From Lepiota brunneoincarnata (Eukaryota; Basidiomycota; Agaricomycetes; Agaricales; Agaricaceae), in the NCBI GenBank assembly GCA_023014365.1, contig JAEBUN010000001.1, positions 496,001-560,000 of the forward strand: a DNA stretch of 64,000 bases, given 5' to 3'. Below, piece after piece: positions 1 through 64,000 of this stretch. The notes under the pieces were generated by a model. It had not been told where the DNA came from. It did not search any database and saw only the letters and a program-made list of their open reading frames with translations. A program made the translations under genes and the position numbers. The first letter of the stretch is position 1. Each line of letters starts with the position of its first letter.

Positions 1-717
1 AACATGACTATCAAAGATCCACAAACAACACTAGCGGTGGCACCAAACCCACAAGAATACCGATATGCGCTATAAGCGAAATCGGACCAAGGGGCAAAGC
101 ACCACCGCTTACAACCCCCCGCCGTCATCGACTCGCCTCCAAGGACCTGATTGCTCTTTTGGTTTTTCCAACCACCTCAGCCAGTCTTGTACATTGCCCA
201 TCGATATTGTCACGTATCCTGCGCCCATCTCTTGCGAAAGCCTTAAAATAGACCCAGGCACGGACCATAAATGCCGGAACAATCGCTCAATGTTGCAACG
301 TTCACACGTCGTGACAATCATCATTAATCAGCTCGGTTGCTTCCCGCTACCATCCCATTGCAACAGTCGAGTTGAGCACTTCCCTTTCAAACACTTGCAT
401 AAACTGGAATCGTTGGCGTAGTAGTAGGATGTTCAACCGACAGGGTCAAACAACCAAACACATAATCTCCGGTATAAGTGGTAGGTCCACTTGGCCTACA
501 CTCAGTTCTATGGAGCTAATGCAGAGTAAGAGGGCCCTGGATACAACTCGGCTCGCACAACTAATGTAATGCTCAATGAACGGGCCACGGTGTCAAAGCA
601 AGGTATAGGTCCCGCGATCATTGAACATGACAGGGACACGTTTCATGCAGGTATCCAATCTTGATATTTGACCAACGGGCGACCCTGCTGAGGCTAGCAT
701 AGGTACACCACTTACAG
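1..717. other. Intergenic block shared with the other NLR units
   Basis: No gene is evident here. The block around 1-200 (starting at the CATGACTATCAAAGATCC sequence) resembles 12070-12240 and 16833-16990. The stretch around 287-490 (ACACGTCGTGACAATCATCA and what follows) resembles 12926-13085. These are pieces of the spacer DNA that was duplicated with the NLR genes. I could not find the short basic first exon or second exon of NLR-A here, although paralogs B-D have them. Either they diverged beyond recognition or the gene lost its 5' end. Confidence 0.5.
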
Positions 718-2801
718 GAAATGGGTTCTTCCAGAACGCAAGGAATACCGTGTTTAAACAGCCCGTAGTTATGGCCGACATGAGCAATAGCTCGATTACA
801 GTGATTAATAAACCAACGACAATCGTCAACCAGGGGCAGCCAGGTACGAGTCTTATCCTCTCTACAACCCGAAGGTACGGAAGCTCACCCCAGGTTGAAT
901 GTCACAGCATTGGAAGCCTTGTCGCGAGAAATGGCACAGGGAGCTGATATCGATTCTTCTGCTCGCTTCCCTCCCCCTCGATGCTATCCCGGAACGCGTA
1001 CAACTCTGACTACTAGAGCTCAAAAGTGGATCCTCGATGATCACCGTAATGAAGATATGTTTTGGCTCCGTGGGTCTGCCGGAGTTGGAAAGTCAGCAGT
1101 GGCACAGACGATCGCCGAGTTTGCTGAGGCAAGTGGTCGATTGGGGGCCGCATTTTTCTTCTCCAAGACCAATGGACGCAATCATCCTCAGCCAGTCTTC
1201 ATCACCCTTGCATACCAGCTCGCCGTGCGACTTCCGGATTACCTTGGGCTCGTAACAAAACAATTGGGCGCAGACCCGGACCTTTTAAAGAAGGCTCCTC
1301 ACGTTCGATTCAGAAAACTGATTGTCAATCCTTTAACCTCGCTCCCACCTCAGCCGAAATATCTCATCTTATTAGATGGTCTAGACGAATGCGAGGGAGA
1401 GCATGCACAATTGCATATCATTGAGCTTATCAACAACCTCATCCTTTCCCAGACCTCCGTCCCCATCATCTGGATGATATGCAGCCGACCGGAACCACAC
1501 CTTATGCGCACTTTATCCAGGGCAGATTTCGCAATACGATGTTGGAGAGAGGAATTGGATATTGATACCAAGGAGGCTCGAAGTGATACTGCAAAATTCA
1601 TTCGCGTGCGTTTTAGGGAGATACACGATGATAACAAGGACTGCGTTGAAGAAGATATGCACGGACGCTGGCCGCCCAAAGAAGCTACAGACCATATTGT
1701 TCACGCAGCATCGGGACTTTTCATATTTGCTAGTACTATACTCAAGTACATTGAGGAGTCTGAATACAAAGATCCAGACATGCGCCTCAACGAGGTCCTC
1801 GCAGTGATCCAACATTCTCATAAAACTGGGGAACACAAACCTATGAAGACTCTCGATCGTCTCTACGCTCGAATTCTTTCAGAAGTTCCTACTGATATTT
1901 GGCCAATGACACACCGCCTGCTGAAAGCCACCGCTCACCCGCCGCTTGGATCACCCGATCCCGCCCAGTATCTTTCCAACTTCCTGGGAATCACCCGTAG
2001 CAAGCTCTATGCCGCAACGCGCAAGCTCCACTCGGTCCTGCATGTACCCCTCCCCGATGAAGCAGACCTCCGCCCTTTATGCTTCTTTCATGCATCATTT
2101 CGTGATTATCTTTTGGAACCCGGTCGCTCAGGTCGATTTTCGGTTTCACCTTCAGACTTTGATTACAACGATGACATCCAAATTTCAAGCCTGCAAATTA
2201 TTAGTTCGCCCATAAGCTTCATGGCAAATAACTCGAGCGAATATTTAACTCTTCCGTCCCACACTGCCTCATCACCAATCGATCAGCTGTTGAAGGAGAA
2301 CCTGACGTGGCCTTGCCTATCTGCAGTACCAAATCGCACACTCGCAGGCAGTTTAGCGCACACTGCATATTACCTCGTCTTCAAGTCCTATTCTGCTCTT
2401 CGCACGCACGAGAACAACCATGACAAGCTAAAGAAGGTTCTCTGCACCTTCGACTTCAATTGTTTTGCTTTCCTTGACTATGCGCCATTTACAATACAGC
2501 AAGATCTTTCCGATTTTGTGTGCTGGACTCGAATGGTACGCCTGTTGTCACTATCAACCATGTATGCGCTCATGTCCTGTACATAGAGCCTCGAAGACTT
2601 GGTCAGAACATATAGTACTAGTGAGATGGACGATAGGCTTCTTTCGCACCTCCAAGAGGCGAATATTCACGTAGAGCCCTTGGTAAGCATGACCACTCTT
2701 AGCAGAACTTCGATAACTAACCTTTGCTAAAATATGCACCTAGGACTTTGATCTCATCTCTGTTCACCGGTCATTCGGAGACGCCCCCAAACTGGCATAT
2801 T

Positions 2802-3123
2802 TGTCGATGAGACATTTGCGGGGAGTATAGATAATCAAGCAGAGATTTATTACTGGAGTCCGAGGGACGAAACCTAAGTGTAAGCTACACAGCAAATAAG
2901 AGTGCTAGAACATACCTGGAGTCCGAGGGACGAAACCTAGACTCCAGGCGAGCATACGCGACGTATTTATAATACACGATTAGGAGAAAGTGAAAACATA
3001 TAGAAAACAGTGAAACTTATTACTCCTTAACTGAGGAGCCACCGTACTCAGGTGCTCCTCGCATACTCCTTGTATGACGAGCGAAACGTAACGGACAAGG
3101 TGTCCTGACATCAATCCTCGACA
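2802..3123 (-). repeat. 3' LTR of the copia element
   Basis: 322 bp. In element orientation this is the downstream LTR. The gag-pol ORF ends inside it (stop at 3111-3113), and a purine-rich GAGTGGGAG lies just before the LTR at 3124-3132 as a probable polypurine tract. A 24-bp segment, beginning CTGGAGTCCGAGGGACG, is repeated twice, 63 bp apart (2853-2876 and 2916-2939). Confidence 0.93.
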
Positions 3124-6100
3124 CTCCCACTCGACGGGACATCGAGAATGATTCCCAAACGCTCCCGAAACTTGATGAAGGCTTCGCGGGGTAAAGCTTT
3201 GGTGAAAATGTCGGCTAACATGTCTTTGGTAGACACATATTCGAGTTTAATATCGCCGCGTTCGATAACTTGGCGGATAAAGTGAAAACGTATATCGATA
3301 TGTTTGGCACGAGAGTGAGAAATCGGATTCCCAGACAGGGCAATACATCCCTGATTATCGGCGTGAATAATAGTCGCTGTTTCTTGTGGGTAGTCGAGTT
3401 CTCTAAGTAATGTTCGGAGCCAAACTGCTTCTTTGGTGGCCGTAGACGAAGCTATGTACTCGGCTTCCATCGATGACGTGGCGACAATGCTTTGTTTCTT
3501 GGAGGACCAAGAAATTGAACTCCCAGCGAGTTCAAAGACAAAACCGCTAACCGAACGCCTAGTGTCCGGATCCTGAGCCCAGCTAGCATCGCTCCAGCCA
3601 ACCAAGTTAATTTCTCCATTATTTCGGCATCCTAAAACAAGCTGGTAGTCAGCCGTTCCCTTGAGATATCGAAGAATGCGCTTAGCGGCGCTCAGATGGG
3701 GAATTCCGGGGTTGCTCGCGAATTGAGCAACAAGTCCGACCGAAAATTGAATATCAGGTCGTGTTTGCGTGGCGAAAAGAAGAGAGCCGACGAGCGAGAG
3801 ATAATGAATCCCTCGAGCATATTTTTCATAAGCTTGAACCTCGTTGACATATTGCGGACAACCAGAGTTTGACAGATCATGATTCACAACAAGGGGAGTA
3901 GTAACTGGATGTGAATCGTGCATATTAAAGCATTTGAGAATTCGGTGGATGTATGCAGTCTGGTTGAGATAAATACAGCGATGCAACCGGTCTCGAGTGA
4001 TTTGAATGCCCAGAATGTACCGGAGTTCACCAAGGTCCGTGATATCAAAGCAATCAGCAAGATTTTCCTTGAAGGAAATAATCTTACAAGAATTAGGACC
4101 CGCTACTGCCATGTCATCCACATATACCAGCACTATAAGAACAATCCTTCCATCGTTCCGTAGGATGTAGAGACAATCATCGGCAATTGTGCGAACGAAG
4201 CCAAGTTGGGATAGCGTTTCATGCAAACGTTTCTTCCATTGTCGCCCAGCTTGTTTTAAACCATATAAAGCCTTCTTCAGCTTCCAATACCGGCCTTTGT
4301 CCTGAATACCATCAACTCCCTTCGGCACTTTCATATAGATGTCCTCATCGAGATTTCCTTCGAGATAGGCCCCTACAATATCAATTTGATGGATATCAAA
4401 GTCGAGCGAAGTGGCAAGGGACAAGAACACTCGAAGGGTAGTGAGTTTCGCAACGGAGGAGAATGTTTCAGTGAAATCAATTCCCGTGATCTGTGAGAAT
4501 CCCTGGGCAACGATCCGGGCCTTGAACTTGACATGATTCCCATGCTCGTCAAGTTTACGGCGAAGGACAATTTTACTTCCCACGGCTTTCTTTCCTTCCG
4601 GCAACACATCTACTGGTTCAAAAACCCTCCTTTTTTCTAATTGAGCGTATTCAGACTGTATAACAGTCTTCCATCCTTCAGCATCAGGAGATAACATGGC
4701 TTCCTCGCAAGTTGGTTCAATATTTATGGCAACAAAAGCCATGTGCCCACTAACAAGCGCAGATTCGTTATCTTGACCATATCGCAGAGGGGGATGACGC
4801 TCGCGAGTGGGTAATTCCCTCCTAGGAAGGTTCTCCCACTTCTTCGACTTTTTCGGAGGAGGGGGGACATCTGATTCTCGAGGGGATTGAGGCGGCATGG
4901 TAAAAGGAACAGAAGGACTTCCAGGAGTCGATGATTCCTCAACGATAGATCTGTCTGGAGGTGCAGTAAGTTCTCGAGCATCTTGAGTTACTGCTGTATC
5001 CACAAATTCATCGACTTCTTCAGCTGTCGACTGTGTGAGTCCAACATCAATTGAAGCCAACTCACTTGGTGTTTCATCCTTGCTGAAGTCAACATCACGC
5101 GAGGTGATAAGTTTGCCATTTTCAAGGTCCTCAAGTCGATAGCCTTTGGTTTCATCGGTCCACCAGCCAAGTAGGTGAACACGAACAGCTCGCGATTCGA
5201 GTTTTCCATGCCGAACTTCTTTTGGTACATGAGCCCACCCAAGGGATCCAAAAATTTGAAGGTGTGATATGTTTGGCTTGCGACCAGTCCATGCCTCATA
5301 TGGTACTTTATCTTTTAAAGCCAATGTGGAGGTCAAGGAGCGGATGTAGACGGCATACATGAATGCCTCCCCCCAATACCTGACATCGATATTGGTGGCA
5401 TGGATCATACAATGCACCATTTCAAAAAAGACAGCGATCACTCGTTCAGCAATCCCATTTTGCTGAGGTGTGTATGGGGTCGTTGTTTCATGAATGATAC
5501 CATTTCGTTGACAGAATTCGTTCATTTCAGAGTTTACAAACTCGTTTCCGCTATCGGTTTGTAGACGTCATGTCTGGAGCCCTGATTGTTGTTCGAGCAT
5601 TGAAACGATATCCCGCACAGCTATACCCACATCCTCTTTGCTTTTCAGCAGTCTTCCAACTGGATAGCGACAGCTCGCCTCAACAACAACAAGGGCATAT
5701 AAGCAACCATCCCAAGTGGGGACAGGCATAGGACTGGTAAGATCCATAACAAGTAATTCCATCTTCGTATATTGAGTTTCGCTTGTGTCAGGAAGAGGAG
5801 CTCGACTTGATTTTCCATGAGCACAACTGCTACATAAGCGGTCGAATTTGCCAGGGGATTGAATTGTGAGTCCTTTCACAAGTCCACAATCAGCCATATC
5901 CTTGATTTTCCTAGGTCCAAGGTGGCCCATTCGACGGTGCCAAAGACGCATGGTTGACTCTTGAGCTATATATGCAGTATGGCCAATTGTTTCGGAGCAT
6001 AGTATCCGATACATTGTGCCTGATGTCCCAATTAATTTTGCTTGCATGAACTCCAATCTGTCGTGAACGAGAGCAAGTCCATCATTGAGTCCTTTAATTT

Positions 6101-6577
6101 GCGCACCACCATGTTGAAGAGTTCCTAGGCTGATCAAATTTACGCCTAGACATGGGATATGGAGGACACCTTCGAGAGTTAAGTCAGAATATTTTCTTGG
6201 ATTGTGCATCATTCGTATAGTGATTGATCCATGACCTTCAACAGGTACTTGATGTTGACCACCAACAGATATATGTTGTGCGTGAATCTTCTGGTAATCG
6301 GAGAATAATGCACGGTCAGCAACCATATGACAGGTTGCTGCGCTATCAAGCAAGAGGTCAAGAGGCATATCGGAAGCATGGAAGGTTGCGAAAACTTGTC
6401 CAATTTCACGACTTTTGGTAGGCTTTAATTCATCAATAGCAATGTTTGCATTACCAATATTCTTTGATTCATTTTTCAGCTTCTTCGGCTTGGTACAAGA
6501 AGGACTCCAATGGCCCTTTTCACCACAGTTGTGGCACATATCATCGGGTTTGGGTTCTCGTTTACCTTTACCCTTCC

Positions 6578-7275
6578 TGTTATGATCCGTGCTCCTTCTG
6601 TATCCAAGGATAACTGGAGACGGCCTTCAATCACTCTACAAGGTGTCCGAGATGGTTGGCCTTATAGAGCTTAGTGGATCGCGCTCAATGAGATAACGAG
6701 GGAAGACGCCAAGTTAAGGCAGAGAGGTAAACGACCGCTGTTAACAAGATTAAAGCTTGAGGCTTTAATCTCTACTTGTACAGGCCTTATATACCTATGA
6801 GGTGCTATATACTCGTTATAGGTTACTTGGCTGTTCTACTGGTCGTGCGCAGTCCTGACCATGATGCACATCCTGGCTGATGGCATCCTAGCGTTATTTA
6901 TATTACAATGAGTCAGTACTCTCGCTACTGCTGTGCGATGTTCCATCGCTTTCCTCTGACTCATAATCTTCTTCTCCCGACTGTATCTCCATGGAGTCCT
7001 CTCCGTTCTCGCTCTCCATTCTCTCAGTGCTTCCATCCGTATCGGAGGTTGGGTCGGTTGATCCATGGTTATCTTCCTCGTCCTCGGGGTATTCCAATAT
7101 ATCCTCCAAGGTTATCTCCATTCCTGCTTCTCTCGCCAGGTCCTGCATGGCGGTGTAATATTCCCCTTCCTCGTCTTCGTATTCTTGTGCCCGTAATTGG
7201 TCTGTAGTCTCCTGTACCCATCTTGTAAAGTCGAACAATAGTTCTTGTTCCTCCCGGTCTGGACTGTTCATAACA
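6578..7275 (-). repeat. Solo LTR of the Gypsy G family inside copia gag-pol
   Basis: 698 bp, TGTTATGA...TCATAACA tips, flanked by a perfect CTTCC duplication (6573-6577 and 7276-7280). It closely matches the two 710-bp LTRs of the Gypsy element at 44244-52522, including the TATA box and the AGATTAAAGC hairpin. It was left by recombination between the two LTRs of an element that inserted just before the copia zinc knuckle. Since it sits in a young copia, the G family was active recently. Confidence 0.93.
6903..7271 (-). CDS. Acidic ORF inside the solo G-family LTR
   Basis: 122 codons open from an ATG five bases inside the LTR edge. The protein begins MNSPDREEQELLFDFTRW and is very rich in Asp/Glu, with a Ser/Glu-rich tail. 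The same ORF is open in the two other LTR copies (125 aa each, 44572-44949 and 52141-52518), despite many substitutions that are often at third positions. No domain was recognised. It lies in U3, upstream of the TATA box, so a full-length element RNA would carry it only at its 3' end. Whether it is translated is unknown. Confidence 0.45.
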   Translation of the reverse strand: MNSPDREEQELLFDFTRWVQETTDQLRAQEYEDEEGEYYTAMQDLAREAGMEITLEDILEYPEDEEDNHGSTDPTSDTDGSTERMESENGEDSMEIQSGEEDYESEESDGTSHSSSESTDSL

Positions 7276-8133
7276 CTTCCATTTACCCTTTCTTTTCTTT
7301 CCTTCTCCACCACCATAACTTCCACCCGATGTGTCATTCATCCTCGAAGCAAGTGCTAGCTGCTTCACATGAAATTTCTTCTCAGATTGGTCCATTTGCT
7401 CATCGTGAGCAACTCGATCATGTATGGCAATTAATTTGGCAGTGACCATCTCGAGGGTAAGATTATTTCCTTTGTCAAGGAGGTTTTGTTTGACAACATC
7501 CCAGATATGCGAGCGTGGCAAGGATGAAAGGAGGGCGTGAATAATATGAAAATCATCAAGGGTTTGACCAGCATCCAAGATACGACAACGGATACTCAAG
7601 AAGAATCCAATATGGTCGGACATAGGTGTAGTACCATCCCATCTCTTCGAGTATAAATCTTGAAAATGATAATGGACATTGATTCCTTGACGTTGTGTAA
7701 CGTAGATCGTACGGAGGTGGTCCCACATATCCTCTGATGTCTCGAATGAGGCAATATGCTCCCGTTGAGCAAAGTCGACGGCCCCTAGAACAAGACCTTG
7801 GGCAGCATCATCTGCCCGAAGCCAACGAAGGTACTTCTCCGTGGTAGCTTCCCAGTTCTTGTAGTCCTGCGACTCAATATCGATAGGAACATCAACGCCT
7901 CCCGGGTCCTTGGCTTTGTCTTTTGCAGATGATGAGGGATCGGTCTGAGATCCTTGGGTGCTTTGAGGAGGACGGTAATGAGAGGGAGGTTTGGTGGGAC
8001 AACGTTCACGACTGGAAACGATTCCCCATAAATACTTTGCTTGAAGGGCAGCCTTCATGCTGCTGGCCCATGTGTAATAATTCGTGCCGTTCAACTTCGG
8101 AAACTGTAGAGTTTCAGAAGTAGTTTCGCTGCC

Positions 8134-8146
8134 GGGGCCCATAACC
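8134..8146 (-). other. Copia primer-binding site, half-tRNA(iMet) type
   Basis: Directly after the 5' LTR, in element orientation, the sequence is GGTTATGGGCCCC. This is complementary to the anticodon arm of eukaryotic initiator tRNA (GGGCCCAUAACC), not to a tRNA 3' CCA end. Drosophila copia is known to prime from a 5' half of tRNA(iMet) cut in the anticodon loop, and this site fits that type. The tRNA itself is not in the window, so the match rests on the known conserved sequence. Confidence 0.7.
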
Positions 8147-8468
8147 TGTCGATGAGACATTTGCGCAGAGTATAGATAATCAAGCAGAGATTTATTACTG
8201 GAGTCCGAGGGACGAAACCTAAGTGTAAGCTACACAGCAAATAAGAGTGCTAGAACATACCTGGAGTCCGAGGGACGAAACCTAGACTCCAGGCGAGCAT
8301 ACGCGACGTATTTATAATACACGATTAGGAGAAAGTGAAAACATATAGAAAACAGTGAAACTTATTACTCCTTAACTGAGGAGCCACCGTACTCAGGTGC
8401 TCCTCGCATACTCCTTGTATGACGAGCGAAACGTAACGGACAAGGTGTCCCGACGTCAATCCTCGACA
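8147..8468 (-). repeat. 5' LTR of the copia element
   Basis: 322 bp, TG...CA. It differs from the partner LTR at 2802-3123 by two bases near 8165 and two bases near 8450. A TATTATAAATAC box in element orientation could serve as promoter. The same internal 24-bp direct repeat is present. It is followed on the right by the ATATT duplication. Confidence 0.93.
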
Positions 8469-8598
8469 ATATTTCCTAATGGGATACAATGATAATACAG
8501 TCCTCGTGCTAATTGGTGGAGCAGCTAGACCTAGATTCCATTCCGTGAAATTGTCACTAGAGATCTGGCCCTCTCTGACTGAATTAGTTGATAAGTAG

Positions 8599-9291
8599 GG
8601 TAGGGGAGCTGTATAATTGAAGATTAGGAGCCATTCTTCCCCAGTCGGATATGCGGTGGGCATATTTCGACTCCTCGAGTATTGAATCACTCAGCGGTGC
8701 TGAGAGATGTTGAAATCAGCCCAGGAAGGTGAAGACGGACGATGGCATCTATTCACGAGGACAAGACAACAACGGCGGGGCGAAGAGAGGGCAGGGAGGT
8801 AAATGGGCAAGAGTACCCACTGTAGACTACGAGTATATGAGCTACTGACAATGTGATTACCAGAGGTGGTCAAGTACATCAAACATCGGCATTCCGTCAG
8901 TTTTCCAGAATCCCAAATTCCAACAAGAGAATAGTGGCTCAGTAATCTATCATCTGACCGATGCGACCCTTTACAAGCTTTTGAAGAAATGTATGATGGC
9001 CCCGCGCAGCATGCGAGGGCCCGAACCCTGGGAGTAGGTCTGGATCGATCAGGTCAAAGTTCAGTGAACCATCGGTCATCGTTGTGTCAGCTCTGCCAGT
9101 ACGACTGACTTCATTTGACATTGTTTGCATTATACCTTGAGCGCCTTCGGCATCGGACACATGATCGTGAACACAAACGGGCGTCTGTATAGCCTTCTTA
9201 ACATTCACTCTCAACGTCTCCCACCCGTTCACACTTATCGCTATCCAATCAATTGGTTGAGAATCGATCACATACACTATATCTACGTGGA
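8599..9291 (+). promoter_or_regulatory. NLR-A to NLR-B spacer with shared upstream block
   Basis: No ORF of note. From about 8980 to 9291 the sequence matches the regions in front of NLR-C (about 13745-14036) and partly NLR-D (about 17241-17424). Best conserved are AACCATCGGTCAT and the block ending ACTATATCTACGTGGAATG, which contains the start codon. This is the probable promoter and 5' leader copied with each gene. I cannot place a transcription start. Confidence 0.45.
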
Positions 9292-11902
9292 ATGTCTTTG
9301 TTGGACCGAGTCTTTCATCGTAAGAAAGGGAAAACCAGGAAGGTGACCCCTACATCAGGTGGTAAGCACCGTCAGTTAATCGCCCGATTGCCAGAGCGAA
9401 TCAAATCTAGATACAGGATTTGCAAGCGCTGCGGATGAGAACACTCGTGGAGCGGGCGATGACATATCAACCCGGCATGTGGAGGAAAACTTCAAGTCGC
9501 CAAGCAGTGCAGGGGTTGGGACCTCAAATCCTCTAGGTAATGTGATGAATTACGCAATCGATTGTCCGAAATATTGAGATAGAGTAGGAACAGAAACCGC
9601 TCGGAAGGGGTTTTTCCCCAATGCAAGTAATTTTGTAGTCAATCAGCCAGTCATGGCCGACAATCCAACTGTGATCCATAAACTGGTGGATAAATCAATG
9701 ACCATCCACAATATTGATAATGGGCAGCCTGGTACGAGCTTCCTATGTGACCCCACAAACAACGGACATGCTGACCCTACGTTTCCCAGTCCTCGAAGCT
9801 CTTTCGCGTGATATGACCCAAGGTGCTGACGTCGATTCCTCCGCTCGCCACCCCCCTCCTAAATGTTACCCCGGCACTCGCAAATCTCTCACCGCAAAAA
9901 TCGAGAAATGGTTGTTCGATAACAACCGCACATGGGATCTGCTGTGGCTCTATGGACCTGCGGGAGTCGGAAAGTCAGCTGTCGCACAGACGGTCGCCGA
10001 ATTTGCCAAGGATCATCGCCGATTGGGTGCTGCATTTTTCTTTTCCAAGACCAACAAACGAAAGGATCTACAGCCCGTCTTCATCACTCTCGCATACCAG
10101 CTAGCTGTCCGATTCCCCGGATATCTCCCACTCGTTGCAAAGGAGCTAGGCGCAGATCCCGATTTGCTGAAAAAAGCTCCTCACGTCCAGTTCCGACAGC
10201 TCATCATTGAGCCCCTGAGTTCCATGCCAGCTCATCCAAAGTATTTAATCGTCTTGGACGGGCTCGATGAATGCGATGGAGAGACGGCCCAGTTGCACAT
10301 TGTCGAATTGATAAACAACGTCATCCTCTCCCAGGTGTCGCTCCCGATCATCTGGATGATATGCAGTCGACCAGAGCATCACCTCATGCGTACTCTCTCC
10401 AGGCCCGATTTTTCGATCCAGTGTTGGAGAGAGGTGCTTGCAATCGATACCGAGGAATCCAGAGACGATACTGCGAGGTTCATTCGGACACGTTTCAAGG
10501 AGGTCCATGATCTGTACGGGGACTGTGTCGAAGAAGATGCGAATGGAGTGTGGCCTCCCGAGGAGGATGTTACACGGATTGTCGACGAAGCATCGGGGCT
10601 GTTTGTGTTCGCCAGTACTATCATGAGGTACATCGAGGATGCTGGATCCGGGAATCCCAATGCACGGCTTTCCGAAGTTCTTTCTGTCATTCGACATTCC
10701 CTGACAGTCGGACCACGTAGTCCGATGGAAACACTTGATCAACTCTATACACGGATTCTGTCGGATGTTCCTGAAGATATCTGGCCAGTCACTCATCGAT
10801 TGCTCAAGGTCCTCGTTTCCCCACCAGAGTTCCTTGATGAAATTTCCTCTCCACGATTTCTGTGCAATTTCCTAGGGATCACTCGTGGAGGATTTTACAC
10901 TGCAATGCGCAAACTCCATTCAGTCTTGGGTGTACCTTCACCGGATGAGGCGTACACAAGTCCTCTGCGATTCCTCCATGCATCGTTCCGCGATTACCTC
11001 GTCCAGCCTATGCGCTCAGGCCGGTTTTGTGCTTCACTGCCACCGGACTTCAAAGGGAATGACGAGGTACAGAAAGCATGCCTACAGTTCCTCTGTTCGC
11101 CTGTGCTATTCCTCGCCGAGAGCGCGTACAAGCTCACTGACATGCTTAGGCCTTTGATACCGACACTAGATAAATCCGTTGCTGACCAACAGTTGAATCT
11201 GCACCTTGCATGGTTCCCTCCTGACCATGCGCAGAGGCGGAAGCTCACTGAGCACCTGATCAGGGTGGCACAACGCAATGCTTTCTTGTCCTATGGTGCT
11301 TTCCGGACGCCCGGTGACCAACATCACGAACTTGAAGCCATGCTCCGCAGCTTTGACTATAATTCACTCACATTCTCTGTGTATGCTCAAGCTGGCGTAG
11401 CACGTGGCATCCCCGGATTTGTGCATTGGGTCAAAAGCACGGTGCGATTCATGCTCTCTGGTGCCAACTAAAATTCACATTCCACATTTAGTCGCTTCAT
11501 GATCTGGTCAGGACCCACAGCATGAGTGAAATTGACGACAAACTCTTATCGTACTTGAAAGGTACAAACGCCAAGATAGAATTCCTGGTGAGGCGCTACA
11601 TCATGATGCGGGAATTGTTTTGATATAAATGCCACACCCGCCCATAGAATTTGAACGACGATAGTCATCTATCCTCTGCCACAGAGGAAAAGCGAGTTTG
11701 TTTCCTGCTGGGCTATGGGTCCAATGCGGTCCTAGTCCTGGCCAGCAGGGCTGAAAACTCGTCCCCTAAATATTGTTCTGCCAAATCGGCTGTAGAGATA
11801 TGGCCCTCTATCGCCGGGTTACCTGGGAGCCCAGTGCTAATGGAGCACATTCAGGGCCACTCCTTGCTGCCGAAAGTTGATGACACCGTATATCTGTTGT
11901 AG
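9292..11902 (+). CDS. NLR-B: NACHT NTPase with Asn-rich N-terminal exon
   Basis: Six-exon model, about 780 aa: 9292-9361, 9411-9536, 9588-9731, 9790-11441, 11492-11587, 11648-11902. All introns are GT-AG and 48-60 bp, and all phases join. Exon 1 begins MSLLDRVFHRKKGKTRK, a hydrophobic patch followed by a basic cluster. Exon 3 carries GFFPNASNFVVNQPVMAD, then HKLVDKSMTI and GQPG. Exon 4 holds the NACHT: CYPGTR, Walker A GPAGVGKSAVAQT near residue 169, Walker B LIVLDGLDEC near 266-275, and FLHASFRDYL late. Exon 5 encodes SLHDLVRTHSMSEIDDKLL. The last exon has FLLGYGSNAVLVLA and AVEIWPS. There are no WD40, ankyrin or TPR repeats, the usual sensors of fungal NLRs. Such proteins work as signalling STAND ATPases, often in non-self recognition; the role here is inferred. 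Very close to NLR-C. Confidence 0.8.
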
Positions 11903-14036
11903 TATGGAGACCCCTAGTCGCTACATTAATGTATACACTCGTACCGTTCCGGTCCCTCATTGTTTCAAATACTGTCCAATGAATATGTGCATGGTAACGA
12001 CAAGCTCGCATTAGTTTGAACCAAGTGCTCTACAAAGTTCTATGCCTGATCAGACCTCTGCTTCAATACCATGACCGCCAAGGATCCATGAAAAACACTA
12101 GCGGCGGCACCAAACCCACAGGGCTACCGATTGCTTTATAGGCAAAATCGGAGCCAGGGGCACAATACCACTCCCTACGGCCCTCTGCCACCACCAACGT
12201 GCCTCTAAGGTCCTGACCGCTCCGCCAGTGTCGCCGACTACTTCATCCGGCCCTGTACATCTCTCTTTGTGTGATTGAACAACGAAACGGCGAGTGAAAA
12301 ATCAATGACAAGAAAGGACAGATGGACCAACCCACCACCGGCCGAGGAATGATACAGGTGACTTTGAAATCATCTGCTCACTGCAGGTCCAGTCTGGCTT
12401 TTGCGACACGTAGATTATCTAGGGCTGTCGAACTGTCCATTGCTATTGTCACATCTGCCGTGCTCACCTTGTGCCTTGAGCAAAGGCGCTATATAATGGA
12501 ACTTGCCGGCACCCAGCATCCAGCAGAGCAGGAAGCGGATGGAGCTTGCCAACCTGTGTCTTCCCAACCAGTCTCGTCCACACGTAGATACCAACGACAC
12601 TAACATATTTCATACCCATTCTCCCACCCAGTTTAACACTAGACTTATCGTCGTATCCCCCGAATTATCGCTCACATTATCTCGAAATACTAGCCCCATC
12701 GTTGACATTTAATCAACCTAACTAAGGCAGGAAAACGCATCACACCCTCGAAGCGAGTTACCCGCCCCCCAGCGGCTCCTCGCTTCACAGTCTAGCTTAC
12801 TAACCCGGCCCGCCGGCCCAACCTCCACCATATCTCGTTTCCTCCTCGAGTCAAGCGCTGACAAAGCCAGAAAAACTAGACCTAGGTACACTAGTCATGG
12901 CTATGAAAGCCGAAACAAATGCTCATCATTGCAACGTCCACACGTCGTGACAATCATCATTAATCAGCTCAGTTGCCTCCCGCTCTTGTAAAACACTTGC
13001 ATAAATTGGGAATCATTGGGTGGTCGTGGGTCGTTCAACCAACAAACCCAAACAACCAAGCACATAATCCCCGGCATCAAGTGGTAGGATCGTCACTAGA
13101 GATCTGGCCCTGTCTGACCGGATTCATTAATAAGCAGGGTAGGGAAGCCGTGTAATTGAAGATTAGGAGCTGTTATTCCCCAGTTGGATGTGCACTAGGC
13201 GCGTCTCGACCCCTCGAGTATTGGATCATTCAGTGGCGCTGAGAGAATGGTGTAAGGCTGCTATGGAGTTTGGGGGAGAAAGACGTGTATTCGAGAACCA
13301 TGTGGCATGCTATATAAGCTCTCAAGTGTCCGAGTTTCCACAAGAATCGGATGTTAAACGAGGGAGATGGAAGTGAATCGAGCGAGTGCATCTACGTAAA
13401 GGAGACAGAAAGAGAAGTATGAGGCGTAAGATAGGAAACGTGATAAAAGGGAGCCGAAATATCTACACTACTACCCCTAGATAATCGCGACGTCCTCGCG
13501 CAGCCGAGAGGGCGTCCCTACAATAGGGGCTGGGACTGGGGGATTCCTCTCATCCGGATCTCTCGTGGAAAAGTGGCTAATGAGCGGCCGGCCCACTCCA
13601 TGGTCTTGTAGACCACGGGTTTTTCGTCTGCTGTCTGTACTTATGTAGATCTTTTAGCCAGACCTTTTACCTAAGCATCAGACCGGCTGGCTCCGAAGAT
13701 CAGCAAGTTGCGAAAAGTGCGAGGTCTTGGGATTGAACCAAGATTGAACAGATTTGTGATGACCTTCACGCAGCATACCCCAGCCCGAATCTTGGGAATA
13801 GGCTTGAGCTGATCAGGTCAATTTCAGTGAACCATCGGTCATTATTGTGTCCTGCGGCTGACTTCATTTAACATTGTGTGCATCCTAAGCGCCTTCGGTG
13901 TCGGACACATGATCACGAGCACAAATGAGCGCCCATATATCTATCTTGACAATCACTCTCAGCATCTCCTACCGTCCATACTTGACACTATCCAACCAAC
14001 CGACTGAGAATAGACCTCACACTATATCTACGTGGA
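11903..14036. other. NLR-B to NLR-C spacer
   Basis: No intact gene seen. It holds copies of spacer blocks also found at the window start and after NLR-C, a relic of an NLR 3' end (listed separately), and from about 13745 the upstream block shared with NLR-B. The segment 13380-13740, with a GC-rich start, matches nothing else that I could see in the window. Confidence 0.5.
13083..13260 (+). pseudogene. Relic of an NLR last exon
   Basis: This segment is closely similar to the end of NLR-A and its 3' flank (8540-8710): GTCACTAGAGATCTGGCCCT, then the AATTGAAGATTAGGAGC region and the CCTCGAGTATTG region match in order. In frame it gives LEIWPCLTGF, the counterpart of the conserved EIWPSL tail. 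It is a leftover of a further gene copy lost between B and C, so the array was once longer or rearranged. Confidence 0.6.
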
Positions 14037-16645
14037 ATGTCTTTGTTAGATCGAATCTTTCGTCATAAGAAAGGGAAAACTAGGGAGATAGCCCCCACGT
14101 CAAGCGGTAAGCGCCGTCACTTAATCGCTCGACAGCAATAGTGAATCAAGCCTAAACCCAGGACTTGCAAGTGCTGAGAGTGAGACCACTCACGACGCAC
14201 ATGATGAGGCATCAACCCGGCATGCGAGGGGAAAAGTAAAGTTGGCAAGCAGTGCAGGCGTCGAGACCTCAAAACCGCTAGGTAATGTGACGATTTAGGC
14301 AGCCGATTGTTCGAAATACTGAGGTAGAGGAGGGACAGAAAGCGCTGAAGGGGGGTTTTTCGCCAATGCAAACAACGCGGTACTCAATCAGCCAGTCATG
14401 ACCGACAATTCGACGAGCAGGACCGACATTTCAACTGTGATCCACAAGCTAGTGGACAAGTCGACGACCATCCACAATATTGATAATGGACAACCTGGTA
14501 CGAGCTTCCTATGTGACCACAAACAACGGACATGCTTACGCTATGTTCCCCAGTCCTCGAAGCTCTTTCCCGCGAAATGACCCAAGGTGCCGATGTCGAT
14601 TCCTCCGCCCGCCACCCTCCCCCCAAATGTTACCCCGGCACTCGCAAATCTCTCACCGCAAAAATCGAGAAATGGTTATTCGATAATAACCGCACCTGGG
14701 ATCTGCTGTGGCTCTACGGACCTGCGGGAGTCGGAAAGTCAGCTGTCGCACAAACAGTCGCCGAATTTGCCAAGGATCATCGCCGATTGGGCGCTGCATT
14801 CTTCTTTTCCAAGACCAACAAACGAAAGGATCTACAGCCCGTCTTCATCACTCTCGCATACCAGCTAGCTGTCCGATTCCCTGGGTACCTTCCACTCGTT
14901 GCAAAGGAGCTAGGCGCAGATCCCGATTTGCTGAAGAAAGCTCCTCACGTCCAGTTCCGACAGCTCATCATTGAACCCCTGAGCTCCTTGCCAGCCCATC
15001 CAAAATACTTAATCGTCTTGGACGGGCTCGATGAATGCGATGGAGAGACGGCCCAATTGCACATCGTCGAATTGATAAACAACGTCATCCTCTCCCAGGT
15101 ATCGCTCCCGATCATCTGGATGATTTGCAGTCGACCAGAGCACCACCTCATGCGTACTCTCTCCAGGCCCGATTTTACGATCCAATGTTGGAGAGAGGTG
15201 CTTGCAATCGATACCGAGGAATCCAGAGATGATACTGCCAGGTTTATTCGGACACGTTTCAAGGAGGTCCATGATCTGTACGGGGACTGTGTCGAAGAAG
15301 ATGCGAATGGAGTGTGGCCTCCTAAGGAGGATGTTACACGGATTGTCGATGAAGCATCGGGGCTGTTTGTGTTCGCCAGTACTGTCATGAGGTACATCGA
15401 GGACGCTGGATCCGGGAATCCCAATGCACGGCTTTCCGAAGTTCTTTCTGTCATTCGACATTCCCTGACAATCGGGCCGCGTAGTCCAATGGAAACACTT
15501 GATCAACTCTATACACGGATTCTGTCGGATGTTCCTGAAGATATCTGGCCAGTAACCCATCGGTTGCTCAAGGTCCTCGTTTCCCCACCAGAGTTCCTTG
15601 ATGAAATTTCCTCTCCACGATTTCTGTGCAACTTCTTAGGGATCACTCGTGGAGGATTTTACACTGCAATGCGCAAACTCCATTCAGTCCTGGATGTACC
15701 TTCACCGGATGAGGCGGACGTCAGTCCTCTGCGGTTCCTCCATGCATCATTCCGCGATTACCTCGTCCAGCCTATGCGCTCGGGCCAGTTTTGTGCTTCA
15801 CTGCCACCGGACTTCAAAGGGAATGACGAGGTACAGAAAGCATGCTTACAATTCCTCGGTTCACCCACCCTGTTCCTCGCCGAGAGCGCATACAAGCTCA
15901 CCAACACGCTTAGGCCTTTGATACCGACAATGGATGAGTCCGTCGCCAACCAGGAGTTGAATCTACGCCTTGCGTGGTCCCCTCCTGACCGTGGGTTGCG
16001 ACAGAAACTCGCTGAGCATCTGATCAGGGTGGCACAACGCAATGTTTTCTTGTCCTATGACACATTCAAGACGCCTAGCGACCAACATCACGAACTTGAA
16101 GCCATGCTCCGTACCTTTGACTATAACTCACTCACGTTCTCTGCGTATGCTCAACGTCCCGTAGCATGTGGCATCTCCGGATTTGTGTGCTGGGTCAAAA
16201 ACACGGTGCGATTCATGCTCTCGAGTGCCAACTACAATTCATATTCCACATTTAGTCGCTTCATGATCTGGTCAGGACCCACAGCATGAGTGAAGTTGAT
16301 GACAGGTTGCTATCGTACTTGACAAGCACAAGTTATAAGATAGAATTCCTGGTGAGGCGCTACATCACCATGCGGGAATTGTTTTGATATAAATGCCACA
16401 CCCGCCCATAGAATTTGAACGACGATAGTCACCTATCCTCTGCCACAGAGGAAAAGCAAGTTTGTTTCCTGCTGGGCTATGGGTCCAATGCGGTCCTAGT
16501 CTTGGCGAGCGGGACTGACTGGTGCCTTAGATATCGTTCTGCCAAATCGGCCGTAGAGACATGGCCTTCTCTAGCCGGGTTACCTGGCGATCCCAGTGCC
16601 AATAGGGTACAGTCAGGGCTGGTCCTTACTGCCGAACGCAAATGA
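14037..16645 (+). CDS. NLR-C: NACHT NTPase, near-copy of NLR-B
   Basis: Six-exon model, about 779 aa: 14037-14106, 14162-14281, 14330-14497, 14554-16205, 16256-16351, 16412-16645. Exon 4 has the same length as in NLR-B (1,652 bp) and the proteins are nearly identical there, so the pair is a recent duplication. Exon 1 begins MSLLDRIFRHKKGK. Exon 3 has GFFANANNAVLNQPVMTD, then STVIHKLVDKS and GQPG. Walker A is GPAGVGKSAVAQT and Walker B LIVLDGLDEC. The 3' splice site before exon 3 must be the second AG (14328-14329) to keep frame. Reading exon 4 past its 5' splice site adds codons before a chance stop, but the conserved SLHDLVRTHSM exon downstream supports the intron. Same inferred role and same lack of sensor repeats as NLR-B. 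Confidence 0.8.
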
Positions 16646-17424
16646 TATCGCAGTCCATTATAACATGGAGATCCCTATTTAATATATTAATGTCTACACT
16701 CACACTGTTCTCGTCCCTCATTGTTTCCAAAACCGTACAATGAGATATGTGTATTGGAACTACAAGCTCGCATGAATTTGGCCTAGGTGCACTACAAAAT
16801 TCTATGCCAGAACAGGCCTCTGCTTCGGTACCATGACCGGAGGATCCACGAACAACACCAACGGTGTGGCGCCGAACCCCCATGGCTACTGATGTACTTT
16901 ATGAGCGAACTCAGACCCGGGGACAGGATACCATCACTTACGACCCTCTGCCATCACCGACTTGTGTTTGGGAACTTGATCGCTCTTCTGTTGTTGCCAA
17001 CAGCAAATTCACCTAGCATTTTAACTTAAGTCACGAAATAAGGAGAGAAAGGCGTGTGACAAGAAAGCCCAAACGATCAACTCATTGGTGAAAGGAAGGA
17101 TGCAGGCGACGTTGAAACCAGCTCCTCATCGTAGATCCGATTCGGCTCTCGCAGTATGTAATCGATACAGTGCCGTTGAAACCCACCATCGACATTGTCA
17201 CGTTCCCTGTGCTCACTTTGTACCAACATATTAAAATAAGTACCGGCTGACTTCACTTGAGATTGTGCATCCTTAAGTATTAAGCGCCCTCGGTTGTCCG
17301 ACACATGACCGTGGACATGAACTCGGGCCCATCTTCACAATCTCTCAATCTCTCCCACCATCTACACTTATCGCCCTCCAATCAATTGACTGAGAATCAA
17401 TCGAGTACATCATATCTACGTGGA
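16646..17424. other. NLR-C to NLR-D spacer
   Basis: No gene seen. The part near 16830-16990 resembles window positions 40-200 and 12070-12240. From about 17241 the upstream block shared by the NLR genes appears, ending in CATATCTACGTGGAATG at the start codon of NLR-D. Confidence 0.5.
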
Positions 17425-20046
17425 ATGCCTCTTTTGGATCGAATCTTTCATCGTAGGAAAGGGAAAACAAGGGAGGTGGCCCCTACATCAGGCGGTAAGC
17501 ACACGTCACTTAATCACCCCCAACTGCCAGAATGAATCAAACACAGGTCCAGGATTAGCAAGCGCTGAGAGTGAGGCCGCCCGTAGCACAAACGATGAAG
17601 TATCAACCCGGCATTTGGAGGAAAACGTAACGCCGGCAAGCAGTGCGGGTGTCACGGCTTCGAAGCCTCTAGGTAAATGTGATGAATTAGGCAGCCGGTT
17701 ATTTGAAAAGACTGAGGTATAGTGGGGACAGGAACCACTGGGATGGGGCTTTTCCCCAATGCAAGCAATTTTGTAGTCAATCAGCCAGTCATGGCTGATA
17801 ATTCGACGAGCATCACCGACAATTCGACCGTGATCCATAAGCTGGTGGATAAATCAATGACTATCAACAATATTGATAGTGGGCAACCTGGTACGAGCTT
17901 CCAATGTGACAACAAACAACGGACATGCTTACCCTCTATTTCCCAGTCCTCGAAGCTCTTTCGCGAGAAATGACCCAAGGTGCCGATGTCGACTCATCCG
18001 CTCGCTACCCCCCTCCCAAATGTTACCCCGGCACTCGTATATCTCTCACCGCCAAAATTCAGAAATGGTTGTTCGATGACAATCGTCCCTGGGATCTGTT
18101 GTGGCTCTATGGACCTGCAGGAGTCGGAAAGTCAGCTGTTGCACAGACCGTCGCCGAATTTGCGGAAGAACGTCGGCGGTTGGGCGCCGTGTTCTTCTTT
18201 TCCAAGACTAACAAACGAAAAAACCCTCAGCCTGTGTTCATCACTCTTGCATATCAGCTCGCGGTTCGATTTCCGGGGTACCTTCCACTCGTTGCAAAGG
18301 AGCTAGGCGCAGATCCTGATTTACTGAAGAAGGCTACCCATGTCCAGTTCCGACAGCTCATCGTCAAGCCATTGAGCTCTTTGCCCGCTCATCCAAAGTA
18401 CCTAATCGTATTGGATGGGCTCGATGAGTGCGATGGAGAGGCGGCCCAATTACACATCATCGAATTAATTAACAATGCCATCCTCTCCCAGATGTCACCC
18501 CCGATCATCTGGATGATTTGTAGCCGACCAGAGCCTCACTTCATGCGTACGCTCTCCAGGCCCGATTTTCCGATCCAGTGCTGGAGAGAACAGCTCCAGA
18601 TTGACTCCGAAGAATCCCGACACGACACTGCTCTGTTCATTCGTATGCGTTTCAAGGAGATCCACGATCGGTATGGAGACTGTGTCGAAGAAGATGCGAG
18701 CGGCGTATGGCCGCCCGAGGAGGCTGTTATACAAATCATCAACGAAGCATCTGGGCTCTTTGTTTTCGCCAGCGCGGTCCTTAATTACATCGAGGATGCT
18801 GGGTCCGGAAATCCTGATGCTCGCATTGCTGAAATTCATTCCGTTATTCGACATTCCCAAGCGCTCGGACCGCACAGCCCGATGGAAACGCTTGATCAAT
18901 TGTATACACGAGTTCTTTCTGAGGTTCCTGGAGACGTCTGGCCAGTAACGCATCGATTGCTCAAGGTTCTTGTTTCCCCGCCAACTTATTATTTGATTGA
19001 GCCCTGCACACCCCGATTTCTGTGTAATTTCTTGGGGATCAGCCGTGGTAGCTTTTACGCCGCGACGCGTAAACTTCATTCTGTGCTGGACGTACCTATA
19101 CCTGATGAAGCGAACACTCGCCGTCTGCGATTCCTCCATGCATCATTTCGCGATTACCTCGTTCAACCTACACGTTCGGGTCGGTTTTGCGCGTCGTTAC
19201 CCCCAGACTTCAAGGGGAATGACGAGGTGCAGAAAGCATGCTTGCAGTTCATAGGCTCGCCCATGCCGTTCCTCGCCGAGAGCGCATACAGGTTCACAAA
19301 CACATTAAGACCTTTGATACCGATATTGGACCAGTCCGTTGCCTACCAGGAATTGAATCAACAGCTTATGTGGCCGCCCCTTGATCACCGATCGACCGCT
19401 ATCCTTGCTCAGGACCTGATCAAGGTGGCTCACCGCAATGTTTTCATGTCCTATGATACTTTCCACACACATGGCGACCAACATGACGAGTTGAAAAACA
19501 TACTCCGTGCATTTGACTATAATTCGCTCACCTTTTCTAGGTATGCTCAAGCTGGGATGCGGCGTGCCCTTCCTGATTTTGTGTCCTGGGTTAAAGCAAC
19601 GGTGCGTTCCGTTCTCTCAGGCTAGCAACCAATTTTCACGCTTCGTACATAGCCCCAAGTTCATGATTTAGTCAGGACGCACAGCATGAGTGAAACGGAT
19701 GACAAACTCCTTTCGCACTTGAAGAGTACGCACGACAAGGTAGAATTCCGGGTGAGGGTTGCCAGCTAAAATCCATGATACGGGTAATTCCTTTCTGATG
19801 CGAATGCCCCACCAGAATTTGAATGACGATTGCCCCCTGTCTTCTGCCACGAATGACAACCCTATTTGTTTCCTGCTGGGGTATGGCGCGAACGCGATCT
19901 TAGTCTTGGCCCGCTGGAGATCCTCTGAACCTACGTACTATTCGGCTAAATCGGCTATAGAAATATGGCCCTCTCTGGCGCAGTTATCGGGCGAGCCAAG
20001 TGCGGGCGGAGCACAGCCAGGGCAGATTACTGTTACCAGATCATGA
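17425..20046 (+). CDS. NLR-D: NACHT NTPase, diverged paralog
   Basis: Six-exon model, about 782 aa: 17425-17494, 17547-17672, 17723-17890, 17947-19601, 19653-19751, 19816-20046. It begins MPLLDRIFHRRKGKTRE; an in-frame ATG at 17305 could extend it, but paralogs B and C do not share that extension. Exon 3 has GLFPNASNFVVNQPVMAD, ITDNSTVIHKLVDKS and GQPG. The NACHT has Walker A GPAGVGKSAVAQT, Walker B LIVLDGLDEC and FLHASFRDYL. Exon 5 (PQVHDLVRTHSMSETDDKLL) is one codon longer than its paralogs, and the tail has FLLGYGANAILVLA and EIWPSLA. Exon 4 is one codon longer than in B and C. It looks intact. Role inferred as for NLR-B. Confidence 0.8.
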
Positions 20047-20843
20047 TGGGATGTCACGTTGTGGGTTCCCTTCGTATGATAGATAAGATAGCCTTATTAG
20101 CCTCTGGCCTAACATTCATGTGATAGCTCATTCCCCTTTGCTGGCAATAACTGAGGTTTCGAAATTTTGCTCATTACCTCCGCAGCACAACCCTCCCAGC
20201 TGCAGTTCAATGATCCGGCAGCGCCCGAATCAGGGATCTACCTACCGAAGCGCCCTACAAAGTTCCTTACCCGAACTAAACCTCACTTGAACGCACATGG
20301 CCTGAACAAACACTAAGCAACGACGAACGTGATCTTGTGGGAGAAATCAGACCCACGGGTGTCAAACTCATAATCCCACCCACTAACGGACCCTTTCATC
20401 GCCATCATCAACCTTCTCCCCCCACCCCTTTAAACGTTTCAACCCTTAGCGGCGCTCGCGCTTCAGCGTTGCCACGTCGGCTTCACCACACACACCGCAC
20501 TACACCGCACTACACCACCCCCCTCGTAACACTTCTCCTTCTTTCTCTTCTGTTTTGTTCTTTTCCTGCTTATAGCCCTATTTGCTGGCACCGAGTTTTG
20601 TGCTTGGACCTTTTACGTGTCAACCGAGTTGTGCGGGGAGAGTAAGTGAGTATAAACAGTTTTCTTCTCCGCTCCAAGCGAGCGCTTAATCACCCAAACT
20701 CGCCCCCTTCCCCCACCCTACCCTAACCCAGTCAATCCAACTACAAATCTTATAGCCTCTCGCTTCTCCCCTTGATTAACCCCCCCTACTACAACCCCCC
20801 CCCCCCCCCCCTCTTCCACTTCCACCCCCACCTCCAACCAATC
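20047..20843. other. Intergenic, pyrimidine-rich
   Basis: No convincing gene. The strand is C/T-rich towards the next ORF and includes a run of 17 C at 20795-20811. Short ORFs here have low-complexity composition. A pyrimidine-rich promoter leader for the small gene at 20844 is possible. Confidence 0.4.
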
Positions 20844-21182
20844 ATGCCCTACTACTGCGCAGGGTACACCGTCACCTCCTACCAGATCTTCGACCTCGTC
20901 TTCCACCTCACTAAAAAGTCACTCACACGGGACCAAGTCGCAATAGCCTGGGAAATCGCCTTTGACGAACTCTACAGCAAGTACGCCATCGACTTTCAAC
21001 TCATCGAAGACCCCGTCGAGGAACTCATCCTCATCGTCTGCATGGAATCCGAGACACACCCAATCCACACCCGCGACCTCCTCAGTAGTTCCGTGGCAAA
21101 CCACGTCCGCTCGTATCTTGATAGAGTAGGACTCAAGCCGTACAAAGCCTACGCGACAAGCTTTCCCAAGTATCCTGGTTGA
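20844..21182 (+). CDS. Hypothetical 112-aa protein
   Basis: An uninterrupted ORF beginning MPYYCAGYTVTSYQIFDLV and ending SFPKYPG. The frame extends upstream to 20772, but that part is low-complexity poly-Pro coded by the C-run, so the ATG at 20844 (context ATCATGC) is preferred. The sequence is balanced in composition, acidic in the middle (LIEDPVEELILIVCMESE), with no signal peptide or transmembrane helix. No family was recognised. It could be a real small gene or the only kept exon of one; it ends just before a microsatellite. Confidence 0.5.
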   Translation: MPYYCAGYTVTSYQIFDLVFHLTKKSLTRDQVAIAWEIAFDELYSKYAIDFQLIEDPVEELILIVCMESETHPIHTRDLLSSSVANHVRSYLDRVGLKPYKAYATSFPKYPG

Positions 21183-21240
21183 TGACGATGACGATGACGA
21201 TGACGATGATGATGATGATGGTGATGATGCAACCCCCCGC

Positions 21241-21271
<31 letters not shown>
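21181..21271. repeat. GATGAC/GATGAT and CT microsatellites
   Basis: A GATGAC-to-GATGAT run spans about 21181-21229. A CT dinucleotide run spans 21243-21271. They lie between the 112-aa ORF and the 3' end of URC1. The rest of the gap up to 21525 holds nothing else I can identify. Confidence 0.9.
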
Positions 21272-21525
21272 GCCGTTTTCTCGCTTCATCATTTCACCGC
21301 TTCATCGCTTCCCGCGCTCTCACACCATCGCCTATGCTATCCATCTCTTTCTCGAACCATATAATATATACTTTCATCACCGTCGTTCTGTTTCCTTGTC
21401 GCATGGAAGAAAGGAAGGGAAAGAAAGAAAAGGTTTTCGAGTCGTTTGTCATTCAACGAAAGCCTAAAGTACAGCAGCTTTATCCTATAAGAACTGAAAT
21501 TTCATTCCCCATTTCCGATAACTCA

Positions 21526-23536
21526 TCAATGCTCCGTCTCCTCCCAAGTTCTCCCAACCGTCTTCACCAGGTCTGCCTCCGTCACCTTCTTCCCACTCGA
21601 AAAATAGCCCGCAGCAATCTTGGCGTCGATCTCAACTCGCGAGTCCGGTGGAATCAAATGATCTACGCAATAATCAGGGTGAGTCCTTATCTCCGGCGCA
21701 ACGGCATAAAGATAGGTACCAGGAATATCATATCGCGACAGGATCGGTATTCCGCTCTTGACGATGGCGTCGTATTTCCTGTTCCCCCCTGATCAGCCCC
21801 CATCGCACCATCTGCCGAACCCCGCGATGGCACTCACATGTCACTCATGCTGACCATACGATCCACTTTCTTGATTCCCAGCCAGTGCAACACATCAGGC
21901 ATCAAGGCCTGGAAGCGCATGTCCTTCACACCCGCAATCATTTCCGTCGACTTGAAGTACCGGTCTGCCGAATCACCCCCACGCTTACGCAAGTTATAGA
22001 CCAGGTATCTTTTGACTTGATCAGTTCGTTTAACCATGACTGATTCAGAGCAACTTACTTGGTCACCTCGCCCAACGCCCTCCCCTCTTTTCTAAAGTAT
22101 ACCGCAACACCGACACCTCCGGCCTGCGCGCCCCGAATACATTCCTCGATCGCGTAGACCAGATATGGCTTGCATGTGCAGATATCGGATCCAAAGACAT
22201 CGGAACCGTTACCTATCATGATCATCAGCTGGGCAGATCATCTCTGGATCAAGGAGTACAATGTACATTCATCATGAACCCTTAAGGTCAACACTTTGCT
22301 TTCATCAGAGAGGTATGCAGGGTTCCCAACTGAGCCCACATTGATCAACTCGGCACGGAAACCAAGGACTGCTGGACTTACAGACATATACGGTAAGATT
22401 ACCAATGGGTGGGAGGAATACCTTGATGTCTGGTCGTGTGATCAGCTCGGGATACATTCCTCCCGTGTCCTCAAATAGCGCGCGACGCAACAGGCTCTCA
22501 GAGCTAAAAACAACTACATCAGCTTACCCACAGATATCAATGACGCGCTCAAAGGGCTTACATCCCAAATCTCTCCGCTACGCCCGGTAAATACCAGACA
22601 GGCTCAACAGCGGCCTTGCTCACAGAAACCTCAACTCCGTTATCGTCCGTGCTCTCAGTTCCATCTTCGTTTTTCAGCGGGCGGCTCCTCATGACCAGGC
22701 TCCCATCAACCTTGATGGTCCCCTTCCTAGCAGCGTCGTCCAGCTCGCTCATCTTCAAGTGAGCCTTGGTGACAGCGATGCTCGGCCTGATGTCTAATCC
22801 GTCATCCATTTCCTTCTTGAATACGGTCTGGATAAGATGTCCCCATGGATCGAAAGACACGATCTTTGTGGGGTCAAACCAGGCAGGCTGAGGCGGGAAA
22901 TCGACAGGGGGTTCTGTCATTGTGTAATCAGGTTTATGAGTCGGAGAAAGGGAGCCCATGGCAATTGACAAGGCGCGGTAGATCGAGTAAGAGCCAGAGT
23001 GAGCTCCAAGGGCATTGCGCTGCTTGATGGATGACTGGAGACGGGAGCAAATGACGGGACCTCGTTCCTCGGGTTTCGATGCGCCCCAGTTGAGTGGGTG
23101 GGGCGTGATGCCATGTTGGTCCGGGTACGCTGGCGCAAGTGAATGCCGGTTCACAGACGTTGTAGGGGATACATACTGGTAAGATTAACCCGTCCGGGAT
23201 AAAGGAGCTTTTCGCGCTCCTTATCTGTCAACGCCCTCATCGGTGGCGGTGATGGACCACTGGCACTTCCCGCGAGGGGGACATTGGCAAGGGGCGATAC
23301 GAGCTCCTTCACGCTAGTCTTCCCAGAGGGTGATTCCGTTGTTGATATATGCCGAGGCTCAAGAGGAGTATTGGTGGGTTTACCCGTCAATGCATCAAGC
23401 TGAACATGATCAGCGATTTACATGGATAGGGGCCGTGCGGATAGATATCTACCTTGGCCTGCATGGCCTGCTGGCTGACCTGCATTGCCTGGAGCTGTGC
23501 AAGGATCTGAGTGAGGACCGCGTCTGAGGCAGACAT
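21526..23536 (-). CDS. URC1: URC1, GTP cyclohydrolase II-like uracil catabolism protein
   Basis: Eight-exon gene, 545 aa: 23453-23536, 23177-23399, 22562-23129, 22382-22503, 22267-22329, 22059-22212, 21838-22008, 21526-21778. All introns are GT-AG and every phase joins, which supports the model. The N-terminal half matches the GTP_CH_N domain of URC1 proteins: NWGASKPEERGPVI, AHSGSYSIYRAL, KIVSFDPWGHL, VEPVWYLPGVAERFG. The C-terminal half is GTP cyclohydrolase II-like: the zinc motif C-x10-C-x-C in CNGSDVFGSDICTC, then YFRKEGRALGE. In yeasts such as Lachancea kluyveri, URC1 is needed to use uracil as a nitrogen source. It is not the riboflavin enzyme RIB1, which lacks this N-terminal domain. 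No disabling change is seen. It is one of few non-transposon, non-NLR genes in the window. Confidence 0.9.
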
Positions 23537-25019
23537 GGTGTTGGTAGGAGATGAAGAGATAATCCACTCGGATCTCAAACGCGCCAGGCGCTACAACGCG
23601 GTGCCGTGACGTCACGTGCGTCATGACCATCTCAAGCGAGCAATCGGAGAATAGGACTCTATGGAGGGAGCGATTTCTTGGCTGTCGAAATATTCTCTTT
23701 CCCGGCCGAGCGTATAGGCCCCGATACCATCCAACAGGTTTTTTACTCGCCTTTAGAACTTGCCGGCTGGCGGCTCCAGTAGTTGCCAGGCGGGGGCTAC
23801 AGTCTTGGCGGACTACGGAGCTTAAATCATTCCCGTTGCACTAGCGAAACAAATGGAGGCCCGGCCGCACCCGCCATAATTCATTCATTCAGGAATGGTA
23901 CAACGGAGGGGCAACGGTGATGACTGAGACGGTTTCGCCCAGGGGACACCGGTAACACACCGTGGATACAGGTTCAGAGGTGCCCTACACGACTTCAAAG
24001 GTTCACCTCCAACTTCTACCTCAATAACCGGGGGTGCGATGCTGAATCAAACAAGTGTGAGGGAGGGAACTCGCCTGCGGGCAGAATCCGGCCCTGCACA
24101 CATTTTCATTAGGTATTTAAGTCGCACATTTGTACTCAGATATCTTAGCTCCTAACGACGAGGATGTCTCCGCTGCCATAAGACTTCCGACAGGCTACAG
24201 CGTAACGGACCCACAGTTCCTTCCCTCAGTTTCATTACTCAGTCTCTCAGTCTCTCAGTCTCAGTCTCAGTCTCTCTCTCAAGTTTCCCTACGGTCTCTT
24301 CCTTACTCGCCCTGGAGTTGTACTTGTACTTTCACGAGGTTGAGAAGACGAGCCCAGCAACCGCTTTGCCGGTTGCACTCGTTTGTACTATTTTTGTCGC
24401 AAACGCGATACTCGGTCTACACTAGTTCAGTCGAGAGCGCCTTACCCCTTCGGTGCTTTTTGGACACGCAGAAGGGTTGCGGGGAGGGTTATTACAGTTT
24501 GCACCAATAATGCACGGCAAACAAACGTGGGAACAAGTACAGGCTCGAATTCAACGAACCATTCAAAGGATGATGGATGCTGGATAATCATATCATCATA
24601 GGCCCAGCCCAACTCGCTGGCCCGGCTTCGCCCTAGGGCCTATCGACAATTTGAACACCTCTCGAGCACGAAAGGTGCGCAGTTCAAGCTTCCACCGTTG
24701 TTTATGATGTTCCTGACAACCCGAGTTGGGCGTTGGCGACGATAGGCACCCAGGTGAGTCCCTAGCTCTTGGGTTCTAAAGGAATGAAAGATGACCCCCG
24801 ATCGTCCAGTCATATGCACCTCGAAATTCAAAACGTGCACACCAAACCCTCCCAGACGCGGGGTCATGTGATCGTTTCGAACGCCCACATCGGAATTGAC
24901 GGGAGACGGCACTCCACATTTTACTCAGTCGAAGTACCTCGTTGTCTTGAATGGCCCCGGACTGTTGAGCAGTTCATTTAGAAATTGGCACGGAGCTGTT
25001 TAATAGCCCTATCCTCCCC
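23537..25019. other. Intergenic, no gene recognised
   Basis: Upstream of URC1. It contains a short CAGTCT/CTCAGT-rich run near 24238-24283. Several open frames exist, but none has a start context, family motif or balanced composition I would trust. It may include decayed sequence leading into the NLR relic that follows. Confidence 0.4.
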
Positions 25020-25500
25020 TAGGTCTCTATCTGGATGACTTTTGGACGACTGGAGACACATCCAGTGGGGTTTCTCTCAGCTCTCCGGACTGAACTTCTC
25101 AATACGTCGCTGGGGAGCGACGCAGAAGAATCTCGGGACGATACGGCTGGATTCCCCTGTGTGCATCCTAGGGAGATATATAAGTGGTATAGAAGTGGCG
25201 TTAAACATGACGATGGAGGATGGCCACCCGAGAGCGGTATCATGCGCGCTAACAAAGGGAACCTGGCTTCGTGTTCGCGAGTAGCACTACCCTCAAGCAC
25301 ATTCAGGAACAAGAAATCGAACTCCTCGCGTATCACTGGTAGCGATTGTGCACCGCGCCGCCTAACCCTGTCCTGGATGTCCTGTTACCAGACGAGGCCG
25401 ACATTCGCTCGTCGCGTCCCTACACGTCGCTCCGCGACTATCTCACTCAACCCACTCATTCAGGCTAGTTTCGCGTCACTCCATCTCCGGGCTCTATGCC
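25020..25500 (+). pseudogene. NACHT NLR relic
   Basis: Two pieces are recognisable against the intact paralogs. First, WMTFGRLETHPV, then DAEESRDDTAGF and GGWPPESG match WMICSRPEHHLM, DTEESRDDTARF and GVWPPEED. Second, near 25370-25470, a PDEADIRSSR stretch and a RDYLTQPTHSG stretch match PDEADVSPLR and RDYLVQPMRSG. The segments between are deleted or frame-shifted and the P-loop half is absent. It shows that the NLR family once extended beyond URC1. Confidence 0.8.
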
Positions 25501-26634
25501 CATGACTAAACCCTGGTTTTCGAGCTTGCATAACGTTGAGTCGGTTGCGGTTTCCCTTACCCAGTCCCTATACTATCCTGATACCAGCGTCTGACAAGAT
25601 GCTGAAACAATTCCCGCCACAACCGTATTGCCGCATTGCGACATCGCCGACCAGAGATATTACCGTCGCCAACATAATCTTTGCTTCATTTTCAATTCTT
25701 CCGAATTCCAGACCCACGACAAAAATCATCAATTTCAGGAGGATATACCGTAGAAACACCTTTGGCGATGATTCTCCCACCTTTTCGTATAGCAGGTATG
25801 TCACGTATACCGATTTTCCTCGTTTTAAGATCCTAGGTAAAATTGTCGGTCGCACTATGCCTCCGGTTCAGAAGATAAAGTGAGTTCAACCTCCACATGT
25901 AGTAACCTGGTCGTACACCAGGCTGTGTTCCCCCGAAACCGGGTAGTCACTGAGAGTACCAGAAAGACAAGTTGCAAGGACGCGGAAGCCTCCCGGTAAC
26001 CATCTTAATTGTAGCATTGTAGCCTCACAGTTCGACCCTGACTCTACCCATTTTGCAACACAAGGGACAGTCTCTTCGTGTGAGCTTGATCCTGGCGGTT
26101 TCGCCTAGCCCCTGTGTATCTAGGCACGATTCTCTTGACAACCACTTATTGGTTTCGCCCGTGCGTCGACCTCTTATACGGAAGGAATTCGTAATATGGT
26201 CGAGAGTTCATGCAACAAGGGAGCCAAAGGCACGCGTGCCGAATCCTCCGCTGTAACCAAGTTCTCTCGGATGAGGGGAGAAATTCCCATGACATGAAAC
26301 CGTTGAGGGTTAATTAACGTTAAATATTCAGCCATGGGTTGGACTGGCTGATTCAAGATAGCGGTCGCTTGGGAGAATTCCAGGGACGCCCATACATGAC
26401 CTCGGAAGCCCCTGGTGCAGTTGGCCTGATGCCAATCGTGAATATTCCATCCCTTATGACCCGGGCAATACCTCTCATCCTCTAGTTCACTGTCTCCCCC
26501 GCCCCCCCCCCCTCCCAAAATACCCTTTCGTCTTATCTACTAGTATGTCTTTCATTTCATTCATCCCCGGGTAGCCTGACTTATCGCGAACGTGCTGGAA
26601 AACCGTTCCTAGGCTCCAACGGGAGGTATCACCA
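25501..26634. other. Intergenic, no gene recognised
   Basis: No family match seen. A C-rich run lies near 26495-26515. The nearest gene feature is the first exon of the membrane protein at 26635. Confidence 0.4.
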
Positions 26635-28107
26635 ATGTCTCTACCAACTCAAAATTATTTGCTCTGGCTAGGTCTATAATCAACCGTCTAACCCGAGACA
26701 GTTGGACTAATGGACTAAGTTCCCAGTGTGTACCACGCTTTTGCACGCAATCGCGATCGCCTCAGGATTATTCCGCCTGAAGCAACGTTTCGTGGCCAAT
26801 CAGATGTGGCTGGACGATTGGATTGTATCCGTCCCCCTGTCGGTAGATATTGTGTATGCCATCATGATATGGCCAAGATTCCGGACCAAAGGTGAGCGGA
26901 GGTCTCTATCTTTCGTGGTAACTCCAAAAATCTCTGACCTCTCGGGACCGCAGCCCGGGTCCTGTCGTCGGCGGAGCAAACAAAAGCGATTCACTCTTAT
27001 TGGCTCTCGAGTTTCCCCTTTTTTACCGTTATATGGTATGCGTTTCTTCGAGGGAAAAGCCAATACTAAGAACATTCTTTAGGTTTTCGAGGATCAGTAT
27101 TGCATTGTCTGTCGCCCGAATTTATCCAGTAAAAGACCCCCACCGGCGCTTCTCTATCTTCCTCGTCGCATTTTTTCTCGCGTTCTACGTCATCTCAGTA
27201 GTGATGCCAATTTTGACTTGCCCAAGTCCACACGCCTGGTATCATCTTGATATTGGTCGTTGTCTAAAGGAGAGAAATATAGGATGGGCTGCGGTGGTCA
27301 CCACCCTTTCATGTACGCGGCAATTGGACGGTTTCACACCCAACGCTAAGCAGTAGGCTTTCAGTTGACTGCTTTGCCGACGTTGCGCTCGTCGTTACTC
27401 CGTTGGCATTTCTACGAAACACTGATTTACCACACCGTGAACGTCGTGCCATAATTGGCGCATTTTGCGCCAGTTTCCTCACTCTTTCATCAGCAATTAC
27501 CTTCTCAGTATTTTGGTTAGCCCAGCTCAATCTCGGACAGGACTCCCGTTTGATCAGAACAATGGTGGGCTCCACCGAGGTCAGCATTCGACGCATAACC
27601 TTTTTCGGTTGGACAACTGAGCTCACAGGAAAACTTTAGGCAGCAGTCTCCCTCCTTGTTTGTAATTTTCTCGTGGTGTCAATGGCCTTATACCGCTTTT
27701 GCAACCGATCAAATGGTTCCGATGCCGTATCGTCTCAGAAGTCCAACGGCGACACTCCACGAGGTTTCAGTGGGATCAATAATACTGTCCAAAACAGACC
27801 CTACTCTGGAGGCGAAGCAGAGCAATCAGGAATGCAAAGAGTAGTATCACGGAACGTTGCAGGAGCCACATCAACATTCGGACGTCAATTTATCTCGCCG
27901 CTGACCACCGTCTATACCTATGACATGGACACATCTACCCAGATGCAAAGTTGGCTAACTAATCCAGCATCCCACCTATCGGCTTCGGCGGCAGCCCACA
28001 CTGGATTTTCACGCTCCCGCCCCTCGACACAACCGCTCACGCATGGAAAGTCGAGTGATCGCTCCAAGTCTCCCTGTACAAAGCCTGAAGAGTCCGGCTT
28101 TTACTAA
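26635..28107 (+). CDS. Fungal rhodopsin-like integral membrane protein
   Basis: Six-exon model, 398 aa: 26635-26671, 26727-26891, 26954-27035, 27083-27312, 27365-27579, 27640-28107. All junctions are GT-AG and in phase. It begins MSLPTQNYLLWLV. The layout fits the fungal rhodopsin-like 7TM family of plasma-membrane proteins: a W-L-D-D-W motif after helix 1 (family usually has WWDD), FFTVIWFSRISIALSVARIY, a long hydrophobic FLVAFFLAFYVISVVMPILT, DCFADVALVVTPLAFL, RERRAIIGAF and SLLVCNFLVVSMALY. A polar tail of about 130 residues follows, rich in Ser, Thr, Gln and Asn. No retinal-binding Lys is claimed; most family members are not photoreceptors and have no known ligand. No break seen. Confidence 0.75.
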
Positions 28108-28406
28108 GCTTTACATTGGGGTCTCGTGTCCCAGAATCCTGGAACTATAACGCATTAGTTATATACAACTGCTGACCACCGCCACCTTTCTACCCTGCCA
28201 CGCCCATCCAGCAGCCTTCTGGGTCCGCTCTTCCGTTCCAAATGGTTTTTATAATGTTGGGTAAACATTGTTACATTCCCTTGTCCTTTGGTACATCGGT
28301 ATCAACGTCACAAGTCGTGATATTTATTGCCCCTGTCCAATGCAATATGTACAATATATACTACCATGTGTACCCTAGCCTTTGCAAAGCACAGTCAGCA
28401 CAATAG
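28108..28406. other. 3' flank of the membrane protein gene
   Basis: AT-rich, no ORF or repeat recognised before the hAT element begins near 28407. Confidence 0.4.
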
Positions 28407-28499
28407 TAGGGGTGCCAAAGTTCAGTTCAGGGTTCGAACTGGTTCGAACCCTGAATCTTTTTGTAATATACCAGAAACAATATATATATTGAAGATCAA

Positions 28500-31400
28500 C
28501 TAGTCAAAGTTCCATTCTTTTGGTTCCCACTCTTTTGCATCTATTTTTCCATCTAGAATTCCAGTTTTATAACCATCCTTTGTGATTTGAAGAGCTGTAA
28601 AAGTGGAACCTTCAAGTGAATTGTGGGGAAGGGTATCAGTGTGCTTGCCACTAGAAAAGCCCTTTCAGAGGATACTGAGGATCCTGCAATAGCTAAATAA
28701 TCTCTGGCTATAGCCCCTAGAGTTGGGTACTTGTTATGGTTGATCTAAATGCAAAATCAAAAAATAATCAAGGGTGATATATAAACACAACTTACACCCC
28801 ACCAGGCTATAACATCCTCTACTGGTTCAATGCCAGCACCCAAGTACTCATCTAATTTGTGAAATATATCTTGAGTAAATGAAGAGGCCTGAGATAATTG
28901 TTGGCACATTGCCTGAGCCCATGCAGAAGTTCCCACTTCAACAGAAATATCTGATAAGGCCTGAGACTGAGTTTTGGGTTCTTTGTTATATGTCTTAAAC
29001 TAAGCTTGGGTTAATAAAAACCTTAAAATAACTTGAGCACTATTATATACCACCTCTCGAAATCGAGTTTTTGCCATTTCAGAGTCAGAAAAAGTCCACT
29101 TTTCTTCAAAATACTCCATTTTGCAGCTTGGATCCAGCACTAATAAATTATTAGCACCAAGAAACAGCAAACAAATAAAATCATACCAAGTGGAATAAAA
29201 TAAGCATCTGTGTCAACAAGGGTTGTATGCCATTTGTGAGCTTATCTATTCCTGCCTGAATACCATCCTTGACTGGTGCATATTGTGAGTGAAGTTTAAA
29301 CTGCTTCCATTTTTCAATCACATCCTCAAGCTCAGGAAGAGTATGAGTAATAGATGAACGGGTAGCAGATGAAAATGTTGATTGGACACTAGCAGGAACC
29401 TAGTGGAAATTAATAGGCTGTTATGTGAGTAGTGTAGACAATACTCACAGCTAGAACATCTTTCATAAGTTTAAGAAGCTTCCACTCCTCCTCAACCAAA
29501 TGATAGTCAAGATAGGTCTTGTCTTTCAATTTAGGAACAACTCCAGAGTCATCTGCATTTTTAATGAACTTCTGAACTCCCTATTTAAAAATTAGTCCAG
29601 TATTCAAAACTAATCTGTGAAAGAACATACTTTCTTTAGCAGAAGAAACCATTCAAGAAGGTGATATATTGAACTCCAACAAACATGAACCCATTTGATA
29701 AGCTCAAGCTCAGGTACTGACTCCTCAATACAGCAAACTGCAAAGTACTTCTTTGCCTGAGGTGATAAGCGGACCTACAAAAATATACACAACTGTCAAT
29801 TAATACTCAATATTTTGGAGAAAAGTGAAATACCTGAGTGATAAATGCTAATACTTTTCCAAGAACATCTCCTGCATCAAATGGAATAGCTTAATCAATA
29901 TCTTCATCATCTTGGATATTACCAAGCTTATCCCAATCTACCTCATCCTCATTAGTTGAAGCTGATTTGGTTGTGAACTGAGTAGAACAGATGGCTTCAA
30001 TAAAAGCCTTAGCACCAAGGTGGATGGTATGTTCAATACATCTTGGATTTTTGAAAAGTGAGAACAAAATATGGACTAAGTTGAAGATTACTCACCTAGC
30101 ATGATGCTCACAAGCTATCCAATTGTGTGAAGGTGTATTGAGTGCATGTTGAAGTACCTTGAGAGCCTTATCATTGGATGAAGCATTATCTGTGGTAATC
30201 CAACCAATCAACAAAAAGAATTAGTTGTTCATATTACAAATCATGAAAGAAGTATTTAAAAAACCTTAGATTGGATTTTATACTGATAAAAAACACTGAG
30301 AACAACTGCAGCTAAATTTTCACCACCATGGTTTCCTTCAATCTCTGGAAAGCCAATCACATGTGACTTGAGCTTCCAGATATGTGGTTGATCAGGAGGG
30401 TTGGTGATATACTGGACAGTAATAGCAAGGAATGGTTTCATATCTTCAGAAGTCCAGCCATCAAATGTAGAGGAGATTTTTCCTGGTTGTTTACAAAATA
30501 AAATCAGCATCAGAAGCATAAAAAGAGTTAAGACATACCTGAAGAATTTTAGATAGTCGATGAACCACAATTTTAGTCTTATACTTCACCTCCTCAGATA
30601 TCTTTGAACAATGAGGGATGTCACTATCCTTTGTGGATGGCTGCTGGTAGATAAGAAGTCTGTAAGGGGACAGCTGGGTAGCCAGATCCCAATCCTAGTG
30701 AGCTTAGCATACCAATCACCCAGTATGTCTAACCAGTGTAATGGGTTGCCACTCATCTATTCTTACTCCTCTTCTGATGTAGGTTGCCCAATGGGTATTC
30801 TTAGATAGAACTTGATCTTGTGCTGTAAATAGTTGTTCTCTGATGTTCCAGGACATTCTGTAGTATTTATAGCACTGTCTGTAGTATATAGGCACAGGTT
30901 GGGGGGTAAAGCCCCTCACTTAATTATCAACTTGGTTCCGGGCCCTTTATTCCCCTAACAAAGTCCATGAAATGATGGCTGATCTACAGCTGTAAATGGC
31001 TAAAAGAATAGTTCATTACATACAATTCATCAAGAACAGAGATGGAATATTACCTGATCATCCTCAACAAGCCAATGAGTGAGATACTCAATGAGTCCTT
31101 CCTTTGTTCACTTTGCAGTTGGTACTACAAAAGTATCAAGTGTCTTCTGAGTGGCATTCCCATCATTATCAGTTGGTTTAAAGGCTCCAGACTTCTTAGC
31201 TTCAGCAATTGTGACAGAATGAGGCTCAAAACCATTCTCTTGAGCTCGTATCATGTAAAGATCACCATGTGTTTTCCAGTTTCTGATACACTAAATGATA
31301 AATAAATATATTTCAGAGACAATACTACATACTGCACAATATGTTTGTGACAAGTTGTCACACTTCCAGTCATTCAGAAACTCTCATCTAGCTCCTGCCC

Positions 31401-31827
31401 TTTGTGTTTTGCAAGGTGACTGCAAAAACAGCACATGTTAGACATAACACAATATAGGAATAGATTTTCTTACCAGCAGATCTCACACCACCATCCCTTT
31501 GTCTGAACACTATCTTTCAGACATTCTTCCATCTGCCAACATGCATGAATGTCCTTGGTTTGTTCACTCTGACCATGATGAACTTGTTTGTGCTAAAATA
31601 AGGAATATAAGTGTATAGATAACATATAAAAGAATATGACTTACAGCAGGTATAGAGTCAGGATTGTCATCATCCTCTGTAAGATCCTCTGTCTTCTCAT
31701 CCTCTTGGTCATTATCACCTTCTTCATCCTCTTCCCCATCATTCATGACAACAACTGGCTTCTTCTGAGAACAGCCAGACTCAGCAGTAGACTCTCCCCA
31801 CTTCCGTTTTATTGGCCCTACGGGCAT
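28500..31827 (-). pseudogene. hAT transposase with BED finger, multi-exon, broken
   Basis: Reading from the 5' side: an acidic exon from 31827 (KRKWGESTAESG, many Asp/Glu), a BED-type zinc finger split by an intron near 31390-31500 (WWCEICC, then HLAKHKG), DIPHCSKISEEV upstream of GKISSTFDGWTSEDMKPF with the first catalytic Asp, WITTDNASSNDKAL with a second Asp, CIEHTIHLGAK, and the C-terminal dimerisation block YPTLGAIARDYLAI...SSERAF ending WNFD and a stop at 28500-28502. These are the standard hAT domains in order. In-frame stops are present (for example in the DEDID-stop segment near 29893) and a solo LTR splits the coding region, so it is inactive. Confidence 0.8.
30661..30960 (-). repeat. 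Solo LTR, family X, inside the hAT element
   Basis: 300 bp, TGTTAGGGG...CCCCTTACA in minus orientation, flanked by a perfect AAGTC duplication (30656-30660 and 30961-30965). It is nearly identical in inverted orientation to the LTR at 31978-32278 and more distantly related to the one at 53388-53726. It inserted into hAT coding sequence just upstream of the DIPHCSK segment. Confidence 0.93.
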
Positions 31828-31894
31828 ATAGCAAAATCAGAGAGCCATGGAATTGGAGGGCCATGTACATAATATAGTAAAATCACAGCAGGGG

Positions 31895-31977
31895 AGGGAG
31901 CCACATAGCGAAACAAGGGAGAGGGAGCCATGTAGCAAAAATGAGGGGAAGGGAGCCACATAGTGAAACAAGGGGGA
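31895..31977. repeat. 28-bp minisatellite at the hAT right edge
   Basis: Three units starting at about 31895, 31923 and 31951 with consensus GGGAGCCACATAGYGAAACA plus a G-rich end; degenerate units extend left to about 31840. It may be a hAT subterminal repeat or simply the break point where LTR X was joined. Confidence 0.6.
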
Positions 31978-32278
31978 TGTTAGGGGAATAAAGGGCTTGG
32001 AACCAAGTTGATAATCAAGTGAGGGGCTTCACCCCCCAACCTGTGCCTATATACTACAGACAGTGCTATAAATACTACAGAATGTCCTGGAACATCAGAG
32101 AACAACTATTTACAGCACAAGATCAAGTTCTATCTAAGAATACCCTATCAGGCAACCTACATCAGAAGAGGAGTAAGAATAGATGAATGGCAACCCATTA
32201 CACTGGTTAGATACACTGGGTGATCAGTATGCTAAGCTCACTAGGATTGGGATCTGGCTACCCAGCTGTCCCCTTACA
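31978..32278 (+). repeat. Family X LTR joined to an ORF3 fragment
   Basis: 301 bp, TGTTAGGGG...CCCCTTACA. Its flanks (GGGGA on the left, CATCT on the right) do not match, so unlike the other two X copies it is not a simple solo insertion. It is an inverted copy of 30661-30960, about 1 kb away, and is followed directly by sequence of another retrotransposon (ORF3 and a Y-type LTR). This is a chimeric or recombined junction. Confidence 0.85.
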
Positions 32279-32732
32279 CATCTCACCCCCACCAGAAACA
32301 CCACCCACACCATCACCAATAACAACTGTCACAGTTCGGAACTCCCCCAATCCCATTCACACACAAACCAACCCCCAAACCACTGACAGATCAGTCTGTA
32401 TTCAATGCAGACACACTGGACATTGGGCTATAGACTACCCACAATTTGCCTGTCTTGGATGCAAACAATACGCTCCAGGATACTACTCATATGACTGCAT
32501 CAAATACCGATGTCCCCATTGTGCAGTTTTCCAACCTTGCCATAAATGGACCAAATGTCCAGCTCAGAACACCCAACACACCCCCTACTCCAGAAAATCA
32601 ACAACCAGTCCCTCAATTACCCCCACAACTCACAATCAATACATTGACCTCACTAATGACAACTATTACAAGGAATGTTACAACAAGATCGCCAAATCAA
32701 ACATCACAGGAGAACCATGCAGTGCCTTCTGA
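32279..32732 (+). pseudogene. ORF3 fragment of a Y-type Gypsy element
   Basis: The 3' part of the extra ORF that follows integrase in the Y and G Gypsy elements. In one open frame it shows a CCHC-like knuckle with its last Cys changed to Tyr (CIQCRHTGHWAIDY), then PQFACLGCKQYAPGYYSYDC, CPHCAVFQPCHKWTKC, a QYIDLTND segment and the C-terminus KSNITGEPCSAF. The frame is open into the LTR X on its left, but that junction is chimeric. After the stop come 282 bp and a Y-type LTR at 33015. The N-terminal part of ORF3 and all of gag-pol are missing. Confidence 0.75.
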
Positions 32733-33014
32733 AGAAAACCAAACCACCCCACCAGAAGAAAGGATAGAAAGTCCCCACTTTAGATGACTTCTCTATGACT
32801 TCTTTTACCCAGGAAAACCCCCATCCCCAGAAACCACCACTGCACTTGACCTCCACAGAATCCCTACACCAACCTTTTCTCCCATTATTCCCCCTTGACC
32901 AAACTCCACTCAACACCCCCAAATTGAGTACTATGAACCCTACTACCTTGCTGAGTACCCAGAAGAAGGAAACTAACAAGTTGTGATGGAAAACAACTCT
33001 CAAAATGGACCTAA

Positions 33015-33407
33015 TATTATCAGAATCCCACATCAGAAGGATGGTTAGGTTTAGTTTACTCTCTCATGTCAAATGTCATTATGAAACAATTAGTAATGCA
33101 CATCAGAAAGACTATATTTAGCTTATGCCTCATTGTCTTATCTCTGACTCATAATTACTCAGGTCCATCTACTTATAGTAGGAGCATAGCCACACTTAGT
33201 ATTATATAAGGATACAGTACATCACTATGTATCCCTATCTTAGTGTTATACAGTTCTTGCCTCCTATACCTCTTTGCCCTTAAACCGGCTGGACTTATAG
33301 TGCTCCATCATCTCCAAGTCATGCCTAGTAGGACAAGACCAAGTCTGTATAGACATCTTGCCTTGATCGCCATGCTACTCAAGAGTGAACCCCTAACCCA
33401 GGTAACA
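33015..33407 (+). repeat. Y-family LTR, forward copy
   Basis: 393 bp, TATTATCAGAA...CCAGGTAACA, with the first bases mutated from TG. It aligns along its length, in inverted orientation, with the LTR at 43522-43943. Shared blocks include AGTAGGAGCATAGCCACAC, TTCTTGCCTCCTATA and ACTCAAGAG. It is the 3' LTR of the fragment that starts at 32279. Confidence 0.85.
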
Positions 33408-36400
33408 CTGTGCTCTGTCCCATCTCTTTTGCTTGTTTTTTTCTCTTCCCTAACCTTTTGCTAACACAGTTGTGAAAACTTCTTGATTGTCCCCTGCTTC
33501 ACTCTCTCTGTCTCCCAAATTTGTTCTAGTCTTCATTACCCCATCTTTTTTGGGCATGGGAAAAGCAGAGACCACTTGTTCTCCAGACCACTTGTTTGCC
33601 AGTCAATATACAGTGATTGACCATCAATCAACATGCCACCATCATTCGACACACCTTGCATTTGAGGGTGATAATGTAGTGCTTATTCTCTCAGAAATTC
33701 AGGAAAAATATGTTATGCATGTAGCTGGAAACACACCAAAAGGCATAAGGATTGAAATAAGAGGTACAGAGATATGAATATTCTTCCACTGAAAAAGGCC
33801 CAAAGTGAGGTTAAACAACTTTTGTTGTGGGATCAATCCAGATTTGAATGAGAAGTACTCCATATTTTGGCTTGATTTTGGGCTTAGTCTGTAGGTATAC
33901 ATCTAAGGTGTGGTAGTACCACATTTTACAGGACACAGAGGTCACCACTACTGAGTTATACAATTTCTTTCAGAGCATGACATTTAGGATGGAGGTAGAG
34001 ATCAGTAATGCAAAAGAAATCTGCTTCTCCTCCAATTTCCCCTCCACTTGCTTGGTATATCCACATTCCATATTATGGTTGCTCATACAGACTCAGAAGT
34101 TATCAAAAAGAAGAAGACTCAAGATGAAATGAACCAGAAACTGAATCATGCTGCAGAAGCATATAGCCTGGAAAAGCAGACTACACCAAAGCCACAAGGG
34201 CTCTAAGTATTTGTGGAACAATTTGGAGTTCCATTGAAGAGCTTACAGTGTCATGTAAATGGGGAGCACACACAAGAGAAATATCTTGCAACTTCGCAGC
34301 AACTCAGCCCCACAAAAGAGCTCCTTGATTACAGTCAGCTGACCATGGAATGCCCCCTGGAAAAGGCCCAGATCATGGCTCCATAAGGATATGTCACATA
34401 CCTGTCACAGTGTGTCAAATGATGGTTTTCTCAGCTCTTTGGCATCAATATTCAGAAAAAATATCACAGGTAATTATATTACCCAACATATTTTAATACC
34501 TTCTAATATAGAGCAGAGCATCATTTAGTATAGGAATATCTAATTCACTCTGAAATTTGAGCAAAGCTGGGGGTAGAAAAAAATAAATTCAATCTAGTGT
34601 GTTGATTGACAGTCAATCCACTGTACAGCCCAATCTCTCATTTCTTACAGATCTCACATACCCCTGTCTTCCTGTACAATCACTCTCAGCATCAAGTCCC
34701 TGTAGTTGTATCACTGACCACACTTGCACCTCAGACTTGCCTTGCTTCCCATGTTTTGTTTTGTTTTGTTTTGCTTTGAATGAACTATGCTGGGACTCCC
34801 TTTTCCCCTTCTTTCCAACTATCACAAATTGTTCAGATAACTGTGACAATGAGATGAGCAAGTCCAGTTGCATCACACCAGAAACTTAATGCAAACAAAG
34901 GCCAACAGTTATTAACAATTGTATTTTGTATAAGCCTTAAGAAAAGATCAGGATGGGCCTCCATGGCCCTTTTATCTATATAAGGTATTTACAACTGTAG
35001 GCAAGAGTGGCAAAACATGAGGAAACAAACATGGAAAAAATAGGACATCATAAGAGTGATGGAAGAGCAGCCAAACCGCTACAATAACTCATGTTTCAAG
35101 TCACAATGTTGAGATTACAAGGGGTGGCTCCACTTCGAAAAGGCCAAGGTGGCATTTGAAGAAGGTGGTGGATGAGGAGTGTTGCTGGAAGACTCAGTTG
35201 AACAGCGCCAGGACTTGTGTGGGAGGACATCAGGTAGTGAGTCCCAGCCAACATTGGAGGATGCTGATGAGAAGGCTGGTGAGGCCAGGGAAAGGCAACA
35301 TTCTGGTTCCATGGGTTACTGTGACTATGAGTGGAGTTTTTGGAATTCCTATTTCTTACTTGTTTTATGCATGTGTATCATGACGATTTATCATGCATGA
35401 CTATGATTATAAAATGGTGATCAAGATTGAGAACAGCACCATTTGGCATACATTCTCGGCATCCCTGGTACCATAAACGCTGGGGATCATCAATCATTCT
35501 GACCTGAGATGTTCTCAAATCACCTGCGGATGTTACTTATTATTATTACCTACCCACATACCCAATACCCTGACTCAACTGCATGGAAGAAGAGGCCTTC
35601 TTGGTGTGGCACCAACTCACACCATGAAATGCCACAAAAGAATTCCCTATCAATATTGTGTCACACTACTGTCATGCCAGAGTGGCCAAAAGGTCTTACA
35701 GACAGTAGACTGATAAGCTTCCTCCAAACTCGTTGCTGGAGCTGATGGCATTCAAAAGTCCCAAGGAGCCCCACCATCATGCCCTTGAGCCCATAGCTTC
35801 TGCTCATATTACAATGCATTAAAGTGGCACTACCCATTGAATCAGAAAGGGAGGTTCAATTCTAGCAACAAAACACACAAGACCACACAGGATTTCCTGA
35901 GACCCTGGTTGGTTTCTGGATGGTGTGACCTCCCCTTGCAGAGTATATTAAACTGGGTGCCATGGACATTCTAGCACCCTGACCAGAAATAACCACATTT
36001 TCTCCCTCACTCCCCTCCCCCATGATTGTGTAATGCCAAAGGCAGGGTCGTCATCGGTACATCATTCCCCGAGAATATGGTGCAGAACCCCATATAACTG
36101 GATGGCAGAATCCAAACAGAGGTGGGGTACCTCCCAGCATATCATATCCCAGTACCACCCCCAGCCACAAGAAGATGGGGCAGCCATGTTGTAGCTGTAA
36201 TCAATGTAGAGGTAAGTGTACAATGTCCAATTGCAAATTTGAGATGCCAATTGTTTATAGAGTTGAAGAAAGGGTGCTCTAAGGATAAACTGTGTTCCCA
36301 TTGTATTCAACGAAAGTGCAAGTGCACATATGAAGGTGTACAGGTCCAGTGAGGACAGGGCCAAGTCACAAATGTAGCGAAAACAGGGTAGGATATTCAA

Positions 36401-38647
36401 CCCCTGGTCACACATTCAGGCAGTGTGCAATTGCAATCTATAAGTTTCCCCAAGTTGGAAATGAGGATGCAAAATTGGTTATAACAACATCAACAAGGCT
36501 TGAAACAACTGGGAAAGGTACATTTTTTACCTAAACATACCTAAAATGTGGAACCATTGACTAAAGCTACTCGCATTGCAGGTTTCACATTGTGAATCAG
36601 AACCCTTTTTCTGCTGTGTTAGCAAACTCTCTTAAATAATAATGCATTGATCCTGGTTCTGGTGAATGGGTGGTCCAGGTCATGCCATCACTCTGGGCCC
36701 CAACCCTAAGATGATGATCAGTGATGGGCCATAAGTAAACATGAGTTAGTCTGTGGCTCTGATGACACTGTCAGGAGACAGAGTGGGTGTCTGCAGGTGG
36801 GCAAGTATAATATACAATGGATGTGTAAGTGAGTGGTAAGCCCTTTTTCTTTCATTGCATGTGGCCCTGTTGCTGCAACTTAACAGTCAGTATATTCAAT
36901 GTTATGGCTTATGATGTGAGGAATGATCCGCTGATTACTGATGACTTGGCAAAGGTTAAGCACTGTATTGTGGGGGCATTTGGCATGATTATACATAAAG
37001 AAAGGGAAGCTCCCTGCTGCTCATGGTAAGCACAATCACATTATTGCTCAACTGCATGAATTGCTTTACTAATGGTGCAGGATCGGAAGGTGGTGATAAC
37101 GAGATTACTGAAGATACAAGCAACTGGGTATCAAAAAGACATATCACAGTTATGGGGGATAAAGTAGATCTAACCAGCATCACAGGTGCTATGCTGTGAA
37201 AGCCTCCAGGTAGCATGACCATTGAATCAAGCTGTATATCAGATTGGTATTGATTATTCCCATCAGCTGTGATGATGATTCTGATCTCCCCTCATGTGTG
37301 TGTAGAAGGTGTCATCCACTTCTGGGCAAATTGAAGCTAGTACATTTTGGCTTGCTGAATGCAGTTGATCACGACTCTGAGTGCTCTGGATAGCAGGTGG
37401 TGACAACCTGCAAACCATGACCACCATTGACAGACAACTACAGGATGTACCAGACTGTGCGATGGAGAAATGCATTTTGACCACCCTCTCCATTTACACA
37501 TCTCACCCACATCCACTGTTAACTCTAGGTATAAAGGATCTTGATTGGTGTCATTGCTGCTTTCACCTTGCCTTGGCAAGGTCTTTTTCCAGGCAAGGAA
37601 AAAAACCTTTTAGCTGTTGTTATGTAAAAACATGTCCCTCACATGTCACCCATGTGTTTGGGCAAGGGCTGATCAAAAGGTTGTCTGTTGTTGCTATGTA
37701 AAATTCCACATTGCTGTCTGCCAACGCCACAATCAAGTTTTTATGGCACACTGGCTCCAATTGCTCCAAGCTCCCTGGAAGACTGATACTTAATTCCATC
37801 TTCAGACTGTGGAGCATTTATGTTAGACAGCTCACAATCTGAGTTCATGTGCATCATTACTATTGTGTGTTCCACCCATCTTGAGATTTTCTTCCCATCA
37901 ATATTCCAACAGTCACTTAGCACAAAAGCCAGAATAGAGCATGAATATGATCCATCTTTCTGCAAATTTGGAGCAATTGCACACTATCCCACATAGTATT
38001 TATTGCTACATCTTTCCTAATTCTGACCTCAGACAGCAGTGCAGTTTTTTGGTATGCGGTTCCTTCATTGTTTCTGTGAGACTCTCTGTAATTGCTCCAT
38101 ATTTATAGGTGGCTCCATTATTTCCACGTCAAACTGTCTGGTAATTCCAACCTCAGACTGCACTGCATTTATGGTAGCTGGTTGGTGGGGAGACAGCTCA
38201 CATTCTTGCTCAATGTTCTTCTGTTCATGCTATCTTGAGTTGCTCATCATAGCCTTTTCCTGACATTTTTTCTGTCTCCTGGCAAATTTGGGGCACTTGA
38301 AGGACTGTCTGAGATATCATGATCTGTCCTGGAACCTATTCCATAGCAGTGTCTTGTATCGGCTTTTACACTATCTCATTTCCAGCAATTTTCTGGGAGG
38401 AAAAGCATGTGATTAGAGATTCAAGTTTTGTACACAAAACACAAACATAATACAACAGGTAACAATCTATGTTATAGACTATCATTGCTGTCTGACAAAT
38501 GGTAGTTCAATGGTAATGACAAAGAGATGAATACGGCATATCATTGACATTGTAAATAACACTAAACAAGCTGCGATGCTGTCTCTAATGTAATGAATCC
38601 CGAAAGTGCCATGATCAACCATATGTCTTGTTCATCACAGCACAGCA
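33408..38647. other. 5.2 kb of decayed repeat DNA, mostly unrecognised
   Basis: Many short ORFs but none with a family signature I trust, and composition is AT-rich with frequent stops. Exceptions are a possible helix-turn-helix transposase relic at 34081-34470 (listed separately) and a small Cys-rich stretch near 36180-36350 (CSHCIQRKCKC). The Helitron coding region begins at its right end. Upstream Helitron sequence or passenger DNA is possible. Confidence 0.4.
34081..34470 (+). pseudogene. Possible CENP-B/pogo-type transposase relic
   Basis: A broken frame reads HAAEAYSLEKQ, VFVEQFGVPLKSLQCHVNGE, then LSPTKELLDY and CPLEKAQI. This resembles the psq and CENP-B helix-turn-helix region of fungal pogo-like transposases, where an AA..FGVP..TL..R..G motif is followed by LSP.EE and G.PL. 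Several in-frame stops are present and no DDE domain was found. The match is weak and could be chance. Confidence 0.3.
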
Positions 38648-40447
38648 ATGGCAGTGCAGTATTGCCCAAAATGTCAGCAACCTTTGCAATCATGCAGGTC
38701 CAAACCATTTATTTACATATTCAATGTAATTAACACTGATTTACAGATTATACCTTACGAAGTGTACTCGACCACCCTCACCTATCATGGCTCCATTCTT
38801 CTACAACAGTGTCGACATCCTGCAGGCTCTGCATCACATTTCCATGCAAGAGATAGTATCTCTTTGTGATGGTCATCATTTTCATACTTGTGAACTTTGT
38901 TCTTGGCCCATTTTTCTAGATGCTATTGCATCACTGCCTATCCGTCAGCAAGATATTTTAATTCAATTTGCATCTGTTCACAATCATTCGACCCTTGCTT
39001 TTACAAACTCCAATGTTTCCCAACAAAATAATGTGACAATGACATCTACAAACAGATCAGCATCAGCCAATATCATGCATACATCATTCCTGAAACCTGT
39101 TTCGACCAATGTACACCATACACTTGTGTCAAATTTCATCAAACACACCAATTCCAAATCATTGCAATTGTTAACTTGTAGTGTTTGTGCTTGCAAACTG
39201 TGGGCATCATCATTTCAATCATGTAACATCATTTCTATCCCAAACCAACATCTCTTGCAACCCGCTGACATCATCCCTGAATACAACTTGATTGACAGTC
39301 TTCTTCTTTTTAATGAAGTAATCAGCTCTAATGGTGATTTGTCTGTCTGTAATGAATGTTGGAAGCGGTTGTCTAAGAATGTCCTTCCCAAACTCACTCT
39401 TACCAATAACATGTGGATTGGCTCTGTTCCAGAAGAGCTTCAATTGCTAACACTAGCCAAAAAGATTTTAATTGGCCATTATTTTCCTGCTGCCTACATT
39501 ATCAAAATGTTTCCGAAAAACCCTACCACCCCTTCCTGGAACCCTGATTCTTTCAACTGCAGTATGTGTGGCAATGTATCCACTTATCCTTTGGACACAA
39601 TGGATATATTGTCATTTGTCAAAGAAAACATTTTTCCACATCCACCTATCATCCTTGGTGCATGTGTATCAATTATGATGGTCACTCCACAAGGTTGGCC
39701 TGAACATTGTTTTCCCCATTTAGTTCAAGTCTGTCACCAATGAGTCTTTCATGCACTTTTGTGGCTTAAAAACCACAATCCTGTTTACAATGATATTACG
39801 ATCTCCAATGAGCGACTGTCATTGCTACCTGACAATGGCATCCCTCCCAAAATCATTCATACTACTCAGTACTCAAACAATGTTTCAACTGTGGCTCATG
39901 AACATGATAATTATGTACCATATATTGATAGCAAGTATCATTCCTTGCTATATTGTATCTTTCTAATTAATATATTAGCAGTTAATGATCCTGATTCACC
40001 TTCCAACATAGAAGAACAGGCTTTGATTGGTAAATTATATATGCCTTGTTGTTTGCAGTTAAATACATTGATTTATTTTATAGACAAGTATGGCATTCCA
40101 ATTCAGGCTTTGGGTGTTGTCAACATGCCAGGCAATTCTGTTCCAGATTCAGAAGTCCTAATCCATGCCATACAAAATTTAGCCAATTCTCAAACTGTCA
40201 CTTATTCCGATGGTATTCCACCTCATTTCGAAGTCCATCAAGGTTCTACTTTTATCAATGAGTATGGACGATGTGATTACCCTGGACAAACAACAAATAC
40301 AAGTAGCGATGGTCCACATTTCATTCTTGGATGTTTTCCATGTCCCTTCCCTTGTGGCCATGGTGTAAGGGCGACCTGGCTGACATGTTGCATTGGCTGA
40401 GCAGGAAGAAACCTTAGTGTCATTTCCAGACTTCTACCAAGTACATA

Positions 40448-42050
40448 CAGTAAGGGACAAAACCCTTCCAATGATTTTTATACTTCAACAAATATGTTAA
40501 TAACTGCCCACCTGCTAAGGATGAAACCTTCATATTTTAATTGGGAATACCTATATGACTCATATATCATCCTGCCAAATATCATTATGTCATATGCCAT
40601 TTTGGGAAGTCAGTGAATTAAACAATCATTTAAGGTCATTGGAAGGGTTTTGTCCACCTCTAAGAAATTACCAATAATTACACTTTTAGTACTTTGTATA
40701 CTCTCCCCTGGCATCCAAGACAGCCTGAACCCTATTAGGCATACTCTCTATCAGATTCTGACACACTTCTGCTGGAATCTGATCCCATTCCTTTTGTGTC
40801 CTATCCCATAATTCTTCCATCCCCTGAGGTGGAGTGTCATACTCCCCCAACTTGATTTTAAGGTGAGTCCACAAATGTTCAATTGGATTAAGGTCTGGAG
40901 ATTGTGGAGGCCACACCATAACCTCCATTTCAGCTGCTTTGAGCCATTTTTGAGCCTTGATGCACCTATGTTTGGGATCATTATCTTGTTGAAAGACAAT
41001 ATCCTCCACCTCTTTGTCATACCACTCTAGGCTCCCCTTGAGTTCATCCTCCAAAATGGTGACAAATAGATCACCATCCATCTTACCATTAATCTTGGCT
41101 GCCAACCCTGGACCCTCCCACAGCATACAGCCCCATACCATGATAGAACCTCCTCCAAACTTTGTGGTTTCCTGCACCAGCCTATCACTAAGCCTCTCCC
41201 CTGCTCTTTTCCAGACCCAAACCCTGCCATCTGACCCTAAGTGATTGATTTTGGTCTCATCTGACCAAAACACCCTCTTCCAGTCTTCCAGGGTCCAGTC
41301 TGCATGTGCCTCTGCCCACTCCAAGCTTTTCCTCTTGTGTATAACAGAGAGTTTAGGCCTTTTCTGCTTGACTACAGCCTTCATTCCAGCTTTTTTGAGT
41401 GCTCTGTGAACTTTTTTGGAGGATAGAGGTTGGCCAATGACAGTCCAAAGGGTTCTGGTGATTTGGGAGGCATTTTCAGCCTTGCAGGATGTGATAAGAT
41501 GAGTGGCATATTTGATATTGCCAACAGAAAGCTTGGTTGATCAGCCACCAAGTGACTTTGAAAGTATTGAATGATGTTTGGAGTGAAGATGAGATATAGT
41601 GCTGAGGCCAAGACAAGTGGTAAATGCAATATGGGTAGCAGAGTGGCCTTTGTCCAAAAGGGAAAGAATATGGTTGCATTGAGTCATAGAGAGAGATTGC
41701 ATGTTAGCAAAATGAGGTTGGGGGGGTGGTGTGAGCTAGGGGAGTGAGCAGCTATATTTATACATTATTCCAACCAGTCACATGACATTTATTTGCACTT
41801 ATTTGGTTCTAATAAACAAAATCATGTGATTAGAGTAGAGATGGACAAAACCCTTCCAATGACCTTAAATGATTGTTTAATTCACCGACTTCCAAAAATG
41901 GCATATGACATAATGATATTTGGCAGGATGATACATGAGCCATATAGGTATTCCCAATTAAAATATGAAGGTTTCACCCTGAGTGGGTGGGCAGTTATTA
42001 ACATATTTGTTGAAGTATAAAAATCATTGGAAGGGTTTTGTCCCTTACTG
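40448..42050 (-). mobile_element. Tc1/mariner element with 208-bp inverted repeats
   Basis: 1,603 bp with TA duplications at 40446-40447 and 42051-42052. Terminal inverted repeats of 208 bp (40448-40655 and 41843-42050) begin CAGTAAGGGACAAAACCC and are nearly identical. Each repeat carries the motif GGACAAAACCCTTCCAATGA twice, once at its outer end and once at its inner end in inverted orientation. One transposase ORF is inside. It is inserted in the Helitron relic. Confidence 0.95.
40686..41702 (-). pseudogene. Tc1-like DD34E transposase with one stop
   Basis: 338 codons from ATG at 41702 to the stop at 40686, the usual length for Tc1 transposases. The N-terminal part has a helix-turn-helix (HILSLLDKGHSATHIAF) and a second one (NASQITRTLW...SSKKVHRALKKAG). 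The catalytic domain has WSDETKI, QQDNDPKH and SPDLNPIEHLW, giving a D-34-E spacing. A single in-frame TGA lies in the linker after SKSLGG, where the family has a basic GRP-like hook, so CGA>TGA is likely. From MKAVVKQKRPKLS onward the frame is clean. Otherwise intact, so inactivation was recent. Confidence 0.92.
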
Positions 42051-42270
42051 TACCTGAGCAGGGAGAAACCTTAGAGAATCGAGTAAGGTTTCTCCGAGCT
42101 CACCTACACTACTTATACTACCTGCCATAAGGTCCAAGTTGAGTAATCCATTCTACATAAATGGCCATAAGGTGTCAGGGATGCCTAAAGTAAGTATAGT
42201 CAGGAATGGGCTTGGGATAGGGTCATGCATGCCAGTGAGGGTTCACATCTGCATTGGAGGGGTGTAGGAG

Positions 42271-42430
42271 GGAATTCTGAGTACTGGGGTGTCAGGGGAC
42301 AGATTTCTGAGCATTGGGAGGCTGGAAATCGGATTTCTGAGTGCAGGAAGGCTGGAAATCAGACTTCTGAGTACAGGAGGGCTGGGGATTAGATTTCCAA
42401 GTGCAGGAAGGCTGGAAATCGGAATTCCGA
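42271..42430. repeat. 30-bp minisatellite in the Helitron relic
   Basis: Five units of exactly 30 bp starting at 42271, 42301, 42331, 42361 and 42391, plus a partial one. Core: TTCTGAGTGCAGGAAGGCTG. It lies between the Tc1 element and the point where Helitron coding sequence resumes. Confidence 0.85.
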
Positions 42431-43521
42431 ATCTGCAGTTGTGAGCAATGACCTGGAGTTCCCCTTAGACATGGCAGCTTTGAGATATCACACCCAACAT
42501 ATGTCTCAATAGAACAACATGTCTGATGGGCTTTGCAATACACTGATCATCATTTCCGCTATGATCTTCATTTTGCATTTCAAGTAATGGGTATACTGCA
42601 AAAACGACAAGTTTGCCAAGCAGCAAAGCTACAAATATCAAAAGCCATCTTCTTCAATCATATTCATGACTTTTCTTGCCTTCTTCCTGCCGACTTCTAC
42701 CATGCTAGTGAAGAACAAGCACAGCAACAAATGATCAGTAATCCTACAATACAAATTTTTTGCAACAATATTGCTAGCATGCATGGTCATGTTTTTGGGA
42801 TGGAAGAGTCCCAAATAATGATCCAAATCAAAATCTGGTCATTGGTTGCTCAATTCGGTGCTCCATGTATCTGGCTTACAATAAATCCTTCTGATGTGCA
42901 TAATCCTATTGTGCATCATCTTGCTGGTGAACATATTGACCTTACCAATTTCAATCTGGCTATAGGACCAAGAGCAACAGAGCATGCCATTATTGCTGCA
43001 CATGATCCCTATGCCACTACTGTTTTCTCTTATTGTGTTATTGATGCTTTATACACTGTTATGTTGGGGATCAAAAAAGTGCAATCATCAAATCATATTC
43101 AATGCTCTCAGGGCCTTCTGGGAGTTTTACAAGCTTATGTTGGAGTAGTAGAGGCTCAAGGCTGAGGAACACTACACCTGCATACTCTTCTATGGATCAA
43201 AGAGTCACCCACAAGTCATAAAATGTAGCAAGCTCTCAAACAAGTTGACTTTCATAATCGCATTATTGATTTTATTCAAGCAAATATTCATGCCAACATT
43301 AATGATCTTGATTCGACTCAGTTGTCAAACATTCCCACATCATCTGATGTCACCTATGCTTGTCCACTTGATCCTCAATGTCAAAATTATGAAGTTGAAT
43401 GCCAACAATGTGAATTGTTATATGTTTGCAATTTTCAGCTTCACACCTGCTCCTCCCGTACTTGTCTTGTGAAACATAATGGCAAACTTGTTTGCAAATG
43501 TCATGCACCATTCCCACTCGC

Positions 43522-43943
43522 TGTTACCCAGGTTAGGGGTTTGCTCTTGAGTAGCACAGGGTTTGACACAGGATGTCTATAAAGACTTGGTCCTGTCCTA
43601 CTAAGTGTGACTTGGAGACTGATGGAGCACTATAGTCCAGCCAGTTTAGAGGCAAAGAGTTATAGGAGGCAAGAACTTTATAACACTAAGATAAGGATAC
43701 AAGGGTATGGTACAGTATCCTTATATACTACTATGTGTGGCTATGCTCCTACTATATTGTATATCTGGACCCAGGTAAGTGAGTCATATCTTTATCTATC
43801 TAAGTATAGATTGCTCTGATGGTACTTCTGTTTGTTTCAGAATAACAGGTCTTCTATCTATTTATATACTTTGGGTGCTTCTGATAAGAGTTCCTTCCGG
43901 TGAGGCTTCTGATAAGGGGAGTTTAAGGGGACTTCTGATAACA
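43522..43943 (-). repeat. 3' LTR of Gypsy element Y
   Basis: 422 bp, TGTTATCAGAAG...CTGGGTAACA in minus orientation. In that orientation it is preceded by a purine-rich tract, AGAAATGGGGTAA, as polypurine tract. A TATATAAATA box lies inside. It pairs with the forward copy at 33015-33407. Confidence 0.88.
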
Positions 43944-44243
43944 TTACCCCATTTCTAAGGTTATATTCCACTATAACTGTTTACGTCTTTTCCTTCTGTT
44001 GTGTTTGAGTGGAGTTTAGAAGTCTCCTACTGGTTCTCCGCACATGTTAGACATGGCGATGTTATCATATCCATTGTCAAAGTCAATCTTCAGGGTATTC
44101 GAGTCCTGAGTATTGGTAATGGAGCAATGGGGTGGTTTGGGGTTGAGCTGCCATAGGTCTGTTATAAGGCATATGTCTTGTTCCTTTTGAAGGGCATTTG
44201 GTTCATTTGTGGCAAGGTTGGAATACTCCACAGTGTGGGCATC

Positions 44244-44953
44244 TGTTATGATCCATGCTCCTTCTGTATCCAAGGATAACTGGAGACGGCCTTCAATCAC
44301 TCTACAAGGTGTCCGAGATGGTTGGCCTTGTAGAGCTTAGTGGATCGTGCTCAATGAGATAATGAGGGAACACGCCAAGTTAAGGCAGAGAGGGTTAACA
44401 ACCACTGTTAACAAGATTAAAGCTTGAGGCTTTAATCTCTACTTGTACAGGCCTTATATACCTATGAGATATTATATACTCATTATAGGTTATTGGGCTG
44501 TTCTACTTGTCCTGCACAGTCTTGACCATGATGCACATCCTAGCTGATGGCATCCTACTGTTATTTATATCTTACAATGAGTCAGTGTCCTCGTTCTCCA
44601 TTCTGCTGCTGTGCAATGTTCCATTGCTTTCCTCTGACTCATAATTCTCTTCTCCTGATTCTATCTCCATGGATTCTCTTCCATTCTTGCTCTCCATTCT
44701 CTCAGTGCTTCCATCCGTATTGGAGGTTGGATTGGTTGATCCATGGCTATCTTCTTCATCCTCAGGGTATTCCAGAATATCCTCCAGAGTTATCTCTATT
44801 CCTGCTTCTCTTGCCAAGTCCTGCATGGCGTTGTAATATTCCCCTTCTTCGTCTTCATATTCCTGTGCTTGCAACTGGTCTGTGGTCTCCTGTACCCATC
44901 TTGTAAAGTCGAATAATTGTTCTTGTTCCTCTCGATCTGGACTGTTCATAACA
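44244..44953 (-). repeat. 3' LTR of Gypsy element G
   Basis: 710 bp. It contains, in minus orientation, the acidic ORF at its start, then a TATATAAGG box, and the hairpin AGATTAAAGCCTCAAGCTTT with its completing ATCT. Preceded by the polypurine tract. Confidence 0.95.
44572..44949 (-). CDS. LTR-embedded acidic ORF, 3' LTR copy
   Basis: 125 codons, beginning MNSPDREEQEQLFDFTRW four bases inside the LTR. About a third of residues are Asp or Glu, with a segment LEDILEYPEDEEDSHGST and a Ser-rich acidic tail ending TDSL. It begins about 50 bp after the ORF3 stop, so in a full-length RNA it would be the last ORF, in the U3 part of the 3' LTR. It is open in all three LTR copies in the window. No homolog recognised. 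It could be a chance ORF kept open by low divergence, or a real accessory protein. Confidence 0.5.
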   Translation of the reverse strand: MNSPDREEQEQLFDFTRWVQETTDQLQAQEYEDEEGEYYNAMQDLAREAGIEITLEDILEYPEDEEDSHGSTNPTSNTDGSTERMESKNGRESMEIESGEENYESEESNGTLHSSRMENEDTDSL

Positions 44954-44995
44954 TTATCCCCTTCTTAAGGTCTGATGTCCTCATCAGACATATCC

Positions 44996-46210
44996 TCAGT
45001 ATAATCCAACAGGCTCTCCTGTGATGTTTGATTTGGCAACGGGGTCCCAGTCATAGTAGGGGTTGGGTTCTGGAGAGTCGCTTTGATAACTTGGTGGCCT
45101 GGGGATGGCGGGTCTTGGGTAAGGTCGATGACGAGGGGTTCTCTGGAGTGAGTGGTGACAGGTGTGTTGAAGGACCAATTCAGAAAGTTGGTGGCTTCTG
45201 CCAGTAGATGTGGTGGTGGTGTTGGTGGCCAGAATGATGATGGGGGCACCTTGAATTCGGGTGCAGAGGGGTCTGGCTGAGGCAGGGTGCTGTTTGGTGT
45301 TTGCAATAATGTGTCAAATATTGTTGTTTGTGGTTTCGCATGTGAGGGATCAAGCTCTGCTTGGTATTCCTTGTGGGTGGCAATACAAGCCAGGTACCAT
45401 ACTTGCAGGTTGATGTTGGTAAGGGTTTCTTTTGCAGTGCTTCTCATAATGGCCGGGGGCAGTCTTTCGACAATATCAACATTGGTAGCATGGGCATCCT
45501 GCCTTGATATGGCCAAATCGATGGCAGCAATTGCAGCAAGTTCTGGTGTTGGATAAGTGATTGGTGGTAGTCCTGGTGGGGGCGTCATTAGAAGCAGATA
45601 TAACTTGTATAGCACTTGGTGGTTGGTTATTTGTATCCACCATGGGAGGGTTGGAAGGTTGGGTGGCGGTTCCAATAGGTAGGACAGGGCAGTCCTGACT
45701 TCCACTTCCATTGCTTGGGCTTGGGATCAGACTCTCGAACGGGAATTCAGTGAGAGCAGTTGATAGCATGGCAGAAATGGTAGTGTGGTCCTGTTCCTCT
45801 GTTGCACTAGAAAGAATAGTGGTGCATAATTCTTGGAATTCTGTTGTTCAGTCATGGACAAGGTGCTTGTGATACAAAAGAGCAGTAAATGTCTTCCAGC
45901 AGGTGTTGACCAGGGGTACCATCGCTGGACTGCATTTAAGATGGGTTCCAGTAATATGAAAGGGAACTTCATGTAAAAGGATGGATTGTATTTCGGGTTG
46001 ATTGGAGGGAAGGAAGGTATGCTGGATGATATAAGGACTGTTGGTCCTGTCTGGTTGGTTGTCAATGGTATTGGCGGCAGGGCCAGGTTGGCTATTTCCT
46101 GTGACATGGTTCACCAGGGATATGATTCTTTCCTGGATGAGAAGGTGTCCATCGTTGTCTGGCTCTGGGAGGTCTGGAGTGGTTGCTTGAGTGTTGGGTG
46201 GTTGGGTCAT
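44996..46210 (-). pseudogene. ORF3 of element G: bipartite zinc-finger protein
   Basis: A reading frame of 405 codons from ATG at 46210, which overlaps the end of the chromodomain ORF in another frame, down to 44996. It begins MTQPPNTQATTPDLPEPDN. In the middle are a CCHC knuckle (CNCCHRFGHIKAGC) and at once CPCYQC-stop-YCRKTAPGHYEKHC, the same second Cys/His module as in element Y. It ends DWDPVAKSNITGEPVGLY, again shared with Y. Several in-frame stops occur (one right inside the second module, another near 45848). Part of the C-terminal half reads better in a neighbouring frame (45711-44965, containing LVIDLTQD), so frameshifts are likely. Function unknown. Confidence 0.65.
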
Positions 46211-49200
46211 TGGTGAGGCTGTCTAGTTTGTGGGCCCTTTTATATTCTTCAATGATTTCCTTGGTGTTCTCCAGGTTTGCTTCTGGTTCCCAGGAGTCCT
46301 CAGTGGGAAGGTATCCTTTCCATCTGACTAGGAATTGATGCTTGTTCCGGAATTTTCTGTGGCACAGTATTGACTTGACCTTGTATTCTTCTTCTCCATT
46401 GACAAGGTCAGGAGGCAGGGCTGTGTTGTATTCCCCATGTGTGTCATTCTCTTCTGCAGGCATTAGGAGGCTTGCATGAAACTTGTTGTGGATCTTCCAT
46501 TTGATGGGTAATTTTAGTTCATAGGTAGCAGGTCTGAGTTTTCTTGTTATGGTGAAGGAACCTTCTTGGCATTGGGCCAGTTTCTTTGAGGCGTACTGAA
46601 TTGGGAGGTTGCAGTTGTCTAGCCAAACCTTTTGTCCAATGTTTAGATTGATATCTGGCCGGTTATATCTTGCAGCCATTTTTAGTCTGGCTTGCTCATG
46701 CACAGCTTGAGCTTCTTGGCATATCTTGGCAAGGTATTTAAACTTTTCTCCTATTGCTGGAATGTTCATTGGCTCCTCAGAGGTCAGAAATCCTTTGGGG
46801 GTTGATCCATAGAGGAGTTCAAATGGGGTATGTTGGTGTTTGGCATGTGTTTTTGAGTTGTGAACATATTCTAGGAGTGGGAGTGCCTTTACCCATTTGT
46901 TTCGGGTTTGATGAGCAGTAGATGCCAAGGTATAGTTCTATTTCCTGATTGAATCACTCTGTTTGTCCATTTGTCTGCGGGTGATAGGTGGTAGAGAGTG
47001 CTTGTTCAATTCCAAGTTGTTTATAGAATTCTTTCATGGATTTGGCAGCGAATCTGGGATCGCGATCACTGAGAACCTTTTCAGGAAGGCCAAATCTAGA
47101 GAATAGCCGTTTGATAAGAATTTCGGTGATCTTGTCCATGTTGGCAGTTTTTGCAGTAGGTTCTAGAATTATCCCCTTCGTAAGCTGGTTGACCACGACC
47201 AGTATAGAATCATGGGGTCCATCCAGGGGTAGGTCTGTGATAAGATCCATTGAGATATTTGAGAATGGGTGGGTAGAACAGGGTCCAGGGATAGGTTGAA
47301 GCAGTGGCTTCAGGGGGTGGTGATTGATCTTGTATTGTTGGCAAACACCACATCCTTGGATGTAGTTCTTGACAAATGATCACATCCCAGGCCAATAGGC
47401 ATACTTCTGGAGTTTTCTGGTGGTTTCTGCGATTCCAGGGTGTCCTGCAGTTGGTGAGTCATGTACTCTTTGCAGTAAGTGGCATCTGAGGTGTAGATCT
47501 TGAGGTATAAATAGTTTTCCATGAACACATGGGTGTCCTGAGTTGTCTTCTTGGGCGATGCTGGTTTGTTTCTTCTTCTTCCACAGCTCCTTTATTTCAT
47601 GCTTGGTAGTTTTGTCGATAATACAGATGTGTTGTGGTCATTCTGGGGTGAAGAATTTATTGGGTAGGGCAACAATCTGTTTGTTGTCCTTTGTCTTGGG
47701 TTCATGGTCAGGTTGTCTTGAGAGAGTGTCCACTGGTCCATTTTTCTTTCCAGGGATGTGCTGGATTTCAATATCAAATCGTTGCATGTAGGCAATCCAT
47801 TGAGCTTGTCTTCTACTGAGATCCTTGGGTTTTCTCCAGCAGCAAAGATTATTGTGATCTGACCATACAATGGTTTTGTGAGATGATCCTTCTATGTGGT
47901 GGCACCATTCCTTGAGTGCTTGGATTATGGTGAAGAGTTCTTGTTCAGAGCAATGATAGTTGCATTTGGCTGGTGAGAATCCTTTTGAGAAATATGCGAC
48001 CAGGTGTTTAACTCCATTATTATCATGTTGAAGGAGGACTGCTCCTGATGCAAATAGGGATGTGTCACATTCAATTTTGAAGGGCTTGTCTCTGTCTGGT
48101 ACCATTAGTACCAGTTTGCTTTGAAACTTTCTCTTGAGGGTATTGAAAGCATTTTGGCATTCTTCTGTCCATTCGAATTTCTTGGTTTTGGACATCAAGA
48201 CATTGAGGGGTTTGGCCCATGTGGCGTATTGATGTATAAACTTCCAGTAGAAGTTGCAAAATCCTATGAATTTGTGTACATTGTGCAGGGTAGTCAGTGT
48301 TGGCCATTCAGCGATGCCTTTGAGCTTTGCTGGGTCCATTGAGACTGAGTCCGGAGTGATGATAACTGATATTCGAGTCGTTGGCATTCAAATTCGCATT
48401 TCTCAGTCTTGAGGTATAGATCGTTGTCTTTAAGTATCTTGAGTACTTCTCTTGTAAGATGTTGGAGTTCTTGTTTTGTTTTTGCATGAATGAGGATGTC
48501 GACCATGTAAATGATTACTCCTCCATTATTGATGAGTTTTCAGAATAGTGAATCCATCATGGTTTGGAAGGTTGCTGGGGAGTTGCACATTCCGAAAAAC
48601 ATGACCATAGGTTCGAATAGTCCTCAAAATATGGGGTGTTCTGAAGGCTCCTTTCCATTCATCTCCTTTGCATATATGGATGTTATTATATCCTGCTCAT
48701 ACATCAAGCTTGGTAAAGTATCTTGGTCCTCGGAGTTTGTTGAGAATGTGTGAGATGAGGGGAAGGTTGTATGCGTTCTTGACGGTATGTTCATTGAGGT
48801 ATCTATAGTCTTGACAGGGGCATAGCTTTCTGTCTTTCTTTCCTACAAAGAAGAAAGGTGAGGCCATTGGTGATTCAGATGGTTGAATGTATCCTTTCTG
48901 AAGGTTTTCTTCAAGAAATGTGTCAAGTTCCTTTTCTTCATTAAGGGAGAGTCGGTAGGATTTCATGGCAATTGGTTTGAATGATTCTTTGAGTTCGATT
49001 TTGTGATCCCATGGTTGTTGTGGGGGGAATCGTTTGGCTTGTTTCTTGCTGAATACTGGGAGGTATTCGTGGAATTCTGCAGGTACGACTTTTCTTGGGT
49101 TGTCATTCTTCTTTTCTCCATGTTGTATGGCAAGGAATTGTGATGCTGAGGCTTTGAAGTTAATTTCTTCGAAGCTTGTAGGCTCGAGGGTGGAGATGTG

Positions 49201-49692
49201 GTTGAGTTGGTCATTGTAAATCCAATCAGGTTCCATAGATTGGATGAGTTCTTGGAAAATAGTGTTGTCCCAACATTCGTTTCTCCAGCGTAATTGTTTG
49301 GCATCCCAGTCAATGTCTGGGTTGTGTTCTGCAAGCCAAGGGAATCCAAGGATGAGTCTTGGGCTTCCAAGGGAGACTACTTTTGGTTTGATCTCCATAT
49401 CCTTTCCATTAACCATTAGGTTGAGGATTGTATAATGGGTGGCTGTCCCATTTTTGTTAATGGATCCATTGGCATTTCGTACTTTGATGGGTTGATCAAG
49501 GGGTATTGTCTTGAATGAGTGTTGTCTGACCATTCCAGGGTCGATGAAATTTCCTGCTGCTCCTGAATCGGATAGGGCAAGTAGTTCCACACTTTTGGGT
49601 CCTTCCTTAGTGATTTTGTGTTTTTGGATTTGGCAGGGTAGATGTATTATGCGTGCTGATGATTCCTGTAGTTTTACTGACATTAATATCAT
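46092..49692 (-). pseudogene. Pol of Gypsy element G, with chromodomain
   Basis: In order: aspartic protease (LALSDSGAAGNFID, DSG motif), RT beginning YRLSLNEEKELDTFLEENLQ, SPFFFVGKKDRKLCPCQDYR and YFTKLDV-stop-AGYNNI, a damaged palm with YMVD in place of YMDD, RNase H (IECDTSLFASGAVL, VWSDHNNL), integrase with MDLITDLPLDG, SDRDPRFAA and HPQTNGQTE giving D-D-E, then a chromodomain (HQFLVRWKGYLPTEDSWEPE near 46250-46340). Breaks: the TGA in the RT palm (CGA>TGA by family comparison), the YMDD Asp to Val change, frameshifts near 48400-48650 and a stop after integrase near 46930. Dead copy; a relative of Tf1/sushi-type chromoviruses. Confidence 0.88.
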
Positions 49693-49752
49693 TTTGTGGA
49701 TAAGGGAAGGAAGGGGGTCTTTGTGGAGGGCTAGACATGGTGGCTAGTCTCC

Positions 49753-51622
49753 TTAGGCAAAATCCTTAACCAGAGGGGCATCTGGGTGGTTGGATTCATT
49801 TGCAAAGTGTTTATAAATGTCCTTGACTTCTTCGTTGGTTGCGTCTTCTAGTATGTTGTATAGGGAGTTCTTCTTCCTATAACTTGCTTGTCTTCTTCTG
49901 GATATCGCATTTGACTGGTTTCTGGCATCCAAATTGCAGGGTAGTTCGGATTGGTGATATATGGTCTTCTTGGTGGGGTATTTGTGGGCGAAGTGTCCAG
50001 TCTTGCAGCAGTTGAAGCATCTCTTCTCCTTGAGATCCCTTCTTTGGGCATCTGTGAGGATTGCATTAAGGGCTTCACAGGTGTGTTCCTGTACCAACTG
50101 GTGGAGTCTGTCTTCTTTGGTCTCCTCATTTTCATCAGCTTCCTTGGTGAGTAGATCTGGCTCTTCCTCAAAGTTGAGGTTGTAGACTGCTTTGGCAAGT
50201 TAGTCAATATCCATTGCATTGGGGTCTGTTGCTTGATAGGGGAGTGGGACACTGGCACGTAAAAGTATTTATTTTCCCTTTAAATGAGTGAGGGTGCGAA
50301 GTTGTTGGAAACGAGGGAGCTCCTTGAGTTTGCATATAGTTGCATTGAGTTTGTAATATTTGATATGCTGTTCGAGCTTGTTTGAACCAGTCATTGAGTT
50401 TGTTTCCTGGATTGAGGCTCATTGTTTTGATTGTGATGGGGCAATCCAGCCCATTCTTGAAATAGTTGACCTGCTGCCACTCCATCTCCAAGGTCGGCCT
50501 GATAGGCAAGTATCTGGAACTGGGATATGTAATCATCAATATATTGTCCATTCTGTTTGAGGTGGCGGATTCTGTCCATTGCACCTGCGGGGACATTGTT
50601 TGGGGCAAATGATGTGTTGAGTTCTTCCAGGAATTTCTTCCATGTTGGAAGGTTCTGGCTTCCATCAAGTTCCTTGTTTGATTCCAAGAATGCTCCTCTC
50701 CATGTTGCGGCAGGGCCGGTGGACATGTAAGAAAGGGCGAATTGTATCTTGGTCTTATCATCAGAAAAGGCACCAGGCTTTGCATCGATGTATAATTGTA
50801 CTGCATCCTTCCAGAGGTGGTAGTAGTTGGTCTCTCCATTAAAGGTTGGGGGTGTATTGATCTTTGTGGAGGAGGCCATATTGTTAATGTCAGAGGTTGT
50901 GGATTCCTCGTCAGAAGTGTGAATAGACCCGGTAGTGGGGCTAACTTTGGATGATTCAGATTGTACAGGGGAACTGGATCAAGGTGGTGAGTGTACCAGT
51001 GATCCAAGTGGTGATATGAGGGGTGAAGATGTTCTTGGGGGTTACTGTTGCAAAGTGTTGTTGCGAGTTCTTGTACTTGTTGAGGGTTGAGGACTGGAGG
51101 ATGGGGCAGATATTCTATGAATTGGCTCCCCGAGCTTTGAGCAGGTAGAGGTAGCAGTTCTTTCAGGTGGTGGTTGTTTGGGTAGGGATTGAAGAACTGA
51201 TGCTGGGGGTGCTGGGTATCCTGGGTCTTCTGTTTGACATTGAACTCTCTTGGTAGGTTGTGTAGGGTACAGTGCAGAACCAGAGGGTGAATGAGTGAGG
51301 GGTATAGGTTTTGTTTTCTTTTTATGGTCCGTGGTGGAGGGGGTGTGAAGTCGGATTTGGAGTCAGTTGTTGACCAGTCAGAACTGTTAGATTCTTCGTA
51401 GTCAGTGGCGAGGGGGTCGTTTTGGTTTGTAGACAGGGTGTAGAGGGAAGAAGTCGAAGGTGAAAGTGGGGGTAAAGGTGAATAAACAACGCTTGTGGGT
51501 GCATTATCCCAATCAATGCTTGACGGTGTGGATGACCTATATACAACACTTACAGGTGCATTATCCCAATCAACACTTAAAGGTGTGGATGACCTATCAA
51601 TGCTTTTGGTGCATCTGACCAA
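49753..51622 (-). pseudogene. Gag of Gypsy element G
   Basis: The N-terminal part (51622 to about 50880) is Pro/Ser/Thr-rich and contains a near-exact duplication of a unit around WDNAPxSVVY (about 51480-51605). The core starts MASSTKINTPPTFNGETNYY at 50879 and has LSYMSTGPAATWRGAFL and WKKFLEELNTSFAP, as in Gypsy capsid. The C-terminus has a CCHC-type knuckle with its last Cys changed (CFNCCKTGHFAHKY). Frameshifts separate the three parts, so it is not functional. Confidence 0.75.
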
Positions 51623-51798
51623 GGGTGCAGAGGGTATGGTGGCCTGCTCTATGGGGGTGTATCACCAGACAGCGACAAGGTGTGTTGTCAGATATGGTTG
51701 GCACTCGGATAGTGATAAAGCATATCATCTACCAGTGTGGAAGGGTAGCGACAAGGTGTACTGATACCACAGGGTGTACAATGGAGGTTGTCCAAAGG

Positions 51799-51810
51799 AA
51801 GCTTTAATCT
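51799..51810 (-). other. Self-priming primer-binding site of element G
   Basis: In element orientation, two bases after the 5' LTR, the sequence AGATTAAAGCTT occurs. It is the exact reverse complement of AAGCTTTAATCT at 51983-51994 in the 5' LTR, which lies 31-36 bp downstream of the TATA box and so at the expected RNA start. Tf1/sushi-type elements are known to prime reverse transcription with the first about 11 nt of their own RNA. No match to a tRNA 3' end was evident. Confidence 0.65.
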
Positions 51811-51982
51811 AATGTTATGATCTGTGCTCCTTCTGTATCCGAGAATAACTGGAGATGGCCTTCAATCACTCTACAAGGTGTCCGAGACAGTTGGCCTTGT
51901 AGAGCTTAGTGGATCATGCTCAATGAGATAATGAGGGAACATGCCAAGTTAAGGTAGAGAGGGTTAATGACCACTGTTAACA

Positions 51983-52029
51983 AGATTAAAGCTTGAGGCT
52001 TTAATCTCTACTTGTACAGGCCTTATATA
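51983..52029 (-). promoter_or_regulatory. TATA box and predicted transcript start in the G 5' LTR
   Basis: In minus orientation TATATAAGG (52029-52021) is followed, about 30 bp on, by AAGCTTTAATCT (51994-51983). The spacing is normal for RNA polymerase II. The start site is inferred both from this spacing and from the match to the primer-binding site. The same arrangement is kept in the 3' LTR and in the solo LTR at 6578-7275. Confidence 0.55.
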
Positions 52030-52140
52030 CCTATGAGATATTATATACCCACTATAGGCTATTGGGCTGTTCTACTTGTCCTGCACAGTCTTGACCATGA
52101 TGCACATCCTAGCTGATGGTATCCTACTGTTATTTATATC

Positions 52141-52518
52141 TTACAATGAGTCAGTGTCCTCGTTCTCCATTCTGCTGCTGTGCGATATTCCATCACTTTC
52201 CTCTGACTCATAATTCTCTTCTCCCGATTCTATCTCCATGGATTCTCTTCCATTCTTGCTCTCCATTCTCTCAGTGCTTCCATCCGTATTGGAGGTTGGA
52301 TTGGTTGATCCATGGCTATCTTCTTCATCCTCAGGGTATTCCAGAATATCCTCCAGAGTTATCTCCATTCCTGCTTCTCTTGCCAAGTCCTGCATGGCGT
52401 TGTAATATTCCCCTTCTTCATCTTCGTATTCCTGTGCTTGCAACTGGTCTGTGGTTTCCTGTACCCATCTTGTAAAGTCGAATAATTGCTCCTGTTCCTC
52501 TTGGTCCAGACTGTTCAT
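52141..52518 (-). CDS. LTR-embedded acidic ORF, 5' LTR copy
   Basis: 125 codons, beginning MNSLDQEEQEQLFDFTRW, otherwise nearly the same as the 44572-44949 copy. In the 5' LTR it lies upstream of the TATA box, so it would not be on the element's own RNA from this end; only an outside promoter could read it. Confidence 0.45.
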   Translation of the reverse strand: MNSLDQEEQEQLFDFTRWVQETTDQLQAQEYEDEEGEYYNAMQDLAREAGMEITLEDILEYPEDEEDSHGSTNPTSNTDGSTERMESKNGRESMEIESGEENYESEESDGISHSSRMENEDTDSL

Positions 52519-53387
52519 AACAGCATCTATACTTGATGCAATCGTATGAATAATGGCCTGGGGCGTATTGTTTGCAACCAAGGCAGGCAAATTGGGGGCA
52601 GTCCATGGCCCAGTGTCTGGTTTGTTTGCATTGAATGCATCAAGATCTGTTGTTGGGTTTAGGGTTTGGAATTTGTTGAATGGGAGTGGGGTAATTCCAT
52701 ATCAGGGTTGGTTTGGTGGTATTTTTGTGGAAGGGGTTGTTATTTCCAACAGGATTCTTTCTTCCTGACATGGGAGTTGGAGTGTTTTTGTTGGTGGGGG
52801 GTATCACATTGGTTTGTTTCTTTCTTGGCATTTGGGACATGAGTCCTTGGTGAGTGAGGAGGAATGCCTCGTAGTTTTCAGTCCACTTTCGTTGGGCATG
52901 GAAGGCATCATGGAGGAGTTTTGTTTGTTTGACGTGATGGATATAGTTCGACCATACTTCTCAGTCGTAATCGCTGATGGGGGCCTTGTTGACTTTGTTG
53001 GTGAGGAATTGGGTGGAGGTGATGGTGCGTAGGTCTTCTACACTGGTTGTGATTGGTTCCATATTCTTTATTCCAGCTGTGTGGAAGTTGATAGGTAAGG
53101 TGGCTACTGGTTCTGGTTTGGGTGTAGCTTTGGGGTCAGGAGTTTCATCTCTGATGTTGATGAACATGTTGGAAGGTGTGAATGGGCATGGTTTTGGGAT
53201 TGGAGTTGGGGAGTTTCTTTCGACGTTGGGATCATCGATGATGACAACAGAGGAGGTGGTGGAGGAAGAGGAGAAGGGGGGAGTAGATTGGGGATGGATG
53301 AGGTCAAGGTTGTTCATGGACATTGCTGAGTACGTTTGGTGGTAGAGCAAAGTTGCTTCTGGTAGGTTTTGGGTAGTTCCTGGTCAT

Positions 53388-53726
53388 TGTAAGGGGACTG
53401 GCGTCGTGTGCTTTGCATTGCGCCCCCCCTTACGCAAGGTACTTCTAGGGACCTGTGGTTGGACGTCCGGGCTCGGCCTTCTTAGCCGATGCCCGATGCC
53501 CGAGCCCGGTCTCAGCCTTCGGCCACCCCCATCCCCGAGCCCGATCTGCGGGCGACTTCTATTATTAGTTGCTTGTTTATTGTTTGCGTACGTTATTACT
53601 GGTAGCTATTGTAGTGTCTGGTTACCCGGTCTGTGCGCAGACCACTATGTATATATATAGCGTGGGTGGTGATTGTAATCGCCACCTGAATATCAACTTG
53701 GTTCCGGTGCCTTACTTCCCCTAACA
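53388..53726 (-). repeat. Solo LTR X' between pol and ORF3 of element Y
   Basis: 339 bp, TGTTAGGGGAAGTAAGG...CCCCTTACA in minus orientation, with a perfect GTCAT duplication (53383-53387 and 53727-53731). The tips and the AACCAAGTTGAT block match family X, but the middle differs and is GC-rich (pyrimidine-rich CCCGAGCCCG segment), so it is a subfamily. Removing it joins the chromodomain tail (HQLNSND) to QELPKTYQ in frame. Confidence 0.92.
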
Positions 53727-53731
53727 GTCAT

Positions 53732-56700
53732 TGCTGTTAAGTTGATGTTCTTCTTTATACTCTTCCAAATATTCATCGGCATTGTTGTGGAGATCTTCTT
53801 TGGATATCCATTGGTTCTCCATGTGGGAGTATCCTTTCCAATGTACATAGTATTGGAGTTTCCTGCGATATCGGTGATGATTGAGAATAGCTTCTATTTC
53901 ATATTCTTCTTCTTCATTGATGATGTCTGGTGGTGGTGGTGTCGGATGAGGTCCATATGCTTCTGTTTCATTATATGGGGTTAGGAGGTTTTGGTGGAAC
54001 ACCGGATGTATCTTCCATTTGATCAGAAGCTTTAGTTTGTATGTGAGTGGCAATAGGACTTCTGAGATAAGGAAAGGTCCTAGTCTTTTTGGGGATATTT
54101 TGTTGGAGATGAAGGGGAGTTTGAGGTTCTTGGCTTCTAGCTATACTTTCTGATGTGTTTCAAGGGGTTTGACAGTTCTTCTGGTTCCTTGTTTCATAAT
54201 ATCAGCAGAGAGTTGATGTGCCACATGTGCTTCTTTTCTGGTGTCATTGAGGAGTCTGATGTGTTCATCTACTGATGGAAAGTTCGAAGTTTCCATTACT
54301 GTGGGTATCAGTGGAGGGTTGTATCCCATGATGAGTTCAAATGGGGATTTCTGCCTTGAGGCATGTATTTTGGAGTTGTGTGCAAACTTGGCAATAGGGA
54401 GGGTTTCTGACCAGTCAAGGGGGTTCCTGGTGTAGTATATGGCGAGATAGGTCTCAATTTCTTGGTTGTATCGTTTGGTGGAACCATCTGTCTGGGGATG
54501 GTATGTGGTTGAGAATGCTTGTTGGATGTTTAGATGTTTAGCTAGTTCTCAGAGAGAGTTGGTGGCAAATCTGGGGTCTCAATCTGATATGATTTTGTCA
54601 GGTAATCTGAACCTAGTGAAGACTTTTTCTATTAATAGTCATCCGATGTCGTTGGCGTTTGATCGATCTGAGGTTGGGATGAAAATTACCCCCTTTGTAA
54701 GGCTGTGGTCCACCATGGACAATATCACATTATGACTGGTGCTAGGTGGTAGACCGGTGATAAGATCCCATGAGATCTGAGCAAATGGGCATTTAGAGGA
54801 TGATGGTGGGATCAGTTGAGTTGGTGCGCAATCTGGTCTGCATATGATTTTGTGTTGTTGACATTCTGGACAGCCTTTGATGTAGTTCTTTATGAACGTC
54901 GACATTCCTGGCCAATATACTTCTTTCTTGGCAAGGTGGTATGTTTCCTGTTCTCCAGGGTGACCACATGTAGGGTGGTCGTGGTATCTTGCAATGACAT
55001 TGCATCTGAGTTGGAGGTCTTCTGGAATGATGACACATTCTTGGAATGTGAGGAGTGGACCATTTGGGGTTGGGACTGTTCCAAAGTCTTTATCAGCGGC
55101 ATTAGGGTGGGTTTCCTTCAGGAGTTTGAACACTTTGGTGGTTCTAGCATCATATTTGGGTGATTCCGTGATTCTTTCTTGGAGTTCCATATTGACAGTG
55201 GCAGTAAAGAGGTGTTCTGGGAGTACTGTGATCAAGTTTTGATCTTCTGTGTTGGCAGTGGCAACAAAGAGGTTGTTTGGAAGCATGGTGATGTCTTCGT
55301 TATCATTATCCTCATCAGGGATGTGGTCTGGATGTCTTGATAAGGTGTCTGGTGCAGGGATCTTTGATCCTGGGATGTATTCTAGTTTGAAGTTGTAGTC
55401 GGCAAGGGTCTGGACCCATTGTGCTTGTCGGTGGTTGATTTTCTGGGGTTTGTGCCAATATGTAAGGTTTTGGTGGTCCATTCTGATATGGACAGTATGG
55501 GGGCTGCCAAGGAGGTAGTGGTGCCATTCTTTGAGGGCTCAGATAATTGCAAGGAGTTCCCTGTCATAGATGTTGTAGTTGCATTCCACTGGTCCAAATG
55601 TCTTTGGATAGAATGATACAGGTTTCCATATTCCATTGATGTCATGTTGGTACAGGACAGCTCCTGATGCAAATTTGGAAGCATCGGCTTCTATTTTGAA
55701 GGGTTTTGTGGAGTTGGGCATGAGGAGTACCGGTTCCTTTAAGAATTTGTTCTTGAGTGTTTCAAACACTTTTTGTTGTTCCTCTTTCCATTCAAATTTA
55801 TTTGATTTGGATAGGAGTTGGTTAAGGGGTTTGGTGTGGTGGGAGTAGCTGCAGATGAACTTCTGGTAGAAGTTACAGAATCTGATGAATTTCCAAATGT
55901 GTCAGACTGTTTTTGGCACTGGCCAGTCTTCTATTCCCTTGAGTTTTCCAGGATCCATTTTGATCTTGTCTGGTGTGATGATCATGCTGAGATATTCAAG
56001 TCATTGTTTGTTGAACTCACATTTCTCCGTTTTGAGGTAGAGGTCATTTTCCTGCAGGATCTGCAGTACTTTTTCTGTAAGTTGGTCGGTTTCTTCCTGA
56101 GTTTTACCATAGATTAGGATATCATCCATATATATGATGATTCCTCCTTTCTCCATTATTTCGGAGAATAGTGTGTCCATCATGTGTTGGAACATTGCGG
56201 GACTGTTGCAAAGTCCAAAAAACATAACAGTCAGTTCGAAAAGACCCATAGGAGTCTTGAACGCTGCTTTCCATTGGTTGCCATCTTTGATTCTGACGTT
56301 ATTGTATCCTAGGCGGACATTGAGCTTAGTGAAGTACTTAGCTCCTTTGAGTTTATCCATGATAGAGGAAATCATGGGGATTGGGTAGGCATTTTTGATG
56401 GTGTGATTGTTTAGATAACAATAGTCTTGGCAAGGTTGGAGGTCTCCTCCTTTCTTGGCAACAAAGAAGAATGGTGATGCCATAGGGGATTTTGAAGGAC
56501 GGATGTACCCTTTTTGGAGGTTTTCGTCTATAAATTCTTTTAATGCATTTTCTTTGGCAGGTGCTACTTGATAAGGTTTCATTGATTTTGCTTCAAATGT
56601 TGGTTTTAGTTTGATTTCGTGATCAAATGTTCTTGATGGTGGGAATCATTCAGATGCTTTCTTGTTGAATATTTTAGCCCATTGGGCAAATCTCCAAGGA

Positions 56701-57329
56701 ATCTTGGGTGGTTCCTTGTTTGATTCTGGTTGTTTTCCTTTTTGGTTTGCCGATTTTGTTGGGTTGTGTTGCTCATTGTGGAGCATTGTGTCATGTGTCA
56801 CTTTGGCATTTGCTTCTAATGGGGTTAGAAGCATTGGGTTCATTTCTCTTTCTAAAGAGAAGGTATCAAGGTCAACATTTGACAGGTTGACATATTCTTT
56901 GGGGTTTTCCTTGGGTTGAGAGGTTTTTCCAGCCATTATGTCCATGGCGATGGAGTTGAGTTCAATGGGTTGTCATAGGGTTCTGAGGAGTTTGGAAAAG
57001 TCTTGGTGATCAATTTGGGGTTTCCACAAGAATGTCTTGGTCTTCCAGTTGATGTCAGGATTGTATTGTTCCAACCAGGGAAATCTGATGATGAAATCCT
57101 TCTCACCAGTGTTTGTGACATACACTTCTAGTGTGCAATCTCTTCCATCAATGATGGTTCTGATTTTGATGTATTCATGGATCTTGCCATGTTGATTGTC
57201 AGTTCCATCAATGTTGCTGAGAGGGATTGGTTGGTCCAGCCATTTGGTTTGATAATCATGTTGTTCAACAACTTTGTGGGATATGAAATTCTCTTGGGCT
57301 CCTGAGTCTATCAGGGTGGTGATGGCCAT
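53732..57329 (-). pseudogene. Pol of Gypsy element Y, with chromodomain
   Basis: In order: protease (ITTLIDSGAQENFI), RT ([62 protein letters not shown]), RNase H (IEADASKFASGAVL, MDHQNLTYW), integrase zinc region (HPTCGHPGEQETYH...CPECQQH) and ISWDLITGLPPST, then the chromodomain (YYVHWKGYSHMENQWISKED). YMDD is intact, but the first catalytic Asp of RT is Asn (TKLNV for TKLDV). There are stops and frameshifts at 54330-54640, 55490-55540 and elsewhere. Inactive and older than element G. Confidence 0.85.
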
Positions 57330-57534
57330 AGGTTTTGATGTCCATTCACTCCAAATTTTGATGGGTAGGTAGAGGGATCATTTATTTGGGGAGAGTCATA
57401 GTTGTACAGAATTTATTGAGAAGGTGTCCTTCTGAGAGTGAGAATATATAGAGTCCTTCTGGGAATGAGCAGGGGCGCATCAGTCTGTGTTCTGTTTCAA
57501 AAATCCTGGAAGGGACACATCTCTGGGTCTTTGG

Positions 57535-59056
57535 CTAGCGCAGAGTGGAGTTCCTGTTGGAGTTCAGGATCAAGGTCATCGACCATTTGGTGCATCTGAG
57601 ATGCAACTTCTGCAACTGTAAGGGAGTACTTGCATTGCAGTGATTGTTGGGCATTCCAGTTTGGGAATCCGGGACAAGTGTTTTGTTGTCCTGAGAAGGG
57701 ATGGTTGGGGTTTCATGCAGGGTGAGGGGGATTTGTGCGCATTCCAGGGAAGCATCTTGCTTGAGATGGTTGAGGGCATTTGCTAACCCAGTGGTCTTTA
57801 GCTCCACATTGGAAACATTCTTGGTTCTGATAGGCTTTAATTTGTTGTCCAGTGACAATGGCATCTAACTCCAAAGAGTCTTGAAGTTCTTCTTCGGCAT
57901 AGTCCGATTGAGGGATTTCTGGGTAAGGGTCTTCATACCCTTCTTCTATTGTGGCATGGTCTATTTCCATGGCATATGGGTCTCGTGGGGTGAAATGTGG
58001 AGCATTACTCCTTTGGTAGAATTGTGCATAGGGCACATTGTTGTTTGGATGGCTTGGTCCGCAGTTGGGTTGGTATTGGTTCCTCTGAGGGAACGTGTTC
58101 TTGGGGGTACCATAGAGGGTATTGATTTGGTGGAAGTTGTTGTCGAGTTTATTGGCTCAGGTGTACCAAGCGGTGATAGTTGTCAGAGGGTTTTCTGATT
58201 CATCAATCTTCATGGCAATATGGCAGTCAATTGCCTTGCGGTATAGATCGATCAGGGTGTGATCTTCATTAAGTCCAGATTGATGGACAAGTTCCTTGAA
58301 CTGAGAGTTGAACTCAGTCATTGGTTTACCTGCTTGGTGCAAGGTTTGAAGTCTGGTATGCACGTATGCATGTTTGTCTGCCAGGGTGAAGTCGGCTCTG
58401 AGTCTGGTGGTGAAGTTGTCCCATGATTCCATGACTATGGGTTGTCCTTATTGGGTTTGAGCATTCCTCTCATGGAGGTATTGTCTGGCCCAGGCTTGGG
58501 CATCTCCTGATTGCATCATCGAGAGGATGAATAGGGTTCTGGCAAGGTCATTGTTGTAGGTGGTTGCAGTAGTGAGCACGTATACTTCACATTGGAAGAT
58601 CCAATCTTCAAATAGTCTTCTGGTTCCATCAAAGGCAATGGGTTTGAGGAGTCCTAACTCCTTTGGGTTTTGTGTGGTGGCCATTATATGTAGTTGTCTG
58701 GGTGGCAGCAGCAGTGGTGGTGTTGGGGTTTGTTTTGGTCGTAGGGGAGGAGCCAGTAGGGCTAAGGGTGTTGTTGGTGCAGGTAGTGCAGGTGGTTGTG
58801 GATCAGGATCCAATTGGTTGTCGTCTGTTATATAGACATCGGAGTCATTGTCTTCTTGAGGTTTTCCTTGATCTACTGCATATTCGTGACACATAAGTAG
58901 GTTTTCTTCTGATTGGGAGAGTTCTCTAGGTCGTTTGAGAGCATATTTGAGCTTTTGGAGTTCAAAATTGTTTAGTGGGTTTGCTTTGGCATGGTATTCT
59001 TCAGCTTTCTTGCGTTTCTTTTCTTCTTGTCTTATAAAGAATGGGACAACAAGCAT
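57535..59056 (-). pseudogene. Gag of Gypsy element Y
   Basis: Begins about 59056 (MLVVPFFIRQEEKKRKKAEE) with a Lys/Glu-rich start and a Pro-rich linker. The capsid-like core has FDGTRRLFEDWIFQCEVYV, SGDAQAWARQYL, FTTRLRADF and HIAMKIDESENP. The nucleocapsid has a CCHC knuckle, CFQCGAKDHWVSKC. Two in-frame stops (near 58445 and 58150) and a frameshift after the knuckle break it. In RNA the protease frame follows after 57535. Confidence 0.75.
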
Positions 59057-60016
59057 GGGAGTGATGGGGGGTGTGTCAGCGCTGACTCAGCTTAGTCAGT
59101 TCTTACTAATTTGTTCTGATTGGCTGGCTGGGGAGGTCAATAACAAGGAAGGGGTTTGGGAACCTATAACCTTGGGGATCTGGGGGGAGGGGGGTGCGAT
59201 GTCGACGGCAAAATTACGAAATAGATCGATAGGAAGCATATTGAGGAATAAATGGATCTTTGTTTGAGGAGAAGGGGGTATGGAGGGTGCTACAGCAGGT
59301 CAATCAACACGATATTGTGGGGACCAAGGGAGGCCTATTGGTCCTCCATCCTGGCAAAGACGGAAAGCAAATCAATAGAGGGAACATTGAGGAATAGCAC
59401 CTTTGATGGGGATATTGATGGGGGTATTCCCAGTGCCAGAGGCGTTCGTTCTTTATATAAATTTGGGATTGGGGAGCGGCCTTAGGCCTTCCAACCCCCT
59501 GATTTAACGGGCATTTATTGATAGGTGGGATGTTGAGGAATTGGACATGGCCCCTGATGGCCATCAGAGGGGAAAATGCAAAAAGCGCATTTGAGTGGCT
59601 TCCACTGGCTCAATTGCTACAATACTTTGGTAGTCATTTGGGGTACAAACTGCGAAGACCCCGCAAAAATTAGGAACAGAATCAATAGGGAGAATGTGGA
59701 GGAATAGTAATTACACTGTAATTTAAATTTCTTTGGGAACATGGAAATTCTGGCAATTGCTGACACATCCGGATCAATGCCCACCTGAGCTTCTCACGCC
59801 CCGTCCACCATTGATCTTCCTGCCACCATCCCTCTCCAGCCATAAAAATTCGCTAAAAATACGCTTAAATTCGTGGAAATTTGGATAATATTAAAAGAAT
59901 ACTTATTGTTAAACAAGACCAAGCAATATATCCAAAATCATCGTAAATAGCAAATAAAACCATAAAGATAATTGTAAAAATTCAGGAAAATTAGAAATAA
60001 ATTAAAGATAAATCTA
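59057..60016. other. 960 bp between Gypsy Y gag and the pogo element
   Basis: No gene and no recognisable 5' LTR of element Y. A motif like ATTGATAGG-N(4-6)-ATTGAGGAATA recurs at about 59224, 59371, 59518 and 59682, so the stretch may be a degenerate tandem array with a period near 147 bp. From 59850 it becomes very AT-rich. Confidence 0.4.
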
Positions 60017-63000
60017 CAGTCACTCACCACTCCTTTATACACCACCGTTCCTTTATACACTGGCTTTTGTCTTATTAAAATATGCTTCAAGTAATCTTCA
60101 AAAAATTCTAGAACATGCCTGGGAACGTTCTGCCCAGGTCTGACATGTAAAATTGCTGCCGATATGTCGGAGCAATCTAAGATCACCACATTTCCAAAAT
60201 TGGAAAGTATGACAAATATGTAATCTGCTCATTATTTATTCTATCCTCCACTCTACAACATGATTTTGGTATCATTGTGTCACCCTGAATGAGGGCTATC
60301 TGGTGATATCAGTTATATTATGTCTGGGTGAGGGGAAGAGCATGAGGCTCCAAAAAACTGCTAAAATTAGAAACAAGGAGGAAGATGATGGCAATCACTG
60401 TCACAAAGTGTGACATCCCTGTCCTGCAGGGTCTGTCGTAGTGCCCCCAGCCTGCCTTTGCTCTCTAAGATGCCTGACTGTATATATGTATTGCTGGAGG
60501 ATGCAGAACTAATGTATCAAGATAGAATAGCAATATAAACCAATTTTATGACTGCAAAAACTCGAAATATGGGTGCTTTATTTATATTCCAAATTTATCT
60601 ATTAATAAGTCAAATCTGTCATCTAATTTTATATTGTATAGGATACCCTGGCATCTCTCATTGTCGAGATCAACCCCCCAAGCATCCCAACACTGTCTCT
60701 AGTGTCAAACAAGCCTCTCATACTCAAAATGCCCTCCAAAGCCACAAAATCCAGGATTTCAGAGGAGAAAATGAGACTTTTCAATGAGGAGAAGGAAATG
60801 CTGGTGAAGAAAGCTGCTGAGATATATCTGATGGAGCAAGATAGAAATCTAGGGCCAGGAGAGTGCAGGAAGGGGTATCGAGTTATTGCAGAAGAGGTTA
60901 CAGCTGCCCATCTAGTTGCAACAGGGAGGGAAGTAAAGATTAACCATGCCACAGTCGCAAACCGTGCAAAGGGTAATTATTACTCACTTGTATATTCAGT
61001 TATTATTATACTGAAATATACTAAAGGCATTCAGAGCATCCAGGAGTTTAACACTACAAAATGGTGGCTTACTGATGAGGAAGAAATAGCAGTGGTTATG
61101 TTTGCACTCTATTCTACTGACCGAGGATTTCCACTGACAGCTGGCCGGTTGGAGGACCATGTTAATTCAATTGCCTGTGTGCGGCGAGATGATTTTCCAG
61201 AGGATGGTGTTGGTACCAATTGGATCAGCTGCTTTGCTCGACGCCATGCTGATCAACTCAAGCTAACATACTCAAGGACCCTTGACAATGTTCGAGCCAA
61301 GGCGGTTAATCCAACAAATCACCACCTCTGGTTTGATCTTCTGGAGAAAGAGCTTGAGGGTGTTTCCCCTGATTGTATTTGGGGTGTTGATGAAACAGGA
61401 ATTCAGGTACAAATTATATCTCTCACAAATAGTTTTGGTTAATTAACTGATATGACCATAGACAGGTGAAGGAGGAAGGGAGCAGGTTTATGGACGAAGG
61501 GGTGAACCAGCACCATATCAGCAACGTGATGGTAGTCGTGAAAATATCACGATCATTGTTACTATTTGTGCTAATGGTACCAGCATTGCACCTGCTGTCA
61601 TATTCAAGGGTCATGGCTACTATATCAACTGGAACCAGCAAAACCCAGCTGCAGCATCGTGAGTTAACTCTATTTGCATAATATTACAGTTTTACTGATT
61701 TAATTATCATTAGTATTGGCTACTCAAAGAAAGGGTGGACAGATTCAGAGCTGGGTACTTTGTGGCTCAGGCAGTTTGATACATTCACTCAAACCCAGGC
61801 TAATGGTCGCAAACGAGTTATTCTGCTTGATGGTCACAATTCCCACTATTCCTTTGCTTTCCTTGACTATGCTCGGGAACACAACATCTCCATCCTTTGT
61901 TATCCATCACACTCCACGCATGTCTACTAGGGCCTCGATGTTGCCATTTTTGGTGTTCTCAAGCGTTACTGGCAGCAGGAGCGTGACAAGTTCCAAGCAA
62001 ATACTGGCCAAAGGATTACAAAGTCAATTTTTCCATCTATCTATGGTCAGGCTCACATTCGTGCTCTTACTCAGGAGAATATCCAAACCGCATTCCGTAA
62101 AACTGGGGTTGTTCCTCTTGACCGTCAAGTTATTTGCTCTGAGCTCTTTCAGCCTAGCTTGGAAACTTCTCGTAATGCACCCATGCCCCTTCCATTCAGC
62201 ACTCCTATTCGCAACACTGCTAGAGCCATTACAATGCTAGCTGAAAAGCAAAATGTGGATGCTCAGAGTTCTATACCACTTGTTAGCGACGATTCTGACC
62301 CAGAGGATGAACATGGTGTTAGCTTTGATGTTCCTGAATCTCTTGTTGACATGTTTGCTCGGCTCACAACCAACATCAACCATCCACTCTTTGCTCCTGA
62401 CCCTCTTCCTTCCAACACTCCTCCCCCGGAGTACAACCCATTTGTTATGTCACCAGTCAAGAAGCAAACCGATCTTCTTCAGTTTGTACCTCAAACTGAA
62501 CGGGAAAGTCTTCTTCAGGCCACATTACGGGATGCAGCATTACGCGAAGCATATCACAAAGGCCAGCTACAGGGCCAGCAGGCAGCCATCATCCTCCAGC
62601 ATGTCTACTGTGGTCACATGCAAAATCAACTTCACGCAAAGGAGAAGAAAGCCAAGTCAAAGACATCTCGCAGTGCACTCTTGGGTGGAGTTCCTCGTTT
62701 GTTGACTGGAGATGAGTTTGTTGAGGCAGTTGTGGCTAGAGAGCAGGAGATGAAGTAGGAAGATGAGGAGAAGCAGAATAAGCGCACAGTTAGGGCTTAT
62801 CACTCAGAGAAGTTAAAGGAGTGGAAGGAAAAGGAGGCAAAGAGAATCAAGGAGAATAATTGGGAGAGAGTGAACTACAAGCTTTATATGGAGGTATGGA
62901 AGGAAGACAACTTGGATCGGAAGGACAATGGTTTGGCTCCCCTCCCCCATCCTGGTCCACTGGGTCCACTCCCAAAACCAGTCCCAAAACCTACCCTTGC

Positions 63001-63398
63001 ACAATCTGCAAGGCATTGTGGCTTTCAAAACCTCTTCCAGCCCCAGGAAAAGGCTGCAAGTAGTGACTCTGACATTACTCATACATTTTCCAGTGATGAC
63101 GAGCACCAGGGGAGTAACAACGATGATGATTGAAATATTTCTGAAGGATTTACAGGGGTTTCGATGGCGGTGTGACCAAATGTCACACGCGGCGTCACAC
63201 TGTATAAAGGACTCGTTTTGTGCTTAAATTTCGAAGTGATACTATGCATTCAAAACTTGACGAAAAATTCTGTAATTCTGTAATTATATTTTGACAAAGT
63301 GTATCTACATATGTACAAAATTCGAAGTGGATATGTTGAGCTTTGTCCCCACTGTGTGCAAAATAAGTTTCGGTGTATAAAGGAGTGGTGAGTGACTG
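60017..63398 (+). mobile_element. pogo/Tc5-like DNA transposon
   Basis: 3,382 bp with TA duplications at 60015-60016 and 63399-63400. The 27-bp terminal inverted repeats are perfect and begin CAGTCACTCACCACTCC, then TTTATACACC. The TTCCTTTATACAC motif is repeated just inside the left end. One transposase gene on the plus strand has four exons. Confidence 0.93.
60729..63133 (+). pseudogene. pogo-like DD35D transposase with two stops
   Basis: Four exons, 60729-60972, 61027-61406, 61462-61658 and 61714-63133, all GT-AG and in phase, about 746 codons. The N-terminal helix-turn-helix region has KKAAEIYLMEQD and ATVANRAKG. A CENP-B-like part follows (RGFPLTAGRLEDHVNSI, GTNWISCFARRH). The DDE domain has WGVDETGIQ, VILLDGHNSHY and GLDVAIFGVLK, giving D...D-35-D. 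Two in-frame TAG codons occur: 61928-61930 between the second and third Asp (HVY-stop-GLD, where Gln is usual), and 62756-62758 in the Lys/Glu-rich tail. Both fit CAG>TAG. Everything else is open, so loss of function is recent. Confidence 0.88.
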
Positions 63399-63439
63399 TA
63401 ACTGCTCAGTGAGAGAAATGCAAAGTAAATTGATATAAT

Positions 63440-64000
63440 CAATGCTAAGATCAGGATAGTGGTAAATTGTGATAGAAAGTAACCACACATGCATGCCAAC
63501 AGCATGGATTGTGGTTAGTTTCATACTGTGTTTAAAATATAAGTAGTATAAGATATTCAGACATTGCTAGATTGTGATGGAAATTGATTACACATGCATG
63601 CCAAAGGCATGGATTGTGGTCAGTTTCCTGCTGTGTTCAAGATAACAGTAACATAACATATTCAGATAATGCTAGATTGTGATGGAAATTGACTACACAT
63701 GCATGCTGAAGGTATGGATTGTGGTCAGTTTCCTGCTGTGTTCACAATATAAGTAACACAACATATTCAGACAATGCTAGATTGTGATAGAAATTGACCA
63801 CCCACTACTGTGTTCAAATATAAGTAACATATTATACCTAGACAATGCTAAGATTAGGATAATGCTAAATTGCAATAGAAATTGACCACACATACATGCT
63901 GGAGGCATGGATTGTGGTCAGTTTCATGCTGTGTTCAAGATATAAGTAATATAACATATTCAGACAATACTAAATTGTGATGGAAATTGACCACACATGC
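63440..64000. repeat. 105-bp tandem array running off the window
   Basis: Copies of the core ATTGTGATGGAAATTG occur at 63466, 63571, 63676, 63781, 63869 and 63974. The period is exactly 105 bp except one unit shortened to 88 bp. Each full unit carries CACACATGCATGC and GGCATGGATTGTGGT. It begins about 40 bp right of the pogo element and continues beyond the window. No ORF. Confidence 0.92.

What the first reader, a model, noticed from the sequence alone, without database searches (positions are those of the whole stretch)
44016..53323. Third ORF with a two-part zinc module in two chromoviral Gypsy elements
Both Gypsy families place an extra ORF between the chromodomain and the 3' LTR. G (46210-44996), Y reverse (53323-44016, split) and Y forward (32279-32732) share a CCHC knuckle, then CPxxxCxxCxxxAPGHYxxxC (APGYY in the forward copy), and a C-terminus around SN[IM][TC]GEP. 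Chromoviruses normally end with integrase. Conservation of Cys/His positions between two otherwise diverged elements implies selection on the protein. In Y the ORF3 start overlaps the pol stop (ATGTCCATGA). Seen: the motifs and their positions. Inferred: a nucleic-acid-binding accessory protein, possibly a second nucleocapsid-like or a silencing/targeting factor.
Basis: partly seen in the sequence, partly recalled or inferred. Interest (0 to 1): 0.75.

Follow-up and report, generated by a model that had tools for sequence, protein, structure and literature searches.

The report
Overlapping accessory genes in fungal retrotransposons
Three families of jumping genes in what is probably a fungal genome carry an extra gene for a zinc-binding, probably RNA-binding protein, and in two of them a second reading frame written over it is also under selection, which suggests that these elements keep accessory genes much as complex retroviruses do.

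Summary
Confirmed and extended. The third ORF is real. The window's own assembly holds over a hundred relatives, many open end to end (G 404 aa, Yf 374 aa, Yr 340 aa). ORF3 lies behind the chromodomain in all three (70 of 78 loci located). dN/dS is 0.19-0.31 over Yf ORF3, 0.01-0.04 over its zinc module, about 0.13-0.22 over Yr ORF3. The module is two (G) or three (Yf, Yr) tandem zinc knuckles, not captured Gag.

New: in G and Yf the +1 frame over ORF3 is also coding (ORF4). In G it is open for 523 codons, spans ORF3 and runs through the polypurine tract into U3 of the 3' LTR as an acidic tail. Synonymous shuffles of ORF3 never gave this (0 of 5000); LTR variants favour ORF4 third positions (38/14/7). 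In Yf a tail behind ORF3 has dN/dS 0.08-0.24.

Function (RNA binding, regulation) is inferred; how the Yf tail is translated is unresolved. No independent relative was found elsewhere.

The parts
44996..46210 (-). G-family ORF3 (third gene), old copy with TGA stops; intact relatives 404 aa
45434..45535 (-). G ORF3 zinc module: CX2CX4HX4C and CX2CX6HX4C knuckles
   Evidence: alignment
44572..46152 (-). G-family ORF4, +1 frame of ORF3, from the next ATG (46152, by eye) into the 3' LTR; broken in this copy (open 45726-44965 and 44964-44572), 523 aa open in relatives L052 and L060
44572..44953 (-). U3-encoded acidic C-terminus of ORF4; variants among copies favour ORF4 third positions
44244..44953 (-). 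3' LTR of the G element (TATATAAGG at 44460-44452, downstream of the ORF4 stop)
   Evidence: ends placed by eye
51813..52522 (-). 5' LTR of the G element; GCATC at 44239-44243 and 52523-52527
   Evidence: ends placed by eye
46236..46385 (-). G chromodomain (end of pol), upstream of ORF3
   Evidence: PF00385 E 4.4e-15
52526..53323 (-). Yr-family ORF3, 5' piece, with two knuckles at 52639-52526
44016..44243 (-). Yr-family ORF3, 3' piece with the third knuckle and SNMCGEPVGDF end
53751..53903 (-). Yr chromodomain, upstream of ORF3
   Evidence: PF00385 E 3.1e-12
32265..32732 (+). Yf-family ORF3, 3' part of a 5'-truncated copy; zinc module 32397-32558
32733..32975 (+). Yf ORF4 tail behind the ORF3 stop, +1 frame (broken in this copy)
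   Evidence: sequence; constraint in relatives

Best explanation
Three related chromovirus (Ty3/Gypsy) families of this genome encode, behind the integrase chromodomain, an accessory protein (ORF3) whose functional core is a tandem zinc-knuckle module. In two of the families (G, Yf) the same DNA is also read in the +1 frame as a second accessory product (ORF4), which in G continues through the polypurine tract into U3 of the 3' LTR. Shown: open frames in many copies, selection on ORF3 (Yf, Yr), selection on the ORF4 frame (G, and the Yf tail), order of the parts. Inferred: (1) ORF3 is translated from the downstream end of the RNA, in Yr and Yf by termination-reinitiation where the pol stop and ORF3 start lie within a few bases; (2) ORF4 starts by leaky scanning at the next ATG (in G 58 nt on, in better context than the ORF3 ATG); (3) ORF3 binds the element's own RNA, as retroviral nucleocapsid or Air2-type knuckles do, and helps its export, translation or packaging; (4) the acidic ORF4 is a partner or regulator.
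For: ORF3: 150 Yf-query, 136 G-query and 145 Yr-query matches scored (lists capped; the Yr list includes Yf copies), many without stops. A WKGY-type chromodomain motif lies upstream in 70 of 78 loci that the script located (84 held), mostly near -1295 (Yf), -1324 (G), -1190 (Yr) nt from the ORF3 stop. dN/dS over ORF3 0.19-0.31 and over the module 0.01-0.04 in 5 Yf pairs; Yr pairs about 0.13-0.22; Yr against Yf module dN 0.04-0.08 with saturated dS. Nearest solved chains by sequence: AIR2 (E 0.009, G), NCP10 (E 0.004, Yf). ORF4 in G: +1 frame open 402 codons of ORF3, 0 of 5000 synonymous shuffles; conversely ORF3 open given ORF4, 1 and 0 of 5000; the +1 frame of a G pol control is not open (2939 of 3000 shuffles reach it). 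Non-CpG variants shared by 2 or more of 23 G copies, at ORF4 positions 3/1/2: U3 part 38/14/7 (p 1.5e-6), first half of ORF3 20/10/5 (p 0.007). ORF4 in Yf: tail dN/dS 0.08-0.24; no tail stop in 16 copies; ORF3 synonymous divergence depressed in its N half (dS 0.21-0.25 against 1.45-1.72 in the module, three deep pairs). In L052 and L062 the ORF4 ATG is the next ATG after the ORF3 starts; it is kept in 23 of 23 G and 15 of 16 Yf copies.
Against: No expression, binding or mobility data. Over the zinc module the ORF4 frame of Yf is not constrained (dN/dS 1.9-4.0 where defined), and two deep Yf copies (L007, L023) share a +1-frame stop about 25 codons before the C-terminal motif although their tail is constrained (six older copies have one 25-26 codons before it); so one continuous ORF4 is doubtful in Yf. 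Openness of +1 in Yf is weak on its own (121 of 5000, 163 of 3000; 152 and 199 of 4000). The shuffle null is imperfect: the +2 frame also has fewer stops than shuffles in G ORF3 (24 of 5000) and in the pol control (11 of 3000). ORF4 of G and Yf show no similarity. In the first half of G ORF3 the variants speak for ORF4 rather than ORF3, and no dN/dS was computed for G ORF3. Fixed differences between younger and older G copies are too few to decide. zf-CCHC stays below Pfam's cut-off. Counts with CpG sites are less sharp (first half of G 53/26/31).
Confidence: 0.6

Rival explanations
1. ORF3 is a captured or duplicated piece of Gag (a second nucleocapsid).
For: CX2CX4HX4C knuckle; 8 of 17 residues match the Gag knuckle of the Yr element.
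Against: No capsid domain; no other significant match to the Gag pieces compared (knuckle-bearing pieces only); second and third knuckles have another spacing and APGHY; G ORF3 against the G Gag piece E 0.68.
Confidence: 0.1
2. The Yf tail is a C-terminal extension of ORF3 made by +1 frameshifting at or just before the ORF3 stop (ACAGGAGAACC, then TTC TGA), rather than part of a continuous ORF4.
For: Variation switches from the ORF3 to the +1 pattern near position -24; no Met in the tail of any of the 16 copies; L007 and L023 with an upstream +1 stop keep the tail.
Against: No known shift site; the ORF3 C-terminus resembles that of Yr, where ORF3 ends without a tail; does not explain the depressed synonymous rate in the N half of Yf or the G data.
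Confidence: 0.3
3. The tail is reached by splicing: CACAG|GAG in the shared motif is a 3' splice site, and zinc-module sequence is an intron in one mRNA form.
For: CAG at -23 to -21 in 15 of 16 Yf copies and in the window G copy; the window Yr copy, of a family without a tail, reads ATGTGCGGAG there; CERV of Cer1, with an exon in a frame of its own, is made from a spliced mRNA (PMC10309623 passages).
Against: No conserved canonical donor in Yf; the best G candidate (GTATGG at -404) would keep the frame by my arithmetic.
Confidence: 0.2
4. The +1 frame is open only because Thr/Pro/Ser/Ala codons rarely give stops when shifted.
For: Fits Yf openness in part (about 2-5% of shuffles).
Against: G 0 of 5000; codon-position bias in U3, where no ORF3 exists; Yf tail dN/dS 0.08-0.24.
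Confidence: 0.05

Closest known systems
Chromoviruses with an 'add. ORF' of unknown function in fungi (Novikova et al. 2010, PMC2864245; passages and section 5 read, figure not seen)
   Same: Gypsy elements with chromodomain; an additional ORF appears in the legend of Figure 3; basidiomycete clades MarY1, Laccy1/2, Tcn2, Puccy1/2
   Different: The text seen gives no zinc module, selection test or overlapping frame for it and does not say which element bears it. A clade test of G and Y was not done here
CERV of Cer1, C. elegans Gypsy/Ty3 element (PMC10309623, abstract and passages read)
   Same: Novel protein between pol and 3' LTR without homologues outside nematodes; needed for export of genomic RNA
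   Different: CERV is made from a spliced mRNA; the passages seen mention no zinc knuckles in it; no sequence comparison made here
Retand elements of plants with TRP28 ORFs (PMC11963269, abstract read)
   Different: Antisense to gag and pol, non-chromovirus
Retroviral accessory genes reaching into the 3' LTR (nef, MMTV sag, foamy bel; recalled, not read here)
   Same: Accessory ORF behind pol whose 3' part is U3
   Different: No Pfam match and no database relative for G ORF4; no direct comparison made
Zinc-knuckle proteins: AIR2 and retroviral nucleocapsid
   Same: Tandem CCHC knuckles
   Different: Only E 0.009 and 0.004 in the PDB search; CX2CX6HX4C spacing and APGHY

Membership tests
Ty3/Gypsy chromovirus (the host elements) | chromodomain at the end of pol | tested here: met
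   PF00385 over cut-off in G and Yr pieces of the window; WKGY-type motif upstream in 70 of 78 loci located
Ty3/Gypsy chromovirus (the host elements) | Gag capsid | tested here: met
   PF03732 and PF19259 over cut-off in the G gag piece; Yr and Yf gag not scanned
Ty3/Gypsy chromovirus (the host elements) | LTRs with target duplication | tested here: met
   G: LTR repeats and GCATC on both sides; Y LTRs not paired in the window
zf-CCHC zinc knuckle (ORF3) | profile PF00098 over its curated cut-off | tested here: not met
   16.7 (Yr) and 14.8 (Yf) bits against 20.8; no hit for G
zf-CCHC zinc knuckle (ORF3) | CX2CX4HX4C spacing | tested here: met
   first knuckle in G, Yf, Yr; the others are CX2CX6HX4C
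Gag copy | capsid domain upstream of the knuckles | tested here: not met
   no Retrotrans_gag match at E 5 in three intact ORF3, one per family
3' LTR-overlapping accessory gene (works-like claim) | coding frame extends into U3 under selection | tested here: met
   38/14/7 variants; G only, the Yf tail ends before the LTR by eye
CERV/Rev-type RNA export factor | binds and exports unspliced element RNA | not testable with these tools
   needs experiment

The most novel reading that the evidence does not exclude
G is a 'complex' chromovirus: two almost fully overlapping, separately translated accessory genes behind pol, one a zinc-knuckle protein and one an acidic regulator whose last quarter is encoded by U3 of the 3' LTR and is therefore copied to both LTRs at each transposition, an arrangement otherwise associated (by recall) with vertebrate retroviruses.
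Probability: 0.55. Interest if true: 0.78.

Novelty: new variant of a known kind. Interest (0 to 1): 0.64.

Why it matters
Accessory genes, overlapping frames and LTR-coded C-termini are hallmarks of complex retroviruses. Finding them, with evidence of selection, in high-copy chromovirus families in which no envelope gene was seen would suggest that regulatory complexity does not need an infectious, vertebrate lifestyle, and gives a dual-coding gene pair with over a hundred natural copies in one genome for testing. It also warns that repeat annotation keeping one frame per stretch will miss genes in pol-LTR regions.

Tried and rejected
Rejected: frameshifted ORF3 in G (my first reading of the 253-aa ORF; it is the overlapping frame). 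Captured Gag. A splice-donor scan gave no clear donor. A SUMO-interaction reading of IDLT/IIID motifs was considered (literature search) and left as speculation. Structure prediction of the 253-aa ORF4 piece was useless (single sequence, mean pLDDT 37.8), so no fold search was run and the second fold job was not used. The one database hit, P0001, is 98% identical to G ORF3 and probably the same or a sister species; absence elsewhere may only reflect poor fungal coverage, which I did not test with a control protein. A slippery-heptamer scan of L052 1100-1260 found three matches to a loose pattern, not followed up. The chromodomain family search listed 150 capped matches and was not compared with the ORF3 lists, so the share of chromodomain elements that have ORF3 is unknown. 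The L069 row used a wrong frame; one search repeats it correctly. One search stopped with an error because a pattern missed the intact G copies; the G set missed them too; one search has the corrected set. Print searches that ran listed no description of this ORF pair that I noticed; only open-access papers are held, and of the hits I opened five (passages or sections, or the abstract).

Rows dropped: G variant counts use 23 of 30 G loci (L051 and L057 not located by the motif; L034, L036, L042, L048, L050 left out as poorly aligning); one search left out four of these five. Yf tests use 16 of 42 held Yf loci, those with ORF3 open over 300 codons before the motif; twelve of them were fetched because the hit list showed no stop. 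This selects against ORF3 stops, not for codon-position bias. dN/dS was computed for 5 of 120 possible Yf pairs, 3 Yr pairs and 4 between families. Upstream of about -1110 the Yf copies compared aligned too poorly to use.
Full report
What is there. The window lies at C1:496001-560000 of a 55.6-Mb assembly in 95 contigs. G is a Gypsy element on the minus strand with LTRs at 44244-44953 and 51813-52522 and GCATC on both sides (ends by eye). It sits inside ORF3 of a second element, Yr, whose pol end lies at 53724 and above. A third, 5'-truncated element, Yf, leaves the end of its ORF3 at 32265-32732 on the plus strand.

ORF3 is a gene. Many have no premature stop: stop-to-stop frames of 403 codons are common for Yf, 412 for G and 360-369 for Yr; from the first ATG, copies measured give 374, 404 and 340 aa. 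The chromodomain motif lies upstream in 70 of the 78 loci that a script located among 84 held (23 of 28 and 12 of 12 for Yf, 25 of 28 G, 10 of 10 Yr). In Yr the pol stop overlaps the ORF3 start as ATGTCCATGA (L074); in Yf a stop lies two (L062) or three (L069) bases before it; in G pol overlaps ORF3 by 116 (L052) or 56 nt (L060).

Selection on ORF3. In five Yf pairs dN/dS is 0.19-0.31 for the whole protein and 0.01-0.04 for the zinc module. For three Yr pairs dN is 0.06-0.08 with dS 0.36-0.51 (module dN 0.03-0.07, dS 0.39-1.07); between Yr and Yf the module has dN 0.04-0.08 with dS saturated. Between G and Y even dN is 0.85-0.96, so nothing is claimed from it. All 12 zinc ligands stand in 16 of 16 Yf and 8 of 11 Yr copies. 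G and Yf share the first two knuckles (E 2e-9) and the C-terminal SNITGEP motif, and little else. The module is CX2CX4HX4C followed by one (G) or two (Yf, Yr) CX2CX6HX4C units. Pfam zf-CCHC is the only family seen and stays below its cut-off; the PDB search gives AIR2 and nucleocapsid NCP10 as weak nearest chains. It is not a Gag copy.

A second frame. The 253-codon open frame at 45726-44965 led to this. In the intact G copies L052, L058 and L060 the +1 frame of ORF3 is open for 391 codons before and 149 after the start of the C-terminal motif, across the polypurine tract and into the LTR. From its first ATG the product is 523 aa (L052, L060); the last 135 residues hold 46 Asp/Glu and 7 Lys/Arg. 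Reshuffling synonymous codons of ORF3 never left the +1 frame so open (0 of 5000; mean 7.8 stops, observed 1), reshuffling ORF4 almost never left ORF3 open (1 and 0 of 5000), and in a single-coding piece of G pol the +1 frame is ordinary. The +2 frame has fewer stops than shuffles both in G ORF3 (24 of 5000) and in that pol control (11 of 3000), so the null is not perfect. Variants shared by two or more of 23 G copies, CpG sites set aside, fall at ORF4 positions 3/1/2 as 38/14/7 in the U3 part, where ORF3 does not exist, 20/10/5 in the first half of ORF3, 6/5/5 over the zinc part and 11/4/16 after it; behind the ORF4 stop 4/2/3. With CpG sites included: 58/29/17, 53/26/31, 19/12/11, 42/22/32 and 6/4/6. 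In the window LTR a TATATAAGG lies at 44460-44452, about 110 nt past the ORF4 stop, so promoter and coding part need not overlap (promoter function inferred).

Yf. Behind the ORF3 stop some 80 codons in the +1 frame have dN/dS 0.08-0.24 over five pairs and no stop in 16 copies. Differences between L007 and L023 fall 40/13/7 at +1-frame positions 3/1/2 in the tail; over the zinc module three pairs together show 8/0/48 at ORF3 positions 1/2/3. In the N half of ORF3 synonymous divergence is far lower than in the module (dS 0.21-0.25 against 1.45-1.72 for three deep pairs) and the +1 frame is about as conserved as ORF3 (dN 0.09-0.12 against 0.11-0.12), as expected of double coding, though an RNA element could do the same. 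Against a single long ORF4 in Yf: the module part of the frame is free, several copies carry +1 stops (11 of 16 such codons have CGA in L062), and L007 and L023 share one near the end. Frameshifting or splicing near ACAGGAGAACC remains possible. Yr has no such tail in the copies printed.

Mechanism. I hold that ORF3 is an RNA-binding accessory protein of the element and that ORF4 is a second product of the same RNA. In G (L052) the ORF4 ATG is the next ATG after that of ORF3, 58 nt on; in 23 of 23 aligned copies the ORF3 start has C at -3, and the ORF4 start has A at -3 and G at +4. This is what leaky scanning would need; that it happens is inference. The nearest worked-out parallel I read about is CERV of Cer1, required for export of the element's unspliced RNA (PMC10309623, abstract and passages).

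Known or new. An additional ORF of unknown function in fungal or spikemoss Gypsy elements is mentioned in a figure legend of PMC2864245 (section 5 read). PMC3248453 (passages) describes LTR elements as usually having two ORFs, gag and pol. I found no print on a zinc-knuckle ORF3 with an overlapping, LTR-crossing ORF4 in the searches named in Tried and rejected. Three protein searches gave only P0001, 98% identical to G ORF3, so the breadth of the family is unknown.

Noticed in passing
44239-44243 and 52523-52527: G is nested in ORF3 of Yr with GCATC on both sides; the insertion separates the second from the third zinc knuckle.
   Followed up: yes
L031-L060 (G copies): Old G copies die mainly by CGA to TGA: 79 of 89 premature ORF3-frame stops relative to L052, as expected of CpG deamination.
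   Followed up: partly
2802-8446: A copia-like element by eye (not scanned) with 99% identical 300-nt repeats near its ends; inside its span lies an apparently solo G LTR starting near 6577, with a 144-codon open frame at 6903-7337.
   Followed up: no
805-2586, 9702-11471, 14517-16289, 17910-19625: Four diverged copies of a long ORF with a P-loop (GPAGVGKSA or GSAGVGKSA; NACHT-like by eye, not scanned).
   Followed up: no
40446-42052: 217-nt inverted repeats (96%) around a transposase-like ORF (40686-41540), Tc1/mariner-like by eye.
   Followed up: no
30644-32295: Nested inverted repeats (89% and 98%) at the 5' side of the truncated Yf copy.
   Followed up: no
63440-64000: Four repeat copies of 158 nt at spacings of 105, 105 and 193 at the window's end.
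   Followed up: no
ORF3 of Yf and Yr, ORF4 of G: YIDLTHDD, VIIIDDPN and IIIDLTQD resemble SUMO-interaction motifs (recalled); possibly chance.
   Followed up: no
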